Positions 1-64,000 of a stretch of 64,000 nucleotides of DNA are shown here, one piece after another; position 1 is the first letter of the stretch, and every line of letters begins with the position of its first letter. The stretch lies in the NCBI GenBank assembly GCA_944332475.1, contig CALVKA010000001.1, positions 186,001 through 250,000 of the forward strand. Direction: 5' to 3'. Source of the stretch: an uncultured Bacilli bacterium (GTDB lineage Bacteria; Bacillota_I; Bacilli_A; RF39; UBA660). The notes beneath the pieces were generated by a model, which was not told where the DNA came from, did no database searches, and saw only the letters and a list, made by a program, of their open reading frames with translations. Made by a program: the position numbers and the translations under genes.

Positions 1-276
1 AATGAAAACTTGTTGATTTACGTTTCCTCAAATTATGATAAAAGTGTTCTTGCAGTTGCGGAAGTTATTTTTCGTGATGAGGATGGAGAAACTATTGCTA
101 GTGATTCTTCTAGTTTGGTTGTTTTGAATCACAGTGGTCAAGTCTTTACTTTTTATTTATCTAGTCTTGTGGGTGAGTATGCAGGAGATATTGATATTGT
201 AGTAAAAGAGCAAGAGACTAATCAACAAATTGATTTTTCTCTTTCAGATATTAAAGATGGGTTAAAAAGACAGTAA
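1..276 (+). pseudogene. Truncated FxLYD-like membrane-protein paralog, 3' end lost by fusion
   Basis: The frame is open from the first base, so the 5' end lies outside the window. The readable part (LLIYVSSNYDKS ... GEYAGDIDIVVKE) matches the first outer domain of the three intact paralogs at 1834, 2642 and 3393 (for example EEYAGDVILEV in the first). The similarity stops near base 251, just where the paralogs continue into a second domain. From about base 255 the DNA instead matches the prepilin-like gene at 4181-6067, read in another frame, and the ORF stops at TAA 274-276. It therefore looks like the upstream half of a deletion fusion. It may still be translated as a truncated protein. Confidence 0.7.
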
Positions 277-1092
277 CTAAAACTTTTACAGTAGATTATA
301 TGGATGAATATGTTAGTCCTTGTACGGTTTATGATAATGTTGGTCACAGTACAGTTTGTCCTGTACAAAGAGTTAGGATGGATACGATACCGAAGAAACC
401 GACAATTAGTAACCATATAAATGAGAACTGGGTTAATTATGATTTTTCTTTACAAGTCAAGACTGAATCTCCAAGTGATTTGATTGGCTATTGGCAATAT
501 AGTTATGATCAAGAAGATTGGATTACTTATTCCGATTCAGCAACCAATAATTTTACTACTACACCTTTTACTAAAGAGAGAAATCCAGATGTTTATATTC
601 GCGTGTGTAGTAAGTATGGTTCTTGTTCAGAAGCGGCTTCTACTAGAATCCGTATCGATAAAACTCCACCTAATTCCCCCTTATTATGATAGTCTTTCAT
701 TAACGGATGCTTCTCTTAGTTATGGAAATGTGTATATAAAAAGTTGAAATTGTTCTAATAGGGGTGGTAATAGTAAGGCTGCTAGATGTGATGTTTATGT
801 AAATTCTTTAATTACTATTTGGTTTGTTTTGGATACTATTCATACGGATAATACAGGTGGTTCAGGAGTAAACGAAAATACTATAGAATTTTGGTGGGAA
901 CATCAAGGATATAGTTATTGGAATTGTCCTTATTGGTTTAAAAAGGGGCAGGATTGTGATAATACATGGAATGTTTGTGGTAGTAGTTGTTACTCATCTA
1001 GTTATTATACATATTTAATTTATAAGGAAAGGCTATATGATAATGCTGGAAATTTAGGGCCTGAATTGACGGTATATTTCCATTTTGGATAG
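255..1092 (+). pseudogene. Decayed second copy of the prepilin-like protein (C-terminal part)
   Basis: Translated in pieces, this stretch follows the middle of the intact 628-residue prepilin-like protein: VKKTVTKTFTVDYMDEYVSP, then KPTISN, then YVRAC-like (YIRVC), SEAAST and RIDKT segments. The reading frame is broken at least twice. There is a frame change at the C-run near 674-678, after which the match continues one frame over. An in-frame TGA at 745-747 then interrupts that second frame, which otherwise runs open to TAG 1090-1092. The tail (WWEHQGYSYWNC, then DNAGN) is aromatic and Cys-rich like the tail of the intact protein, but only loosely similar. There is no pilin N-terminus and no start signal, so this is a 5'-truncated remnant. 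Confidence 0.75.
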
Positions 1093-1104
1093 GAGGAGAG
1101 TATT

Positions 1105-1446
1105 ATGAAAAAGAAATTTATATATTTCATTATGATAGTAGGTGTTTTATGTATTGTTGTTGCAATTGCTTTATCTGTTTTTGATTTTTTTTCTGAGGAA
1201 GAAGAGACAACACCAAAGCCTACTACTACGGAAATGGTAAATCAGGCGATAGAGATTCTTGCTGATCGAAGTGATTATACAGAAGATGACTTGATTTTTA
1301 GTGAAATTAACGATGATGGGGATGTTGTATTTAATGTTTCATCGGAAGACGGATTAAGTTTAGTAGTTGATCTTGAGAGTGAAAATTATTACTTTGTTTC
1401 TATTAAAACTTTTGGCTCAACAACGGATGTTCCAACTGAAGAATAA
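1105..1446 (+). CDS. Small membrane-anchored protein of the surface locus
   Basis: 113 residues. It has a short Lys-rich N-terminus, one hydrophobic segment at about residues 5-27, an acidic/Thr-Pro linker (EEEETTPKPTTTE) and a small C-terminal domain of about 70 residues rich in Asp and Val. The start ATG has a good AGGAGAG site 8 bases upstream. It lies 12 bases after the decayed prepilin copy and ahead of a 390-base gap, so it was probably co-transcribed with the now broken upstream unit. I do not recognise the family. The layout suggests an N-in, C-out bitopic protein. Confidence 0.75.
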   Translation: MKKKFIYFIMIVGVLCIVVAIALSVFDFFSEEEETTPKPTTTEMVNQAIEILADRSDYTEDDLIFSEINDDGDVVFNVSSEDGLSLVVDLESENYYFVSIKTFGSTTDVPTEE

Positions 1447-1833
1447 TATTTATATAATTAAAAATGATGCGACATTTTTGTTTGCTTCGTTTTTTTATAA
1501 TGTTTTGCGTTATTAATACGTGAATTTTTAGACTAAATGCAGGTTTATGAAGAAACATTTAATTTACAAGACTTATTGCTGCTTTGGAATATAAAAGCGG
1601 AAATAAGTCTTTTAATTTTGCCTAATATGAACTAGTATTACTTAAATTTTTGCATGACAAAATTACGGAGGTTATTTCCGTTTTTTAAACTTATTTCAGT
1701 TTTTTGTCATAAAACGGAATTCCAAATAAAAATCTACGAATGTTTAATATGTTTCCGTTTTTTATTGTTTTTTTTTCTTTTTTATGTTACTCTTTAATAA
1801 GATAGGGTGTGTGGGTTGTATAGGAGGTACTTT
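1447..1833. other. Non-coding gap with stacked inverted repeats
   Basis: No convincing gene is seen here. The gap holds a perfect 10-base inverted repeat (AAGACTTATT at 1568-1577 and its complement at 1602-1611). It also holds a 9-base inverted repeat (ATGACAAAA 1654-1662 with TTTTGTCAT 1702-1710) enclosing a smaller ACGGA/TCCGT hairpin (1665-1669/1677-1681) that is followed by a T-run. The string TTCCGTTTTTTA occurs twice (from 1676 and from 1752). It likely carries the terminator of the upstream unit and the promoter of the 1834 gene. Confidence 0.6.
1654..1710. repeat. Nested inverted repeats, terminator-like inner hairpin
   Basis: The outer arms are ATGACAAAA and TTTTGTCAT (9 of 9 paired). 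The inner arms ACGGA/TCCGT have a 7-base loop and are followed directly by six T. The inner hairpin alone could act as a weak intrinsic terminator on the + strand. Nested arms are more than a simple terminator needs. Confidence 0.5.
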
Positions 1834-2586
1834 ATGGAAAAGAAAAAGGGAAAGAATAAGAAAGTTAAAAAGATTAATGCAAAACTTATTATAACGGGCA
1901 TATTGCTTTTGATTGCTATTGTATTAGTGATTTTGTTAACGGCTAATAGTGTAAACTCTAATGTCAAAAGTAAATATTATACTGATGATATGATTCGTGT
2001 TGAAAATAATACTGATGATTTAGAAATTCAATCTAACGTTGTTCAAGACAGTGGTAGTTTGGTTATATTAATTTCATCAAAAGCTTCTAAGTCTCGTGCT
2101 GTCACTGTAGATGTTGATTTTTTCAATGATAAAGGTGATATTATTTATAGTGATCATGTGTCTAATTATGTTATGGATCATGGAAAAATAGTTTTGAATA
2201 TTATTTTACCTAATTTAGATGAAGAAGAGTATGCAGGCGACGTTATATTAGAAGTTACTGATGAAAAAGCAAATGATGTTGATTTTGCGGATGCCTCAAA
2301 TATTACTTATGAAGAGTCTCATGAAATTGCAGAAGATAGTAGTACGGTTTTTGAAATTACTGGAACTAATAATAGTGATACGGTTATCTCACGTTTAGAG
2401 GGTTGTATTGTGGCTTTTAAAGATGATAATATTGTAGCATTTAATAATTTTAATACTGAAAATATCGATTCCAATTCTACTTTTACTAATTCAATTAGTT
2501 TGTCAGGTGTTTTATCTGGTGATGAAATTGTTCCTTTAGATTACGATGAGGTCTTAATTTTTACTTCATCTGCTAATCCAGCGTAG
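1834..2586 (+). CDS. Bitopic surface protein, FxLYD-like family, paralog 1
   Basis: 250 residues from ATG 1834, which has AGGAGG 7 bases upstream; a longer reading from GTG 1807 would run through the ribosome binding site. The very Lys-rich N-terminus (KKKGKNKKVKKINAK) is followed by one membrane segment at about residues 19-39. The outer part has two beta-rich domains. The first (about 55-150) contains LVILISS and EEYAGDVILEV. The second (about 165-245) contains an ITGTNNSD motif and the ending DYDEVLIFTS, which resembles FxLYD-type extracellular domains. Paralogs follow at 2642 and 3393, and after the prepilin-like gene at 6119. The function is unknown; the context suggests a surface or pilus-associated role. 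Confidence 0.8.
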   Translation: MEKKKGKNKKVKKINAKLIITGILLLIAIVLVILLTANSVNSNVKSKYYTDDMIRVENNTDDLEIQSNVVQDSGSLVILISSKASKSRAVTVDVDFFNDKGDIIYSDHVSNYVMDHGKIVLNIILPNLDEEEYAGDVILEVTDEKANDVDFADASNITYEESHEIAEDSSTVFEITGTNNSDTVISRLEGCIVAFKDDNIVAFNNFNTENIDSNSTFTNSISLSGVLSGDEIVPLDYDEVLIFTSSANPA

Positions 2587-2641
2587 TATATTTATTATAT
2601 AATTTTATTAAAATATGAAGTGAGTAAATGGGAGGTAAAAT

Positions 2642-3361
2642 GTGAAAGATATTATTAGATATGTAATATTAGGAATTTTATTTGTTGCAATTGTAGTTTT
2701 AGGTGTAATGCTTGTTTTTAAAAACAACGATGATGGTCTTACCAAGTATCAATTTTATGATGACGACTTGATAGAGATTGATAATCAAACTTCCATGCAA
2801 GTACAAGCTAATATTATGAATTCGGAAAACTTGGGTGTTTTGGTTTCTTCAGATTTAGATGAATTCTTTCTAGTTAAAATAGAGGTAACTTATTATGATG
2901 ATAATCATGATAAAGTTTCTACACAAACTAATGAGTTAACGGTTTTTGACCACGGGACACAATTTGCTATGTTTTTCTTGCCTGACTTGTATGATGGTGA
3001 TGCCGGTACAATTGATATTAAGGTAACTGGTGAGAAGACAGATAAGGGGGCTATTACTTCTTCTCAAATAGAGATGACTGAAACACATTTTGTTGATGAT
3101 ACATTATCTACAAATTTCACGGTTCAAGTTACTAATAATAGTGATGTTAATATTCCGGGACTTGTAGGTCAGGTTGTCTTGTTGAAAGAAGATAAGATTG
3201 TTGGTTATCAAACGTTTGATGTTAACGAATTAATGGCACATTCTACGCTCTCATCTGATATTGTTTTTGTACCTAATATGAGAGGATCTCAATCTTTAGC
3301 TATTGATTTTGACAAAGTAATTTTATTTCCTGTTCATATATTTGATGAGGAAATAGAATAG
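2642..3361 (+). CDS. Bitopic surface protein, FxLYD-like family, paralog 2
   Basis: 239 residues from GTG 2642 (GGGAGG 6 bases upstream; an ATG two bases earlier runs straight into TGA and cannot be the start). It has a membrane segment at about residues 5-26, then the family signature YQFYDDDLIEIDNQ, then two outer beta domains ending in DFDKVILFPV. It is shorter at the N-terminus than paralog 1, lacking the long Lys tract. It sits 55 bases after paralog 1 and 31 bases before paralog 3, so the three are probably one operon. No enzyme motif is seen. Confidence 0.8.
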   Translation: MKDIIRYVILGILFVAIVVLGVMLVFKNNDDGLTKYQFYDDDLIEIDNQTSMQVQANIMNSENLGVLVSSDLDEFFLVKIEVTYYDDNHDKVSTQTNELTVFDHGTQFAMFFLPDLYDGDAGTIDIKVTGEKTDKGAITSSQIEMTETHFVDDTLSTNFTVQVTNNSDVNIPGLVGQVVLLKEDKIVGYQTFDVNELMAHSTLSSDIVFVPNMRGSQSLAIDFDKVILFPVHIFDEEIE

Positions 3362-3392
3362 ATTATGTTTTGTTGGTTATTTAGGAGGATGT

Positions 3393-4154
3393 ATGAAAAA
3401 AAGAAATGTTAAGAAAAAGAAAAATAGAGCAGATATCATACAAAATGTTGTACTTGTTGTTTTGGCAGTGATTGTGTTGGGGTTGTGTGTTGCCTTAGCT
3501 TTGCAGAGTGATAATAGTGTTCATTATACTGAATTTCGTGATTCTATGATTCACATAAATAATGATGGAAATTTGAAGGTTACTGCTAATATTTTTGAAG
3601 AACAGCAGCTTGTTGTTCTTCTTGAACCTACTTCTAGAAAAGATATAGATGTTGATGTTCAGGTGAATTTTGCTGATGCTGATGGTAAAGCAATTACTTT
3701 AGATTCTACTCAAGCTACTATTTTAAGTGATGGAAAGAATATGATGTTTTTTGATGTTCCAGAACTTGATGATGATAAGTATGCTGGTACCATTGATATT
3801 AATGTTAAAACTCATAAAATAAAAGATACTTTAGAGGCTGATTTATCTAAAGTTACTTATCAAGAAACACATGAGGTGCAAGATGATGGTAGTACTGTTT
3901 TCCATGTTAGTGGTCAAAATCAAAATGATGCTACTCTGTTGGGCCTTGTTGGTTATGTAGTAGCTTTGAAAGATAATAAAATAGTTGCTTATAATTCTTT
4001 TACTAAAGAAAGAATAGGTGCAAATGAAATGTTTTCTTTTGATATAACTTTTCATGGTATGTCTACTACTCAAGACGATAAGGTAAGTCCAGTTGACTAT
4101 GATGAATTAATGATTTTTTCATCTTTTGCAATGGATGATTATGAAAATGAATAA
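3393..4154 (+). CDS. Bitopic surface protein, FxLYD-like family, paralog 3
   Basis: 253 residues from ATG 3393 with AGGAGG upstream. It has a Lys/Arg-rich start, a membrane segment at about residues 16-37, the signature HYTEFRDSMIHINNDGNL, and two outer domains. The second contains HVSGQNQNDATLLGLVGYVVALKDNKIVAYNSF in outline, closely parallel to paralog 1. It ends with DYDELMIFSS and a short acidic tail. It lies 26 bases ahead of the prepilin-like gene. This gene order (family member, then prepilin) is the order needed to explain the fused pseudogene at 1-1092 by deletion. Confidence 0.8.
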   Translation: MKKRNVKKKKNRADIIQNVVLVVLAVIVLGLCVALALQSDNSVHYTEFRDSMIHINNDGNLKVTANIFEEQQLVVLLEPTSRKDIDVDVQVNFADADGKAITLDSTQATILSDGKNMMFFDVPELDDDKYAGTIDINVKTHKIKDTLEADLSKVTYQETHEVQDDGSTVFHVSGQNQNDATLLGLVGYVVALKDNKIVAYNSFTKERIGANEMFSFDITFHGMSTTQDDKVSPVDYDELMIFSSFAMDDYENE

Positions 4155-4180
4155 TTTAAGAGAAAAGATGGTGATAGACG

Positions 4181-6067
4181 ATGAGACAAATGAATAAAAA
4201 AGGTTTTACTTTGGTAGAGTTAATTGTTGTTATTGCTATTATGGGGGTTATCTTGATTTTGGCTTTGCCTCAAGTTGGTAGAATTCGAGCGAATAATCGG
4301 GATGCTAAATTTGATGCTTATGCTCAGGCTATTGAGCGTGGAGCTAAGTTGTATGTAGATAATTATTCTAGAGATTTATTTGGGTATAGTGATTCCGGAT
4401 GTGTGGAGGTAAAATATTCTTGGTTGAAAAACAAAAATTTAGTTAAAGATTTTTCTGATAAAGATATTGATTGTGATAATGATAGCGAAACTTATGTACA
4501 AATAAGAAAAGTAAATGATAGTTATCGTTATGCAACGGCAGTAGTATGTAAAAGAGGAGAAGAAGTTGTCTATAAGAAAGAGATTAATAGTGAATTTACA
4601 TGTGATACTTCTAAAGATATCAGTGGACCAGTCTTTACTGTAACACCACCTTCATCTGATTGGATACAGACAAAGAATCTACATATTACAGTTAAGGTAT
4701 CTGATCCAAGTGGATTAAATAATAATATAGGAATTAGTTATTATTGGACCAATTTGTCAGGAACTCAAGTAGGAACAAAATATTATCATAACTATAAGAA
4801 TAAGAAAGATGTAGAGTCTGTAAAATATACGATACCAACATCTCATGTACCAGATACTGGACAGTACAAATTGGTAATTGAGCCATGGGATGGAGAAGGA
4901 ACGGTAGGAGTACAAGATTCTTTAGGAAATTATAAGTTATTAAGTGATACGTATGGAACGTATAAGATAGATAATGTTCCACCTAAGTGTGTAACAGTAG
5001 GGGGAGGAGATCAATGGTTCCATGAAGCAGTAACTTTATATGGAAACTGTACAGATGAACATAGTGGATGTGTAAAGAAACAGATATCAAAAGTATGGGA
5101 TGTAGAGATAATGGATGAATATGTGACACCTGGAACAGTAGAAGATCATGCAGAAAATAAAACAGAATGTCCAAAGAATCGAGTAAGGATAGATAAGCCG
5201 CCAGTGAAACCAACGATAAGTAATCCAACGAATGGAAAATGGACGAATAAAGATTTTACGATAACGATGAAGACAGTAACAGCAAGTAGTAGAATCGGGC
5301 ACTGGGAATATAAGTATGATAATGGAAGTTGGCAAACATATTCAAATTCAGCAAGCAATACACATAGTATGACAATTAGTAGTGATAAGAGTGGTACATT
5401 ATATGTAAGAGCATGTACGAATGCGAGTGGGATATGTTCTGAAGCAGCATCTACTACTATACGACTAGATAAAACGAATCCATCTTGTTCTAGCTGGAAA
5501 GAGAATACGTGGACTACAGGAGGAGTGACTGTAAAGTATTCTTGTGGAGATAACTTAAGTGGAGTGGTATCATGTCCAGGAACTAGATGGGGTTTAAAGA
5601 GTGGAATTGGTCCTACAACGATAAAAGACAATGCAGGAAATACCGCAACATGTCCAGGAAAGTCTGTAGCATCAGCATTTCAATATAATACTGCGACAAG
5701 GCGTGTTCGAACATGTACAGATTCTTGTTGTGGACTACTTCCGTATGACTGTAACTGTAGTAGTAAATGTACCTTGTGGAAATGTACATATTATGCAGAT
5801 GATAATGACTCATTTTTTGCACATACAGAGCGTAGATTATCTTATCAATGCCCATCAACATATCATCCAACTTCTTGGTTAACTACGTATTTGGGTCGTT
5901 CAGAATGTATAAAAACGACGACAACTTGTAATACATGTTATAGAAATAAAACCTGTACAACTGTATCTTGTTGTGGCTATACAGACTGGTCATGGACCGG
6001 ATGGGGCAATGGGTATTGGTGTAGCAGTAATACTTGTAAATATCAAACAAGAACGGTTTATTATTAA
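4181..6067 (+). CDS. Oversized type IV prepilin-like surface protein
   Basis: 628 residues. The N-terminus is a textbook class III signal: KKG followed by FTLVELIVVIAIMGV, giving cleavage after Gly8 and Glu at position 5 of the mature protein, then a hydrophobic helix to about residue 30. Residues 30-140 look like a pilin head. After about residue 145 come repeated beta modules (SGPVFTVTPP; KPTISNPTNGKW; a YVRAC/SEAAST module; DKTNPSC). The last 100 residues are very Cys-rich and end in a thrombospondin-1-like string (DWSWTGWGNG ... TCKYQTRT). This is several times longer than a normal pilin. No pilus ATPase, platform protein or prepilin peptidase is in the window. Codon use shifts to A-ending codons after about base 4640. 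Confidence 0.85.
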   Translation: MRQMNKKGFTLVELIVVIAIMGVILILALPQVGRIRANNRDAKFDAYAQAIERGAKLYVDNYSRDLFGYSDSGCVEVKYSWLKNKNLVKDFSDKDIDCDNDSETYVQIRKVNDSYRYATAVVCKRGEEVVYKKEINSEFTCDTSKDISGPVFTVTPPSSDWIQTKNLHITVKVSDPSGLNNNIGISYYWTNLSGTQVGTKYYHNYKNKKDVESVKYTIPTSHVPDTGQYKLVIEPWDGEGTVGVQDSLGNYKLLSDTYGTYKIDNVPPKCVTVGGGDQWFHEAVTLYGNCTDEHSGCVKKQISKVWDVEIMDEYVTPGTVEDHAENKTECPKNRVRIDKPPVKPTISNPTNGKWTNKDFTITMKTVTASSRIGHWEYKYDNGSWQTYSNSASNTHSMTISSDKSGTLYVRACTNASGICSEAASTTIRLDKTNPSCSSWKENTWTTGGVTVKYSCGDNLSGVVSCPGTRWGLKSGIGPTTIKDNAGNTATCPGKSVASAFQYNTATRRVRTCTDSCCGLLPYDCNCSSKCTLWKCTYYADDNDSFFAHTERRLSYQCPSTYHPTSWLTTYLGRSECIKTTTTCNTCYRNKTCTTVSCCGYTDWSWTGWGNGYWCSSNTCKYQTRTVYY

Positions 6068-6118
6068 TTTTATTCGTGGTTGATATATATTAGGTTTTGT
6101 TATTGAAAGGGTGTTAAT

Positions 6119-6811
6119 ATGACGAAAAATGTTGTTTTAAATATTATTATGGTGGCTTTTTTCATTATTGTAATCGGATTAGTTTATTTGAACTTTTTCA
6201 TAGAAGTTGACTCATCTAATATTGTTTACAAACAATATTGTGATGATTTGATTGATATTAATGATAATGCTATGTTTAAAACGGAAGCAAATTTTGTTGA
6301 TAAGGATACTTTAGCGGTTTTGGTACATTCTCAAGAAGATTTTGCTCTATCTCTTTATGTTAATGCAATTTTTTATGATCAAAGTGGAAAAGTAGTTTCT
6401 ACTGAGACTTCTAGTATATCTACTTTTCCGAATAATTATGGGGTCACTTCTATTTCTGTTCCGGTTTTAGAAGAAAGTCAAAATCCTGGAAATATAGTGA
6501 TTCAATTAGCGGGGCATGAAATTGATAATGATTTAGTGGATGTTTCAAATATTTCTTATGAGTCTAATGATTCCTATCCTTTGGTAATAAAAACTACTAA
6601 TAATACTACCTCTAATATTTCTCAATTAGGTACTCAAGTTGTTGCATTACGTAAAGGAAGAATTGTTGGTGTGGATGTCTTTTTCCATGATTCTTTGGCA
6701 AGTGGTGCTTCAGTTTCTGATGAGTCATATGCTTTTGGAACAAATGAGGATGAGCCTAAACCTACATATGATGATTTATTGATTTTTACAACAGCTGCAA
6801 ATATAGGATAG
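6119..6811 (+). CDS. Bitopic surface protein, FxLYD-like family, paralog 4
   Basis: 230 residues with a membrane segment at about residues 5-26. The family signature is KQYCDDLIDINDNAMFKTEANFVD in outline, followed by two beta-rich outer domains ending in TYDDLLIFTTAANIG, which parallels the end of paralog 1. It follows the prepilin-like gene by 51 bases, so copies lie on both sides of it. A short hairpin (ATAGTC 6808-6813 with GACTAT 6820-6825) overlaps the stop but has no clear T-run. The likely role is in the same surface complex; this rests on position only. Confidence 0.78.
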   Translation: MTKNVVLNIIMVAFFIIVIGLVYLNFFIEVDSSNIVYKQYCDDLIDINDNAMFKTEANFVDKDTLAVLVHSQEDFALSLYVNAIFYDQSGKVVSTETSSISTFPNNYGVTSISVPVLEESQNPGNIVIQLAGHEIDNDLVDVSNISYESNDSYPLVIKTTNNTTSNISQLGTQVVALRKGRIVGVDVFFHDSLASGASVSDESYAFGTNEDEPKPTYDDLLIFTTAANIG

Positions 6812-6853
6812 TCGATTTTGACTATGCTATTTCTTTTATCTTAAGGAGGATTT

Positions 6854-8227
6854 ATGAAATATAAACAAGACATAAATAAGAATATTTTTAGAGGATATGA
6901 TATTAGAGGAATTTATCCTAATGAAATAGATGAAGATACTGCTTATACGATTGGGTTAGGATTTGGTAGTAGAATTCGAGAAATGGGAAAGAGTAGTTGT
7001 GTTGTAGGACATGATAATCGGTTAAGTAGTGATGCATTATATGGTGCTTTAATCGAGGGTATACTTTCTACTGGTATTGATGTTATTAGTTTGGGTTTAT
7101 GTACTACACCAATGTATTATTATGCTTGTATTAAACTGCAAATATATAGTGGAGTTATGGTTACGGCTTCTCATAATCCGAAAGATGATAATGGTTTTAA
7201 ATTTTCTTTTGACGAGAGTGGTAATTGTAAAGGACAAGAGATACAAGATTTTATGAATTATATTTTAAAAGGAAATTTTTTAGTTGGAAATGGTACTCTT
7301 TCTACTTATCGTGTTGAAGAAGATTATTTAAAATTGTTTCAAGATAGCTTAAATTTTGGACCACGTAGGGTCAAAGTTGTGATTGATCCTGGTAATGGAA
7401 CGACTAGCATTATTGCCAAGAAATTATATGAATTATTTCCTATGGATTTAGTTGTTATTAATGGAGAAAGTGATGGTCATTTTCCTAATCATCATCCTGA
7501 TCCTTGTGTAGAAGATAATTTGATTCAGTTGAAAGAAAAGGTGTTGGAAGTAGGAGCTGATCTTGGTCTTGCTTTTGATGGGGATGGAGATCGTATGGGA
7601 ATGGTAACCAATTCTGGAAGATTTTTACCTACTGATTTATATATGATTTTAATTATTCGAAATATTATTAATAAAGTTTCTAAAAAAGAATTTTTATATG
7701 ATGTAAAATGTTCTAAGGCATTGTCTGATGAGATAGAACGTCTCGGTGGTAAAGGCATTTGTTATCGTACTGGGAATTCTTATACTAAAGCAGCTGTTAG
7801 AGATTATGATTTGACTTTTGGAGGAGAATTGTCTGGACATGTTTACTTTAGAGATCGATGGCCTGGTTTTGATTCCGGTCTTTATGCCGGACTTCGTATG
7901 GTAGAGATTTTATCTCATACTACGCAGTCTGTCGATGAACTTGCAGAAGGAATCCCTGTTTATTATTCAACTCCGGAATTAAAATTTGCTGCTAGTGATG
8001 ATATTAAGTTTTCTATTATTGAGAAGATAGAAGAGTATGTAAAGAGTAAGGGTTATCAATATTTAACTATTGATGGTATTAAGGTTTTATTTGATGACTC
8101 CTGGGTGCTTGTTCGTGCTAGTAATACAGGGCCTAATATTACAGCAAGATTTGAAGCAAATTCTATGCAAAGATTAGAAGAGTTACAAAATGAATTTGTC
8201 AGTTTGCTGCAACAATTTTTAGGTTAG
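6854..8227 (+). CDS. manB: Phosphomannomutase/phosphoglucomutase
   Basis: 457 residues of the alpha-D-phosphohexomutase family, which moves phosphate between C1 and C6 of hexose phosphates to feed nucleotide-sugar and glycan synthesis in the cytoplasm. Visible signatures are the start FRGYDIRGIYPNEI, the phosphoserine loop TASHNPKDDNGFK (Ser106), the metal loop DGDGDR (residues 242-247), the sugar-recognition loop GGELSGH, and the phosphate-binding RASNTGPN near the C-terminus. GGExSGHxxF fits the PMM/PGM branch rather than GlmM. The length is normal. ATG 6854 has AAGGAGG upstream. A link to glycosylation or anchoring of the upstream surface proteins is possible but not shown. Confidence 0.92.
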   Translation: MKYKQDINKNIFRGYDIRGIYPNEIDEDTAYTIGLGFGSRIREMGKSSCVVGHDNRLSSDALYGALIEGILSTGIDVISLGLCTTPMYYYACIKLQIYSGVMVTASHNPKDDNGFKFSFDESGNCKGQEIQDFMNYILKGNFLVGNGTLSTYRVEEDYLKLFQDSLNFGPRRVKVVIDPGNGTTSIIAKKLYELFPMDLVVINGESDGHFPNHHPDPCVEDNLIQLKEKVLEVGADLGLAFDGDGDRMGMVTNSGRFLPTDLYMILIIRNIINKVSKKEFLYDVKCSKALSDEIERLGGKGICYRTGNSYTKAAVRDYDLTFGGELSGHVYFRDRWPGFDSGLYAGLRMVEILSHTTQSVDELAEGIPVYYSTPELKFAASDDIKFSIIEKIEEYVKSKGYQYLTIDGIKVLFDDSWVLVRASNTGPNITARFEANSMQRLEELQNEFVSLLQQFLG

Positions 8228-8349
8228 TTCTTGAGTTTAAAAGTTACTTGTGCTATAGTTAAGGAGACGTTTTGAAAATTACATGTGATGATACTTCATA
8301 TGTGATTTTTTCGTGTTTCTTAGTTTTTAAAGAATAAATAGGAGGTAGT

Positions 8350-10380
8350 ATGAGTATTTCTAGAGAAGAATATCAGAAAGAAGAAAAAATTTTAGATAAG
8401 GTAAAAGAGTTGTTAGGGGAAACGTTGGAAGACCTTGGAAAAGATGTCTATCAAGATGAAGAAGAGTTTACTGAGTTTAAGAAGATGATGTGGGATAATT
8501 CTAGTAGTTTTGATAAAGGTGAAATGCAACAAGTTATGGCTGCTACTAGTCAAGAAGCAGAGAGAGTATTACAGAAGAGACAATATTTTAAAAGACTTAA
8601 TCAAATCAAAAATAAACCTTATTTTGCATCTATTGTATTTAAAGATGAATATGGTAAGGTTTGGAATATTTATATTTCACTTACCTATTTAACAGATCAA
8701 GATTTTAATAATATTTTGTATGATTGGAGAAGTCCTATTTGTAGTTTGTTTTATGATTATGAGATTGGCCCTTGTTCTTATATTGCTCCTGGAGGAGAAT
8801 ACTTTGGTGAGTTAAAGAGAAAAAGACAATATAAAATAGAAAATGGTAGATTATTAGGTGTTTTTGATAATTCATTAAATATTGATGATGAGGTACTGCA
8901 GGAAGTTTTAGCAACTGAATCTAGTGATCGAATGAAAAATGTTGTTAATACGATTCAACAAGAACAAAATCAGGTCATTCGTAATTTAGAAGATCATAAT
9001 TTAATTGTTCAAGGAATTGCTGGAAGTGGAAAGACGACAGTTGCTTTACATAGAATTGCTTTTCTTTTGTATCGATTAGAAAATTTATCTAGTAATAACA
9101 TTTTAATATTTTCTCCTAATCCTATTTTTACAGATTATATTTCTGATGTATTGCCATCTCTTGGAGAAGATAACACTTTACAAACGACATTTAATGATTA
9201 TTTGTCTTATAGTATTACTGAATATAAGGAAGTAGAATCTTTTACTGATTTTGTTGCGAGATATTATACTTATCAGGTTCCTAATGTTGATTTGATTAAA
9301 TATAAACAAAGTGATGAGATTATTGAAGATTTAAATCATTATTTGAATGATTATGTAGAATGTGCTGAATTTGTTGATTCTTTTTATGAGAGTGAAGTTC
9401 ATTATGTAGATAAAGATGAGATAAATGATTTACTTCATTATAAATATAATAGGTTGCCTTTATTTGAAAGAGTAGAGGAAATTGCAAAAAAACTTTCTTC
9501 TAATTTTTATCGTGGGAGTGGTAAAAAAATTGGAACTTTTCGTAAATTGTTAAAAGAGCATGCCAATTTTAAACGGGATTTTAAAGAAATTTACCGGGGA
9601 TTTTATCATAGCCCTTATTGTAAGGTTACTTTAACAGAAAGAGAGATTGATCAATTTATTAAAAGAAAATCTTTATATTATGAAGATGCTTTATTATTTT
9701 CTTATATCAAAGGGACATTAGATGGTTTTCCTTATGAGCAACAGATTAGACAAGTAGTAATAGATGAAGCACAAGATTATAATAAATTACAGTATATTAT
9801 TATTTCTAAAATTTTTGGTAGAAGTGATTTTACTATCTTGGGTGATGTGAATCAAAATATTAATCCATATTATCATTATGATTCTTTGGAAGAGTTAAAA
9901 CCAATTTTTAAAAATGATAGTAAGTATTTGGAATTGTTAAAGACTTATCGATCTTCTCCTGAAATTATTGAGTATACTAATAAGATATTAAATTTAAATC
10001 ATGTAAATGCCATTCGACGTGATAATCATAAACCTGTTATCTTTCGTAAACATTTAGATCATTTAAAAGAACAATTACTAGAGGATATTTCTACTTTAAA
10101 AAAAGAATATGCTAGTGTTGCGATTATTACGAAAGATGATAGGGAGGCAGATAAGATTTATTCTTTGATTTATGATGAAGTTTCTATTTCTTATGTCCAA
10201 TCGGATACCAAACATTTTAGGCGAGATTTGATTTTGGTTCCGGCTTATTTGGCAAAAGGATTAGAGTTTGATTGTGTTATCTTATATAACGACAGAAATA
10301 ATTCTTATAAGAGCAATGAACGTAATTTATTATATGTTGCTTGTACTAGAGCACAACATGAGCTTTATATTTATAATTAG
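8350..10380 (+). CDS. helD: HelD-type superfamily 1 helicase, RNA polymerase recycling factor
   Basis: 676 residues. The N-terminal helical arm (about 1-85) and the motif ILYDWRSPICSLFYDYE with GEYFGELKRKRQ are typical of HelD rather than UvrD or PcrA. Walker A GIAGSGKTT lies at residues 222-230, the DEAQD box (VVIDEAQDY) near 470, and the C-terminal motif TRAQHELYIY closes the motor. HelD proteins bind RNA polymerase and remove stalled enzyme from DNA or nucleic acid in an ATP-driven way. The size is a little below the B. subtilis protein. ATG 8350 has AGGAGG upstream. It is probably a single-gene unit; a promoter-like site follows it for the next gene. Confidence 0.9.
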   Translation: MSISREEYQKEEKILDKVKELLGETLEDLGKDVYQDEEEFTEFKKMMWDNSSSFDKGEMQQVMAATSQEAERVLQKRQYFKRLNQIKNKPYFASIVFKDEYGKVWNIYISLTYLTDQDFNNILYDWRSPICSLFYDYEIGPCSYIAPGGEYFGELKRKRQYKIENGRLLGVFDNSLNIDDEVLQEVLATESSDRMKNVVNTIQQEQNQVIRNLEDHNLIVQGIAGSGKTTVALHRIAFLLYRLENLSSNNILIFSPNPIFTDYISDVLPSLGEDNTLQTTFNDYLSYSITEYKEVESFTDFVARYYTYQVPNVDLIKYKQSDEIIEDLNHYLNDYVECAEFVDSFYESEVHYVDKDEINDLLHYKYNRLPLFERVEEIAKKLSSNFYRGSGKKIGTFRKLLKEHANFKRDFKEIYRGFYHSPYCKVTLTEREIDQFIKRKSLYYEDALLFSYIKGTLDGFPYEQQIRQVVIDEAQDYNKLQYIIISKIFGRSDFTILGDVNQNINPYYHYDSLEELKPIFKNDSKYLELLKTYRSSPEIIEYTNKILNLNHVNAIRRDNHKPVIFRKHLDHLKEQLLEDISTLKKEYASVAIITKDDREADKIYSLIYDEVSISYVQSDTKHFRRDLILVPAYLAKGLEFDCVILYNDRNNSYKSNERNLLYVACTRAQHELYIYN

Positions 10381-10391
10381 TTTGGTTTTAT

Positions 10392-10420
10392 TTTACAAAA
10401 ATTTTTAAATATGATATCAT
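10392..10420 (+). promoter_or_regulatory. Sigma-A-type promoter for the 10462 gene
   Basis: TTTACA at 10392-10397 and TATCAT at 10415-10420 with a 17-base spacer and an extended TGA just before the -10 box. Confidence 0.55.
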
Positions 10421-10461
10421 GAATAAGAAAATAGAAAATCCTTTGAATGAGGTGTTAGGTC

Positions 10462-11385
10462 ATGTTTAAACAATTGTTTAGTGGTGTAAAAGATAAATAT
10501 CAACAGATGAAGGCAGGAGAGGAACAATATCAAAGTTTGTTAACAAAAGCTCTTGTTCTTCCTAAGTTTTATTCTTATACACCTGTTGATAAGAAAAATT
10601 TGACAATCAGTTATAAATTGCTTACGGATTTATGCCCTGATTTAAATGAAAAAGATGCTGTTTCTATTTTAGGGTTAATCCCTGTGGATGAGGTTTGTTT
10701 TTCTTGTTTATATGCAACAGAGTGTAAGACAGGAGTTAAGTTTTATTTTGTGGCAACGACTAAATATTTATGGTTGATTCATGTGAACGGTTATCTTAAG
10801 TATCAATATCAAGATTTAAGTTGTACTCTTATTAAAAATGGACTGATGAGTAAGGTTTTATGGATTGGTAATATGTTATTTACTGTTAATGGTTTAAATG
10901 ATGTTCTTTTGCCATTTATTCAGTTGTTGCAGGATTCTACTTATCGAGATGAGGTCATTCGTAAACAATCGGAGATTTTTTGTGGCAGTGTTCCCCAAAT
11001 ATTTTATTTGAATGAAATTGGTTCTGGTATTAGTATTGGTAAAAATTATGAAATTGTTTTTCATACAAGGGAGTTTCATTATTCTTATTTTATTTCTGAT
11101 ATTAAAAATTACGAATTATTATTAGATGATATGGTTGTAAGAGAAAAAAAGAGTAATCGGAGAGGAAGATTGACGGCTAATAAAAGTAGTTGTTATCAAA
11201 TGATGCTACGTGTTGTTGCAAAAGATCAAATATTGTTAATTCCTATTCTTGAAAAGACAACGTTTATGACTTTATATTCTTCTACGAATGAATTGTTTCG
11301 GACGAGTAGGGAATTTGCTGATAAATTAGTTAATTTGCTTGATGATGTTGATGAAAAACGATTAAATGGTGAAATAGAAAAATAA
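10462..11385 (+). CDS. Unknown cytoplasmic protein
   Basis: 307 residues with no signal peptide and no clear membrane helix. The N-terminal 25 residues are helical and charged; the rest alternates beta-like stretches (VKFYFVATTKYLWLIHVNGYLKY) typical of a PH-like or other small beta domain repeated roughly twice. No catalytic motif is recognised. It has its own promoter and ends in a strong bidirectional terminator facing the two-component system. I do not recognise a family. Confidence 0.7.
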   Translation: MFKQLFSGVKDKYQQMKAGEEQYQSLLTKALVLPKFYSYTPVDKKNLTISYKLLTDLCPDLNEKDAVSILGLIPVDEVCFSCLYATECKTGVKFYFVATTKYLWLIHVNGYLKYQYQDLSCTLIKNGLMSKVLWIGNMLFTVNGLNDVLLPFIQLLQDSTYRDEVIRKQSEIFCGSVPQIFYLNEIGSGISIGKNYEIVFHTREFHYSYFISDIKNYELLLDDMVVREKKSNRRGRLTANKSSCYQMMLRVVAKDQILLIPILEKTTFMTLYSSTNELFRTSREFADKLVNLLDDVDEKRLNGEIEK

Positions 11386-11409
11386 AAAAATCTCTAAAAA
11401 GAGATTTTT
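11386..11409. terminator. Bidirectional intrinsic terminator
   Basis: AAAAATCTC at 11386-11394 pairs with GAGATTTTT at 11401-11409 around a 6-base loop. It serves the unknown gene on + and the histidine kinase on -, whose stop codon it touches. Confidence 0.8.
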
Positions 11410-12817
11410 ATTTTGTTTCTTTTATGTTTTCTTTTGAAATTTTAAAGTAGAAAGTAGAACCTTTGTTTTTTTCTGATGTTACACCAAAATCATAGTGGTG
11501 TAGTTGTAAGGCATTTTTTACGATTGATAGACCTAGACCTGTTCCTACTAGATTTCGTTTATGTTTCTTTTTGTTTTTATAATATTTGTCCCAGATGTAT
11601 GGTAGATCTTCTTTTTTGATTCCTTTTCCAGTATCTTTAATTTCAATTTTTATACCATTATCTTCATTTATGATATTGATAATTACTCGGTTGTCTTCTC
11701 CTGTATAGTTAATGGCATTATTAATTAGATTATATATTACTTGTTCTATTTTCTTTTTATCTGCATGGATGATGATTTCTTTAGCTTGGTGATTAAATTC
11801 AAATTTATAATTTTCTGTTTCTTGTAATACTTTGTATCTATGAAGAATCTCTTCTGTTAAATGAATAAGATCAAAGTCTTCCTTTTGTAATTCATTAATA
11901 TTTGATTGCATACTAGATAATTCTAATATATCATTTACTAAGATTGTTAATCTATCCACTTCACTAATGATAATATCCATGTCTTCTTTTTGTTTTTCTT
12001 TATTCTTTGAATGTAGATCTCTACTCATTTCGGCATATGCTTTAATCATCGTTAATGGTGTTTTTAAGTCGTGTGATACATTTGCCATTAGATCTTGTCT
12101 TAGCTCATCTGTTTTGGCTAGTTCATCTCTTGCATAATTTAGTGTGTTAGCAAGTTCATTTAGTTCTTTGATGTCTTCATCAGATTTAAACGATATTCCA
12201 AATTGACCTTCTGCTAATCCTTTTGCTGCTTTATTCATTTGTACAATTGGTTCTGAAACATGTCTTGAAATAAAGTAAGCTATAATGAAAGATAAAATTA
12301 AAACTATAATGGTAACATAGATTAACTGTGTTTGTAAAATGTTTACAGTTCCATCAATAGGGTCTAGTGAAGTATTTATAAAAGCATAATTTTCAGGATC
12401 TAATTTGATTGCTTGTACTAGTGTGCGATTATCATACATTGGATTGATTAATTCATAGGTTTGTCTAGTTTTATTGCTTGTAATAAAATCTGTTTTATAT
12501 TCTAAGTTTTGTTCTTTTCCAGATACACAACCTTTTCCAAAATATGCAGAGGCATAGATTGTAGATGCTTTTTCATTTACTATTTCTACGCATACACTAC
12601 GGTCCATTGCTTTTTGATCAATAATATCGGCTATATTTTCGTCATTTTGATATCTTACTAGTGTAGATGCTACTTCAGCAATATCTTTGGTTTTGCTAAT
12701 TCGATAGAATTGATTTAAAAAAAGAACTTGGAAGACCCATAAGAATCCAAGTATAAGTAAGGAAAATATTAAAAAGTATTGCCATATTTTAATATGTAGG
12801 CTATTCTTCTTCATCAT
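11408..12817 (-). CDS. Sensor histidine kinase
   Basis: About 469 residues. There are two membrane helices (about 10-33 and 164-184) around an outer sensor loop of some 130 residues, then a HAMP segment, the HisKA dimer helix with the phosphorylated His in NVSHDLKTP (about residue 249), and a HATPase domain with N box NLINNAINYT, G1 DTGKGI and G2 GTGLGLSIVKN. It phosphorylates the regulator encoded just upstream. I place the start at ATG 12817 rather than TTG 12823; either start overlaps the end of the regulator gene, implying coupled translation. The domain order is that of the PhoR/ResE/VicK-like class. The signal sensed is unknown. Confidence 0.9.
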   Translation of the reverse strand: MMKKNSLHIKIWQYFLIFSLLILGFLWVFQVLFLNQFYRISKTKDIAEVASTLVRYQNDENIADIIDQKAMDRSVCVEIVNEKASTIYASAYFGKGCVSGKEQNLEYKTDFITSNKTRQTYELINPMYDNRTLVQAIKLDPENYAFINTSLDPIDGTVNILQTQLIYVTIIVLILSFIIAYFISRHVSEPIVQMNKAAKGLAEGQFGISFKSDEDIKELNELANTLNYARDELAKTDELRQDLMANVSHDLKTPLTMIKAYAEMSRDLHSKNKEKQKEDMDIIISEVDRLTILVNDILELSSMQSNINELQKEDFDLIHLTEEILHRYKVLQETENYKFEFNHQAKEIIIHADKKKIEQVIYNLINNAINYTGEDNRVIINIINEDNGIKIEIKDTGKGIKKEDLPYIWDKYYKNKKKHKRNLVGTGLGLSIVKNALQLHHYDFGVTSEKNKGSTFYFKISKENIKETK

Positions 12818-13475
12818 TTTCAATAAATTTATATCCGGTACCTCTGACAGTTACAATGTGGTTTCTGTATTTTCCTAAGTTATTACGAAGCATCTTGATA
12901 TGGGTATCGATGGTTCTGTCATCGCCAAAGTAGTCGTATCCCCATAATCTTGATAATAGTTGTTCTCTTGATATGGCAATTCCTTTGTTTTTAATTAAAT
13001 AGGTAAGGATTTCAAATTCTTTCGGAGTAACATTTATTAGTTTGTTATCAATTTTTAATGTATGTGCGGAAAAGTTAAGTTCGAGAGTATTGAGTTTATA
13101 TATATTGGGTAAATTTTGGTTTGTACGGTTATAGATTGCTTTGATACGAGCTATTAACTCTTTTGGTGAGAATGGTTTCGTTAAATAGTCGTCAATTCCT
13201 AATTCGAAGCCACGAAGTTTATCTACTTCTTCTCCTCTTGCTGATAGTACAAGAGTAGGGATTCTTTTTTCTTTAGGAAGTTCTTCTAGCATTGTATAAC
13301 CGTCCATTTCTGGCATCATAATATCTAATACCATTAAATCATAAGTATTGGTTTGTAGCTTTCTTAAAGCATCTTTTCCACTATCCGCTTCATCGGTAGT
13401 AAAATGATTAGCAGCACAATATTCTTTGATGACTTCACGAATCATTGTTTCGTCATCGACAACTAATATTTTCAT
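12801..13475 (-). CDS. OmpR-family response regulator
   Basis: 224 residues. The receiver domain has the acidic pair Asp7/Asp8, the phosphoacceptor Asp51 in VLDIMMPEMDG and Lys100 in LTKPF. The C-terminal winged helix has the usual ending TIDTHIKMLRNNLG ... VRGTGYKF. It binds DNA as a dimer when phosphorylated by the downstream kinase. On the - strand the start has a GGGAGGG site. A -10-like TATAAT lies at 13504-13499 on the same strand. It is divergent from the toxin-antitoxin-like pair. Confidence 0.93.
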   Translation of the reverse strand: MKILVVDDETMIREVIKEYCAANHFTTDEADSGKDALRKLQTNTYDLMVLDIMMPEMDGYTMLEELPKEKRIPTLVLSARGEEVDKLRGFELGIDDYLTKPFSPKELIARIKAIYNRTNQNLPNIYKLNTLELNFSAHTLKIDNKLINVTPKEFEILTYLIKNKGIAISREQLLSRLWGYDYFGDDRTIDTHIKMLRNNLGKYRNHIVTVRGTGYKFIENDEEE

Positions 13476-13552
13476 TTGAAATCCCTCCCTGCTTTAATAT
13501 TATACTAAAAATTGTGTAATCTGCGTGAAAAATAAAGAAAAAATGAATTCTT

Positions 13553-13581
13553 TTGTCAAAATAATAGTTTTATATTATAAT
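13553..13581 (+). promoter_or_regulatory. Sigma-A promoter for the toxin-antitoxin-like pair
   Basis: TTGTCA at 13553-13558 and TATAAT at 13576-13581 with a 17-base spacer. The start codon at 13606 follows 24 bases after the -10 box, behind AGGAG. Confidence 0.7.
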
Positions 13582-13605
13582 TTAAATGTGCTTAGGAGAT
13601 TTTTT

Positions 13606-14382
13606 ATGGTAGATGAAGAGTTAGAAAAGTTAAGAGATTCTTATTATAGTTCTATTGTTTTATTGCAAGATGAAAAAGATATTTTAGAAGCTTTGCCTTC
13701 TCCTGAATTTCAAAATTTTTTTCCTTTAATGGAAGGGGTAATTTCTAAACTGGTTGCAGAGTGTAGAGAATTTAGTAGTTTAGGTGAAGATGCAGACGTA
13801 TTAGAGGAAGTGGATAGTTTAAAGAGAAAAATTGCGTTATGCCAGAAGAGGGTAGAGAGTGTTACAAAACAGTTAAAAGATGAGAGTATGGAAAGTCAAG
13901 ATTCTCAATCTAAACGTCATTTGATTTTTGCTAAAACTGCATTTGGTTCTACTTTTTTACAAAGGGATTTAAAGGATATTCCTAGAGAATATTATGATAA
14001 AGTACAAGCTGCTTTAGAAACTCTAGAATATGGTGATTTTGGTTCTAATCCTGAGAAAGTTAGACAATTTACGAATAATAAAAAATTATTTGGGTTATAT
14101 GAAATAAAAGAATTTAAAATTCGACTAATTTATCGTGTTTTAAGTGGTGATATGGTTTATGTTATGCAAACTAGAATGAAAAAAGATGATAATTCCATGG
14201 TTGATAAGAGGGATTTGATTAGTCGTAGTAAGAATACAAATGATGAGTTTTATGAGTTGAAAAGAAGGGTTCAGAATCCTACTGATAGAGAGTTGTTAAT
14301 TATGGAAAATGAAGCTATTAAGGGTGATATTTTGAAAATGTTAGGTGAAGGAAAAAAAGGAAGTAAAGGTGATATCAAATGA
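13606..14382 (+). CDS. HigB/RelE-superfamily toxin-like protein with long N-terminal extension
   Basis: 258 residues from ATG 13606 (AGGAG at 13594-13598; an earlier in-frame ATG at 13525 would include the promoter). Residues 1-100 are charged and helical, probably a coiled coil. Residues about 105-200 look like the phage Gp49/HigB branch of the RelE/ParE superfamily: DIPREYYDKVQAALETLEYGDF, then LFGLYEIKEFKIRLIYRVLSGDMVYVMQTRMKK. In that family the basic C-terminal face cuts mRNA on the ribosome. The gene overlaps the next by 4 bases (ATGA), and HigB-type systems usually place the toxin first, as here. The extension and the Lys-rich tail are unusual: known HigB toxins are near 100-120 residues. 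Confidence 0.65.
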   Translation: MVDEELEKLRDSYYSSIVLLQDEKDILEALPSPEFQNFFPLMEGVISKLVAECREFSSLGEDADVLEEVDSLKRKIALCQKRVESVTKQLKDESMESQDSQSKRHLIFAKTAFGSTFLQRDLKDIPREYYDKVQAALETLEYGDFGSNPEKVRQFTNNKKLFGLYEIKEFKIRLIYRVLSGDMVYVMQTRMKKDDNSMVDKRDLISRSKNTNDEFYELKRRVQNPTDRELLIMENEAIKGDILKMLGEGKKGSKGDIK

Positions 14383-14648
14383 GTGATGAGATGAGAAAAA
14401 TTAAAAATGCTCAAGGATTGAGGGATTTGGAACAAACACGTTTGGATTATTCTCATAAAATTCTTGCTATTTTAGCGGAAGCTCCTTCTTTGGTTGATGA
14501 TTTAACTGATGATTTAGGAATTTCTAATCAAGAACTCTTTGATAAGTTAAGTGGTGTTGATAAAGGAAATATTTCTTTTTATGATCAGGGCCTTGAATCT
14601 ATTCGGACTCTCTCTAAAGATAGAGGTATAGGACCTAAAACTAAATAG
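14379..14648 (+). CDS. HigA-like putative antitoxin
   Basis: 89 residues. The centre (SLVDDLTDDLGISNQELFDKLSGVDKGNISFYDQGLE) has the spacing of an XRE-type helix-turn-helix, though with weak consensus. The gene starts inside the stop of the toxin-like gene, so the two are translationally coupled. In HigBA modules the second gene is the antitoxin, which neutralises the toxin and represses the shared promoter. I infer that role from order, overlap and size; no antitoxin family match can be claimed. It ends in a terminator that lies inside the 3' end of the opposing flippase gene. Confidence 0.55.
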   Translation: MSDEMRKIKNAQGLRDLEQTRLDYSHKILAILAEAPSLVDDLTDDLGISNQELFDKLSGVDKGNISFYDQGLESIRTLSKDRGIGPKTK

Positions 14649-15933
14649 TAAGATGATATCTTACTTTTTTTATGGAATAAAAAGTTACTGCTAATACGTT
14701 TAGGGAGATTGCAATGATTAGTCCCCATAATCCTATTTTTAGAAGGGATAATAGTACTAGGAATATGGAACGAATAAAGACTCCTATTGTTGTTGCTACC
14801 ATGGCATCTTTACTTTTCCCCATAGCATCTAGGGCAGAGGATAGGGGAGATTGTATATATTGGAATAGACAAATGGGAGCAAGGAATCTTATGTAAGAGA
14901 TTCCTTCATTTGTATGATAAATTAGTTTTAATGGGAGTTCTGGAAGTATCATAAAAAAGATAGTTGCGGGAATTCCAATAGCCAGGGAGTAGAGTATCGC
15001 TTGTTTTATTTTTCTATTTACAAAGGGGTAGTTTTTCCTCGCATATTCTCTAGATACTACGGGAAGTAATGCTTGTGATATGGCCATAGTAAAAAAAGAT
15101 GGTAATAGTAACAGTGGCATAACGTATCCTGATAATATTCCATATTCTGTTGTGATGTATTTTGATGGATATCCTAGGGCAATTAGTGTGGAAGTTAGAA
15201 GAATGGGTTCTAGGAAATAACCGATACTACCTAGTAATCTTCCGGTTGTATTGGGTATTCCAATGGAAAGGGACTCTTTCATATAGTCTTTTCTAGGTAC
15301 TAAGTCTTCTTTTTTTATTTGTACTTTTTTAGGTAGGAAAATAAATAAAATTAGGATGGATGCTCCTTCACTAATGACATTTGATAATATGATATAGCAG
15401 ACAGCATATTCTAATCCTTTTGGTAGGAAGAATGGAATACCTATAATCATTAATGTTAATCTAACAACATCTTCTACAAGGTTTGATATTACGTGTGGAG
15501 CCATTTGTTCTTTACCAAAAAAATAACTTCTACAAATACTTGATAAGCTTGTAAAAGGAATGACGACGGCAATGGCTAATATTGGTAGATAACATCTGGA
15601 ATCATGTAGTAGTGTATTGGCTAATGTAGGAGCAATGATAATAATTGTTAGAATTAATAATAGATTAATTACAATAGAGATTGGTAGAATGGAAAAAAAT
15701 AAACGGATGTTATTTTTTCTTTTTTCCGCTACTAGTTTTGATAAAGCAGTAGGTAGGCCAAATTGTCCTATTCCAATGAATAGTGAAAAAGTGGGTAGAA
15801 CCATCATGTATAGTCCAAGACCTTCTGTACCAATCATTCTACTCATTACAATCTTTATTATCATTCCTAATACTTTGGTTAATAGTCCGCCTATTAATAA
15901 AATAAGAACAGACTTCATAAATTTTTCTTTCAT
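14641..15933 (-). CDS. SpoVB/MurJ-like polysaccharide flippase (MOP superfamily)
   Basis: 430 residues, almost entirely hydrophobic, with about 12 membrane helices. The opening LTKVLGMIIKIVMSRMIGTEGLGLYMM is typical of SpoVB-type members of the multidrug/oligosaccharide-lipid/polysaccharide superfamily, which move lipid-linked sugars across the membrane. SpoVB-like proteins exist in non-sporulating Bacilli, so this alone does not imply sporulation; another lipid-linked glycan flippase is equally likely. It is a single gene on the - strand. Its last 8 bases overlap the end of the antitoxin-like gene. Confidence 0.85.
   Translation of the reverse strand: MKEKFMKSVLILLIGGLLTKVLGMIIKIVMSRMIGTEGLGLYMMVLPTFSLFIGIGQFGLPTALSKLVAEKRKNNIRLFFSILPISIVINLLLILTIIIIAPTLANTLLHDSRCYLPILAIAVVIPFTSLSSICRSYFFGKEQMAPHVISNLVEDVVRLTLMIIGIPFFLPKGLEYAVCYIILSNVISEGASILILFIFLPKKVQIKKEDLVPRKDYMKESLSIGIPNTTGRLLGSIGYFLEPILLTSTLIALGYPSKYITTEYGILSGYVMPLLLLPSFFTMAISQALLPVVSREYARKNYPFVNRKIKQAILYSLAIGIPATIFFMILPELPLKLIYHTNEGISYIRFLAPICLFQYIQSPLSSALDAMGKSKDAMVATTIGVFIRSIFLVLLSLLKIGLWGLIIAISLNVLAVTFYSIKKVRYHLTI
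14647..14671 (+). terminator. Intrinsic terminator of the toxin-antitoxin-like pair
   Basis: AGTAAGAT 14647-14654 pairs with ATCTTACT 14658-14665 over a 3-base loop, followed by seven T. It sits within the last codons of the gene on the - strand. Confidence 0.75.
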
Positions 15934-16366
15934 GATACAGTATATGTTTAAAATTTTTTTCTATTAAATACTAATTTTTATGTTTTAAATTTAGATAAAT
16001 TGTTAGAGTTGCAGATGACAGGGAATATAATCTAGAGCAGTTTATTATTAATTTAAGGAAAGTTTGTTTTAGAAAAAATACAATTTGTGTTTTTCCTTTT
16101 TTGATGATAGTGATTAAGTTACATATCATATTCAAGTACTTAATATAATTTAGATAAAATAGATAAAAAAGTCTTTTCAAAATTAGAATTTGTGGTATTA
16201 TGGTTATAAGGATATTTGATATGTTTGATGTAAATTGTTGTAAATCGAACAATTGTCAAAATGTGTAAATTGTTTTTGTCAAAAAAAATAAAAATAGTGA
16301 AAATTTTGGGTTAATGCTTTACCCTCTTCTAAAGGGTATGGTAGACTAGTTTTAGAGGTGGAAATA
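15934..16366. other. AT-rich gap with a perfect inverted repeat before the 16367 gene
   Basis: I see no believable gene here; a 93-codon frame on the - strand is Ile/Leu-rich without a start signal. Near its right end TACCCT (16320-16325) and AGGGTA (16333-16338) form a 6-base inverted repeat with a 7-base loop and no T-run, 29 bases ahead of the start codon. This could be an operator or a leader hairpin. Confidence 0.5.
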
Positions 16367-17497
16367 ATGAACGGATTAATCGATTTTTTAACAACACAGG
16401 AAATGATAGTGGTGTATATACTGGTGGGGATTGCATCCGTTTTATATTTAATTGCATATATATTTGATAAGACTAGACAGAAGAGAAAACAAAGACAAAA
16501 TACAAGAGAGTTACGTAAGATTGTAGATGAAGTTGCTCCTGAAGAAGAAAGTAAGGATGTTATGAATACATCTTCTGAACCTGTTTTGGTAGCTGTCAGT
16601 GAGGAGAAGAAAGAAGAATTACCAAAGGTAGAAACTATCGAAGTTGTTCCTCCTGTTATTCAAGTGGAACCTGTCAGTCAACCTGAGGTTGCAAGTACTC
16701 CTTCTATTACTGCAAGTCCAGAAGTTTTAGAAGTAGAAGAGCCAAAAGTGGAAGTTGCTCCTGTTGTAGAAGAAGTCTCTACTCCTCAGGAAGTAGAACC
16801 AGAGGTTTTACAAGTGGAAGAAGAACAACCAGCAGAATCTACTCCATTCAAGGCAGAAGAAGAGTTGCAATATACTAGTATTGAACCTGATCCTACCGAA
16901 GCACAAGCAGAGTTGATGCGTTTGACTGAGACTTTGGAAAAAGCGGAGGAAGAGGTTAAGAACATTGATTTAACAGCTTTTGAAGAAGAACAAGAACAAA
17001 ATGCAATTATTAGTTTAGATGAATTAATGACTCGTGGTAAAGCAATGTATGAAAGTGGCGAGTTAGAGAAATTAGAAGATGAAGGTAATGAGCCGATTAG
17101 TTTACAAGATTTAGAAGAGAGAATGAAGCAAGTAAATGCTGAGGTTATTCCTACAGTGAATGAAAGTGAACCAGTTATTGTTTCTGTTGAAAGTGTACCT
17201 TTACAAATGAAACTTGATGACTTCCAAACTGTTTCTGTAGAGCCATCTGTTCAGGTAGCACAACAAACTCAGGTAGTACAACCTAAGGTAGAAGCAAAGC
17301 CTGTCTATCAAGAACATAAGAAGTTTAAGAGTAGTCCTGTTATTTCTCCAGTCTTTGGAATTGAAAAGCCGGAGATTAATACAAGTTCTGATATCGAATT
17401 AGAAAATACAGCCAATTATGAAAAATTGGATGAAGAGATTCGTAAGACAAATGAATTTTTAATGACATTGAAAGAATTACAAAAGAAATTAGATTAG
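16367..17497 (+). CDS. Membrane-anchored acidic Glu/Val/Pro-rich protein
   Basis: 376 residues from ATG 16367 (AGAGGTGG upstream; the GTG at 16358 is part of that site). One membrane helix lies at about residues 13-33, then a basic stop-transfer (KTRQKRKQRQ), then a long disordered stretch of Glu, Val, Pro and Gln (about 55-190) and a charged C-terminus ending in a short coiled coil (EEIRKTNEFLMTLKELQKKLD). With the basic flank after the helix, the bulk should be cytoplasmic. The shape recalls membrane-tethered division or scaffold proteins, but no family is recognised. It has a strong terminator. Confidence 0.75.
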   Translation: MNGLIDFLTTQEMIVVYILVGIASVLYLIAYIFDKTRQKRKQRQNTRELRKIVDEVAPEEESKDVMNTSSEPVLVAVSEEKKEELPKVETIEVVPPVIQVEPVSQPEVASTPSITASPEVLEVEEPKVEVAPVVEEVSTPQEVEPEVLQVEEEQPAESTPFKAEEELQYTSIEPDPTEAQAELMRLTETLEKAEEEVKNIDLTAFEEEQEQNAIISLDELMTRGKAMYESGELEKLEDEGNEPISLQDLEERMKQVNAEVIPTVNESEPVIVSVESVPLQMKLDDFQTVSVEPSVQVAQQTQVVQPKVEAKPVYQEHKKFKSSPVISPVFGIEKPEINTSSDIELENTANYEKLDEEIRKTNEFLMTLKELQKKLD

Positions 17498-17516
17498 CTC
17501 CTTTGGAGCTTTTTTA
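17496..17516 (+). terminator. Intrinsic terminator
   Basis: AGCTCC 17496-17501 and GGAGCT 17505-17510 with a TTT loop, then six T. It overlaps the last two bases of the stop codon. Confidence 0.85.
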
Positions 17517-17520
17517 TTTG

Positions 17521-17549
17521 TTGAAAAATGTTTCTTATTGTGGTATAAT
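17521..17549 (+). promoter_or_regulatory. Sigma-A promoter with extended -10
   Basis: TTGAAA 17521-17526 and TATAAT 17544-17549, 17-base spacer, TGG just before the -10 box. It begins 4 bases after the preceding terminator and drives the 17575 gene and probably mtaB. Confidence 0.8.
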
Positions 17550-17574
17550 TTGTACACGAAATGAGGTGTTATCT

Positions 17575-18333
17575 ATGAAGAGACATCCACTTGATATTGC
17601 AATATTTATATGTTTAATTATTATCATTATTTTACTTGTTATTTTGGTGTGGCCCAAAAATGAAAATAGTACAAAATCTAATAATGATGGTAAAACAAAG
17701 GAAGTAGAAAAAGTAGAAACTGAAGAGGCGAAGGATAAGTCATCTAGTACATTATTTACGGATACTACAGATGCTAGTAATGAAGGGGAAGTTGTTTCTT
17801 ATATAGAAGAGGTAGAACAAAAAGTTATGACTTATGTACAATCTTCTAATGATCAATCTGATTCTTCTATTCGAGAAACATTAGAAGATACTTTTATTAC
17901 ACTTACTGATTTTATTTTTTATGATGGTACGATTAAAGGGGTTACTTTTGATGAATTAACAGATTCAGCAAAAGAAAAAATTTTAACTTTGTATGAAGAG
18001 ATGGATTCAGCAATTGAAAAGATGTTTCCTAATTATAAAGAGAATATTTCTTCTACAGCAGAGCGTGGATATACAACAGTTGTTTCTAAGGCTAAAGAGT
18101 TAAAAGATAGTATTGTTTCTAAGTATAAGGAAACTGTTGGGGAAGATACGTATAATAATGTTGTAAGTACGTTTGAAGAAGATAAAAATAATTTTCAGGA
18201 TGCTTATAGTCCTTATGTAGAAAAAGGAAAAGAAATTGGATCACAGGCAATTGAAAAGGGAAAAGAAATATTGGATAGTGCTGGTAGTAAGTTTGATAGT
18301 TGGTATCAAGAGTTTAAGGAAAGTAGGGAGTAA
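17575..18333 (+). CDS. Membrane-anchored coiled protein of unknown function
   Basis: 252 residues from ATG 17575 (GAGGTG upstream); earlier frames would start inside the terminator. One membrane helix is at about residues 9-27. A Lys/Glu/Ser/Thr linker follows, then a helical domain with amphipathic repeats (SKAKELKDSIVSKYKETVGEDTYNNVVS; EKGKEIGSQAIEKGKEILDSA) similar in style to apolipoprotein or YtxH-like repeats. The bulk is probably outside the membrane. It is followed after one base by mtaB, so the two are one transcript, though a functional link is unclear. Confidence 0.75.
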   Translation: MKRHPLDIAIFICLIIIIILLVILVWPKNENSTKSNNDGKTKEVEKVETEEAKDKSSSTLFTDTTDASNEGEVVSYIEEVEQKVMTYVQSSNDQSDSSIRETLEDTFITLTDFIFYDGTIKGVTFDELTDSAKEKILTLYEEMDSAIEKMFPNYKENISSTAERGYTTVVSKAKELKDSIVSKYKETVGEDTYNNVVSTFEEDKNNFQDAYSPYVEKGKEIGSQAIEKGKEILDSAGSKFDSWYQEFKESRE

Positions 18334-18334
18334 T

Positions 18335-19621
18335 TTGCGAACAGTTGGAATTTTAACATTGGGTTGTAAAGTAAATACTTATGAGAGTGAGTATATCATT
18401 CATTTATTAAAAGAAAATGGGTATCAAATCAAAGATTTTGATGATTTTTGTGATGTTTATATTATCAATACTTGTACAGTTACTAATACAAGTGATATTA
18501 AGTCTAGAAAGATGATTCGTAAAGCGATTCGCCGTAATCCTGATGCCTGTGTTGTGGCAATGGGGTGTTTTATAGAAGCCAATAAAGATTTTTCTATTCC
18601 TGGTCTTGATATTGTACTTGGTAATAAAGATAAGTCTAAGATTATTGAATTACTAGATGAGTGGTTTTCTAATAGAGAAGAAATTCGTCATTTATATTCG
18701 GAGTTACCTAGAACATTTGAAGATATGTATATTAATGAGTTTCCTAGACGTACGAGAGCTTTTGTTAAAATACAAGATGGGTGTGAGAATTTTTGCTCTT
18801 ACTGTATTATTCCATATGTACGTGGGAAATGTCGTAGTAAAGATCCAGACGTGGTTGTAAAAGAGATTACGGATTTGGTGGGTAATGACTATCAAGAAGT
18901 TGTTTTAACTGGTATTCATACTGGTAATTATGGAGTGGATTTGGATACTAGTTTTTCAGAGTTATTAAAAAGAATTGTTTCTATAGAGGGACTTAAAAGA
19001 CTTAGAATTTCTTCTATTGAAATCACAGAATTAACAGATGATGTATTAGAAGTGATTCGAGATTATCCTGTCGTTGTTAATCATATGCATATTCCTTTAC
19101 AAGCTGGTAGCAATCATGTTTTAAAACTTATGAATCGTAAGTATGATTTAGATTATTATTTTCATAAGATAGAAGAAATTTTATCTATTCGTCCAGATAT
19201 GGCAATTACTACTGATGTGATTGTTGGTTTTCCAGGAGAGAGTGAAGAAGATTTTTTAGAAACTATGGAGACTTGTAAGAAAATAGGGTTTGCAAAAATT
19301 CATGTTTTCCCTTATAGTGAAAGAAAGGGTACTAAAGCAATGGAGTTAGATGGTCATGTTGCTCCTGCTATTAAGAAAGAGAGAGCTAGAAGACTACTCA
19401 CTTTATCTAAAGAGTTAGAATGTGCCTATTATGATACTTTTATTGGAAAAGAAGTAGAAGTTTTGGTTGAAGAAGTGAAAAATGGTAAAAGTTATGGACA
19501 TACGGATACTTATTTACATGTGGAAATAGAAGGAGAACTTCCTCATAATACTTTTGTTACAGTGGTTGTCCAAGAAGTTCAATATCCTTATTGTATTGGT
19601 GAGGTTTCTTTGTTAAAATAA
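18335..19621 (+). CDS. mtaB: tRNA t6A37 methylthiotransferase MtaB
   Basis: 428 residues from TTG 18335, one base after the previous stop with GTAGGGAG upstream. A longer frame from 18236 overlaps the previous gene by 98 bases and adds a non-homologous leader. The N-terminal UPF0004 domain starts VGILTLGCKVNTYESE with its three cluster cysteines (LGCK, NTCTVT, MGCF). The radical SAM domain has CENFCSYC and IPYVRGKCRS, then GIHTGNYG, HMHIPLQAGS and DVIVGFPGE. A C-terminal TRAM domain ends the protein. It converts t6A to ms2t6A at position 37 of tRNAs reading ANN codons. CxVNxYE fits the MtaB branch rather than MiaB. Confidence 0.93.
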   Translation: MRTVGILTLGCKVNTYESEYIIHLLKENGYQIKDFDDFCDVYIINTCTVTNTSDIKSRKMIRKAIRRNPDACVVAMGCFIEANKDFSIPGLDIVLGNKDKSKIIELLDEWFSNREEIRHLYSELPRTFEDMYINEFPRRTRAFVKIQDGCENFCSYCIIPYVRGKCRSKDPDVVVKEITDLVGNDYQEVVLTGIHTGNYGVDLDTSFSELLKRIVSIEGLKRLRISSIEITELTDDVLEVIRDYPVVVNHMHIPLQAGSNHVLKLMNRKYDLDYYFHKIEEILSIRPDMAITTDVIVGFPGESEEDFLETMETCKKIGFAKIHVFPYSERKGTKAMELDGHVAPAIKKERARRLLTLSKELECAYYDTFIGKEVEVLVEEVKNGKSYGHTDTYLHVEIEGELPHNTFVTVVVQEVQYPYCIGEVSLLK

Positions 19622-19641
19622 CAGTAGAAAGAAGGTAGTGT

Positions 19642-19851
19642 ATGGATAATTTTATGTTTCAGAAATTTATGAAAGCAAAAAAAGAGGATGTAGAAAAAGA
19701 GGAAGGGCTAGCTTCAGAGGAAAAGGCAGATATCTCTACTTTGAATGATGCTGGTGTTGAACTTTTAGAAGACGAGACGCTTTATGAGGATACTAAAGAG
19801 GAAAAGTCAGAAGATGAAGAGGGATACGTGGCTAGAAAAAACCATGAGTAA
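19642..19851 (+). CDS. Small acidic protein
   Basis: 69 residues, about one third Glu or Asp, with a Lys-rich start (FQKFMKAKKEDVEKEEG). GAAGG precedes the ATG. No membrane segment or family is recognised. It sits 20 bases after mtaB and 14 bases before the amber-interrupted gene, so it belongs to the same run. It could be an adaptor or a disordered regulator; nothing in the sequence decides. Confidence 0.6.
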   Translation: MDNFMFQKFMKAKKEDVEKEEGLASEEKADISTLNDAGVELLEDETLYEDTKEEKSEDEEGYVARKNHE

Positions 19852-19865
19852 ATTTAGGAGGAATT

Positions 19866-20903
19866 ATGGATTATAAACACATTATCGATGTTGATAATTT
19901 AGGTTTATTATTGTCTTTTTATGATGATTTAGAAGGTTTTAATTAGGGGTTGGAACGTATTTGTCAGAAACATCGTAATAAAGATGTAGGTAAATTATTA
20001 GAAGCAATAGTATCAGAGAAGAAAGTTTTTATGATGCCAAGAGATGTGAAAGAATTTTATGAAGAGTATCAAGATTTTTTTCAGGCGGTTAAAGATATAC
20101 GTCAAGCGTCTCCATATTATTTCGGAAGAGGTGATCTTGTTTATCCTTTTTTGTTTACTTATTACAATATTCCTGGTGATGGACATTTAAAAACACATTA
20201 TTCTTTTGGAACTTTTTATCAATATTTACAAGATCACGAAGGAGAAATTCCAAAAGTGTTGTTGTTAGTTGATAAATTAAAAGAATTGCATATTTCTGAT
20301 GTTGTCTTGGATGAAGATGCAGATTTTTCTGAGGGAGTATACAATACTAGTTTTTGGTGGTGTGAGGATATTGTCCTTCTTGACAATATGGAGACTTTGC
20401 CAACTTATAATGAGGGTACTGCCGCTTATCATTCTACTTATTCTAAATATAAAATTACTAGACCATTTGATGAAAGTCCATGGTATCATAAAAATAAAAG
20501 AAAAATTACTTTAACGAGTTTAACGATAGCTCCTGATACTTTACCAGATAGTTTGGAAGATGATGATTTGAAAGAGTTGTTTTCTAATATGGAAGAGGGG
20601 TCAATGGCTATGAATCAGGCTGTTCGACAGTCTGCGATTTTATATTTCGCAACAGAAGATTATGAAACAGAGTTTGGTTATTTAGGTGGACGGTTACAAT
20701 CCTTATCTTCTTTGGATATTGCTCCAGAATTACAAGAAGCATTATCTTACGGGGAGCGAGCTTTAAACATTTTGCGAGAGCAACAACAAGTTTTAGATCA
20801 ACAATTGTTGGATACTTATCCAGATTTATCTGGTGAACAATTGGAAGACCAACAAAAAACATATCGAAGAGGAATATTAGATAGTAGAATCGATTGGGAT
20901 TAA
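19866..20903 (+). pseudogene. Unknown gene interrupted by an in-frame TAG after codon 26
   Basis: ATG 19866 has an excellent AGGAGG site and opens MDYKHIIDVDNLGLLLSFYDDLEGFN, then TAG at 19944-19946. The same frame then runs on for 318 codons to TAA 20901-20903. The downstream part could only start at TTG 19950, which has no usable spacing from the GGGG just before it, or at a later ATG (near 20031) with a weak site. Read through, the product is about 345 residues, hydrophilic and helical, with an FFQAVKDIRQASPYYFGRGDL segment and a Gln/Glu-rich coiled C-terminus. The long open tail suggests a recent nonsense change, a sequence error or read-through. The family is unknown. It is followed by recD2 after 12 bases. 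Confidence 0.65.
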
Positions 20904-20915
20904 AGGGAGGAGATT

Positions 20916-23108
20916 ATGGATATCTATATCAAGGGACATTATCAAAGAAGTATCTATCAAAATAGTAATGGGTATCATATTGGGCTTTTTAAAGTAAAAG
21001 AGACTAATAGTGAGGCGTTAACTCCGTTTTTAGATAAAACGATTACTTTTACTGGATATTTTCATGAACTTAATGATATGGATACCTATCTTTTTTTTGG
21101 CAAATTGGTTGAGCATCCAAAATATGGAACTCAGTTTAGTGTTTCTAGTTATGAGAGATGTAAACCTGAAGAAAAAGATGCGATTGTTGAGTTTTTAACA
21201 AGTGGTCTTTTTAAAGGAATTGGTGAGAAGAAGGCTAAATCTATTGTTGATGTGTTAGGAAAAGATACGTTATCTATTATTTTAGAACATCCTGATAATT
21301 TAATTTTAATACCGGGTATTACTAAGAATAATATTGATACATTGCATAACAAATTAAAAGAATATGAATCTAGTTATGAGACGGTTTTATATTTGTCTAA
21401 TTTAGGTTTTTCTACGAAAGATTCGATGTTAGTTTATAATTTTTATAAAGATCGTGTCAAAGAAGTGATTGATGCAGATATCTATCAATTAGAATATAGT
21501 ATTTATGAATTAGGATTTAAGAAAATTGATCGTATTGCATTAAAAAATGGTGTAGAACAAGATGCAATGATTCGTATTCGGGCTGCTATTTTATATATTA
21601 TGGAAGAAGTTAGTAATATGTATGGTCATAGTTATTTTTACTATGATGAGATATATGAATATTTACCTAGAGTATTATCTACTTTTATTTCTGATGATCT
21701 TTATCAAGAAGCGTTACAGTCTTTACTAGTAGATTTGAAAGTGGTTCAAAAGGAAGAAAAGTATTATTTGAAAGAGATGTATGATGCAGAGTGTTTGATT
21801 GTTAAAAGATTTCGATTGCTTGCGAGAAAAGAGGATGAGAGCTTTCAAAACTTGGATGATAAGTTTTCTGAGATGGAAGAAGTTTTTGGTATTTCTTATA
21901 ATGAAGAACAAAAGCAAGCTATTTTGATGAGTGTTTGTAAGAATTTTTTAATTATTACTGGTGGTCCTGGTACTGGTAAAACAACAATTATGAAAGGTAT
22001 GATTGAACTTTATAAAGAAGTTCATAAATTATCTTATGAAAAATTAGCAGATCGAATTGCATTACTTGCTCCTACAGGAAGAGCGGCAAAAAGAATGAGT
22101 GAAGCAACTTTGATGCCAGCGTCTACGATTCATAGTTTTTTAAAATGGCAAAAAGATACAAATAAGTTTCAAGTAAATGAGTATCATAAGAGTAAAGTTG
22201 AATTAGTGATTATTGATGAAACTAGTATGATTGATACAATGTTAATGGCAAGTCTATTACGAGGAATTTCTGCCAATTGTAAAATTATTATGGTGGGAGA
22301 TAGTTATCAATTACCATCTGTTGGTCCTGGTCAATTACTTCATGATGTGATTGCTAGTGGGAAGCTTCCTGTTGTTGAATTAAAAGAATTATATCGGCAA
22401 GGAAAGGATTCTAATATTATTTCTTTGGCTTATGATATTCGTAATGGTTGTGTAGAAGATGAAGTTTTTAATCAGGATGAAGATTTAACGTTTATCTCTT
22501 GTTCTGATGATCAGGTTATTTCTAATTTGATGGATGTTTCTTCTACGTTTAAAGATTTATCTTATAAAAAATTTCAAGTTCTTGCTCCTATGTATAAAGG
22601 AAATTATGGTATTGATATCATTAATAATCAATTACAGAGAATTTTCAATCCCAAGGATAGTAGTAAAAAAGAATTGGTTGTAGGAGAAGTTATTTTTCGT
22701 GAGGGAGATAAAGTGATTGAACTTACGAATATGCCTGAAGAAAATATTTTTAATGGAGATATTGGTATTATTAGTCAGATTATTACTAGTCCTGCAAAAA
22801 AAATTATTGTTGATTTTGATGGGAATGAAGTTACTTTTACTGCTGCAAATTTTAATAAATTTCGACTTGCCTATGCGATTTCGATTCATAAAGCACAAGG
22901 TAGTGAATTTGATGTTGTTGTGATGCCGTTGGTACAAAGTTATCGAAAAATGCTTTATCGTAAACTTGTCTATACTGGTATTACTAGAAGTAAGAAAATG
23001 TTATATTTGATTGGTGATAAAGTGGCATTAAAACAAGCCGTTCATAATACTTCTTCTGATATTAGAAGAACGACAATTCGAGATTTTTTAGAAAATGGTA
23101 TAAAATAA
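20916..23108 (+). CDS. recD2: RecD2-type 5'-3' DNA helicase
   Basis: 730 residues. The N-terminal OB-like and helix-hairpin-helix region (HPKYGTQFSVSSYERC; FKGIGEKKAKSIVDVLG; LILIPGITKNNIDTL) marks RecD2 rather than the RecD subunit of RecBCD. The motor has Walker A TGGPGTGKTT (about residue 347), Walker B IIDETSMID, motif III VGDSYQLPSVGPG and motif VI-like AISIHKAQGSEFD with VYTGITRSKK. RecD2 acts in DNA repair in bacteria without a RecBCD role. The length is normal. ATG 20916 has GGGAGG upstream. Confidence 0.94.
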   Translation: MDIYIKGHYQRSIYQNSNGYHIGLFKVKETNSEALTPFLDKTITFTGYFHELNDMDTYLFFGKLVEHPKYGTQFSVSSYERCKPEEKDAIVEFLTSGLFKGIGEKKAKSIVDVLGKDTLSIILEHPDNLILIPGITKNNIDTLHNKLKEYESSYETVLYLSNLGFSTKDSMLVYNFYKDRVKEVIDADIYQLEYSIYELGFKKIDRIALKNGVEQDAMIRIRAAILYIMEEVSNMYGHSYFYYDEIYEYLPRVLSTFISDDLYQEALQSLLVDLKVVQKEEKYYLKEMYDAECLIVKRFRLLARKEDESFQNLDDKFSEMEEVFGISYNEEQKQAILMSVCKNFLIITGGPGTGKTTIMKGMIELYKEVHKLSYEKLADRIALLAPTGRAAKRMSEATLMPASTIHSFLKWQKDTNKFQVNEYHKSKVELVIIDETSMIDTMLMASLLRGISANCKIIMVGDSYQLPSVGPGQLLHDVIASGKLPVVELKELYRQGKDSNIISLAYDIRNGCVEDEVFNQDEDLTFISCSDDQVISNLMDVSSTFKDLSYKKFQVLAPMYKGNYGIDIINNQLQRIFNPKDSSKKELVVGEVIFREGDKVIELTNMPEENIFNGDIGIISQIITSPAKKIIVDFDGNEVTFTAANFNKFRLAYAISIHKAQGSEFDVVVMPLVQSYRKMLYRKLVYTGITRSKKMLYLIGDKVALKQAVHNTSSDIRRTTIRDFLENGIK

Positions 23109-23116
23109 AAAAATGT

Positions 23117-23135
23117 CCTCATAATAAAAATGAGG
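23117..23135 (+). promoter_or_regulatory. Hairpin covering the ribosome binding site of the 23144 gene
   Basis: CCTCAT (23117-23122) pairs with ATGAGG (23130-23135), and the second arm is the Shine-Dalgarno GAGG of the small membrane protein. It may also act as a weak terminator for recD2, although there is no T-run. Confidence 0.5.
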
Positions 23136-23143
23136 TGAATAAT

Positions 23144-23311
23144 ATGCAAAAGAATGCGATGAATAAAATGATGTGGGCTGCTATTTTAGGTGGCATGGGA
23201 GTTGCTGGTTATATGTACATGAAGAAAAATCCTAATGCTATGTCTAATATGAAAGAGATGGCTAAGAATGCAGCTAAAAAAACGTATGAGAAGTTAGAAG
23301 ATATTGGCTAG
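23144..23311 (+). CDS. Small membrane protein, 55 residues
   Basis: ATG 23144 with TGAGGTG 5 bases upstream, TAG 23309-23311. The product starts MQKNAMNKMMWAAILGG, has a single hydrophobic segment (about residues 9-25) and a Met/Lys/Ala-rich amphipathic tail (NMKEMAKNAAKKTYEKLEDIG). It resembles in outline small DUF3918/YtxH-like membrane proteins; the match is loose. It is too short for usual gene-length cut-offs but has start, stop and codon use typical of the window. A weak hairpin overlaps the stop, followed by a T-run at about 23324. Confidence 0.65.
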   Translation: MQKNAMNKMMWAAILGGMGVAGYMYMKKNPNAMSNMKEMAKNAAKKTYEKLEDIG

Positions 23312-23464
23312 GAAACTAGTCAATTTTTTTGTATAATTATAGTTGAAAAAAGAAATTCTCTATTTTGGTGATAGGTGTAGCTAAATAAGAGGTTGTATAA
23401 TTTTTGTTTCTAGGGTATTCTTTCAGTAGTTGTTTTTTCATAATTAATATGAATTGGGTGATGT

Positions 23465-24226
23465 ATGGTGGATTTAGAGAAAATTGGAGATTTTATTGCG
23501 AGGCTTCGAAAAGAAAAAGGATTGACTCAAGAAAAGTTGGGTGAGGTTTTAGGTGTTTCTTCTAAGACGGTTTCGAAATGGGAAAGAGGGGTCAATGCTC
23601 CTGATATTTCTTTACTTAATTCTTTAAGTTCTATTTTAGAGGTTGATGTTGAGGAACTTTTAAATGGAGAAAAGAAAGAGGAGAAGGATGTTCGCAAAAA
23701 GAGGAAAAAGTTAATTTTTAAAATTGTCATGGGGTTTTTCATTCTTGTTTTATTATCTTTTCCTATTTTATTTACGATTTTTAATTATAATACTGTTCAG
23801 ATTTATCGTATTGAAAGTAAGACGGATCGGTATTTGGTGGATGGTTTTGCTATGTTTAATCGAGCACGTAATTTAATACTCATTCATAATATTGATTTAA
23901 TGGATTCTGGTGTTGGAACTGTTGAGGAAGATAAAATAAAAACACTTCAAGTTTCGTTTGTTAGTGGTGATAAAACGATTTCTTCTTTTCGTTTTGATTC
24001 TAGTGATTCGTCTACGTTTCAACCACTTCATTTTTATCTATTAAATCGAGTTTATTATGTTGATGCCATAGTGGAAAATGAACCTAATACAATTGAAATT
24101 CGTGATTTGGATCAAACGAAAATTTATATTGAGTATACCAATCAAGACGATAAACAGAAGGAGATAGAAATCCCGTTAAAAATTACTAAGGAGTATGCTA
24201 ATACTAAATTGTGGGGTGGCTTATGA
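23465..24226 (+). CDS. Membrane-bound XRE-family regulator
   Basis: 253 residues. Residues about 5-62 form a classic XRE helix-turn-helix (IARLRKEKGLTQEKLGEVLGVSSKTVSKWERGVNAPDISLL). A basic linker and one membrane helix (about 84-103) lead to an outer domain of about 150 residues, with beta-like stretches. The layout couples an external or envelope signal to DNA binding at the membrane. It shares a 4-base overlap (ATGA) with the next gene, itself a membrane-anchored protein, so the two probably work together. The ligand is unknown. Confidence 0.85.
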   Translation: MVDLEKIGDFIARLRKEKGLTQEKLGEVLGVSSKTVSKWERGVNAPDISLLNSLSSILEVDVEELLNGEKKEEKDVRKKRKKLIFKIVMGFFILVLLSFPILFTIFNYNTVQIYRIESKTDRYLVDGFAMFNRARNLILIHNIDLMDSGVGTVEEDKIKTLQVSFVSGDKTISSFRFDSSDSSTFQPLHFYLLNRVYYVDAIVENEPNTIEIRDLDQTKIYIEYTNQDDKQKEIEIPLKITKEYANTKLWGGL

Positions 24227-24855
24227 AAAGAAAAGTAATATTGTTAGTCGGTGTTCTTTTTATTGTGATTGGTGGAGTTATCTTGTATTTTCGGTTAACG
24301 GATGATAATGTTCCTACAGAGCGGGAAGAGAGACTTGGGAGTGTTGGGACTTTTGTTAATGTTCCAGAAAATCCTGAGATGGGTAGGGTTGATAGTCAGA
24401 ATCCTGTTTACTGGCATAACCGAGATTATGCTTTTTTTCAGGGAGATGTTTCGGAAGGTTATGTTTCTTATCTTGTTGAGAGAACAAGTGCTACTGAACA
24501 TAAATTTGAAGATGAAAGTATGAATTGGACTTATGAGACGTATGAGGTACGTTTTATGATTTATCGCAGTAATTATAAAGATATTCATTATGTAATGGGA
24601 AATCAAGATGCTTTTTATACTTTTAAAGATTCTTTGATTACTAGGTATGATTTAAAGAGTGAAAAAATTAAGAAGAGAAGAATGGATGTGAATGAAGTTT
24701 TGGGTATTTCTAACCAATCTATTTATATTAGAAATGCAGATGGATATTTTAAGGTGTCTTTGGATTTAAAAGATATGGAATCTATTTCTAAGAGTAAGTT
24801 ACCGAGTAAGTATCAGGCTAAAGCGGTAAAGTATTCTTTTGAAGTAGAGAAGTAA
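24223..24855 (+). CDS. Membrane-anchored partner of the XRE regulator
   Basis: 210 residues from ATG 24223, which overlaps the regulator stop (a start at 24211 is in frame but lacks a better site). One membrane helix at about residues 5-25 acts as an anchor; the outer domain is beta-rich and contains PVYWHNRDYAFFQGDVSEGYVSYLVERTS in outline. No family is recognised. The tight overlap suggests a sensor-regulator pair. A lipoprotein remnant follows. Confidence 0.7.
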   Translation: MKRKVILLVGVLFIVIGGVILYFRLTDDNVPTEREERLGSVGTFVNVPENPEMGRVDSQNPVYWHNRDYAFFQGDVSEGYVSYLVERTSATEHKFEDESMNWTYETYEVRFMIYRSNYKDIHYVMGNQDAFYTFKDSLITRYDLKSEKIKKRRMDVNEVLGISNQSIYIRNADGYFKVSLDLKDMESISKSKLPSKYQAKAVKYSFEVEK

Positions 24856-24881
24856 GTAGGAAAAAGAGAATTATTTTATTA

Positions 24882-25041
24882 ATGATTTTTGTTATTATGG
24901 TTTGTGGTTGCAAGATAAAAGTTTAATCGTAATGTTGATGGGTCGATTGGTGTTTATCAAAAGTCAAATGGTGGAGAGTTTAAAGCGATTTATGAGGATG
25001 ATCTTCTTTCTTTTTATGATTATGTTTCTTACCATAAGTAA
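24882..25041 (+). pseudogene. Frameshifted lipoprotein remnant
   Basis: From ATG 24882 the frame reads MIFVIMVCGCK, a lipoprotein signal ending with a lipobox-like VCGC (an upstream in-frame KKRIILL extends its basic and hydrophobic part), but it hits TAA almost at once. Shifting by one base near 24920, the reading continues FNRNVDGSIGVYQKSNGGEFKAIYEDDLLSFYDYVSYHK in outline to TAA 25039-25041. No standard start precedes the second frame. It looks like a small lipoprotein gene broken by a single-base change. Confidence 0.5.
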
Positions 25042-25052
25042 TTGTGTCAAAT

Positions 25053-25087
25053 AAAGTAAAGTTTGCTTTGAAAAACTTTACTTTTTT
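25053..25087 (+). terminator. Strong intrinsic terminator before parE
   Basis: AAAGTAAAGTTT (25053-25064) pairs with AAACTTTACTTT (25073-25084), a 12-base stem with an 8-base loop, followed by T. Its right arm overlaps the parE promoter. Confidence 0.85.
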
Positions 25088-25095
25088 GTTATAAT
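25068..25095 (+). promoter_or_regulatory. Promoter of parE
   Basis: TTGAAA 25068-25073 and TATAAT 25090-25095 with a 16-base spacer and extended TGT. It is embedded in the preceding terminator hairpin. Confidence 0.65.
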
Positions 25096-25126
25096 AAAAA
25101 CAGTTAGATATTAGGAGTGATAATAA

Positions 25127-27028
25127 ATGGCATTAAAATATGATGAGTCATCGATTAAAATATTGGAAGGACTGGAAGCAGTTAGAAAAAGACCTGGTAT
25201 GTATATTGGTTCTACTGATAAGAGAGGACTTCACCATCTAGTATGGGAAATTGTAGATAATGCTATTGATGAAGCAATTAATGGGTTTGGTGACTATATT
25301 AAAATAATTTTACATAGTGATAAATCTGTCAGTGTAGAAGACCATGGACGTGGTATTCCTACTGGTATGCATGCTTCTGGTAAATCTACTCCAGAAGTTA
25401 TTTTTACGGTTTTGCATGCTGGTGGTAAATTTGAAGAAGCTGGTTATAAAGTGTCTGGTGGACTTCATGGTGTAGGTGCTAGTGTTGTTAATGCATTATC
25501 TAAATGGATGGAAGTAACGATTCGACATGATAAAGGAGAATATTATATTCGATTTGAGAATGGTGGACATGTTGCAACTCCATTAAAGAAGATTGGTACG
25601 ACGAATAAAACGGGTACTATTGTTCGTTTTTTACCGGATGATGAGATTTTTTCTACGACTAATTTTTCTTATACTACGATTTGTGAGAGAATGCAGGAGT
25701 CTGCTTTCTTATTAAAAGGTATAACGATTGAAGTGATTGATGAAGAAGATGAACGTAGTAGTAAATTTCATTATGAACGTGGTATTGAAGAGTTTGTTGA
25801 AGATATGAATAAAGGTAAGAATGTCTTACATAAAGTGTTATCTATTGCTGGAGTCAGAGATAAGATGGAAGTAGATGTTGCCTTACAATATACGGATACG
25901 TATAATGAGACGATTGTCAGTTTTGTTAATAATGTTAAAACGATTGATGGTGGTACTCATGAAGTGGGATTTAAGACGGCTTTGACACGTGTGTTTAATG
26001 ATTATGCTAAGAGTAATGGATTTATTAAAGGTAAAGATAAGCCTCTTGAAGGTAGTGATGTTCGGGAGGGTTTAACTGCTGTTATTAATTTGAAAATACC
26101 AGAAGATATTTTACAGTTTGAAGGTCAGACAAAGGGTAAACTTGGTACTCCTACGGCTAGAGTTGCAGTTGAAAATATTGTGACAGAACAGATGAGGGTG
26201 TTCTTGGAAGAAAATAAGTCGATTGCTACAGAAATTATCAATAAGAGTTTACGTAGTAAGGTTGCTAGAGAAGCTGCTCGTAAGGCAAGGGAAGCTGCTC
26301 GTAAGGGAACTGGTAAGAAGAAAGAAGAGAGAAGTTTATCTGGAAAGCTTGCTCCTGCTCAAAGTAAAGATAAGACAAAAAAAGAGTTGTTCTTAGTCGA
26401 GGGGGACTCTGCAGGTGGATCTGCGAAACAAGCAAGAGATAGAAAATACCAAGCAATTCTTCCGTTACGTGGTAAGGTTTTAAATACTGAAAAAACAAAA
26501 GAAGACGATATTTTAAAGAACGAAGAGATTAATACTATGATTTATACGATTGGTGCTGGATATGGCTCTAATTTCGATATTCATGATTGTGAATATAATA
26601 AAGTTATTATCATGAGTGACGCGGATGAAGATGGTGGGCATATTCAGTGTTTACTTTTAACTTTTTTCTATCGTTATATGAAACCACTTATTGAGGATGG
26701 TAGATTATTTGTTGCTTTACCTCCACTTTTTAAGATTCAGTCTGGTAAGAATATCGAATATGCTTATACGATTGAAGAAATGAAAGAAAAATCTAAGGGT
26801 AAAAAATGCGAAATACAAAGATATAAAGGTCTTGGTGAAATGAATGCGGATCAATTGGGTGAAACTACGATGCATCCAGGTAGTCGCACTTTGATTCGTG
26901 TTAATATTGAAGATGCACAGTTAGCCGAAAAACGTGTTTCTGTTCTTATGGGAGATGAAGTTGCTCCTCGTAAGGAATGGATTGATGAAAACGTTGAGTT
27001 TACGTTAGAGGATGATTATCAAATATAG
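25127..27028 (+). CDS. parE: DNA topoisomerase IV subunit B
   Basis: 633 residues. The GHKL ATPase domain has EAVRKRPGMYIGST, the catalytic Glu41 in WEIVDNAIDEA, and GGLHGVGASVVNALS. The transducer contains REGLTAVINLKIPEDILQFEGQTKGKLGTP, the LQFEGQTKGKLGT form typical of ParE rather than GyrB. The TOPRIM part has LVEGDSAGGSAKQARDRKYQAILPLRGKVLN in outline and the metal-binding SDADEDGGH; PLRGK is shared with GyrB. It unlinks daughter chromosomes with ParC. ATG 25127 follows AGGAG. parC lies 2.2 kb downstream instead of next to it. Confidence 0.93.
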   Translation: MALKYDESSIKILEGLEAVRKRPGMYIGSTDKRGLHHLVWEIVDNAIDEAINGFGDYIKIILHSDKSVSVEDHGRGIPTGMHASGKSTPEVIFTVLHAGGKFEEAGYKVSGGLHGVGASVVNALSKWMEVTIRHDKGEYYIRFENGGHVATPLKKIGTTNKTGTIVRFLPDDEIFSTTNFSYTTICERMQESAFLLKGITIEVIDEEDERSSKFHYERGIEEFVEDMNKGKNVLHKVLSIAGVRDKMEVDVALQYTDTYNETIVSFVNNVKTIDGGTHEVGFKTALTRVFNDYAKSNGFIKGKDKPLEGSDVREGLTAVINLKIPEDILQFEGQTKGKLGTPTARVAVENIVTEQMRVFLEENKSIATEIINKSLRSKVAREAARKAREAARKGTGKKKEERSLSGKLAPAQSKDKTKKELFLVEGDSAGGSAKQARDRKYQAILPLRGKVLNTEKTKEDDILKNEEINTMIYTIGAGYGSNFDIHDCEYNKVIIMSDADEDGGHIQCLLLTFFYRYMKPLIEDGRLFVALPPLFKIQSGKNIEYAYTIEEMKEKSKGKKCEIQRYKGLGEMNADQLGETTMHPGSRTLIRVNIEDAQLAEKRVSVLMGDEVAPRKEWIDENVEFTLEDDYQI

Positions 27029-27039
27029 GAGAATAGGTT

Positions 27040-29253
27040 ATGAAGTATGAAAGCGGAGAAGATTTTTTAGATTCTTTATTTCAAGAGTTGCATATGGAGG
27101 ATGCTGTTATGCTAACGGCAGATAAAAGTGATACTCCTGAACAAAAAATTGGTAAATATTTAGATAGAGTGGAAAGAGTACATGATAAGGCTCAAGAAAG
27201 TTCTCATAAAATGGAACGCTTAAAACACTTTTACTATGAAAAGTATGTTATCAAAGAATTACCAGATAGTTTTTTACGATTGAAAAAAAAGATTGCTATT
27301 GATAAAGCTGTTGAAAATTTTGAAATTACTTCTTCTATGATGAAGCAATGGTTATCTGAGGTTCAAGAAAATCAAAAAAGTACTCTTGATAGATGGATTG
27401 ACTCTTTATCTAGTAATCAAACCTATCCAACTTGGTTTAAGGTATATGCCTTTCGTGGTATGTTGAAGCTTGGAAAATTTGATAAGTCTACTGGTGAGTT
27501 TGGAAGAAGAAGTAAAAATACTACAGATGGTTTTGCTGATTTAAATCCAGAAGCTTTGGAACTGGTGTACCAAACTTTGACAGCAGAAATTGGTAGTGAT
27601 AAGGTTTTGACGAATGAAAATCTAGAGGCTTTAGAGCATGGTGAAAGTTTTAAACGACTTTATGAACATTTTTTAGGTGAAGTTGTCTTGAGGGAAGATG
27701 AATTCAATCCTAAAGAGGGAGTCTGGAAAAGATATGAACGTGGAAGTTCTCCTGGTTTTTTAATGGATGATATTGAGGGTGCTATTACTGGATGGTGTAT
27801 TGCTGGTAGTGGATATTCTGGTATGTATCTTAAAGGTAGTGATATTTATGTTTATTTTGTTAAAGGCATAAATGGTGGTTTTACGGATCCTAGGATTGCG
27901 ATTCGTATGGAAGGTACTGGTAAAGTTGCTGAGATTCGAGGTGTTGGATATGGACAAGAACTAGAAGAGTCCTTATATCCAGTTCTTAGTGACAAATTAA
28001 AAGAATTTCCGGGCGCAGTAAAGGAACGTAAAAGAGTTGTGAATGTGCAAAGAGTTTCTAACGTTTATGATAAGTTTAAAAACGGAGAAGAATTATCTGA
28101 TGATGATTTACGATTAATTTATGGATTGGATGGAGAGGTTGCATCATATGGATTGTTTGGTGATAAATCATGGGAAATTTTACAAACAAGAGATAAGAAA
28201 AAGGATTTATCACGAATTTTGGGTTGTCAAGAAGATGAAGTGGCATTATCTGATGCGGATTTTGAAGGACATGATATTTTGTATTATTATGGCAATATAT
28301 ATTGTTATGAACGTGAACTTCCTCAAAAGTTTCAGCATTTAAAGGGGATTATTGGGAATGCTAATTTTTGTAAATTAAGTAATGCAAAAGGATTAGAGAG
28401 TTTGGAATTTATTACGAAAGGAGCTGATTTTTATCGTCTTATTAGTGCTATTGGTTTAGATTCTTTAGAATTTATTGGAGATAATGCAACGTTTTCTTCT
28501 CTTAGTAGTGCAAAAGGATTAGAGCGTTTAGAATTTATTGGTGGGGATGGTCATTTTCAGTTCCTTTCAGATGCCTTAAGTTTGAAATCCTTACATCTTA
28601 TAGGTGGTCATGCTAATTTTTCTTCTCTTGCTAGTACAGAAGGTTTAGAAAAGTTATGTTGTATTGGTGGAGATGCTAACTTTTCTTCTCTTGTTCATTC
28701 CAAAGGCTTAGAAGGTTTGCAAAGTATTGGTGGGGATGGTAAATTTCCATCGCTTATTGAGGCTTTAAATTTAAACTCTTTACAGTTTATAGGTGGAGAT
28801 GCAATATTTTCTTCTCTTGTTCATTCCAAAGGCTTAGAAGGTTTGCAAAGTATTGGTGGGGATGGTAAATTTCCATCGCTTATTGAAGCTTTAAATTTAA
28901 ACTCTTTACAGTTTATAGGTGGAGATGCTAACTTTTCTTCTCTTATTAGTGCTATTGGTTTAGAGAGTTTACAACGTATTGGTTTTGATGCTTTTTTTGA
29001 TAGTTTAACTAGTGCGGAGGGAATAAAAAACATTAAATATGTGGGAGGATATGCTCATCTACCTAAGTTATCTGATGGTGATAGTTTAAAAGGATGGAAA
29101 CGTGAAGGAGTCTTGTATTTTCCAGATTTTCCAGATGACTTAGTAGATAGTAATGATAAAAAAGTAAGAAGTGAAATTCAATCTGCTTCTGAACTTTTAG
29201 ATACTATAGAACTAACTTCTTCTAAGAAGAATGATGCTAGCTATAGTTTATAA
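27040..29253 (+). CDS. Unknown 21-residue-repeat protein between parE and parC
   Basis: 737 residues. It begins 11 bases after parE, behind AGGAG. The N-terminal region (about 1-330) is shared with the protein at 46359: FLDSLFQELHMEDAVM, then YPTWFKVYAFRGMLKLGKFDK, then a TGWCIAG motif (Trp near residue 251) and PRIAIRMEGTGKVAEIRGVGYGQ. A linker leads to about 13 repeats of 21 residues (consensus GLESLQxIGGDAxFSSLxSAK, residues about 440-690), which look like a leucine-rich, solenoid-type fold. No signal peptide or membrane helix is present. The function is unknown; the TGWC and IAIRM blocks resemble uncharacterised bacterial proteins I recall only as hypothetical. It is not a topoisomerase part. 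Confidence 0.8.
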   Translation: MKYESGEDFLDSLFQELHMEDAVMLTADKSDTPEQKIGKYLDRVERVHDKAQESSHKMERLKHFYYEKYVIKELPDSFLRLKKKIAIDKAVENFEITSSMMKQWLSEVQENQKSTLDRWIDSLSSNQTYPTWFKVYAFRGMLKLGKFDKSTGEFGRRSKNTTDGFADLNPEALELVYQTLTAEIGSDKVLTNENLEALEHGESFKRLYEHFLGEVVLREDEFNPKEGVWKRYERGSSPGFLMDDIEGAITGWCIAGSGYSGMYLKGSDIYVYFVKGINGGFTDPRIAIRMEGTGKVAEIRGVGYGQELEESLYPVLSDKLKEFPGAVKERKRVVNVQRVSNVYDKFKNGEELSDDDLRLIYGLDGEVASYGLFGDKSWEILQTRDKKKDLSRILGCQEDEVALSDADFEGHDILYYYGNIYCYERELPQKFQHLKGIIGNANFCKLSNAKGLESLEFITKGADFYRLISAIGLDSLEFIGDNATFSSLSSAKGLERLEFIGGDGHFQFLSDALSLKSLHLIGGHANFSSLASTEGLEKLCCIGGDANFSSLVHSKGLEGLQSIGGDGKFPSLIEALNLNSLQFIGGDAIFSSLVHSKGLEGLQSIGGDGKFPSLIEALNLNSLQFIGGDANFSSLISAIGLESLQRIGFDAFFDSLTSAEGIKNIKYVGGYAHLPKLSDGDSLKGWKREGVLYFPDFPDDLVDSNDKKVRSEIQSASELLDTIELTSSKKNDASYSL
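28681..28932 (+). repeat. 126-base tandem duplication inside the repeat protein
   Basis: Bases 28681-28806 and 28807-28932 are nearly identical (two 21-residue repeats, 42 codons each). Differences are a silent GAG/GAA and a few bases at the unit ends. It is a recent in-frame expansion. Confidence 0.9.
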
Positions 29254-29291
29254 TTTTTTGTAATATTAAAATAGAAACGAAGGGTGATAAT

Positions 29292-31856
29292 ATGCCAAAG
29301 AAAAAAACTGAGACACAAGAAGTGATTGAAAAGATATTTGATTACACTTTGGAAGATATCATGGGTGAGAGATTTGGAAGTTATTCTAAATATATTATTC
29401 AAGAGCGTGCCATTCCAGATGCAAGAGATGGGTTAAAACCGGTTCAACGTCGTATTTTATATTCTATGCATAAGGAGAAAAATACTTATGATAGGGGATA
29501 TCGTAAGAGTGCGAAGACGGTTGGAGACGTTATTGGTAATTATCATCCTCATGGTGATACTTCCATTTATGATGCGATGGTTCGTATGAGTCAACCTTGG
29601 AAGACAAGACTTCCTTATATTGATATGCATGGTAATAATGGTTCTATTGATGGTGATAGTCCTGCTGCTTATCGTTATACAGAAGCGCGTCTTTCTAAGA
29701 TTAGTAATGAAATGCTTCGTGATATTGATAAGGATACGGTAGAGTTTGCTCCTAACTTTGATGATACTACGATGGAGCCTACGGTTTTACCAGCTCGTTT
29801 TCCTGCACTTCTTGTTTATGGTGCGATGGGTATTTCGGCAGGGTATGCTACCAATATTCCTCCTCATAATTTAGGAGAAGTTATTGATGCAACGATTCAT
29901 CGTATTGATAGTCCTAATTGTAGTTTAGATACTTTGATGAAATATGTAAAAGGACCTGATTTTCCTACTGGTGGAATCATCGAAGGAATCGATGGAATTC
30001 GTCAAGCGTATGAAACAGGACGAGGAAAAATTGTTGTTAAAAGTCGATATACTGTAGAAGAGACAAAAACTGGCAAATCTATTATTATTACGGAAATTCC
30101 ATTTGAAGTGAATAAAGCTTTGATGGTTAAGAAAATTGATGATATTCGAATTGATAAAAAGATTGATGGTATTGGGGAAGTAAGAGATGAATCTGCAGCT
30201 GATGTTCGTGTTGTCATTGATTTAAAGAAGAATGCGAATGTAGATTTAGTTATTAATTATTTATTAAAGAATACAGATATGCAAATTAACTATAACTTTA
30301 ATATGGTTGCGATTGTAAATAAACGACCAAAACTATTAGGACTTATTGGTTGTTTGGATGCTTTTATTGCTCATCAAAAAGAAGTTGTGCGTCGTCGTAC
30401 AGAATTTGATTTGAAACATGCAAAAGCTCGTTATCATATCGTAGAAGGGTTAATTAAATGTCTTTCTATTTTAGATGAAGTGATTAAAGTAATTCGTGAG
30501 TCTAAAAATAAGAGTGATGCTAAAGAAAACTTGGTAAAAGAGTTTGAGTTTACGATGGAACAAGCTGAAGCCATTGTTACATTACAACTTTATCGTTTGA
30601 CAAATACGGATGTTGTTGCTTTACAAGAAGAGATGGCAAACTTAGAAAAAATTATCAGTGGACTTACAGCAATTCTTGGTAGTGAAGATGTTTTAAAATC
30701 TGTTATGAAGAAAGATTTACGTGATGTTAAGAAAGAGTATGCCATGGACCGTTTAACAGATATTAAAGCAGAAATTACGGAAATTAAAATAGATACAACG
30801 GCTATGATTCCTAAAGAAGATTGTGTTGTTATGGTTACAAAAGATGGCTATGTAAAACGTACTTCTTTTAGAAGTTATACTGCTTCTAATCCAGATGATA
30901 TTACGATTAAAGAGAATGATTATATTTTAGGAATTTATGAGATGACAACACTAGATACGTTATTGGTATTTACGACTCATGGTAATTATTTACATATTCC
31001 AGTTCATATTTTACCTGATTTAAAATGGAAGGATATGCCTAAACATGTTAGCAATGTGATAGAAATTTCTCCAGATGAGGCTGTTGTTTGTGCAATTCCA
31101 GTTGCAACGTTTGATACGAATAAAAATGTTGTGATTGCCTCACGTAATGGTATGATTAAACGTAGTAAGTTAGCGGATTTTAAACTTTCTCGTTATACGA
31201 AGCCTACGAGTTGTATGAAGTTAAAAGATGATGATTTGTTAATTGATGCTTTTGTAGAAGAAAAGAATACGTTATTCCTTACGACTGATAGTGGATATGG
31301 TCTTAGTTTTTCTACAGAAGAAGTTCCAATTGTGGGAGTTAAAGCAGCTGGTGTTAAAGCTATGAAATTAAAAGATGATCATATGGTATCTATTAATCAG
31401 TTTGATCCAGCCGAGGCAGAGTATCTATCTGTTATTACTGATAAAGGAACTGGTAAGAGGGTGCATTTAAATGAATTTGAGCTTTCTACTAGAGCTAGAC
31501 GTGGATTATTAGTGATCCGTGAGGTTAAGAGTAATCCATATCATATTATTAAAACATTTATTACGGATTCTAAAAATTATATTGGTATTAAGAATGGTGA
31601 GATTGAAACTTTGAAATTGACGGAGTTAAATATCGCGGATCGTTATTCTATCGGGGGACAGATTTCTAAACATCCACTTAGTGATAGTTTTATGATTGCT
31701 ACTTTACAACGAAGAGAAGAGGCAGAGCAAGAAGAAATACATATGCCTGATGTAGAAGAAAAGATTTCTGAAGTAAAAGTTATTCCTAAAAAGGAGAAAG
31801 TTTCTTTAAAAGAGATTGATGATCGTTTGATGACTATCGATGACTTTTTGAAATAA
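29292..31856 (+). CDS. parC: DNA topoisomerase IV subunit A
   Basis: 854 residues. ParC/GyrA breakage-reunion domain: RFGSYSKYIIQERAIPDARDGLKPVQRRILY in outline, RKSAKTVGDVIGNYHPHGDTSIYDAMVRMSQ with Thr90 at the quinolone-contact position usually held by Ser, Asp94, and catalytic Tyr129 in AAYRYTEAR. The C-terminal beta-pinwheel (about 500-820) has repeated blade motifs but no GyrA box, and the IIQER and SAKTVGDVIG forms fit ParC. It pairs with ParE. ATG 29292 has AAGGGTG upstream. It is followed by a strong terminator. Confidence 0.92.
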   Translation: MPKKKTETQEVIEKIFDYTLEDIMGERFGSYSKYIIQERAIPDARDGLKPVQRRILYSMHKEKNTYDRGYRKSAKTVGDVIGNYHPHGDTSIYDAMVRMSQPWKTRLPYIDMHGNNGSIDGDSPAAYRYTEARLSKISNEMLRDIDKDTVEFAPNFDDTTMEPTVLPARFPALLVYGAMGISAGYATNIPPHNLGEVIDATIHRIDSPNCSLDTLMKYVKGPDFPTGGIIEGIDGIRQAYETGRGKIVVKSRYTVEETKTGKSIIITEIPFEVNKALMVKKIDDIRIDKKIDGIGEVRDESAADVRVVIDLKKNANVDLVINYLLKNTDMQINYNFNMVAIVNKRPKLLGLIGCLDAFIAHQKEVVRRRTEFDLKHAKARYHIVEGLIKCLSILDEVIKVIRESKNKSDAKENLVKEFEFTMEQAEAIVTLQLYRLTNTDVVALQEEMANLEKIISGLTAILGSEDVLKSVMKKDLRDVKKEYAMDRLTDIKAEITEIKIDTTAMIPKEDCVVMVTKDGYVKRTSFRSYTASNPDDITIKENDYILGIYEMTTLDTLLVFTTHGNYLHIPVHILPDLKWKDMPKHVSNVIEISPDEAVVCAIPVATFDTNKNVVIASRNGMIKRSKLADFKLSRYTKPTSCMKLKDDDLLIDAFVEEKNTLFLTTDSGYGLSFSTEEVPIVGVKAAGVKAMKLKDDHMVSINQFDPAEAEYLSVITDKGTGKRVHLNEFELSTRARRGLLVIREVKSNPYHIIKTFITDSKNYIGIKNGEIETLKLTELNIADRYSIGGQISKHPLSDSFMIATLQRREEAEQEEIHMPDVEEKISEVKVIPKKEKVSLKEIDDRLMTIDDFLK

Positions 31857-31880
31857 AAGAAGAAGTTGTTCTTCTTTTTT
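31856..31880 (+). terminator. Intrinsic terminator of parC
   Basis: AAAGAAGAA (31856-31864) pairs with TTCTTCTTT (31869-31877) around GTTG, then T-run. Confidence 0.8.
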
Positions 31881-31913
31881 CTTTGCTTTCATATATTATA
31901 GTGGTGGTAAATT

Positions 31914-32279
31914 ATGTCGAAAGAAAGTTTTAAGTCTTTTGCGAGAGGACATACAGAACTTGCTAATTATGTTATGAATGGTAAGACAAATTGGCAACGA
32001 CTTTATGAGCTTTATGAAATATATGGAGAAAATAGTAGTATATGGAATGATTATTTTTCTACTTCTAACTCATCTTTTTCTTCTGGAGAGTCTGATTTAT
32101 CTAGCACCTTGAAGGAATTGATGCAAAATATTAAAAATATTGATTTAAATTCTGTTCAGAAGGGAATTACCAATATTCAAAAAGCCGTGGGATTACTTCA
32201 AAATATTGGACTTGGTCAAGGACAAAATTCTGCTAGTTCTTATGAACCTAGACCATTGTATCAACATTTTGATGATTAA
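31914..32279 (+). CDS. ylbD: YlbD-like protein
   Basis: 121 residues. The N-terminus KSFARGHTELANYVMNGKTNWQRLYELYEIYGENSSIWNDYF in outline fits the YlbD family of Bacilli (tryptophan and tyrosine spacing in WQxLYExxxxxGE). The rest is Ser-rich and helical. In B. subtilis YlbD is a spore-coat-associated protein of unclear function. The assignment is supported by the neighbours: a YlbE-like, a YlbF-like and RsmD (YlbH) follow in the B. subtilis order. It does not by itself prove sporulation. Confidence 0.75.
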   Translation: MSKESFKSFARGHTELANYVMNGKTNWQRLYELYEIYGENSSIWNDYFSTSNSSFSSGESDLSSTLKELMQNIKNIDLNSVQKGITNIQKAVGLLQNIGLGQGQNSASSYEPRPLYQHFDD

Positions 32280-32281
32280 CG

Positions 32282-32503
32282 ATGGAATTAAAAGTTATTC
32301 ATGCAATTAAAAGTAATCCTTTATTATATTCTTATTTAAGAGTGAATTCTTCTTGGTACTCCGTTTTGAATCGAGATTCTAGTCGGCTAAAAGATATGGA
32401 AAAAGAAGCTAGACATTATTATAAAATGACATTTCCTGATAAGATAGAACGATTTACTAATCAAATGGAGATGATTTCTACATTTATGGATGTATTACGA
32501 TGA
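32282..32503 (+). CDS. ylbE: YlbE-like protein
   Basis: 73 residues: NPLLYSYLRVNSSWYSVLNRDSSRLKDMEKEARHYYKMTFPDKIERF in outline, matching the short YlbE family (IRxxPxWYRxLsRxPxxLxxFExEAkxyy, then FPxxVexf). Starts 2 bases after the YlbD stop. Function unknown in any species I know of. Confidence 0.75.
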   Translation: MELKVIHAIKSNPLLYSYLRVNSSWYSVLNRDSSRLKDMEKEARHYYKMTFPDKIERFTNQMEMISTFMDVLR

Positions 32504-32524
32504 GTTTTATGATAAAATAAAAAT

Positions 32525-32815
32525 ATGAATGAATTAATAGAAAAGTTAGAACAATTAAAAAAGGTGATTCGTCAAGAAGATGTTATTGTTTCTTTTTTAG
32601 AACAAAAGAAGAAAACATTATCCGATTCTTCTTTAGTTTCTAAAATAGAGAAGTATCAATGTGAGGCATCAGATTATTTAAAAAAGGAGATAGAACAGTC
32701 GCCTTCTTTTTTGGCATATAAAGAAAAGGAAACAGAAGTTAATTTGTTTATTTTAGAAATTAATCAGCGTTTTAAAGCGATTCGTCAAGAATTTGGTTGT
32801 AGAAAGGAGGGTTAG
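32525..32815 (+). CDS. ylbF: YlbF/YmcA-family regulatory protein
   Basis: 96 residues, all helical, with charged heptads. The region KYQCEASDYLKKEIEQSPSFLAYKEKETEVNLFILEINQRFKAI in outline fits the YlbF/RicF family. In B. subtilis RicF, with RicA and RicT, forms a complex that steers mRNA processing by RNase Y and affects competence and sporulation. This copy is shorter than the ~150-residue B. subtilis protein, and its C-terminal Cys-rich tail is reduced to one Cys (FGCRKEG). Its stop shares one base with the start of rsmD. Confidence 0.7.
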   Translation: MNELIEKLEQLKKVIRQEDVIVSFLEQKKKTLSDSSLVSKIEKYQCEASDYLKKEIEQSPSFLAYKEKETEVNLFILEINQRFKAIRQEFGCRKEG

Positions 32816-33363
32816 TGTTGAAGGTAATTAGTGGTAAGTACAAAGGTAGAAAGTTGGATGGTTTTGATATTGTTGGAACAAGGCCTACTATGGATCGTGT
32901 GAAAGAAAGTTTATTTGCGATGATTCAGCCTTGGATAGAAGATGCGGTAGTTTTGGATTTGTTTGCAGGTAGTGGTAATTTAGGAATTGAAGCGTTGAGT
33001 GAGGGAGCAAGCTTTTCTTATTTTGTTGATAAAAATAAGAAGGCTTATACTACTATTCAGAAAAATTTACGTCTGTTAGATATTTCTAATGCTTCTTTAT
33101 TTTTAATGGATTATCAGAATGCTTTACAAGAATTTTCTAATCAAGGAATTGTTTTTGATATTGTTTTTTTAGACCCTCCTTATCAGACAGATTTGGTTGC
33201 AAAGAGTATTCAATCTATTATGAATTTATCTCTTTTATCATCGGAAGGTATTATTGTGGCGGAAAGTGATAAGTTAGAAAAAATTATTTTTCCTTCTTGT
33301 TTAGAAATTGTCAAGAGTAAAAAATATGGTGATAAATGGGTAGCTATCTTACGTCAATTATGA
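32815..33363 (+). CDS. rsmD: 16S rRNA (guanine966-N2)-methyltransferase RsmD
   Basis: 182 residues from GTG 32815 (or TTG 32818), with AAGGAGG inside the end of ylbF. Motif I VLDLFAGSGNLGIEALS binds S-adenosylmethionine and motif IV LDPPY is the catalytic loop of N2-guanine methyltransferases. The start VISGKYKGRKL and TRPTMDRVKESLF are signatures of RsmD. It methylates G966 of 16S rRNA during 30S assembly. The usual ylbG between ylbF and rsmD is absent here. Confidence 0.92.
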   Translation: MLKVISGKYKGRKLDGFDIVGTRPTMDRVKESLFAMIQPWIEDAVVLDLFAGSGNLGIEALSEGASFSYFVDKNKKAYTTIQKNLRLLDISNASLFLMDYQNALQEFSNQGIVFDIVFLDPPYQTDLVAKSIQSIMNLSLLSSEGIIVAESDKLEKIIFPSCLEIVKSKKYGDKWVAILRQL

Positions 33364-33390
33364 TAAAATGATTGTAAGATAGGTGATTAT

Positions 33391-35274
33391 ATGAGAAAGT
33401 TAAATAATGGTGGTTTTGCTATTTCGACATTATTATATGGTCTTATGATAATGTCTTTATTAATTGTCTTAGCGTTGTTAAGTAATCTTGGTTCTAGTCG
33501 TCAGAGTACAACAACATTTGTTGATAAGATAGAAGATGAATTGAATCGATTAAGTGTTACTGATACTGAAGGTGAATACGCTGGCGGTGAAGTAGATAAT
33601 AATGGTCGTGAATATATTGCTCCAACTGCTGGCTGGTATAAAATTGAATTATGGGGTGCTGGTGGAGGTGGCTCTAATGGAGGTAAAGGAGCTTATGTTT
33701 CTGCCATTATGTATTTGGATATTAATGATTATTTGTATTTTTATGTAGGTGAAAAAGGAAATAAGAGTACGACTTTTAATGGTGGTGGTAGTGCCTCTGG
33801 TAGTTATTATGCTGGTGGAGGAGCTACGGATGTTCGTTTGATTTCTGGTTCTTGGAATGATCCTTCTTCTTTAGAAAGCAGACTTATGGTTGCGGCTGGA
33901 GGTGCTGGTGGAGGTTCTTCTGCTGGTGGTGCTGGAGGTTCTTTGATTGGTGGTAATACGAGTTTAGCTGGAACACAATCTGGTGGTGCTAGTTTTGGTA
34001 AAGCTGCTAATGGTAGTTCTTCTGCTGCTGGTGGTGGTGGAGGATACTTCGGTGGTAAAGCTGCTAATGGTGCTGGAGGTGGTTCTTCCTTTATTATGGG
34101 ATATGCTGGTGTTCGTACAAGAATGAATGATGTTACTTCTACGGATACGATAAAGACTTTCCAGCAGATTCATTTAGGAGAGTATGTTCCTGCTAAAGAT
34201 GCAGATGGTAATCCATTACCTAATGCTGGTGATCCAGTGTTGGAGGATTATACTTCTACAATTTATAATGGATTAATTGTTCCTGGTGTTAATTCTGAAG
34301 GGGGAAAATTTAAAATTACAAAGGTTTCTGATAATGCAAAAGAAAATCCTCCAAGATTTGGTAGTAATAATAGTTTAAAACAGGTTAGATATATTGTTGA
34401 CTGTGTTGATAGTAATACTTCGAATACAACTGGATATTGGACAGAGATTCAGGCAATTGGTACGAAAGGTGGGAAAGATGGTGTCAATGTAGCAAAGGGT
34501 GCTACTGTTGCAGCTTCTTCTGGTGGTACTTTACAAAATGGTTCTCGTATTGTGGATGGTATTGCTGATACTACATCTTCTTATGCTCAAATTTCTGGTT
34601 CGGGGACAAAATGTGTCAAGGTTACGCTGGATGGAACTTATGATTTGTCCGAGATTGCTGTTTGGCATCGAATTGGTTATACTTTTAGTGGACATACGTT
34701 AGCTGTAAGTTCTGATAATTCTAGTTGGACTTATGTTCGTACGAAGAGTTCTGATAGTAGTTCTACGGGATTGCAAAATGAAGCTGAGACAGCTAATGGT
34801 ATTCGTTATAATACCTTCCATTCTTCTGATACCGGTGAATTGGTAGAAGGAAATTATTATATTTTTTCTGCTAATAGTGATAATATGGTTTTATCTTCTT
34901 ATGAAGAGAGTGGTATTACTATTGCTAGAATGGAACCTTTTACAGGTGAGGATAATCAAGTATGGCATGTTTATAAGCAAGCAGATCCTTCTACAGGAAC
35001 AGAGTATTATCGAATGGAAAATACGGCAAATAATTTGGCTTTAGAAGTTTCTGATAATAGTGCCGATATCGGAGTTACTATTGACTTATATCAAAATAAT
35101 GTAGAAAATACTGCTCAAAATTGGAATTTAAATCCTTTAGGAAATGGATATTATATTGTTACTTCTCAGTTGAATGTACGTATTGGTTATAATACTAGTA
35201 ATTCTATTGTTCAGACACAGTCTAATACTCAGAATAAAACGCAACGTTGGAAATTTGTTTGGGCAGATTATTAG
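33391..35274 (+). CDS. Prepilin-like glycine-rich protein with discoidin-like and ricin-type lectin domains
   Basis: 627 residues. The N-terminus LNNGGFAISTLLYGLMIMSLLIV resembles a class III (prepilin) signal, with Gly8-Phe9 and no Glu at +5. Residues about 60-235 are the ALK-like glycine-rich domain (ELWGAGGGGSNGGKGAYVS; GGGATDVRLISGSW). Residues about 330-455 look like a discoidin (F5/8 C) domain (ASSGGTLQNGSRIVDGIADTTSSYAQI, then KCVKVTLDGTYDLSEIAVW). The last 150 residues are a ricin-type beta-trefoil with the QxW-like repeats QVWHV, QNWNL and QRWKF, so carbohydrate binding is likely. It is a surface adhesin or pilus-tip candidate. It has its own terminator and follows rsmD by 27 bases. 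Confidence 0.82.
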   Translation: MRKLNNGGFAISTLLYGLMIMSLLIVLALLSNLGSSRQSTTTFVDKIEDELNRLSVTDTEGEYAGGEVDNNGREYIAPTAGWYKIELWGAGGGGSNGGKGAYVSAIMYLDINDYLYFYVGEKGNKSTTFNGGGSASGSYYAGGGATDVRLISGSWNDPSSLESRLMVAAGGAGGGSSAGGAGGSLIGGNTSLAGTQSGGASFGKAANGSSSAAGGGGGYFGGKAANGAGGGSSFIMGYAGVRTRMNDVTSTDTIKTFQQIHLGEYVPAKDADGNPLPNAGDPVLEDYTSTIYNGLIVPGVNSEGGKFKITKVSDNAKENPPRFGSNNSLKQVRYIVDCVDSNTSNTTGYWTEIQAIGTKGGKDGVNVAKGATVAASSGGTLQNGSRIVDGIADTTSSYAQISGSGTKCVKVTLDGTYDLSEIAVWHRIGYTFSGHTLAVSSDNSSWTYVRTKSSDSSSTGLQNEAETANGIRYNTFHSSDTGELVEGNYYIFSANSDNMVLSSYEESGITIARMEPFTGEDNQVWHVYKQADPSTGTEYYRMENTANNLALEVSDNSADIGVTIDLYQNNVENTAQNWNLNPLGNGYYIVTSQLNVRIGYNTSNSIVQTQSNTQNKTQRWKFVWADY

Positions 35275-35294
35275 AAGCGAAAGCTTCTTTTTTT
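35273..35294 (+). terminator. Intrinsic terminator with GAAA loop
   Basis: AGAAGC (35273-35278), GAAA loop, GCTTCT (35283-35288), then T-run. It overlaps the stop codon. Confidence 0.85.
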
Positions 35295-35303
35295 TGAAAA
35301 AAA

Positions 35304-35330
35304 TTAGCACAATTGGTTGACAAGTGCTAA
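35304..35330 (+). promoter_or_regulatory. CIRCE operator 1
   Basis: TTAGCAC at 35304-35310 and GTGCTAA at 35324-35330, 27 bases overall, which matches the CIRCE layout of two 9-base arms and a 9-base spacer; the innermost two bases of each arm do not pair. Bound by HrcA. It overlaps the -35 box. Confidence 0.85.
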
Positions 35331-35345
35331 CTAATGACATATAAT
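35317..35345 (+). promoter_or_regulatory. Sigma-A promoter of the hrcA-dnaK operon
   Basis: Consensus TTGACA at 35317-35322 and TATAAT at 35340-35345, 17-base spacer. One CIRCE site covers the -35 box and a second lies just after the -10 box. Confidence 0.9.
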
Positions 35346-35349
35346 GTTA

Positions 35350-35376
35350 TTAGCACTTAGAAAAAGATAGTGCTAA
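35350..35376 (+). promoter_or_regulatory. CIRCE operator 2
   Basis: TTAGCACTT at 35350-35358 and TAGTGCTAA at 35368-35376 with a 9-base spacer. It lies over the likely transcription start and leader. Confidence 0.88.
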
Positions 35377-35394
35377 CAGTAGGAGGCGGAATAC

Positions 35395-36381
35395 ATGTTA
35401 ACGGATAGACAATGTAAAGTCTTAAAGTTGATTGTTGAAAAGTATATTAAAGATCCAGTTCCAGTTGGCTCTAAGACGATATCTAAAACATTGAAATGTT
35501 CTAGTGCAACTGTTCGAAACGAAATGTCTGCTTTGGAAGAGGCAGGTTTGTTAGAGAAGACACATACTTCAAGTGGTCGTGTTCCTAGTGAAGATGGTTA
35601 TCGTTATTATGTTGATCATTTAATGGAACCTAAGAAGATGACTGGAGAAGATATGTTAAAGCTTCAAACCGTTTTTCATAATCAACAGCTTGCTTTATCA
35701 GATGTTATAGTAAAGAGTTTACAGGTAATTTCTGATATGACTAATTATACTACTGTCGTACTTGGCAGTACATCTCATGAGAATCTTCTTAAACAAATAG
35801 AAGTAGTTCCGATTGATGAAGGTAGTATGATTGTGATTGTTATTACAGATCGTGGTCACGTAGAACACAAGAATATTCGTTTGCAAGATGTTTCTTTAGA
35901 AGAAGTTAAAAAGACTGTTAATTTAATTAATAATCTTATTGTTGGTACTCCTATTGATGAAGTTAGTGCAAAATTAGAATATGAAGTAAAACCTATTATA
36001 GGTAAGTATGTTAAGCAACATGAACAACTATATAATGCCTTCTATCATGTATTTAGTGATTTTACGAACCAAGAGGTTAATGTTGTAGGTAAGAATAAAT
36101 TTTTGACACAGCCTGAGTTTAGTAATATTGAAAAAATTCAATCTGTGTTTAGTAAATTGGATAATCCTGAACTTCTTCATAAGATTGAGGAAGATGATGA
36201 TAACAACATTAAGGTTTATATTGGTAGTGAAAGTAAGATTGATGATGATGTTACTGTTATTAAAACGAGATTTAAGAGCGGTAATCAAGAAGGAACACTT
36301 GCTATCATCGGACCTAAAAGAATGGAGTATGATAGAGTTGTTTCGATGCTTGAATACATGAAAGAAAATATAGAAAGGTAG
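35395..36381 (+). CDS. hrcA: Heat-inducible transcription repressor HrcA
   Basis: 328 residues. The winged-helix start LTDRQCKVLKLIVEKYIKDPVPVGSKTIS and ATVRNEMSALEEAGLLEKTHTSSGRVPSEDGYRYYVD in outline are diagnostic. HrcA binds the two CIRCE sites upstream and represses this operon; it depends on GroEL for activity in model species. ATG 35395 has AGGAGG. It is followed by grpE after 8 bases. Length is normal. Confidence 0.96.
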   Translation: MLTDRQCKVLKLIVEKYIKDPVPVGSKTISKTLKCSSATVRNEMSALEEAGLLEKTHTSSGRVPSEDGYRYYVDHLMEPKKMTGEDMLKLQTVFHNQQLALSDVIVKSLQVISDMTNYTTVVLGSTSHENLLKQIEVVPIDEGSMIVIVITDRGHVEHKNIRLQDVSLEEVKKTVNLINNLIVGTPIDEVSAKLEYEVKPIIGKYVKQHEQLYNAFYHVFSDFTNQEVNVVGKNKFLTQPEFSNIEKIQSVFSKLDNPELLHKIEEDDDNNIKVYIGSESKIDDDVTVIKTRFKSGNQEGTLAIIGPKRMEYDRVVSMLEYMKENIER

Positions 36382-36389
36382 GTAGTCAA

Positions 36390-36998
36390 ATGGAAAAAGA
36401 TGTAAAACAACCAGAAGAACAAGTTGAAAAATTAGATGAAGTACCTGTTCCTGAAGGACAGGCTGAACATAAACCTGAAAAAAAAGAAAAGAAGTTGAAA
36501 CATGCTGATTCTAAGTTAAAGGAAGAAAATCAAAAGTTAGCAGAACAGATTAAGCAGTTACAATCTGATAATCAAGCTTTGATGGATAAAGTTAAGTTGA
36601 CACAAGCAGAACTTGTTAATTATCGTAAGAGAAAAGATGAGGAAACGCAGAATATGTTAAAGTTTGCGAATCAAGATTTAGTAACAGAGTTGATTAATGT
36701 TGTTGATAACTTCGAAAGAGCTATTAAGTTAGATGATAATGATTTGACTGATGAAGTGTCTAAGTTCTTGGATGGGTTTAAAATGATGTATGCGAATTTG
36801 ACGGAGATTCTAAAGAAATTTGGAGTGGAAGAAATTAATCGTGTTGGTGAAGTTTTTGATCCTAGTCAAGAACAAGCGTTAATGACAGATTCTATTCCTG
36901 AGATGGATGATGATGTTGTTACAGAAGTATTATTAAAAGGATATAAATTAAATGGTAGGGTAATTCGTCCTGCCTCTGTAAAAGTAAATAGTAAATAA
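36390..36998 (+). CDS. grpE: Nucleotide exchange factor GrpE
   Basis: 202 residues. A charged disordered start (about 1-55) precedes a long coiled coil, then the GrpE core: LVTELINVVDNFERAI, FLDGFKMMYANLTEILKKFGVEEIN and the terminal EVLLKGYKLNGRVIRPASVKV in outline. It releases ADP from DnaK. Second gene of the heat-shock operon, 14 bases before dnaK. Confidence 0.95.
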   Translation: MEKDVKQPEEQVEKLDEVPVPEGQAEHKPEKKEKKLKHADSKLKEENQKLAEQIKQLQSDNQALMDKVKLTQAELVNYRKRKDEETQNMLKFANQDLVTELINVVDNFERAIKLDDNDLTDEVSKFLDGFKMMYANLTEILKKFGVEEINRVGEVFDPSQEQALMTDSIPEMDDDVVTEVLLKGYKLNGRVIRPASVKVNSK

Positions 36999-37012
36999 AG
37001 GAGAGATGATAT

Positions 37013-38866
37013 ATGAGTAAAATTATTGGTATCGATTTAGGTACAACTAATTCATGTGCTGCTGTATTGGAAGCTGGTGCTCCTAAGGTTATTCCAAACC
37101 CTGAAGGTAGTAGAACAACTCCATCTGTAGTAGCCTTTAAAAATGGAGAAAGAATTGTTGGTGAGTCTGCTAAAAGACAAGCTTTGACAAATAAAAATAC
37201 TGTTAGTTCTATTAAGAGAAAAATGGGAACTAGTGAAAAAGTAGAACTTGAAGGAAAAGATTATACTCCTGAAGAAGTTTCTGCTATGATTTTAAGTTAT
37301 ATTAAAGATTATGCTGAAAGTTATTTAGGTGAAAAAGTCGATAAGGCAGTTATTACTGTTCCTGCTTACTTTAATGATAGTCAACGTCAAGCTACTAAAA
37401 ATGCTGGTAAGATTGCTGGCCTTGAAGTTGAACGTATTATTAATGAACCAACTGCAGCAGCTTTAGCTTATGGTCTTGAAAAAGATGAAGGCCAAACTAT
37501 CTTAGTTTATGATTTAGGTGGTGGTACTTTCGATGTATCTATTCTTGAATTAGGTGATGGTGTATTCGAAGTTAAATCTACTAATGGTAATAACCACTTA
37601 GGTGGAGATGATTTTGATGAGAGAATTATGGATTACCTAGTTAGTGAGTTTAAGAAAGAAAATGGTGTTGATTTATCTAAAGATAAGATGGCTATGCAAC
37701 GTTTGAAAGAGACTGCTGAAAAAGCGAAGAAAGACTTATCTGGTATGGTATCTACACAAGTATCTGCACCATTTATCGCTAAGGGTGATGATGGAGAACC
37801 TCTACACTTAGATATGACTTTAACTCGTGCTAAATTCGAAGATTTGATTTCTGATTTGGTAGAGTCTACTTTGGAGCCAGTTCGTAAAGCATTGAAAGAT
37901 GCTCATATGACTAAGAAGGATATTGATAAAGTTATTTTAGTAGGTGGATCTACTCGTGTACCTATGGTATATGATTTAATTACAAAAGAATTAGGTAAAG
38001 AACCATCTCGTGAAGTTAACCCTGATGAAGTTGTTGCTATGGGTGCTGCTATTCAAGGTGGTGTATTAACTGGAGATGTTAATGATATCGTTTTACTTGA
38101 TGTTACACCATTATCACTTGGTATTGAAACATTAGGTGGAGTTATGACTACATTAATTCCAAGAAATACAACGATTCCAACTTCTAAATCAGAAGTATTC
38201 TCAACAGCAGCTGATAATCAACCAGCAGTTGATGTACATGTATTACAAGGTGAAAGACCAATGGCAGCTGACAATAAGACATTAGGAAGGTTCCAATTAG
38301 GAAATATTCCACCAGCACCTCGTGGTGTTCCTCAAATCGAAGTTAAATTTGATATTGATGCAAATGGTATTGTTAATGTTACTGCAAAAGATCTTGGTAC
38401 TAATAAAGAGCAATCTATTACGATTACCTCTTCTACAAATTTATCTGATGAAGAAGTAGAGAAGATGCGTAAAGAAGCTGAAGAAAATAAAGAAGCTGAT
38501 GAGAAACGTAAAGAAGAAGCTGAAGTTAAAAATGAGGCTGAACAATTAGTATTCCAAACTGAAAAAGCTATTAAAGACCTTGGAGATAAGGTTGATAAGA
38601 AGGAGAAAGAAGAAGCTGAAGATTTAATTAAAGATTTAAGAAAAGCTATAGATGAAAATGATATCGATGACATCAAGAAATATAAAGAAAAACTTCAAGA
38701 AAAAGCTATGAGTCTAGCTTCTAAAGTTTATGAACAAGCAGCAAAAGATAGACAACAAGATGAAAAAGATGATGAGGAAGACGAGAAAAAAGATAAAAAG
38801 AAAGACAAGAAAAAGAATAAAAAATCTGATGATGATGTTCAAGAAGCAGATATCGAAGAAGATTAA
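37013..38866 (+). CDS. dnaK: Chaperone protein DnaK (Hsp70)
   Basis: 617 residues. The ATPase domain has [23 protein letters not shown] and [12 protein letters not shown]; the interdomain linker is [18 protein letters not shown]; the substrate domain and helical lid follow. The C-terminus is unusual: instead of the common Gly-rich stretch it carries a Lys-rich tract (about 592-607, [13 protein letters not shown]) and then an acidic end (VQEADIEED). ATP-driven folding with DnaJ and GrpE in the cytoplasm. ATG 37013 has AGGAGAG. Confidence 0.97.
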
Positions 38867-38868
38867 GA

Positions 38869-38891
38869 AAAGTAGCGTAAAGCTACTTTCT
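38869..38891 (+). terminator. Hairpin between dnaK and dnaJ
   Basis: AAAGTAGC (38869-38876) and GCTACTTT (38882-38889) with a 5-base loop. The T-run is short (interrupted by C), so it probably only reduces or tunes read-through into dnaJ. Confidence 0.65.
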
Positions 38892-38920
38892 TGTCTGTCA
38901 TTAGGAAATGAGGTGTAGAT

Positions 38921-40072
38921 ATGGCGGATAAACGTGATTATTATGAGGTGCTTGGTGTTAGTAAAGATGCTTCACAAGATGAGATTAAAAGTGCCTTTCG
39001 TAAAAAAGCAAAACAATATCATCCGGATTTAAATAAAGATAATCCTAATGCCGCAGAAAAGTTTAAAGAAGCACAGGAAGCTTATTCTGTTTTGTCTGAT
39101 GAATCAAAACGTAAGATGTATGATCAATATGGTCATGCTGGAGTAGGAAATGGTCCAAGAGGTGCTGGAGGATATTCTTATCAAGGATTCGATGCTTCTG
39201 ACTTCGACTTTGGTGATATTTTTGACTCTATTTTTGGAGGTTCTACAGGATTTTCTGGATTTGGTTTCGGTGGCGGTTCTTCTAATGGACGTGGAAATCG
39301 GGCTCGTCGTGGAAGCGATGTGTTAATGAGAATGGATTTAGACTTTGATGAAGCAGTATTTGGATGCGAGAAAAAGTTTGATTTAGATGTTGTTGAAGAT
39401 TGTGATGAATGTGATGGAAAAGGTGGTTTTGGAGAAGAAAAGTGTTCTACTTGTCATGGTAGTGGTACTGTTACTTCTGAACAACATACGATTTTAGGTT
39501 CTTTCTTATCTAAGACAACATGTCCTGATTGTGATGGAACTGGTCATACGTTTAAAAGAAAGTGTAGTGCTTGTAAGGGACGTGGTAAGATACGTAAAAA
39601 TAAAACGCTTACCATTAATATCCCTGCTGGTATTAATACGGGAGATCGTTTACGTGTTAGTGGAAAGGGTAATCCTGGCACTAATGGTGGAGAAAACGGA
39701 GACTTATATTTAGAATTTGTTGTGGATGAACATGATGTTTATGTTCGCCAGGAAGATGATATTTATGTAGAAGTTCCTCTTACTTTGACAGAAGCTATTA
39801 TGGGTTGTAAGAAGGAGATTCCTACTCTTTATGGTAATGTTAAAATCAATATTTCAGCTGGTACGAATAGTGGTGATAAACAACGTATTCGTGGTAAAGG
39901 TGTTGATAATCAATATCATAAGAGAAAAGGTGATATGTATGTTGTCTTTAAAGTCTATACTCCAAAGAAACTTTCTCGTGAACAAAAGAGTTTAATTGAG
40001 AAACTTGCTAAAACAGAAATGGATACACCAGAGATTAAAGAATTTAATCGATTTGTTAAAAATAATGATTAA
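38921..40072 (+). CDS. dnaJ: Chaperone protein DnaJ (Hsp40)
   Basis: 383 residues. J domain with HPD at residues 34-36, Gly/Phe-rich region (about 70-125), four CxxCxGxG-type zinc repeats ([35 protein letters not shown]) and the C-terminal substrate-binding domain. It stimulates DnaK ATPase and delivers clients. Last gene of the hrcA operon. GAGGTG precedes ATG 38921. Confidence 0.96.
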
Positions 40073-40096
40073 GAGGTATTTTTACCTCTTTTTTTT
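40071..40096 (+). terminator. Intrinsic terminator of the heat-shock operon
   Basis: AAGAGGTA (40071-40078) pairs with TACCTCTT (40083-40090), TTTT loop, six T. TATAAT with an extended TGG (40099-40104) follows at once and probably drives the next gene. Confidence 0.85.
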
Positions 40097-40121
40097 GGTA
40101 TAATTGTGATAGGTGATGATT

Positions 40122-40625
40122 GTGAAAAAGATTGTAAATGAATATGTTTTTGATTTGCGTACGTTGAAGAGATTTTATCAAGTGAATTTACGGAGTAATT
40201 TCTTTTTGATTTTATTGTTGTTAGTGTTGGTCTCTACGATTTCTTCTTTTTTGGAACAAGATTTTTCTTTTGGTATTTTTAGTGCGATTGTCTTTTTTTT
40301 GGGTTGTATCTATTATTTTATTTTACCTTATATTTTGGCTCGTATGGCATATCGTTCTTTTTTAGATCAGGCAAAAGGAAAAGATTGTAAAATGAAAATT
40401 ACAATTACAGAAGAAGAGATTACTGTCGAAAATAAGACGACGAAAAGCAAGGAAGTTTATTCTACCTCTATTGTTAATAAAATAAGAGAAAAGAGGGATG
40501 CTATCTGTTTACTTACGGATCGTAACTTAGGTGTTTTTCTTTCTAAGAGTGGTTTTACTCATGGTAATAGAGATGATTTATATTTTATTTTTAATAAAAG
40601 TAGAAGTAAAGGTAGAGGTGTTTAA
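40122..40625 (+). CDS. YcxB-like membrane protein, copy 1
   Basis: About 167 residues from GTG 40122 (AGGTG upstream; GTG 40113 and ATG 40116 are in-frame alternatives). Two membrane helices (about 25-42 and 49-70) are followed by a C-terminal beta domain (MKITITEEEITVENKTTKSKEVYSTSIVNKIREKRDAICLL in outline, then GVFLSKSGF). This order fits the YcxB-like family, a PH-like domain behind two helices, of unknown function. Copy 2 follows 3 bases later. Confidence 0.7.
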   Translation: MKKIVNEYVFDLRTLKRFYQVNLRSNFFLILLLLVLVSTISSFLEQDFSFGIFSAIVFFLGCIYYFILPYILARMAYRSFLDQAKGKDCKMKITITEEEITVENKTTKSKEVYSTSIVNKIREKRDAICLLTDRNLGVFLSKSGFTHGNRDDLYFIFNKSRSKGRGV

Positions 40626-40628
40626 GTT

Positions 40629-41105
40629 ATGAAGATGATAAAAAACGAGTTTTCTTATAATATGCAGTTATTGAAAGAATTTTATTGGTTAAGTATGCGT
40701 CATGTATTTATATTTTTGATTTTGGCATCTATTTTTGTTTTTGTACTGGGACTTGTTTTTACGAATGGAACTTTTCTTGCTTTAGGAATTATTCTTTTAC
40801 TTTTTAGTTTATTATATTTGGTTTTTATGCCAATAGCTTTGGCGAAGACAAATTATCAAAGATTGTTGGAAAGATCTTCTGGGAAAGAAGTTATGAATCG
40901 TGTTTGTGTTGCTGATGGAAAGATTATTATTGAAAATGTAGATACTCATAATAAAGTTGAATATTCTTTATTGTCTGTTCGAAAAATAAAAGAGGGTAAA
41001 CGTATTATTTGTCTTATTACAAAGGCAAGGGTAGCGATTATGTTTTCTAAGGATGGATTTCTTGAAGGAACTCAGGAAGATTTGTATTCTTTGCTTAAAA
41101 AATAA
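40629..41105 (+). CDS. YcxB-like membrane protein, copy 2
   Basis: 158 residues, with the same plan as its neighbour: short basic start, two membrane helices (about 24-45 and 49-70), then the beta domain with VCVADGKIIIENVDTHNKVEYSLLSVRKIKEGKRIICLI in outline and AIMFSKDGF. Sequence identity with copy 1 is only moderate, so the duplication is old. Role unknown. Confidence 0.7.
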   Translation: MKMIKNEFSYNMQLLKEFYWLSMRHVFIFLILASIFVFVLGLVFTNGTFLALGIILLLFSLLYLVFMPIALAKTNYQRLLERSSGKEVMNRVCVADGKIIIENVDTHNKVEYSLLSVRKIKEGKRIICLITKARVAIMFSKDGFLEGTQEDLYSLLKK

Positions 41106-41111
41106 GGGAAC

Positions 41112-41158
41112 GCAACCGAAAAGTTGCAAAAAACAACTGAAAATTGGTGGAGTGCAAC
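41112..41158. promoter_or_regulatory. Repeated GCAAC/GTTGC inverted sites ahead of the membrane XRE gene
   Basis: GCAAC 41112-41116 faces GTTGC 41123-41127, and GTTGCA 41123-41128 faces TGCAAC 41153-41158. The same TGCAAC core recurs in the terminator after the gene (42637-42656). A likely operator for an XRE dimer; binding is inferred. Confidence 0.45.
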
Positions 41159-41196
41159 TGGTTAACACTGTATGATTTTTTTGAGGTGATGAAAAA

Positions 41197-42621
41197 GTGA
41201 AGTTTGGAGAAAACTTACAGAAGCTGAGAAAGGAAAAAGGGATTTCTCAAGAACAATTAGCAGAACAGTTAGGAGTAACTAGACAATCTGTTTCGAAGTG
41301 GGAGTCGGGTGCTAGTTATCCAGAAATGGATAAGATTGTTGCTTTGTGCAATATGTTTCATTGTGATTTAGATGTTTTAATTAATAAGGATGTCATGGAA
41401 GAGAGAGAAAGAAAAGATGCTAGTGGTGTTGTAAAAAATCTTTTGCAAAGTGCTGCTGATTATGTAAAAAAGACGATTTATCTTTTTGAACGTAAAAGTT
41501 TTAAGGATATTATTAAGATGTGTGCACAAATTCTTATTATTATAGGTGTTATCTTATGTTTTTCTATTCCTTTTATGTTGTTAAAGGATATTGTTGTCAG
41601 TTTATTTTATACTGGAGATAATTGGTTTTCTATTTTCTTCTCTCATTTTTGGGAATTTATATTCAATGCTAGTTATGCTATTTTAGCTATTGCTACTTTT
41701 CTTTATATATTTAAAGTTAAGTTTTTGGATGGAGAAGAGATTGTAGAGATTATGGAGGAAGATAATAATCATGTAGAAGAAAAAGATAATTCCTCTAAAG
41801 AAGAGAATGCTAAAAGTGTTTCTGAAAAACAGAAAGTAAAGGTAGTTAGGGTAAAAGAAAATAATTTTAGTTTATTAGATTTGTTATCTAAAGCTATTAC
41901 TGTATGTTTGAAATGTATTTTATTTTTCTTTTTAATTCCAATCGTGATAGGTACTGTTTTTGATGTGGTTGGATTGGTTATTTTGATTGCTTTGATTTTT
42001 AGAGGACTATTTTTGATAGGGCCAATCTTACTTCTTCTTGGTATTGCTGTTTTTGCAATCGTTGTGATTGAGGTTATTTTTGATTTTATTTTTAATTTAA
42101 AATTCAGTAAGAGAAGAGTTATCATTACTATTTTATCTTCTATTGTAGTTAGTGCTATTGGAATTGGATTATCTATTTGGTATTTCTTAAATTTAAATGT
42201 TATTTATGACGTACCTGAAGAGTTTCGCTCTGCTTCTCAAGAGGAAGTCTATTCTATGAGTGATGATTTTTATATTGATTATTATGATCATGGTAATACG
42301 GAGTTTATTGTTGATGATAGTATGACGAATCAAGTTCGTGTAAGAATCGATTATTATCCTATTGCGAATGATGTAAGATTAGTAGAAGATAATCATGAAG
42401 TTTATTTGGATTTTAAGGTAGTAGAAAGTCTTAATATAAAAGATATTACGGATAGTATTATTCGTGATTTAAAACATAACAAACTTCATACTTATGATCA
42501 ATTAGGACGTGTTTCTATGACGATTACTACGAGTCAGGATAATATTAATAAGATGCAAGATAATTATGATAAACATTATTATTCTGGTTGGGATTATGAA
42601 GACGAAGATGAAGGAGAGTAA
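41197..42621 (+). CDS. Multi-pass membrane protein with XRE DNA-binding domain
   Basis: 474 residues from GTG 41197, GAGGTGAT upstream. Residues about 5-62 are a classic XRE domain (LRKEKGISQEQLAEQLGVTRQSVSKWESGASYPEMDKI). The rest has about six or seven membrane helices in two groups (about 105-175 and 228-340) with a charged cytoplasmic loop between them, and an outer C-terminal domain of about 120 residues (HGNTEFIVDDSMTNQVRVRIDYY in outline). Membrane-tethered XRE proteins often sense envelope state. It follows the YcxB pair, possibly its target. Confidence 0.82.
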   Translation: MKFGENLQKLRKEKGISQEQLAEQLGVTRQSVSKWESGASYPEMDKIVALCNMFHCDLDVLINKDVMEERERKDASGVVKNLLQSAADYVKKTIYLFERKSFKDIIKMCAQILIIIGVILCFSIPFMLLKDIVVSLFYTGDNWFSIFFSHFWEFIFNASYAILAIATFLYIFKVKFLDGEEIVEIMEEDNNHVEEKDNSSKEENAKSVSEKQKVKVVRVKENNFSLLDLLSKAITVCLKCILFFFLIPIVIGTVFDVVGLVILIALIFRGLFLIGPILLLLGIAVFAIVVIEVIFDFIFNLKFSKRRVIITILSSIVVSAIGIGLSIWYFLNLNVIYDVPEEFRSASQEEVYSMSDDFYIDYYDHGNTEFIVDDSMTNQVRVRIDYYPIANDVRLVEDNHEVYLDFKVVESLNIKDITDSIIRDLKHNKLHTYDQLGRVSMTITTSQDNINKMQDNYDKHYYSGWDYEDEDEGE

Positions 42622-42636
42622 TCTCTTTTTCTTTTT

Positions 42637-42662
42637 AGTGTTGCACTTGCAACACTATTTTT
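42637..42662 (+). terminator. Intrinsic terminator of the membrane XRE gene
   Basis: AGTGTTGCA (42637-42645) and TGCAACACT (42648-42656), 9-base perfect stem with a 2-base gap, then ATTTTTC. Confidence 0.8.
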
Positions 42663-42673
42663 CTTTTGGTTTT

Positions 42674-42682
42674 TGTTATAAT
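42674..42682 (+). promoter_or_regulatory. Extended -10 promoter of thyA
   Basis: TGT immediately followed by TATAAT (42677-42682); no good -35 box is seen at the usual distance. Confidence 0.55.
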
Positions 42683-42700
42683 GAAATAGGAGGTTATGAT

Positions 42701-43732
42701 ATGGCAAATATAGATGTTAATTATATTAATACAAAGTTATTTGAAAAAGGAGATAGACCTTTTAGGCTTGCGGATTTAGAATATTCTGAAGTTAGGACGG
42801 ATGGTCAACATTTATTGGATCAAGATGGGAATCCTGTTGGGACAAAAGGGGATATGTATGCGAAGGTGATGATGGATCGGTTACTTAGGGAGGGTTGCTA
42901 CGATATTAATCCTCGTCCTAAGTATGAAACCGACGGGAAACCTGCGAATACGTTGTCTTTGAATAATCCTGGTTTATTTACTTATGATATTTCTAAAGGA
43001 GAGTCTCCTATGATGACGCTAAGACCGATTGCAGTAAAAAAGAGTATAGGGGAAGTTCTTTGGATTTATCAAGATGCTACTACCGATTTAGAAGTTTTAA
43101 AAGATAAGTATGGTGTTACTTGGTGGGATGAATGGGATTTACAAGATGAAGATGGTCATTTTTTGCGTAATATTGGTTCTACTTATGGTTCTATTATTTC
43201 TCATTATGATCAGATGAAAAATTTACTTCAGGAGTTGAAAGATAATCCGGATGGTAGACGACATATTATCGATATGTGGCAGTTAGAAGATTTTAAGAAG
43301 CCTCATGGGTTGAAACCTTGTGCTTATTCTACGGTATGGAATGTTAGACATGGTAGAGATGGGATTAATTATTTGGACATGAAATTAATTCAAAGGTCTA
43401 GTGATTTTTTGGTTGCGGGATGTATCAATCAAATGCAATATCTAGCTTTGATGCAAATGGTTGCACAAGCAACAGGATATCAACCTGGTACTTTTAGTTG
43501 GGATTTACAAAATGTTCAGATTTATGATAGACATATTGCACAAGCCGTAGAACAACTTAGAAGGAATCCCATTTCTTGTGATGATGGTGTTCATACAGAA
43601 CCTTATTTGGAGTTAAATCCTGATGTTCATAATTTTTATGATTTTACTTTGGATGATATTTCTGTTAAAAATTATCCTCGCCAGTTGATTAAAACGAGAA
43701 ACCCTCAGCAGAAATTTGATAAAGGAATTTAG
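42701..43732 (+). CDS. thyA: Thymidylate synthase, divergent ThyA
   Basis: 343 residues from ATG 42701 (AGGAGG upstream; a longer frame from 42566 overlaps the previous gene and adds non-homologous sequence). It makes dTMP from dUMP with methylene-tetrahydrofolate. Seen: WDEWDLQDEDG, GSTYG, the nucleophile Cys207 in LKPCAYS, and QRSSDF at 231-236. Differences from the common ThyA form are Ala after the catalytic Cys (usually His), INQ for FNI at 242-244, and NVQIY where DTHLY is usual (Gln273 for His207 of E. coli). N-terminal 50 residues are longer than standard. It is coupled to dfrA (2-base gap), which recycles its dihydrofolate product. Confidence 0.85.
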   Translation: MANIDVNYINTKLFEKGDRPFRLADLEYSEVRTDGQHLLDQDGNPVGTKGDMYAKVMMDRLLREGCYDINPRPKYETDGKPANTLSLNNPGLFTYDISKGESPMMTLRPIAVKKSIGEVLWIYQDATTDLEVLKDKYGVTWWDEWDLQDEDGHFLRNIGSTYGSIISHYDQMKNLLQELKDNPDGRRHIIDMWQLEDFKKPHGLKPCAYSTVWNVRHGRDGINYLDMKLIQRSSDFLVAGCINQMQYLALMQMVAQATGYQPGTFSWDLQNVQIYDRHIAQAVEQLRRNPISCDDGVHTEPYLELNPDVHNFYDFTLDDISVKNYPRQLIKTRNPQQKFDKGI

Positions 43733-43734
43733 CG

Positions 43735-44220
43735 ATGAGAAATGTTACGATGATTGCAGCGGTTGGCAAGAATTTGGAATTGGGGAAAGACAATGATTTG
43801 ATTTGGCATTTTAAGGAGGATATGCGTTTCTTTCGTGAACACACTCTTCATAAGCCTATTATTATGGGAAGAAAAACATTAGAGTCTCTACCTGGTCTAT
43901 TATCGGAAAGACAGCATATTGTTTTGAGTCGTAGTTTTGAAGAATTTCCTGATTCCGTTTTAGTCATACATTCTATAGAAGAGTTACTTCCTTATATTGA
44001 ACAACATGATGAGGAATTTATGGTCATTGGAGGAGCAAGTATTTATAGGGAGATGTTACCTTATTCAGATACGATGTTACTTACGGAAGTAGATGCGGAA
44101 AGTGATGCGGATGTTTATTTTCCATCTTTTCATAAAGAAAATTGGGAGAGTACTATTTTAAGTGAACAAGAAGAGGCGGGAATTTCTTATAAACATTTGG
44201 TTTATACAAGAAAAAAATAA
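43735..44220 (+). CDS. folA: Dihydrofolate reductase
   Basis: 161 residues. DHFR fold signatures: MIAAVGKNLELGKDNDLIW, then HFKEDMRFF with the catalytic acid Asp29, PIIMGRKTLESLP for NADPH contact and FMVIGGASIYREMLPYSD. It regenerates tetrahydrofolate consumed by the adjacent thymidylate synthase, a standard gene pair. It ends in a strong bidirectional terminator. Confidence 0.94.
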   Translation: MRNVTMIAAVGKNLELGKDNDLIWHFKEDMRFFREHTLHKPIIMGRKTLESLPGLLSERQHIVLSRSFEEFPDSVLVIHSIEELLPYIEQHDEEFMVIGGASIYREMLPYSDTMLLTEVDAESDADVYFPSFHKENWESTILSEQEEAGISYKHLVYTRKK

Positions 44221-44241
44221 AGAGACACGTGTCTCTTTTTT
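44221..44241. terminator. Bidirectional intrinsic terminator between folA and rnhC
   Basis: AGAGACAC directly abuts GTGTCTCT (44221-44236), flanked by A-rich sequence on the left and T-run on the right, so it can work both ways. Confidence 0.85.
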
Positions 44242-45151
44242 AATATATTAAAGTATGCAATATTCTATCTGTATTCTTAAAATTGTATTTAGCAATTTCT
44301 TTTAATTTTTCTTCTCCATATTTTTCTACGACTTCTTCACCAATTTCATCTACATCACGTCCTGCACCTTTTGGTAGGGGAATATGAATAGAATCACAAA
44401 GTTTATCGAATTCTTTTAAGAAGATATATCTACTTATGATGGATGCAGAAGCTACGGCTAGATTTTTATCTTCTGCTTTTGTCATAAAAGTAATATTTCT
44501 TTGGATATTTGGAATTCCTTCTAAATATTCGTAATATCTTTTTTCTCTAGCAAATTCATCTACTACGATATAATCAATATCTGGTTTTTCTTCGGTCATC
44601 AATTGATATAATACTTTATTGTGAAGAATGGCTTTTATTTTATTCATATTGATATCTTTGGTATATTTTTCGTTATATTCTTTATTGGTTAAAATCATAC
44701 TTCTATATTTTACAATTTTAATTAGTTCTGGTGTTATTTTTTTTATTTTTTCATCGGTTATTTTTTTAGAGTCTCCAACACCTAATTTTTCTAAGCGTTC
44801 GACATCTTCTTTTTTGACGTAAGCTGCGGTTACGACGATTGGTCCAAAGTAGTCACCAGTTCCTACTTCATCACTTCCTACAGAAGAACAGTTATGGTAT
44901 TTTTGATCTTTTTTCTTCTGTTCTTCTTTTTTTTCTTTGGTATTATCTAAAACGGTTCCCCACATTGCAGCATCAACATCGGCACTTGTTCCTTGAAACA
45001 TGGCTTTTCCTGATTCATATAAAGTAATTACTGTATCTTCTTCTTGTGCTTGGAAGATGGCATACGGTATTTTTTTATCTCTTACTTTGTTTTTATAATA
45101 TTCAATCATCTTTTGTTTGGTTTCTTCATTTACTTTAATCACAATATTCAT
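44240..45151 (-). CDS. rnhC: Ribonuclease HIII
   Basis: 303 residues. The N-terminal TBP-like domain (about 1-70) binds the hybrid; a Lys-rich linker follows; the catalytic domain begins VGSDEVGTGDYFGPIVVTAAY with Asp94 and Glu95, and has YIVVDEFAREKRYYEYL and the final LPKGAG motif. The N-terminal extension and the GSDEVGTGD form separate RNase HIII from RNase HII. It removes RNA from RNA-DNA hybrids. On the - strand, its start faces the CvpA-like gene. Confidence 0.93.
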   Translation of the reverse strand: MNIVIKVNEETKQKMIEYYKNKVRDKKIPYAIFQAQEEDTVITLYESGKAMFQGTSADVDAAMWGTVLDNTKEKKEEQKKKDQKYHNCSSVGSDEVGTGDYFGPIVVTAAYVKKEDVERLEKLGVGDSKKITDEKIKKITPELIKIVKYRSMILTNKEYNEKYTKDINMNKIKAILHNKVLYQLMTEEKPDIDYIVVDEFAREKRYYEYLEGIPNIQRNITFMTKAEDKNLAVASASIISRYIFLKEFDKLCDSIHIPLPKGAGRDVDEIGEEVVEKYGEEKLKEIAKYNFKNTDRILHTLIY

Positions 45152-45223
45152 GTCTCCACCTCAAATTAATTATAGCATAAAACTATAAAAACGTTTATAA
45201 TAAAATAGTAAGGAGTTGAAGTT

Positions 45224-45940
45224 ATGAATATCTTAGATATTGCAATTATTTTAATTTTAGTTATGAGTGCCATTGTCGGTTTTAAAAGGGGCGCTATCAA
45301 AGAGATTGTTTCCTTAGTTGGAATTATTATTGTCTTTGTTGTTGCGTTTTCTTTAAAAGGGGTATTAGGAAATGTCTTATGTAAGTGGTTACCATTTTTT
45401 AATTTTGCTGGTAGCTTAGAGGGAGTTAGGGTATTAAATATTTTACTATATCAATTAATTGCTTTTTTAATTATTTATAGTTTATTATTTAGTATTTATA
45501 TGATTGTTGTGAAAATATCGGGTATTGTTCAAAAACTTGTTCATATGACGATTATTTTACTTCTTCCTTCTAAGATTATTGGAGGGATTGTTGCTTTTAT
45601 TACAGGGTATGTGATGGTATTTGTTGTGTTACTTGCGTTGTTAATTCCACTACGTAATACGGATGTCTTTAGAGAAAGTGGTATTGCTAATTACATGGTA
45701 TATGAAACACCAATACTTGCTAGTAGTTCTGAAAATATTAGTACTTCTATTAATGAGATTTATGAGTTAGGAGAAGATTTATCTAAAGGTGATATTAGTA
45801 CGAATGAGGCAAATGTTGAGACTTTAGATATTTTGTTAAAATATAAAATTGTCAGTCCAAAGACAGCTAGACAATTAGTGGTACTAGATAAATTAGATGG
45901 TATTTCCGGATTAGATGAAGTTATTGATAAATATGAATAA
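45224..45940 (+). CDS. CvpA-family membrane protein
   Basis: 238 residues with four membrane helices (about 3-20, 27-47, 72-97, 113-142). The start MNILDIAIILILVMSAIVGFKRGAIKEIVSLVGIIIVF in outline carries the CvpA signature GFxRGxxxExxSL. CvpA-like proteins are linked to colicin V export and, in Bacilli, to cell-envelope maintenance next to mutS2 or rnhC, as here. The C-terminal 90 residues are soluble. AAGGAG upstream. Confidence 0.85.
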   Translation: MNILDIAIILILVMSAIVGFKRGAIKEIVSLVGIIIVFVVAFSLKGVLGNVLCKWLPFFNFAGSLEGVRVLNILLYQLIAFLIIYSLLFSIYMIVVKISGIVQKLVHMTIILLLPSKIIGGIVAFITGYVMVFVVLLALLIPLRNTDVFRESGIANYMVYETPILASSSENISTSINEIYELGEDLSKGDISTNEANVETLDILLKYKIVSPKTARQLVVLDKLDGISGLDEVIDKYE

Positions 45941-45993
45941 GTTTGTGATAATATAGATATATAAATTATATGAATTAAGAAAGGATTGAGATT

Positions 45994-46290
45994 ATGAATT
46001 ATATAAAAAGTGAAAAAGAATTTGATGAAGTGATTCAAAAAGATAAAGTTATTGTTGATTTTTATGCTGAATGGTGTGGACCTTGTAAGATGTTGAGCCC
46101 TATTTTAGATAAAGTTAGCAAAGAGTTAAGTTTAGATACTTATAAAGTTAATGTGGATGATGTAGAAGAAGTTGCTAGACGTTATGGTATTATGTCTATT
46201 CCTACGGTTATGATTTTTTCTAAAGGAGAAGAAGTAAGAAAACATGTCGGCTTTATGGAGGAAGAAGAGTTAAAAGAGTTTGTCAAATAA
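45994..46290 (+). CDS. trxA: Thioredoxin
   Basis: 98 residues, single thioredoxin fold. Active site WCGPC with Cys28 and Cys31 and cis-Pro70 in SIPT. It keeps cytoplasmic thiols reduced. Its last codons, with the terminator overlapping them, recur 1.9 kb downstream after the repeat protein. The size is slightly below the usual 105 residues. Confidence 0.94.
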   Translation: MNYIKSEKEFDEVIQKDKVIVDFYAEWCGPCKMLSPILDKVSKELSLDTYKVNVDDVEEVARRYGIMSIPTVMIFSKGEEVRKHVGFMEEEELKEFVK

Positions 46291-46302
46291 CTCTTTTTTT
46301 CT
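46272..46302 (+). terminator. Intrinsic terminator overlapping the trxA 3' end
   Basis: AAAAGAGTT (46272-46280) pairs with AACTCTTTT (46289-46297), 8-base loop, T-run. Part of the stem is trxA coding sequence. Confidence 0.8.
46273..46298 (+). repeat. Direct repeat left: trxA 3' end and terminator
   Basis: 26 bases identical to 48186-48211. Here they encode the trxA ending KEFVK and its stop. Confidence 0.9.
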
Positions 46303-46311
46303 TATTTTATA

Positions 46312-46320
46312 TGTTATAAT
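46312..46320 (+). promoter_or_regulatory. Extended -10 promoter of the second repeat protein
   Basis: TGT directly before TATAAT (46315-46320), 10 bases after the trxA terminator; no clear -35 box. Confidence 0.55.
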
Positions 46321-46358
46321 GAAATAAAGTAGTTTTAAGGTAGAAAGGCGGTATTATA

Positions 46359-48149
46359 ATGAAGTATCAAAATGGGGAAGAGTTTTTAAATGCATTGTAT
46401 CAAGATATGCATATGGATGATGAGGTTATGTTTACTGCTGATAAAAGAGATACTCCTGTAGAAAAAATTGAAAAATATATGGAGCGATTAGAAAGAGTGC
46501 ATGAAAAAGCAATGTCTAGTCCTCATAAAATGGACCTTTTAAAAAGAGCTTATTATGATCGGTATGTGATAAAAGAACTTCCTGAAAGTTATGTTCGCTT
46601 ACAACAAAGGATTGCTAGAGAAAGAGGGTACGGTGATGTTGATGTTACTGATGAGATGAAAGAGCAAATGTTATCTCAGATACAAAATAATCAAATGAGG
46701 TCTTTAGAGTCTTGGGTTGAGTATTTATCTAGTGATGATGCTATGTATCCTACTTGGTTTAAACATTATGCTTTTCGTGGAATGTTAAAACTAGGACAAT
46801 TTGATAAAGAAAAAGGAGAGTTTTCTAGACGTAGTAAAACAACTACCGAACCATATGTAGAATTAAATCAAGAAGTTCTTGCGAAGGTCTATGACGCTTT
46901 ATCTAAAGAGATTGGAACGACAGAAGAAATTAGTGATGAAGTAAAGATAGCGTTAGAAAACGGAGAAAGTTTTAAAAAGTTATATGCATATTATTTAAAA
47001 AATATGGATTATGTTCAACATAATGAAGATACGGATGGTATTTGGATTAAGTATGAACAAGGTAGTGATTATCATCCTTTATGGGAATCTTTACAAGGTA
47101 AAAATACAGGATGGTGTACGGCTGGTGAAGAAACGGCAAAAGTTCAACTTGAAAACGGAGATTTTTATGTGTATTATACCAAGGATGAAAATGGTGAATA
47201 TAAAAATCCGAGGATTGCGATTCGGATGGATGGGCATTCTAACATAGGAGAAGTTCGAGGAATTGGCCCTGATCAAAATATGGAAGGGTGTATGACTCCT
47301 ATTATTGAGAAAAAATTAGATGAGTTTCCAGACAAAGAACTATATTTAAAGAAAATTCATGATATGAAGTTATTAACAGAAATTGATAAGAAAGTAAAAC
47401 AGGATGTTGAATTATCTAAGGAGGAATTAAGATTTTTGTATGAGATAGATTCTCCAATCGAAGGATTTAGCTGTTGGAAAGATTCTAGAATTTTCGAAAT
47501 AATAAGTAAGAGAGATAAAAAAAAGGATGGTGCATTTTTATTCAATTGTGCAGAAGATAACATTGGAACTCATATATCAGATTTTGACGTTCATGAGATT
47601 ATTGTGTATATGGGAGGGCTACATTATAATGGCCAATTTGTTCCTTATATTTTTAAAAGCTTACAAAATATAGTTGGATCTGCTCGTTTTAGTAATTTAA
47701 CTAGTTCAAAGGGTTTAGAAAGTTTACAAAGTATAAGTGGTAATGCTGATTTTCATAATTTAGCTAGTGTTGAAGGTTTAAAAAAATTACAAAGTATAGG
47801 TGGGTATGCTGGCTTTGATAATTTAACTAGTGCTGAAGGCTTAGAAAATTTACAAAGTATAGGCGGCGATGCTGCTTTTGGTAGTTTAACTAGTGCAAAA
47901 GGCTTAGAGAGTTTGCAAAGTATAGGTGAAACTGCTGAGTTTTATAGGTTGACAAGTGCTGAAGGTTTGGAAAGTTTACAAATTATAGGCGGAGATGCTT
48001 ATTTTAATAGTTTATCAAGACTTGATAATCTTAAAAGTTTAAAAACTATTGGTGGGAAAGTGTCTTTAGGTATGGAATCAGCTTCTGATTTGTTAGATGC
48101 CGATAGGAAAGGTGAAGTTGCTCACGACAGAAATCTTGGATTAAGGTAG
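46359..48149 (+). CDS. Unknown 21-residue-repeat protein, paralog of the parE-parC insert
   Basis: 596 residues. The first 330 are clearly homologous to the 27040 protein: EEFLNALYQDMHMDDEVMFTADKRDTPVEKIEKY, YPTWFKHYAFRGMLKLGQFDKEKGEFSRRSK, TGWCTAG (Trp near 251), then GDFYVYYTKDENGEYKNPRIAIRMDG and EVRGIGPDQN in outline. The C-terminal part has about 6 repeats of 21 residues (GLESLQSIGGDAxFxSLTSAE). Fewer repeats explain its shorter length. No signal or membrane segment. It has its own promoter and is flanked by direct repeats of the trxA 3' end. Function unknown. Confidence 0.8.
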   Translation: MKYQNGEEFLNALYQDMHMDDEVMFTADKRDTPVEKIEKYMERLERVHEKAMSSPHKMDLLKRAYYDRYVIKELPESYVRLQQRIARERGYGDVDVTDEMKEQMLSQIQNNQMRSLESWVEYLSSDDAMYPTWFKHYAFRGMLKLGQFDKEKGEFSRRSKTTTEPYVELNQEVLAKVYDALSKEIGTTEEISDEVKIALENGESFKKLYAYYLKNMDYVQHNEDTDGIWIKYEQGSDYHPLWESLQGKNTGWCTAGEETAKVQLENGDFYVYYTKDENGEYKNPRIAIRMDGHSNIGEVRGIGPDQNMEGCMTPIIEKKLDEFPDKELYLKKIHDMKLLTEIDKKVKQDVELSKEELRFLYEIDSPIEGFSCWKDSRIFEIISKRDKKKDGAFLFNCAEDNIGTHISDFDVHEIIVYMGGLHYNGQFVPYIFKSLQNIVGSARFSNLTSSKGLESLQSISGNADFHNLASVEGLKKLQSIGGYAGFDNLTSAEGLENLQSIGGDAAFGSLTSAKGLESLQSIGETAEFYRLTSAEGLESLQIIGGDAYFNSLSRLDNLKSLKTIGGKVSLGMESASDLLDADRKGEVAHDRNLGLR

Positions 48150-48185
48150 GAATTATTACTATATATATTTGGTGTTTTTGAGGAG

Positions 48186-48211
48186 AAAGAGTTTGTCAAA
48201 TAACTCTTTTT
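48186..48211 (+). repeat. Direct repeat right: remnant of a trxA 3' end
   Basis: Identical in 26 bases to 46273-46298. Just upstream, GAGGAG plus this repeat would read EEKEFVK and a stop, close to the trxA ending EEEELKEFVK. The hairpin probably terminates the repeat-protein transcript. Confidence 0.88.
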
Positions 48212-48297
48212 CTTTTTTCTATCGACAAAAATTAGTTTCTTTTTTCTTTTTCTGTGTTATACTAGGGGTGTAAATAGAGATGAATAGGAGGCAATAA

Positions 48298-50919
48298 ATG
48301 AAATACGTCTATTTATTTACTGAAGGCAGTAAAGATATGAGAAATCTATTAGGAGGAAAGGGTGCTAACTTAGCAGAAATGACTAATATAGGGTTACCGG
48401 TACCTCAAGGGTTTACTGTAACAACAGAAGCTTGTACTAGTTATTATGAGCATGATCGTAAGTTATCTGATGAGATTTTATCTCAGATTGATGAGAAAAT
48501 TCATGAACTAGAAGAGATTACTGGTAAGACTCTTGGAGATCGCAAGAATCCTTTATTGGTGTCTGTTCGAAGTGGGGCACGTGCGAGTATGCCTGGTATG
48601 ATGGATACTATCTTGAATCTTGGAATGAATGATGATGTTGCAGAAGGATTTAGTGAGGTTACGAATAATAAACGTTTTGTTTATGATTCATATCGTCGAT
48701 TTATTCAAATGTTTGCAGATGTTGTTATGGGATTTCCAAAATCTTCTTTTGAGAGAAAATTTGATGATATAAAAGAAGAAAAGGGAGTTGAGTTAGATAC
48801 TGAACTTACAGCAGAGGATTTAGAGGAAGTTGTTCATATTTATAAGGAAGAATATAAAAAACATGCTGGTGTTGAATTTCCACAAGACCCTAAAGAACAA
48901 TTGATGGCTGCTGTAGAAGCTGTATTTAGAAGTTGGATGAATGATAGAGCGATTACTTATCGTCGTTTGAATGATATTCCAAGTAGTTGGGGAACAGCTG
49001 TTAATGTTCAAGAAATGGTTTATGGTAACCGTGGAGAAACTTCTGGTACAGGTGTTGCTTTTACAAGAAATCCTGCTACGGGTGAAAATAAACTATTTGG
49101 TGAATATTTGATGAATGCTCAAGGAGAAGACGTCGTTGCTGGTATTAGAACGCCTCAATCTATTGATACATTAAAAGAAGTAATGCCAGAATGTTATGAG
49201 CAATTTAGTCAAATTTGTAAGACTCTAGAAAATCATTATAAAGATATGCAAGATATGGAGTTTACTATTGAAGATGGAAAATTATTTATGCTTCAAACTA
49301 GAAATGGTAAACGTACAGCAACTGCTGCATTAAAGATTGCTGTTGATATGGTAAACGAAGGAATGGTTACCAAAGAACAAGCTTTGTTAATGGTTGATCC
49401 TAAACAATTAGATCAATTACTTCATCCAATGTTTGATCCTGAAAGTTTAGCAAATGCTGAAGTTGTTGCAACTGGACTTGCTGCATCACCTGGTGCTGCA
49501 ACTGGTAAGATTGCGTTTACTGCAGATGATGTTGTTCGTATGCATAATGAAGGTGAGAAAGATATTATTTTAGTTCGTTTGGAAACTTCACCAGAAGATA
49601 TTGAAGGAATGAATCTTGCACATGGTATATTAACTCTTCGTGGAGGAATGACATCTCATGCAGCTGTAGTTGCTCGTGGTATGGGAACTTGCTGTGTTTC
49701 TGGATGTGGAGATTTGTCTATCGATGAAGAGAACAATACTTTAACATTAAAAGATGGACGTATTTTAAAAGAAGGAGACTATATTAGTTTGGATGGTAGT
49801 GCTGGTAATGTTTATGCTGAACAAATTAAGACTGTTGATGCTAGTATTACTGGTAATTTTGGAACATTTATGGAATGGGCAGATGAATATCGTACGTTAG
49901 AGGTTCGTGCCAATGCCGATACTCCTAGAGATGCTTTACAAGCGAAAGAATTTGGAGCAGAAGGAATTGGGCTTTGTCGTACAGAGCATATGTTCTTTGA
50001 TGAAGAAAGAATCTTTAATTTCCGTAAGATGATTACAGCTACGGATGTTGAAAGCAGAGAAGCTGCTCTTGAAAACATTTTGCCTTATCAAAGAGAAGAT
50101 TTTGAAGGATTATTTAGAACGATGGATGGTAAATGTGTTATTATTCGTTTCTTAGATCCACCACTACATGAATTTTTACCAAAGACAGAAGAAGAGATGA
50201 GACCTCTTGCTGAAAGTTTAGGTATTACTTATGAAACATTAAAGAATAGAGTAGAATCATTAAAGGAATTTAACCCTATGATGGGACATCGTGGATGTCG
50301 TTTAGCTATTACTTATCCTGAAATCGCTAAAATGCAAACGAGAGCTGTTATAGAAGCTGCTATTAACGTAGAAAAAGAAGGAATTCATGTTAAACCTGAA
50401 ATTATGATTCCACTTGTAGGTATTGTAAAAGAGTTACAATTTGTTAAGAAGGTTGTTGTCGATACTGCGAAAGAAGTTATGGATCAAGCAGGAGTACAAA
50501 TTGATTATAAAGTTGGTACTATGATTGAGATTCCAAGAGCAGCACTTTTAGCAGATGAGGTTGCGAAAGAAGCTGAATTCTTTAGTTTTGGTACTAATGA
50601 TTTAACTCAGATGACATTTGGATTTTCTAGAGATGATGCTTCTAAATACTTGAATGATTATTATCAAAAAGGTATTTTAGATCAAGATCCATTTGCTACA
50701 CTAGATCAAAACGGTGTTGGTAAATTGGTAGATATGGCTGCTAAACTTGGTAGAGAAACAAGACCAGATATCGAACTTGGTATTTGTGGTGAACACGGTG
50801 GAGATCCTAGTACCATTGATTTCTGTCATAGAGTAGGACTTAACTATGTATCTTGTTCTCCATTTAGAGTACCAGTAGCTAGACTTGCTGCTGCACAAGC
50901 TGCTATTAGAAATAAATAA
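48298..50919 (+). CDS. ppdK: Pyruvate, phosphate dikinase
   Basis: 873 residues, standard length. N-terminal ATP-grasp domain with FTEGSKDMRNLLGGKGANLAEM and SVRSGARASMPGMMDTILNLG; swivelling domain with the phosphorylated His in GGMTSHAAVVARGMG (about residue 453); C-terminal pyruvate domain with RTEHMFF and CGEHGGDPSTIDFCHRVGLNYVSCSPFRVP in outline. It interconverts pyruvate, ATP and phosphate with PEP, AMP and PPi; common in fermentative gut bacteria as a PPi-using glycolytic step. ATG 48298 has AGGAGG and an extended -10 TGT-TATACT (48258-48263). Confidence 0.97.
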   Translation: MKYVYLFTEGSKDMRNLLGGKGANLAEMTNIGLPVPQGFTVTTEACTSYYEHDRKLSDEILSQIDEKIHELEEITGKTLGDRKNPLLVSVRSGARASMPGMMDTILNLGMNDDVAEGFSEVTNNKRFVYDSYRRFIQMFADVVMGFPKSSFERKFDDIKEEKGVELDTELTAEDLEEVVHIYKEEYKKHAGVEFPQDPKEQLMAAVEAVFRSWMNDRAITYRRLNDIPSSWGTAVNVQEMVYGNRGETSGTGVAFTRNPATGENKLFGEYLMNAQGEDVVAGIRTPQSIDTLKEVMPECYEQFSQICKTLENHYKDMQDMEFTIEDGKLFMLQTRNGKRTATAALKIAVDMVNEGMVTKEQALLMVDPKQLDQLLHPMFDPESLANAEVVATGLAASPGAATGKIAFTADDVVRMHNEGEKDIILVRLETSPEDIEGMNLAHGILTLRGGMTSHAAVVARGMGTCCVSGCGDLSIDEENNTLTLKDGRILKEGDYISLDGSAGNVYAEQIKTVDASITGNFGTFMEWADEYRTLEVRANADTPRDALQAKEFGAEGIGLCRTEHMFFDEERIFNFRKMITATDVESREAALENILPYQREDFEGLFRTMDGKCVIIRFLDPPLHEFLPKTEEEMRPLAESLGITYETLKNRVESLKEFNPMMGHRGCRLAITYPEIAKMQTRAVIEAAINVEKEGIHVKPEIMIPLVGIVKELQFVKKVVVDTAKEVMDQAGVQIDYKVGTMIEIPRAALLADEVAKEAEFFSFGTNDLTQMTFGFSRDDASKYLNDYYQKGILDQDPFATLDQNGVGKLVDMAAKLGRETRPDIELGICGEHGGDPSTIDFCHRVGLNYVSCSPFRVPVARLAAAQAAIRNK

Positions 50920-50923
50920 TTTT

Positions 50924-50948
50924 AAAGGCTAGATTTTAGCCTTTTTTT
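50924..50948 (+). terminator. Intrinsic terminator of ppdK
   Basis: AAAGGCTA (50924-50931) pairs with TAGCCTTT (50937-50944), T-run to 50948. Confidence 0.85.
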
Positions 50949-51017
50949 ATTGATATATATTATTATTTTAAATGATTGTTTTTTATGGTATAATGAATAA
51001 TAGGAGTGATAGTTGAT

Positions 51018-53678
51018 ATGAGTAAATTAAAAAGAGTTGATGGTTATTCAGATTTTGTTCAAGGTGATTTTGATACTTTATATATACTTTTGGCAGAGGC
51101 ACAATTACAATATACATATTCAGATTTTGATGAGGCTAAAAAATTATTAAATACATATATAACAGAAGCAGAAAAGGTTGTTAAAGAAAATCCAAATATT
51201 CAATTTTTTACTTTTTATGATGATGTTCAGTATTGGTGTTCAAAGAAAAAAATTGATTGGCCTAGTAATGCTGTATGTATTAATTTTAATTTAGATGAAG
51301 CTTATCATCTACTTGCTATGATTGCATTAAGAGAAAATAATTATTCTTTAGCCAAAGATTATTTTGATAAAGGATTAAAATATAATCCTATGAGTGTAGC
51401 TATTTTATTAGGTTATGCTGAAATGTATAGAAGACAACATGACTTGGAAAACGTATATGATGCTGTTAAAAAGGCATATGATTTTATTTATGAACCATCT
51501 TTTTTGTCACAATATTATTGTTACTTGGGTTTTTATTATACAGAAAAAAAAGAATATGATATTGGATATTCTTGTTATGCATTTAGCTTATATTATGATG
51601 ATAATCCTATTGCTCATGGAGAAATTTATCATATTCAAAATTTGCTTCATAACCCTTCTTATCAAAAAAATATGGAGGAAATTTTGTCATTTTTGAGAAA
51701 TGAAAATATTCCCATTTCTATTAGTCAAAGTAATCTTCAACAGTTAAGAGAATTATTAAGCGATAATAATCTTTTTAAAATGACTCCTAATTTGAAAAAG
51801 AAAGTAGGGGAGAAGGTTTCTTTCTTTTCGAAAGAAATTACTTCTTCTACTCAAATAAAACATTTATCTGTATCAAAGCCAAAGCTTTTATATGATGATA
51901 TGATTGATGAGAGTAAAATGATTTTGGATGATATGGATAAGAAACGAATGCAAAAGAATTTTGATATTTTGAGACAGATGAAGCTTTCTTTTGATGAACA
52001 TCTTAAAATTTTTCCTTTTAATTCGTGTACTAAATTACATTCAAAAGAAGATATTGTTAATCGTTTATTGATATCATATACTATGGTGCGACTTATATTA
52101 CAAATTGGTACGGATAAAAAAGATATGAATTTTTCTTTTTTGGAAAGTATGGAAAAACGGTTTCATCTTCATTCTTTTTTGGTGCCTGAAGATGAAAAAG
52201 CGATTGATGATTTAAAAAATGGTGATACGACTTTTTCAGAACAATTATATCTTTTGCTTCTTGATCAGTGTGCTGTTTTTCTTTGGATGTTAGGTTTGGA
52301 TGAGATGCCAAGTTTATTAGAACATATTTCAATTTCTGTTTTAGATGATTTGTTTTCTCCTATTTCTACCTATGAAGAATTGTTGTCAATCTGTCATTTA
52401 AAATCTAAAGAGGAAATATTACAACAAGCAGATTTGCTTTGCCGTCTTAATCAGATATGTAGAGATATGAAAAGGCAAGGAAAGAAGTTGACACAATTCA
52501 ATGAAGAAATTGCTAAGAACTATTTTATTGCTTTGCGTTGGTCTTTGGATTGGGGAGTTGAAAATATAATGAAGGATCACGTTTCTATTCATTATGAGAG
52601 AGACGATTTTGATTTTACTTTTACCATTTCTAATCAAATTAAAGTGTCTAATGTTACGAATGCTAGAGATTATAAACTTATATTTTCTTTGGCAAAGAAT
52701 AAAGAAGAGGAGTTTGCTTTTCTTTATGATATTGCCTTATTGTCTGATATTTTTGTAGATGCTTTTATAGGAAATAATATTAGAAGTTATGAAGAAAAGG
52801 GGTGGAAAGTTGTTGGTATTTATTATTTAACTCTTGCCTCTGATGGTAGTAAGATACAACAAGTTATTTTCTCTAAAAATGCTAAAAATATGGAAACGGT
52901 TGGTTTTTGTCTATATTATTTTATATTAAATGATCATTTGGTTGTTTTAGATGTTACTCTTGATGAAGGCATTGATTATTCTGATGATATTAGTATTCGA
53001 AATTCTCAGAATAATTTATTTGCTGTCGATGTTTTGTTTTCTATATCTAGTAATTCAATTAATCAAAATCAAACTGTAGATAGTGTTATTAAAACTATTT
53101 CTGATGACCAAAAACAATCAAATATACTGGAGAGAAATATGAATTCAGAGTTTATTGATAGTAATGAAAATTTACTTATTCATCACGAATATGATTATTC
53201 TAATATTGTACCAAGGGTAGATGCTATTACTTATTTGGTACAATATTGTGATAATATATATAATCAGTTTTTAACTTTAATAGAGGAAGATAAAAAAAGA
53301 AATGAATCTCTTAAATTTGAATTTAAAAATTATCAATATAAAAAATCTTATAGAGAAACATTTGAGGTGTATATTATAAAAAAAGATTATAATTATATTT
53401 CTTGTAAAGATTTTACAATGTTTCAAAGTGCTATTAATCAGGGGGATTTAAAAAATGTTAATAGTTTAGAAATACGCTTATGTTTGGATTATAAAAGAGG
53501 TAGGGAAGGCAACTTGATTTCTTTTGAAAATTCTTTTATTGTAAGTTTTAAACCATATCGAATTATGTTTGTTAGAAAATCTAATCATAATGAAGAACAA
53601 ATGATGAAAATTGAGGATGATATTAAAAATATATTAGGTCAATTTTCAGTCGAAAATACGATTTTTTGTACGAAATAG
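51018..53678 (+). CDS. TPR protein with DUF4272-like domain
   Basis: About 886 residues from ATG 51018 (AGGAG 11 bases upstream; GTG 51006 lies in that site). Residues 1-230 hold TPR-like helical pairs (AEAQLQYTYSDFDEAKKLL; ALRENNYSLAKDYFDKGLKYNPMS; DLENVYDAVKKAYDF). Residues about 330-520 resemble DUF4272: SKEDIVNRLL, QLYLLLLDQCAVFLWMLGLDEMPS and SKEEILQQADLLCRLNQICRDMKRQG, then NYFIALRWSLDWG. The remainder is a beta-rich region of unknown type. No signal or helix. A TGG-TATAAT promoter lies at 50986-50994. It probably acts with the membrane protein encoded next. Confidence 0.65.
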   Translation: MSKLKRVDGYSDFVQGDFDTLYILLAEAQLQYTYSDFDEAKKLLNTYITEAEKVVKENPNIQFFTFYDDVQYWCSKKKIDWPSNAVCINFNLDEAYHLLAMIALRENNYSLAKDYFDKGLKYNPMSVAILLGYAEMYRRQHDLENVYDAVKKAYDFIYEPSFLSQYYCYLGFYYTEKKEYDIGYSCYAFSLYYDDNPIAHGEIYHIQNLLHNPSYQKNMEEILSFLRNENIPISISQSNLQQLRELLSDNNLFKMTPNLKKKVGEKVSFFSKEITSSTQIKHLSVSKPKLLYDDMIDESKMILDDMDKKRMQKNFDILRQMKLSFDEHLKIFPFNSCTKLHSKEDIVNRLLISYTMVRLILQIGTDKKDMNFSFLESMEKRFHLHSFLVPEDEKAIDDLKNGDTTFSEQLYLLLLDQCAVFLWMLGLDEMPSLLEHISISVLDDLFSPISTYEELLSICHLKSKEEILQQADLLCRLNQICRDMKRQGKKLTQFNEEIAKNYFIALRWSLDWGVENIMKDHVSIHYERDDFDFTFTISNQIKVSNVTNARDYKLIFSLAKNKEEEFAFLYDIALLSDIFVDAFIGNNIRSYEEKGWKVVGIYYLTLASDGSKIQQVIFSKNAKNMETVGFCLYYFILNDHLVVLDVTLDEGIDYSDDISIRNSQNNLFAVDVLFSISSNSINQNQTVDSVIKTISDDQKQSNILERNMNSEFIDSNENLLIHHEYDYSNIVPRVDAITYLVQYCDNIYNQFLTLIEEDKKRNESLKFEFKNYQYKKSYRETFEVYIIKKDYNYISCKDFTMFQSAINQGDLKNVNSLEIRLCLDYKRGREGNLISFENSFIVSFKPYRIMFVRKSNHNEEQMMKIEDDIKNILGQFSVENTIFCTK

Positions 53679-53705
53679 AAATTTTAAAATTAGTGAGGTA
53701 GTCAT

Positions 53706-54632
53706 ATGTATAATGATACAATTCAAGTTGCAAATAAGATTATAACTGTAAAGAGTTTAATTGATATTTTTTCACTGATGAATGAAAGAATGATTTATTA
53801 TAAAAAGATTGCAGAGATGGAAGAGAAAAATAATAAAGTTTTAAGCTATTCATATCAAAAATGGACATTTAAAGATTATGGTAGTGCTCTTACCTTCAAG
53901 GTAAATTTTTATGATGATACGAATATTAAGTTTGATAATTATAATCAATTTCTTTCTGTTTTTCAAAATAGATTATCCGAAATTAAATGTATTATGGTAA
54001 GTTTTAATCTTAATTATATCGTCTTTTCTCCAGAAGAAAGCAGGAAATATTATTATCAACATATTAATATGAATATTTATGAGGCAAAAATGAATATAGA
54101 TGTATCTTTGAGTAGTGAGGATAAAAAAATCGATGATATTTATGATTTGATTAAAAGTAAAGTCTTGAAGGCTCCTATAAAGTATGATGATCTTATTAGA
54201 AAAAGGAAGTCCATTTATGTTGCTGTTGATTTTGCGATGGGGTTTATTCCAGCTTTTGTTCTTACACTTTTATTATTGTTGGTACCCACTATTCGGCAGG
54301 TTTTTGCGGCTAGTTACATTCTTTATCCTATTTGTTGTTTGTTTTTGACATTTTTTATTGGAAGTATACTGGGTTCTGCAAAATTAGATTATTTGTATAA
54401 AAGTATTATTCCAAGCAAAAAATATTCTGGTTATGATATTAATAAGCATAAAAGTATATACAAAGATGATATGGATAAGTATTTACAAACTAGTGAGATT
54501 TTAATTGGTAGAAATTCGGATAATTTGAAATGTAGAAAGCAGATTTTTCAATGTTATTCTACATATAAAAAATTTATTCCAATTGAAGTAATTCTTTTGG
54601 TTGTGGTATCTATTTTGGTTGTGATTCTTTAA
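53706..54632 (+). CDS. Unknown membrane protein, partner of the TPR/DUF4272-like gene
   Basis: 308 residues. A soluble N-terminal part (about 1-170) with beta and coil segments is followed by two membrane helices (about 176-200 and 202-222), a cytoplasmic stretch, and a last helix at the extreme C-terminus (about 287-308). GAGG precedes the start at 53706. It begins 27 bases after the TPR gene and shares its terminator, so the pair is one unit. No family is recognised. Confidence 0.65.
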   Translation: MYNDTIQVANKIITVKSLIDIFSLMNERMIYYKKIAEMEEKNNKVLSYSYQKWTFKDYGSALTFKVNFYDDTNIKFDNYNQFLSVFQNRLSEIKCIMVSFNLNYIVFSPEESRKYYYQHINMNIYEAKMNIDVSLSSEDKKIDDIYDLIKSKVLKAPIKYDDLIRKRKSIYVAVDFAMGFIPAFVLTLLLLLVPTIRQVFAASYILYPICCLFLTFFIGSILGSAKLDYLYKSIIPSKKYSGYDINKHKSIYKDDMDKYLQTSEILIGRNSDNLKCRKQIFQCYSTYKKFIPIEVILLVVVSILVVIL

Positions 54633-54650
54633 TATTTTGTTTCAGTTGTT

Positions 54651-54686
54651 AAACTATTATTTGATGATTCAATAATAGTTTTTTTG
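54651..54686 (+). terminator. Intrinsic terminator
   Basis: AAACTATTATT (54651-54661) pairs with AATAATAGTTT (54671-54681), 9-base loop, then T-run. Confidence 0.85.
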
Positions 54687-54733
54687 ACGTGTGATATTTT
54701 TTGTTATAAAATAAGATTTCTAGGGGTGATTTT

Positions 54734-55813
54734 ATGGATACCAAAACAGCTGCAAAAAAGGCATGGGAGTTGGCTAGTGTGGAGTCGATTCCTTTTGGTA
54801 AAAGTGAATTTTCTACTTATAGTCCAGTTTATATTGCAACAACATCTAATGTACGAAATACTCTTCATTTATATCATGATTATGAACAGGTACTTTCTGT
54901 TTGTGGGACTGGAGCACATGCCTATGAAGCATTATTACATGGTGCTAAACATGTGGATTTATTTGATATTAATGAATTACAGAGAATTTATTTTTTATAT
55001 ATGAAGACTGCTATTATGGTTCTTTCTTATGATGAATTTATTCAATATTTTACTACTGGTGAAGGGGTGAATGAATTTGATTTTGAACCGTTGGATGAAA
55101 ATTTATTAGCTAATGATTTGTTTTATAAGCTAGATCCTTATTTACCTAATGAGGTTAGAGAGGTTTTTGGACCTATTTTTGAGCAGATTTCAAGTGAGAA
55201 TGTATTATTTAGTAAATTATTTCGCTATAATCATAATTTTTCTCTTTCTTATTTGAGGGAAGCTGCTTCTTTTTATCGTAGAGAAGAGTACGAACGGTTG
55301 CAACAAATATTAAGGAAAAATCCGGATGTTATTACTACACGTACTATGTCTTTGACTGAAGTTCCTTTACAGTTTCATTCTCAATATGATTTGGTATTGT
55401 TAGATAATATTTTAGAATATTATGGTGCGATTCCTAATCTTAATACTCCTCGTAAAGTAGATTCTTTTGTGAAACATGATATGAGTTCTTTGCTTTCTAA
55501 TGATGGTAGTATGCAGGTTGCTTATGCTTATGCATTTGATACAGAAACTTTTTGTGATGCTTTTGATTTACCTATTGTTAATGATTGTGAACTTGATGAT
55601 GTGTTTAATCCTGTTAGTGATGCTTTCTTTGCTGCTTTGACTACGTCTTTTTTAGAAATGGATTTGGAATCTGCTACGAGAGTTTTGGCTGATGAAAATT
55701 TAATGATTCCCTTGGTTCGTGATATGGATGGGTATCAATATTCTATTTTTGATGGTATTAATGAAAGTGATGGTAAAAATATGGTTCTTACCTATACGAA
55801 AAGGAAATCTTAA
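54734..55813 (+). CDS. BtaA/DUF3419-like SAM-dependent transferase
   Basis: 359 residues. A Rossmann-type motif VLSVCGTGAHAYEALLHGAKHVDLFDIN is followed by LQRIYFLYMKTAIMVLSYDEFIQYF, the layout of the DUF3419/BtaA group, in which the loop after strand 2 precedes a helix with K/R-AI-LxYxxF. BtaA makes diacylglyceryl-homoserine from SAM, but this copy is distant and the substrate cannot be stated. A later strand LVLLDNILEYYG fits a methyltransferase-fold motif IV. No membrane segment. AGGGGTG precedes ATG 54734. Confidence 0.55.
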   Translation: MDTKTAAKKAWELASVESIPFGKSEFSTYSPVYIATTSNVRNTLHLYHDYEQVLSVCGTGAHAYEALLHGAKHVDLFDINELQRIYFLYMKTAIMVLSYDEFIQYFTTGEGVNEFDFEPLDENLLANDLFYKLDPYLPNEVREVFGPIFEQISSENVLFSKLFRYNHNFSLSYLREAASFYRREEYERLQQILRKNPDVITTRTMSLTEVPLQFHSQYDLVLLDNILEYYGAIPNLNTPRKVDSFVKHDMSSLLSNDGSMQVAYAYAFDTETFCDAFDLPIVNDCELDDVFNPVSDAFFAALTTSFLEMDLESATRVLADENLMIPLVRDMDGYQYSIFDGINESDGKNMVLTYTKRKS

Positions 55814-55819
55814 TTTTTT

Positions 55820-55848
55820 TTGAAAAGTTATATCCTTTTTGTTATAAT
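55820..55848 (+). promoter_or_regulatory. Sigma-A promoter with extended -10
   Basis: TTGAAA 55820-55825, TATAAT 55843-55848, 17-base spacer, TGT before the -10 box. Drives the PfkB kinase and Smr genes. Confidence 0.8.
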
Positions 55849-55873
55849 AGATATAGAATAACGAGGTGATAAC

Positions 55874-56767
55874 ATGAAAGTAGTTTGTGTGGGTCATTCT
55901 ACTTATGATACAACTTTGCCGATGGATTTTTATCCTGCAGAAAATTTAAAATATCGTATTACGGAACATATTGAGTGTGGTGGTGGTCCTGCTTCGAATG
56001 GGGCATATTTATTAGCTAAATGGGGTATGGATACTACTATGATGAGTGCTGTTGGTGATGATTATTATGGTCAGCAAATTGTGAAAGAGTTTAAGGAAAT
56101 TGGTGCTAATATTGATTGTTTGGAAGTTCATTCTAATTATATGACACCTAGTAGTTATATTATTGCGAATCGTTCTAGTGGAAGTCGTACTATTATTACG
56201 TCTAAAAAAGATCCAATTCGTAAATTAGATCACGATGGCCATATTCCTGCAGACTTAATATTAATAGATGGGGAACATCCTGAGACAGCTGAAGCAGTTT
56301 TATTAGCTAATCCTGATGCTATTAGCGTGATTGATGCGGGTAGACTTACTGACGATACGAAACGTTTGGGCAAATTAGTTAAGTATGTTGTTTGTTCTAA
56401 AGTATTTGCTGAAGAGTTTGCTGGTAGAAAAATTGATGTTAGTGATTTGGATAGTTTGATTTATTGTTATGAAAAATTGAGAGAGTATTTTCAAAATACT
56501 GTTGTTATTACGTTGGAAGATAAGGGTAGTTTTACGAAGTTAGAAGACTATGAGATACTGCCTACTGTCAAAGTACAGGCGGTAGATTCTACTGGAGCAG
56601 GAGACATATTTCACGGGGCTTTTACATATTTTATTGGTAATGGATATTCTTTACGTGATACGATTCATTATGCTTCTATTACTTCTGCTATTTCTATTAC
56701 AAGAGTAGGAGCTAGGATTTCTATTCCAGAACTTTCGGAAGTGTTGCATTATGATGAACTCATATAA
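55874..56767 (+). CDS. PfkB-family carbohydrate kinase
   Basis: 297 residues. Ribokinase/PfkB fold: GGGPASNGAYLLAKWG near residue 36 and the ATP/anion-hole motif DSTGAGDIFHGAF with the catalytic Asp near 243. It phosphorylates a sugar or nucleoside; the sequence does not show which. GAGGTG precedes ATG 55874. Its end overlaps the Smr-domain gene by 17 bases. Confidence 0.88.
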   Translation: MKVVCVGHSTYDTTLPMDFYPAENLKYRITEHIECGGGPASNGAYLLAKWGMDTTMMSAVGDDYYGQQIVKEFKEIGANIDCLEVHSNYMTPSSYIIANRSSGSRTIITSKKDPIRKLDHDGHIPADLILIDGEHPETAEAVLLANPDAISVIDAGRLTDDTKRLGKLVKYVVCSKVFAEEFAGRKIDVSDLDSLIYCYEKLREYFQNTVVITLEDKGSFTKLEDYEILPTVKVQAVDSTGAGDIFHGAFTYFIGNGYSLRDTIHYASITSAISITRVGARISIPELSEVLHYDELI

Positions 56768-57008
56768 TCAATATCCAGTGTTAGATTTACACGGGTTTGA
56801 TCGTGAGTATGCTAGGATTATGATAGAGGATTTTATTCATGATTGCTATATTATGAAATCAAAGAAAGCTATTATTATTCATGGTATTGGTGGTGGCATT
56901 TTAAGAAAAACTACACAGACAGTTTTACGGAATAATAAGTATGTTACAGAAGCTAAGCTTGATATCTTTAATGGGGGTCAAACTATTGTTTGTTTGAGGG
57001 ACAGATGA
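56751..57008 (+). CDS. Small Smr-domain protein
   Basis: 85 residues, essentially one Smr domain: LDLHGFDREYARIMIEDFIHDCY, then IIIHGIGGGILRKTT, then GGQTIVCL. Stand-alone Smr domains resemble the C-terminus of MutS2 and can have nuclease activity on branched or ribosomal RNA substrates; that is family knowledge. The start at 56751 (or 56754) lies within the kinase gene, so the two are coupled. Confidence 0.85.
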   Translation: MMNSYNQYPVLDLHGFDREYARIMIEDFIHDCYIMKSKKAIIIHGIGGGILRKTTQTVLRNNKYVTEAKLDIFNGGQTIVCLRDR

Positions 57009-57076
57009 TAGCTTGACTTTTTTCTTTTAGGGTGTTAGTATATAAGCAAATGCGTAAAGAACGGGGGAATGTTGTT

Positions 57077-58741
57077 ATGTATAGTGCACAATATAATAAA
57101 AAGGGATTTGCTATCAAAGACTTTTTACTAAAGTTTATTTTAGTATGTGTCTTTGCTTTTTTAATTGCTTGGTTATTGCCTAAATTTTTAGAGCCAGCAG
57201 TTATTACGAATGCGGAAGAAGCTCCAGTTGATGTTTCTCCTCTTACTTCTCAAATTTTTGCAGATAATTTGGAGAAAATGAAAGAAGCTGCTATTTCGTA
57301 TTATACAGATGAAAGACTTCCACAGGCTGTTGGTGAGTCAGATACCATGACATTAAGTGATATGATTGGTAAAAAATTAATTGTGGCTTTAATTGATGAA
57401 AATAATAAAGCTTGTGATGTTGAAGAAAGTTATGTTCAAATCACAAAAATGGAAAATGAATATTTATTGAAAGTAAATTTAAAAGATAGTGTAAAAGAAG
57501 ACTATATTTTAGTTCATTTAGGTTGTTATACTTATTGTGATTCTTATATTTGTGAAAAGCAAGATACTCCTATTAAACAAGCGGTTTCTAGTGAACCAAT
57601 AGCTTCAGTTCCTGTAAAAGCTGGTGTTGATGATACTGTTTATGTTTCTGAAGGTGGAAATTCTAATGTAAACAATAATTGTACAAGTGGTACCGATTGT
57701 GATAACGATATTAATATTGATATCGATATCGATATTGATAATGATAATAACAATAACAACAATAACAATAACAATAACAATAACAACAATAACAACAATA
57801 ACAACAATAACAACAATAATAATGGTAGTACGACTACACCAGATGAGGAATTACCTAATCCTGATGATGATGACAAAGAACCAGATACTCCTGTAGAGGA
57901 ACCTGATGATGAGACAGAATATTTATATGAATATCAAAAAAACCAGGATGCTTCTTTTACAGAGTGGTCTGATTGGTCTGCATGGGAAGAAACAAGCTGT
58001 TCTACACCTGAATATAATTGTAATAGTAATGATCCTACTTGTTTAAAGAAAGTACAAAGATATGATCGAAAAGAACAGATTGGTACTTATTTAAAAAAAT
58101 ACGAAAAACAAAGACAGGTATTAACTCAGACAGGATCTTATCAACAAAAGTCTTGTGCTAATTTTAATTATTATATTATTTCTGATAGAACATATGCTAC
58201 AACTACAACAACAACTTATAAGGTTGTACAACAAGTAATTACTACGGCTGGTCAAACTAGTGGTGGTGGATGGGTATATAATGGAAGAGCAAGTTATGAT
58301 AACCCTCCAAGAGATACTGCTACAACACAATATAAGTTTGTAGGTGCAAATTATAGTTATTGTGAAGAAACTTGTACAACATTACCTGAATATTATTATG
58401 ATTCTTATGTATGGAAAGGTGGAAGTAGTTTATCTAGTGTAACTAATACCACTACTGTTCCTGTTGGATCTTCTGATAGTACTTCTTCTGATGATTCTTC
58501 TTCATTAGAAGTAACCTGTGGCAACGTTGTTACTAAGACAGTTCCAATTTATGATTATATTACTGTGTCTGAAATTGCAACTCGTAGAGAACCATTATAT
58601 GGTACAGTTTGCTATAAAAGTACTAAGACTAGAGATTTGATTGACTCTGGTAAGACAATGACTACTTGGAGTAAATATAATGATGAGGAGTTATTAAATA
58701 ATGGATGGTACTATACAGGTGAGAGAAAACCAGTTGAGTAA
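57077..58741 (+). CDS. Prepilin-like surface protein with an Asn run and TSP1-like motif
   Basis: 554 residues from ATG 57077 (GGGGGAA upstream). The N-terminus NKKGFAIKDFLLKFILVCVFAFLIAWLLP has a class III signal shape: Gly10-Phe11, Asp at +5, then a hydrophobic helix. Residues about 40-165 are a pilin-like head with paired Cys (LGCYTYCDSYICEKQ). A linker holds an Asp/Ile/Asn stretch and 26 Asn in a row (57746-57823). The C-terminal 280 residues are Cys-, Tyr- and Thr-rich and include EWSDWSAWEETSC, a WxxWxxW string like thrombospondin type 1 repeats. No sortase motif. It is followed 15 bases later by the 864-residue protein, probably one operon. Confidence 0.78.
   Translation: MYSAQYNKKGFAIKDFLLKFILVCVFAFLIAWLLPKFLEPAVITNAEEAPVDVSPLTSQIFADNLEKMKEAAISYYTDERLPQAVGESDTMTLSDMIGKKLIVALIDENNKACDVEESYVQITKMENEYLLKVNLKDSVKEDYILVHLGCYTYCDSYICEKQDTPIKQAVSSEPIASVPVKAGVDDTVYVSEGGNSNVNNNCTSGTDCDNDINIDIDIDIDNDNNNNNNNNNNNNNNNNNNNNNNNNNNGSTTTPDEELPNPDDDDKEPDTPVEEPDDETEYLYEYQKNQDASFTEWSDWSAWEETSCSTPEYNCNSNDPTCLKKVQRYDRKEQIGTYLKKYEKQRQVLTQTGSYQQKSCANFNYYIISDRTYATTTTTTYKVVQQVITTAGQTSGGGWVYNGRASYDNPPRDTATTQYKFVGANYSYCEETCTTLPEYYYDSYVWKGGSSLSSVTNTTTVPVGSSDSTSSDDSSSLEVTCGNVVTKTVPIYDYITVSEIATRREPLYGTVCYKSTKTRDLIDSGKTMTTWSKYNDEELLNNGWYYTGERKPVE
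57746..57823 (+). repeat. AAC/AAT codon repeat encoding 26 asparagines
   Basis: Every codon is AAC or AAT in a mostly AAC-AAC-AAT or AAC-AAT rhythm. The tract can expand or contract in frame by slippage. Confidence 0.92.
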
Positions 58742-58756
58742 GGGGGAAAATAAATT

Positions 58757-61351
58757 ATGAATCAAGAGAAAATTTTAAATATTGTTCAATTTCATGTAAC
58801 GGATTCTGTTACTGATGATGAAGGTAATCAAATATCAACTTCCTGGGAGCCAATTGTTGTCTTTTCAGTTGATGATAATGGTAAATCTTCTGTTAAGGTT
58901 TATTCTCCAGAGGAAGGACGTACTATTGCAAATAAAAATCATATGCAGATATTGGGAGCAACTAGTGATTATGCTGTGACTCCAGAGATTATAGAAAAAA
59001 ATTATCAGTCTTTTGCTACGATTGCTGGATTTGATCCACGAGTAAAACCAAAATCTAATCCTACTGCTTTAGCTAAGACAAAGGATTCTGTTTTAGCAAC
59101 GAGACCTGTGAATGCTTCAAAAGCAACTGATGCTAAGAAGTCTAAGCCAGATCAAACTGTTCCTGTTGGTAAGGCTACAGCTTCTAACCATAGTTCTACA
59201 CAAGATTTGGATGATGATACGAAGAAAGATAGCATTTTTAAAAGAACATTAAGAAGTGTTGCTTATCCATTTATTGCTGCTTATGGCCTTATTGGAAAAG
59301 CGTGTGATTGGGCTACAGAAAAATTTCTTCGCCCTAAGAAAAAGGTGAAAAAGGCAACTTTTGGAGACCGCTTCAAAGCGTGGTTTGCTGCTAAAAAGGG
59401 GGATGCTACTGATAAAGCTAAGAAGTTTGCTAGTGAAACAGTTGCTATGAAAGCACAAAAGAAAGGGGCAAAAAATTTCTCACGTAATCGTAGGAGAACA
59501 ACTCCACGAAGACCTGCTAGTAAAAAAGGACTTTTTGGACGAATTGCTACAAGGGTAGCAGCTATTGTAACCCCTATTGCTTTAGCTCTTGGATTAACTG
59601 CAGCATCTCCTATTACGAATGCTAGTGCTGAAGATACTAGTTCTGGTGTTACACAAGAAGCAGATGTTGATGTAACTAATTTAACGGATGAAGAGTTAGT
59701 AGAGATGATTCAGTCTGGTGAATTGTCATTAGATCAAGTAAAGGTGATGCTTGCAACTGGCGAGATTACTAATGATGCTTTGGATGGTCTATCTTTTGAT
59801 CAATTGTTACAAGTTAGTAATTCTGATATTCAATATCAAGAAATGTCTAAAATTGGTAATTATTTAGATTACTTTAATGGTACATTTGCTAATTATTATG
59901 TAGAATCCAATCATCCTGATATTAGAGCTGCTTTAAGTTGGGATGAGGTATCTGCTATTAATTTAGCTTATAATGATTTTACAACTGAAGAAATTAGAGC
60001 TATCTTTAATGGATATGAAGTTGATTCTGCAGAGTTTACAAATTCTTATAAAGAAGCTACTTTACAGTTGATGGGTGCTTTTGTTTTAGAGACAAGAGAT
60101 ATGCCTGTTGATTTATCTCAATTATTAAACACTCAAGAAGGACAAGAATTTTATCAAAAATATAATGAATTGTTCTTAAGATGTAAGGAAACTACTGGAC
60201 AAGATCAAATCGATGCTGTTAATGCTTTCTATCAAGAGCTACATAACGATTTTCCAATTAATGCGGATCAAAGAGAAGTGGGTATTTCTCATGCGGAAAC
60301 TCGTGATGATATTGAAGCTTATAAATTATCTGTTACTCCTATGGTAGCAGCTGCTGAAATGATGTTCCAAAACTTAGATATTGATTATACTTTATCAGAT
60401 CAAGCAATCGCTTATTTTAATGACTTAGGTTTATGTAATTTTGCACAAGGCTCTTTTGATAAAGCAGAAACAATTATGCTTTGTGTCGATGAAAATGAGT
60501 CTTTACCTAAATATCAACAATTTGCAGATAGCAAAATTCAAGAATTAAAGAAAGAAGATCGTTATTTCTCAAGTGATAGAGAACGTGATTTGAGTCAATT
60601 GGATTTATTCCAAGAATGGGTAAATGGTCACTTTGATTTAAATGAAGCTGGTGAATTTGTTATTTCACAAAGTATTACTTCTACTGTTGTAAAAACTTAT
60701 TCGACATCTTCTACCACTTATCGTACAGAACATTCTGAAAGATCTGTAAGTAGAGAAGAAGCTGTTGCTGCATTTGGTGAAGATGAGGTTAGAAGACAAG
60801 AGGCTGAGGTTAATAGTCAATTTGATTCATGGAATGCTCAACAAAAAGCAGAAGGTGAAGCTGCTGCAGAGCAAAAACGTCAAGATTTACAAGCAGAAGC
60901 TGATAAAGATGCTGAAGCAATCCGTGATGAAATAGCAAAAGATGATCAAGATATGCAAGAAGATATTGAACATGCCAATGATACTCTTGAACAAGGTGGA
61001 ACTGTTAACGAGGGTGATTTTGGTGATCACGATGTTGATTTTGATCAAGATCATTCTGATAGTCAAGGTAATTTGGATGGTAGTGTTGGGAGTATTACAG
61101 AAGATGGCACAGGTGCTGATCAAGATTTGCCAGATCCAAATGAGACTGGAAAAGAGTTAGATGATAGTGAACCTGATTATAGCAATCGACCTGAAGGTAC
61201 GATTAGTGGTAGTCCTGCAGAAAGTGATTTTACTACTACTGATACTAGTAGTCAGACAATGACAAATGAAGAAGTAGCTGATGCGATCGTGGAAGCTATG
61301 GCAGCTGAAGATACTGCAACTGATGAGAACGTATATGTTTATACAAAATAA
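58757..61351 (+). CDS. Large protein with internal signal sequence and long acidic tail
   Basis: 864 residues. Residues 1-240 are soluble: a small beta domain (about 6-70) and a Lys/Ala-rich helical region (about 155-240). A very basic segment (RNRRRTTPRR, 243-252) leads into one hydrophobic stretch (about 263-285) ending TNASAED, a typical signal-peptidase site. The following 570 residues should be outside: a helical domain (about 305-640), an Ala/Glu/Gln coiled coil (about 690-760) and an Asp/Glu/Ser/Thr-rich tail. There is no wall-anchor motif. Either it is a bitopic protein with a large inner domain, or it is cleaved after the helix. Co-operonic with the Asn-run prepilin-like gene. Family unknown. 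Confidence 0.7.
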   Translation: MNQEKILNIVQFHVTDSVTDDEGNQISTSWEPIVVFSVDDNGKSSVKVYSPEEGRTIANKNHMQILGATSDYAVTPEIIEKNYQSFATIAGFDPRVKPKSNPTALAKTKDSVLATRPVNASKATDAKKSKPDQTVPVGKATASNHSSTQDLDDDTKKDSIFKRTLRSVAYPFIAAYGLIGKACDWATEKFLRPKKKVKKATFGDRFKAWFAAKKGDATDKAKKFASETVAMKAQKKGAKNFSRNRRRTTPRRPASKKGLFGRIATRVAAIVTPIALALGLTAASPITNASAEDTSSGVTQEADVDVTNLTDEELVEMIQSGELSLDQVKVMLATGEITNDALDGLSFDQLLQVSNSDIQYQEMSKIGNYLDYFNGTFANYYVESNHPDIRAALSWDEVSAINLAYNDFTTEEIRAIFNGYEVDSAEFTNSYKEATLQLMGAFVLETRDMPVDLSQLLNTQEGQEFYQKYNELFLRCKETTGQDQIDAVNAFYQELHNDFPINADQREVGISHAETRDDIEAYKLSVTPMVAAAEMMFQNLDIDYTLSDQAIAYFNDLGLCNFAQGSFDKAETIMLCVDENESLPKYQQFADSKIQELKKEDRYFSSDRERDLSQLDLFQEWVNGHFDLNEAGEFVISQSITSTVVKTYSTSSTTYRTEHSERSVSREEAVAAFGEDEVRRQEAEVNSQFDSWNAQQKAEGEAAAEQKRQDLQAEADKDAEAIRDEIAKDDQDMQEDIEHANDTLEQGGTVNEGDFGDHDVDFDQDHSDSQGNLDGSVGSITEDGTGADQDLPDPNETGKELDDSEPDYSNRPEGTISGSPAESDFTTTDTSSQTMTNEEVADAIVEAMAAEDTATDENVYVYTK

Positions 61352-61374
61352 GGAGCATAACTCCTTATTTTTTT
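61347..61374 (+). terminator. Intrinsic terminator
   Basis: AATAAGGAG (61347-61355) pairs with CTCCTTATT (61361-61369), loop CATAA, T-run. It overlaps the stop. Confidence 0.85.
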
Positions 61375-61376
61375 GT

Positions 61377-61405
61377 TTGACAATTTTTTGGTTTTATGAT
61401 ATAAT
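61377..61405 (+). promoter_or_regulatory. Consensus sigma-A promoter
   Basis: TTGACA 61377-61382 and TATAAT 61400-61405, 17-base spacer, TGA before the -10 box. A 60-base leader with a short CTTCA/TGAAG stem (61413-61417/61437-61441) follows. Confidence 0.88.
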
Positions 61406-61473
61406 ATGTTTACTTCAAGGATAGAGGGGTTCTAACTGAAGCAATTATTATTGATCAGGGAGGTTGAATATTT

Positions 61474-61896
61474 ATGGAAACAAAATCTTATATATTTGAA
61501 TATTTGGATGAAAACGATTTTAGAAAGAAAGAGCGTTCTGTTCGTAAGTATAATATGCTTGCTTATAAAAAGTTAACATTTTCTTATTATCCAGAATTAA
61601 GAAAGGGTAATTTCTTAGGTAAAGAAGTTAGTAAAAATGAAAAAGATTATACTGTTTCTTATGAATTAAAATTACCTACAGATGAATTATTTGCCAAAGT
61701 TCATGGTGAAATTATGTTACATTATACTGTTTATTTAGAAAAGCATATTATTCTTTTAACTAATATTACTCCGGAAGGTATTTTAGATGAAGGACATAGA
61801 GCAGAGTTATCTACTTATAAAGGTGTTATGATTTCTAAAACCAATCCGGAAAAAGATATGTTTAAAATTAATTTACTTAATATGTTAGGAAAATAA
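61474..61896 (+). CDS. Unknown conserved-looking small protein
   Basis: 140 residues, soluble, mixed alpha/beta: KSYIFEYLDENDFRKKERSVRKYNMLAYKKLTFSYYPELRKG in outline, then LPTDELFAKVHGEIMLHYTVYLEKHIILLTNITPEG. No motif is recognised. GGGAGG lies 10 bases before ATG 61474. It has the best promoter in the window and its own terminator, which suggests solid expression. Confidence 0.75.
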   Translation: METKSYIFEYLDENDFRKKERSVRKYNMLAYKKLTFSYYPELRKGNFLGKEVSKNEKDYTVSYELKLPTDELFAKVHGEIMLHYTVYLEKHIILLTNITPEGILDEGHRAELSTYKGVMISKTNPEKDMFKINLLNMLGK

Positions 61897-61927
61897 AAAC
61901 TTAGATAAATCTTATCTAAGTTTTTTT
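61896..61927. terminator. Bidirectional intrinsic terminator
   Basis: AAAACTTAGATA (61896-61907) pairs with TATCTAAGTTTT (61913-61924), 5-base loop, T-run on + and A-run on -. Confidence 0.85.
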
Positions 61928-62933
61928 ATAGTAATTCAGGTTCATCTTTTTTCTCTTCTTGTTGTTTTTCTTCTTTTGGTTGTTCTTTTTCTGTTGGTGT
62001 AGATGGATCTTCTTTTTTCTCTTGTGTTGGTGTCTCTTGTAATGGTTCTAATTGTTTTGCTAATTGTTTTTGAACAAATCCTAAATTAAATAGTTTTAGT
62101 CCCACACGCATATTCATGCGGTCTGTTTTCATTTTTAGTCTTACCATAGCATTTGCTCCGGCATCTACAATTAGAGGAAGACCTGTAATAAAACTTGCCA
62201 TATCACTGTTTAAGAAGACTAGTGGTTGTGCCATCTCTTCTGGTTTTGCAAGTCGTTTGGCAGTTCCAGTTTCAGCAACTAACGCATCCATGCCACCTGC
62301 TTCTACTTCAAATTCTTTTTTCATACCAGTGTCTGTACTTCCTGGTAATAAAGCATTTACTCTAATTTTTTGTGGTCCTAATTCGATGGCTAGTTTTGCC
62401 ATATAATAGTTCATAGCTCTTTTTGATAATGGGTATGCCATCATTCCGATGGTATCTTCTTTTGCTTGTGCGTGTAGAGCCTCTATCATTTCATCCCATG
62501 TTCTAGCGTTTGTAAATTTTTCAAATTCGCTAGAATATTTGTCCCAGTATAATCCACCAGTTGAAGTTACATAAGATATTGCTCCTCCATAAGACATTCT
62601 TTTCTTTAGGTATTCTTCTGTAATATACTTATTGGCAATATAGTTTACTGTAAATGTTTTGTAATAGTTTGTTTTTGCTCCAGATAGACCAGCAACGCCA
62701 AAGAAAGAGTCTATGTGTCTTGGTACATGTTCCATAGCTTCATCAATAGATTCTTTATTACTTAAATCTACTTCAATAAATTCTTTTACTCCTGGAATGT
62801 CTTGTTTTGTGATATCTAAAGCATAAACTTCAGCATTTAATTCTACTAGTAGTTCAGCTGTTGCTTTACCAATACCTGATGCAGCACCTGTTACTACACA
62901 AATTTTATTATTGTATCCAAAATAATCTTTCAT
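61926..62933 (-). CDS. Short-chain dehydrogenase/reductase with charged C-terminal extension
   Basis: 335 residues. SDR fold: nucleotide-binding TGAASGIG (residues 16-23), NAG-like VAGLSG, catalytic Ser in VTSTGG, and YxxxK as YPLSKRA, then RVNALLPGSTDT and the ending FITGLPLIVDAG. It reduces or oxidises a small carbonyl or alcohol with NAD(P); the substrate is unknown. After the SDR domain (about 265) come a helical stretch and a 45-residue Glu/Lys/Pro/Gln-rich tail not seen in typical members. A - strand AGGAGG lies before the ATG. Confidence 0.85.
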   Translation of the reverse strand: MKDYFGYNNKICVVTGAASGIGKATAELLVELNAEVYALDITKQDIPGVKEFIEVDLSNKESIDEAMEHVPRHIDSFFGVAGLSGAKTNYYKTFTVNYIANKYITEEYLKKRMSYGGAISYVTSTGGLYWDKYSSEFEKFTNARTWDEMIEALHAQAKEDTIGMMAYPLSKRAMNYYMAKLAIELGPQKIRVNALLPGSTDTGMKKEFEVEAGGMDALVAETGTAKRLAKPEEMAQPLVFLNSDMASFITGLPLIVDAGANAMVRLKMKTDRMNMRVGLKLFNLGFVQKQLAKQLEPLQETPTQEKKEDPSTPTEKEQPKEEKQQEEKKDEPELL

Positions 62934-63029
62934 ATTTTAACCTCCTACTATAATATTAGTTTATCACTATCGATTTCTATTTTGCATTTTTATTTATGTA
63001 TAGTATGTCTACTTTACATTGTTTTTTAC

Positions 63030-63058
63030 TTGCAAAGTTTATTTATTTATGATATGCT
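63030..63058 (+). promoter_or_regulatory. Promoter of tRNA-Glu
   Basis: TTGCAA 63030-63035 and TATGCT 63053-63058, 17-base spacer, TGA before the -10 box. Confidence 0.6.
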
Positions 63059-63076
63059 TATACTGTTCTTGCAAAT

Positions 63077-63153
63077 GCCATGTTGGTGAAGTGGTTTAAC
63101 ACGCCGCCCTCTCAAGGCGGTATACACGGGTTCGAACCCCGTACATGGTACCA
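63077..63153 (+). tRNA. tRNA-Glu (anticodon CTC)
   Basis: 77 bases including the encoded CCA. Acceptor GCCATGT pairs with ACATGGT (first pair G-U). The anticodon stem CCGCC/GGCGG encloses the loop CTCTCAA, giving anticodon CTC, which reads GAG. The T arm is ACGGG-TTCGAAC-CCCGT. The D arm has GTGAAGTGGTTTAACAC. Confidence 0.95.
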
Positions 63154-63163
63154 GTTGAAATAC

Positions 63164-63187
63164 AGAGCTTTTGTAGCTCTTTTTTTG
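63164..63187 (+). terminator. Intrinsic terminator of tRNA-Glu
   Basis: AGAGCT (63164-63169) pairs with AGCTCT (63175-63180), 5-base loop, then seven T. Confidence 0.85.
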
Positions 63188-63192
63188 TTTTC

Positions 63193-63221
63193 TTGACATC
63201 TTATATATTTCATATTATAGT
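63193..63221 (+). promoter_or_regulatory. Promoter of the CorA-type gene
   Basis: TTGACA 63193-63198 and TATAGT 63216-63221, 17-base spacer. Confidence 0.75.
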
Positions 63222-63252
63222 AACTATAGAATAGAATAAGAGGTTGTTTATT

Positions 63253-64000
63253 ATGATGAAAATTTATAAGAATGATTTAGATGATTCTGTTGTTCATGTT
63301 TGTTCTCAGATTGAGGATGATTCCTGGGTTCGTTTGGTTAATCCTACTGATAAGGAAATTGAGGAGGTATCTTCTAAAGTTGGTATTCCGACTACTTTAA
63401 TTTCTCAAGTATTAGTAGAAAAAGAGCTTCCCCGTATTAAACAAATTCCTGGTGCTGTTTTGGTTGTAATGGATGTTCCCTACATGAAGGATAAGAGTAT
63501 AAAAAATAAGTATATTACTTGTCCGTTGGGTATTATTATTTGTGATAATCTACATGTGATTACCGTATCTTTACAAGAACACGCGTTTATGGATGAGTTT
63601 GCTAAAGGGAATGTAGAGACTTTTTTTACGTATAAGAAGAGTCGTTTTTTGATACAAATATTTCTTAAGGCGTCTGAGGTGTACTTATCAACATTAAGTT
63701 TAATTGATGAGGATATTCAAAAAATGGAAAAGAATACGTATTATTCTACTAATAATCGTGTATTAATTAACTTTTTAAATATGCAAAAAACGTTGGTTTA
63801 TTTTCTTACGTCATTGCAGGCAAACAGTCATGTTTTAGAAAGACTATATACGGATGAAATTCTTACTATGTACGATGAAGATAAGGTGTTGTTGGGGGAT
63901 GCGGTTATTGAGAATAAACAGTGTATCGAAACATCTATTGTCTTTCGTGATATTTTGGATTCTACTATGGATACGTATGGTTCTATTATTTCTAATAATT
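63253..64000 (+). CDS. corA: CorA-family divalent cation transporter, 5' part
   Basis: The frame is open from ATG 63253 (or 63256; AAGAGG upstream) to the window end, 249 residues. The N-terminal soluble domain of CorA-like transporters is readable: WVRLVNPTDKEIEEVSSKVGIPTTLI, LVVMDVPYMK, then PLGIIICDNLHVITVSL, and a long helix (VYLSTLSLIDEDIQKMEKN, then FLNMQKTLVYFLTSL). The membrane helices and the GMN motif lie beyond the window, so the substrate (Mg, Co or another divalent ion) and family branch cannot be confirmed. Confidence 0.82.
   Translation, partial: MMKIYKNDLDDSVVHVCSQIEDDSWVRLVNPTDKEIEEVSSKVGIPTTLISQVLVEKELPRIKQIPGAVLVVMDVPYMKDKSIKNKYITCPLGIIICDNLHVITVSLQEHAFMDEFAKGNVETFFTYKKSRFLIQIFLKASEVYLSTLSLIDEDIQKMEKNTYYSTNNRVLINFLNMQKTLVYFLTSLQANSHVLERLYTDEILTMYDEDKVLLGDAVIENKQCIETSIVFRDILDSTMDTYGSIISNN

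Follow-up and report, generated by a model that had tools for sequence, protein, structure and literature searches.

Our results suggest, at a probability we judge to be fair though well short of certainty, that two adjacent genes in the window (the 64,000-nucleotide stretch of DNA from an uncultured Bacilli bacterium analyzed here) encode two bitopic envelope proteins, A and B, both with the N-terminus inside and the C-terminus outside. The distal part of A and the ectodomain of B probably cooperate outside the cell, and the N-terminal part of B would be the inside end. This topology is inferred, together with a partnership of A and B in a surface or envelope complex with an intracellular module; the analysis shows the ORFs, the reading frame and start, the pattern of conservation, the positive-inside flanks and the loss of the class III signal. 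The “surface machine” joining cytoplasm and outside that was proposed in the initial annotation would fit the architecture. Both genes lie on the + strand, separated by a gap of 15 bases (A ends at 58741 and B begins at 58757), and their features are collected in Table 1. Promoter-like sites number 35 in the region and 25 (sd 5) in shuffled sequence, and the site upstream of A should be read with that in mind. The bacterium carrying the locus has a small genome.

Table 1. Features of the A/B locus (positions in the window).
Feature	Position	Strand	Basis or remark
Promoter-like site upstream of A	57013..57041	+	TTGACT-17-TAGTAT, 9/12 consensus positions
Protein A, 554 aa: predicted signal anchor, pilin-type head, linker, C-terminal domain	57077..58741	+	ORF
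A predicted membrane anchor, residues 16-34	57122..57178	+	hydropathy; helix 13-38 in poor model
A head, residues 54-161	57236..57559	+	alignment A1, 16 relatives
A linker Asn run, residues 224-249	57746..57823	+	sequence
A C-terminal part (rich in Trp, Cys, Thr and Tyr), residues 282-552	57920..58732	+	sequence
B Shine-Dalgarno AAGGGGG	58740..58746	+	sequence
Protein B, 864 aa	58757..61351	+	ORF
B N-domain, residues 1-95, strands followed by a helix (predicted)	58757..59041	+	alignment A2
B amphipathic-looking stretch, residues 161-200	59237..59356	+	retained by short Bs, with a duplication in G012
B basic juxtamembrane region, residues 201-258	59357..59530	+	sequence/alignment
B internal hydrophobic segment, residues 267-283	59555..59605	+	hydropathy
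Possible signal peptidase I site ASA in B, residues 289-291	59621..59629	+	sequence only
B ectodomain conserved core, residues 331-650	59747..60706	+	38-77% identity, same-genus relatives
B acidic tail, residues 741-864, net charge -31	60977..61348	+	sequence/alignment
Terminator-like hairpin with T run 3' of B	61345..61371	+	1 found vs 1.5 expected in shuffles

By its sequence, A is a signal-anchored protein bearing a pilin-type head. We propose that the signal anchor (residues 16-34) stays uncleaved and keeps A in the membrane. On the outside the head would sit near the membrane, with a flexible linker next and, farthest out, a domain rich in Trp, Cys and Thr that probably makes contact with the envelope, a surface or a partner. 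The head is homologous to a pilin head by profile (see below), and hhalign aligned it with the pilin at 4181-6067 of the window (probability 77, E 2e-5 for one comparison). Single-sequence searches found relatives of A in 17 of 40 genomes, and a head profile built from the 16 relatives of alignment A1 matched 181 of 193 genomes at E≤1e-4, a tally in which 6 weak matches (1e-5 to 1e-9) are counted; the 193 genomes were drawn from the order and are all labelled one family. Structure models of A and B were made from 2- and 3-row alignments of the window protein with L034 (for A also L115); the model of A, with helices 13-38 and 54-78 separate where a type IV pilin would have a single unbroken helix of about 50 residues, reached a mean pLDDT of only 38.9, and that of B was likewise poor (37.1). 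The 26 Asn and the Cys/Trp-rich C-terminal region pointed out in the initial annotation are both present, the Asn at residues 224-249. The codons of the run are mixed AAC and AAT inside a tandem repeat, no other window ORF of at least 80 aa has more than three Asn in a row, and none of 15 A orthologues examined has such a run. The run is, on this evidence from codons and orthologues, a local repeat expansion within a variable linker, an Asn microsatellite by which the linker would have been lengthened in the window species; being a species-specific repeat, it was dropped as a functional feature.

B would have a small N-domain, an amphipathic stretch and a basic juxtamembrane stretch inside the cell, a single membrane segment of signal-peptide type, and outside it an ectodomain, for the most part helical, that ends in an acidic tail. 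The signal-like segment behind a soluble N-terminal part, as originally described, was found at about residues 259-291 of the 864-residue ORF, ending in ASA. It contains the one hydrophobic stretch of the protein (259-277 when scored over 19 residues, 267-283 when scored over 17), which follows 30 residues of net charge +11 and is succeeded by PITNASA and then ED; the residues ahead of it are hydrophilic apart from the amphipathic-looking stretch at about 161-195. Among relatives it stands at the homologous position in all eight aligned long same-genus B proteins, and in 32 of 34 B-type proteins the flanks are more positive upstream than downstream of the segment, which together argue that the stretch is not a chance occurrence. 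By B-type we mean the gene next to A, and only part of this set are detectable B homologues; it omits G145 and G151, where the protein taken does not directly follow A, and G005 and G010, which have no membrane segment, and the charge count (n=34) also omits G159, open at a contig end, while the cysteine counts given below have n=35. The N-terminal part of B most likely stays inside, one of the two options first offered for it and the one that the positive-inside flanks favour. A bitopic B, N-inside/C-outside, is the best reading, ahead of a start error or a recent fusion, and an arrangement with about 260 residues inside before an internal signal-like segment, which in many relatives ends in a lipid-anchor-like Cys, would be unusual. 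RodZ, RsgI anti-sigma factors, MapZ and PASTA kinases are bitopic proteins that reach from the cytoplasm to the surface. B resembles them in its predicted cytoplasmic N-domain, basic juxtamembrane stretch, single membrane segment and outer domain, but differs in carrying none of their Pfam or NCBIfam domains.

Two rival accounts, one for each protein, fare poorly. A minor (modular) type IV pilin on the organism's own pili would agree with the GF at the anchor of the window copy of A, with the prepilin peptidase and T2SSE ATPase encoded in the same genome, and with the matches of the A1 head profile to true prepilins there (E 3e-8 and 0.005). PilB of Streptococcus sanguinis is such a modular pilin (PMC8179133); it shares with A a pilin-type head near the membrane and an added module that a linker joins to it. 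Unlike modular pilins, however, A has no class III signal, no Glu5, a K/R at +4 (16 of 16 relatives) and, apparently, some 20-40 residues between the anchor and the next predicted helix. The leader Gly, Gly10 in the window copy, is Asn, Thr or Ser in outgroup genera; Gly-1 is found in only 8 of 16 relatives, position +5 is Asp in 11 of 16 and Glu in none, and GxxxxE occurs within the first 45 residues of 1 of 55 A proteins. A also occurs, again unlike modular pilins, where prepilin peptidase is undetected: all 17 genomes without detected PF06750 match the head (16 at E≤1e-15, G081 only at 5e-7), all six draft genomes of genus g26 lack PF06750 and match it, and the 12 genomes without A all have PF06750. 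In these genomes, which are drafts, A is thus not confined to company with the peptidase. With no conserved class III motif, and with A found in relatives without a detectable prepilin peptidase, the processed pilin implied by the earlier label “prepilin-like” is not supported, and we consider the minor-pilin role very unlikely. For B, a start at the internal ATG 231, with the N-terminal part not co-translated, or a recent fusion of two genes is most improbable. The signal-like segment does lie 30 residues downstream of that ATG, and G045 and G129 have a short, unrelated N-terminal part, but a Shine-Dalgarno sequence is absent at ATG 231 and conserved at 58757, and 13 of 40 genomes keep the N-domain in frame. 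AAGGGG precedes eight of nine annotated same-genus B starts; at the ninth, in G010, codon 29 is the better start, with G-rich sequence upstream. Orthologues beginning near residue 231, which by the initial annotation would speak against joint translation of the N-terminal part, were not seen, the long same-genus relatives having 793-1062 aa in one frame, and its suggestion of a fusion finds no support for the window protein. The N-domain is kept in frame across same-genus relatives. By its conserved Shine-Dalgarno and in-frame relatives, B is genuinely translated from the long start, N-terminal part included. Purifying selection on the N-domain is seen in the pair G002/G015 (ratio 0.28, vs 0.34 for the ectodomain), but the ratio of 0.93 in G000/G002 means that this evidence does not extend to the window's own B. 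Four short Bs keep the N-domain after loss of the outer part: in G005, G010 and G012 the membrane segment and ectodomain are gone and the N-domain and basic region remain, and G007 is likewise without the ectodomain. Beyond the genus, G045 and G129 have the ectodomain in common with B but only about 70-75 other residues ahead of the membrane segment. Over the wider family the N-terminal part is clearly replaceable, so fusion or replacement events did take place further back.

Two further readings concern the outer end of the segment. It is possible that B is bitopic on a lipoprotein-type signal, with Lgt lipidating a Cys at that end in relatives, with or without a cut by LspA, and with the Cys lost from the window copy. 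Like bacterial lipoproteins, 14 of 35 B-type proteins end the hydrophobic segment in a lipobox-like pattern, found nowhere else in these proteins and placing the Cys 15-22 residues past the last K/R; seven meet the strict [LVI][ASTVI][GAS]C. Cys is frequent at the segment end (16/455, vs 89/26618 elsewhere), the pattern lies beyond residue 60 in 13/35 B-type proteins vs 18/377 other ORFs, six of the eight long same-genus B proteins have it at the segment end, and the organism's own genome encodes Lgt and LspA. Unlike in bacterial lipoproteins, however, the signal is internal: the start of the segment varies between residues ~20 and ~435, and the Cys falls at residues 43-451, well past usual lipoprotein signals; the Cys is missing from 21 of 35 proteins, including the window copy, which has Ala there; and it could instead serve a disulphide. 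Any processing of an internal signal is putative. Cleavage by signal peptidase I at ASA (289-291), with secretion or shedding of the outer part while the N-terminal part and the segment remain as a separate inner product, seems unlikely: the window B offers a basic stretch, a hydrophobic core and ASA followed by E, but the ASA is not conserved, and aligned relatives have LxxC or neither. A broader proposal, which we hold to be rather doubtful, is that the B family are cytoplasm-spanning lipoproteins (internal lipobox, Lgt lipidation, a cytoplasmic domain of 40-450 residues, LspA cut optional), among which the window species would be a derived member, with either a plain anchor or a signal peptidase I site in place of the lipid Cys. 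With A they would form a previously undescribed inside-outside surface complex specific to the family.

The partnership of two bitopic proteins that we prefer is consistent with how A and B occur together. A single-sequence search found relatives of B in 10 of 40 genomes and a profile found them in 22 of 193, and in relatives a B-type gene often adjoins A. Within the genus, seven loci have both the C-terminal part of A and the ectodomain of B, four have neither, one has only that of B and none only that of A (Fisher test p 0.010, a value that ignores shared descent). G006, with the B ectodomain only, is the exception to this co-variation. Among loci outside the genus, a strongly related A C-terminal part (149-343 bits) and a strongly related B coincide in one set of seven; scores for the A head are also higher there, so relatedness accounts for at least part of the pattern. 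Several genomes have a long A without an adjacent B (G180, G193, G204, G206, G018 and the UViG L115), which suggests that A can act without B.

At curated cut-offs, Pfam and NCBIfam assigned no named family to A or B. Searches of Pfam and NCBIfam with A, B and their neighbours, of Pfam with all members of three alignments, and of solved structures by sequence returned nothing above chance. No thrombospondin family (such as TSP_1) appeared among Pfam matches up to E 1 for nine A proteins, which speaks against a thrombospondin type 1 C-terminal part. A search of the literature on RF39 surface proteins, internal lipobox signals and modular pilins yielded nothing on A or B.

In conclusion, the head of A is present in nearly every sampled genome of a bacterial family, without a name or an assigned function. 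B and its positional counterparts form a natural series in which 20 to 435 residues precede a signal segment of the same kind, in many cases with a lipobox-like Cys. This series raises the question of whether the lipoprotein enzymes can act on a signal that is not N-terminal.

Both open reading frames described in the initial annotation are present on the forward strand: A (554 residues, 57077-58741) and, after an intergenic gap of 15 bases, B (864 residues, 58757-61351). A terminator-like hairpin lies 3' of B, and a perfect promoter consensus (61377-61405) precedes the next gene, which encodes a 140-residue protein without family match. Genes for a PfkB-type sugar kinase and a small Smr-domain protein lie 5' of A. 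The order kinase, Smr, A, B-type gene (the gene adjoining A, where there is one) and 140-residue protein is repeated in many fetched related loci. The source genome comprises 1.43 Mb in 7 contigs. The 140-residue protein (61474-61896) looks cytoplasmic and is conserved beside A across loci, B-less ones included; it is perhaps the closer partner of A. On an IMG/VR contig from another genome (L115:1-8477), a relative of A at the contig edge is followed by the 140-residue gene and an integrase-like gene, with B absent between, and a prophage seems to have inserted beside the A locus there. One genome (G214) carries a tandem pair of A-type genes ahead of a B-type gene (L129, 1876-5484).

Features of proteins A and B, by residue
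Protein	Feature	Residues	Remark
A	Short charged N-terminus		Ahead of anchor
A	Hydrophobic anchor	16-34	Single, strong
A	Head	up to about 161	
A	Variable linker		Carries 26-Asn run (224-249)
A	C-part		Trp/Cys/Thr/Tyr-rich
B	N-domain	1-95	
B	Variable charged stretch		Between N-domain and amphipathic stretch
B	Amphipathic stretch	161-200	
B	Basic stretch	201-258	
B	Hydrophobic segment	about 259-291	Ends in ASA
B	Conserved core	331-650	
B	Acidic tail		C-terminal to core

A had been described as prepilin-like. A pilin-type head is likely, since a profile built from A heads reaches the true prepilins of the same genome. As a processed pilin, however, A was rejected on two grounds. The class III signal (as defined in PMC8179133) is not kept: among 16 relatives Gly occupies position -1 in 8 and Glu position +5 in none, and all 16 have Lys or Arg at +4. 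Moreover, A occurs where the prepilin peptidase family PF06750 was not detected. This family went undetected in 17 of the 193 genomes, every one of which has a head match (16 strong); the 12 A-less genomes all have it. Draft genomes can miss genes and single absences mean little, but in one genus (g26) all six genomes lack detectable PF06750 and all have A, which carries weight.

A true prepilin of 712 residues on contig C2 of the same genome (L095:10536-12674) has the N_methyl motif, an A-like head and a thrombospondin type 1 repeat-like stretch (PF00090, E 5e-4, 20.7 bits against a cut-off of 21.6). In L095 there is also a 610-residue protein (1198-3030) that combines a bacterial surface Ig-like domain with a non-prepilin anchor and an A-related head (E 1e-4), so that this head has a second carrier that is not a pilin. 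Within the window, 33391-35274 encodes a prepilin-like N-terminus (no N_methyl match at E 0.01) followed by Gly-rich ALK/LTK-type, F5/8-type and ricin-type lectin domains. Four adjacent paralogous small anchored proteins (1807-4154 and 6119-6811; the first without a Pfam match at E 0.01) flank a true pilin gene (4181-6067). The paralogues at 27040-29253 and 46359-48149, likewise without a Pfam match at E 0.01, share an N-terminal domain along with GGDA.FSSL..AKGLESLQSI-type repeats.

Single-sequence search found A in 17 of 40 relatives and in none of the 15 among them from other families. The head profile matched 181 of 193 genomes at E 1e-4, in a sample drawn from the order and all labelled as the same family. 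Six of these matches are weak (E 1e-5 to 1e-9) and may instead represent a true pilin's head, which in the source genome scores 3e-8. The Asn run represents a species-specific expansion of the linker: it is a tandem repeat of AAC/AAT codons adjoining a GAT/ATT repeat that encodes alternating Ile-Asp, and none of 15 orthologues has an Asn run longer than three. In three relatives (G005, G006, G010) A has only 164-194 residues, with linker and C-part missing. It is likewise short in G127 and G162; the separate reading frame 3' of the short A in G127 may reflect a frame break.

The initial annotation placed the signal of B behind a long soluble N-part, and our results uphold that this part is translated with the rest. 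The long same-genus proteins have 793-1062 residues. Eight of nine starts have AAGGGG ahead of them (for the remaining one, G010, codon 29 is the better start), and a Shine-Dalgarno sequence is absent at the internal ATG 231. The N-part is probably located inside the cell. Identity to B among the long proteins is 31-40% in the N-domain (20% in G008, truncated by a contig end to 25 N-domain residues) and 38-77% in the core. For G002/G015 the dN/dS-type ratio is 0.28 in the N-domain, 0.69 in the variable stretch and 0.34 in the ectodomain; for G000/G002 the N-domain ratio is 0.93 over few sites, so that for the window copy of B selection on the N-domain is not demonstrated. Short B proteins in G005, G010 and G012 keep the N-domain and basic region, with membrane segment and ectodomain gone (G012 has the amphipathic stretch twice); that of G007 is also short. 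This natural deletion series favors the N-part as a self-sufficient module. It is also exchangeable, since G045 and G129 keep the ectodomain but have another N-part in front, some 70 residues long.

In the B-type proteins of 35 loci, the start of the hydrophobic segment falls between residues 20 and 435 (both extremes include weak segments, with a score of 1.34 in G159), and its upstream flank is the more positive in 32 of 34. A lipobox-like pattern ends the segment in 14 of 35 (strict form in 7), occurs nowhere else in those proteins, and has its Cys 15-22 residues past the last Lys/Arg. Beyond residue 60 it is found in 13 of 35, against 18 of 377 other reading frames of the same loci (p 9e-8, overstated owing to shared descent). 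B itself has Ala at the Cys place and ASA further on; in its G014 counterpart both the Cys and a clear site are missing. Lgt and LspA are both encoded in the source genome. Profile searches link B to relatives in roughly eight other genera (22 of 193 genomes); the remaining B-type proteins are counterparts by position only.

The outer halves of A and B vary together. Of the 16 genomes in the genus, seven pair an A that has the C-part with a B that has the ectodomain, short or absent A accompanies short B in four, one (G006) combines short A with a B ectodomain, and neither was found in four (Fisher p 0.010, n=12, ignoring shared descent). In other genera, a strongly related B and a strongly related C-part occur in the same seven loci, but head similarity is higher there as well. 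Several genomes, however, have A without a neighboring B, which counts against pairing.

We moderately favor an architecture of two membrane-anchored, outward-facing proteins, of which B would additionally extend into the cytoplasm; any particular function is proposed with less confidence. Most species of the order RF39, to which the source genome may belong, are predicted to possess a peptidoglycan wall, according to PMC10868615. The simplest role of A and B would be that of a complex in the envelope or in adhesion, with an adaptor or sensor on its inner side.
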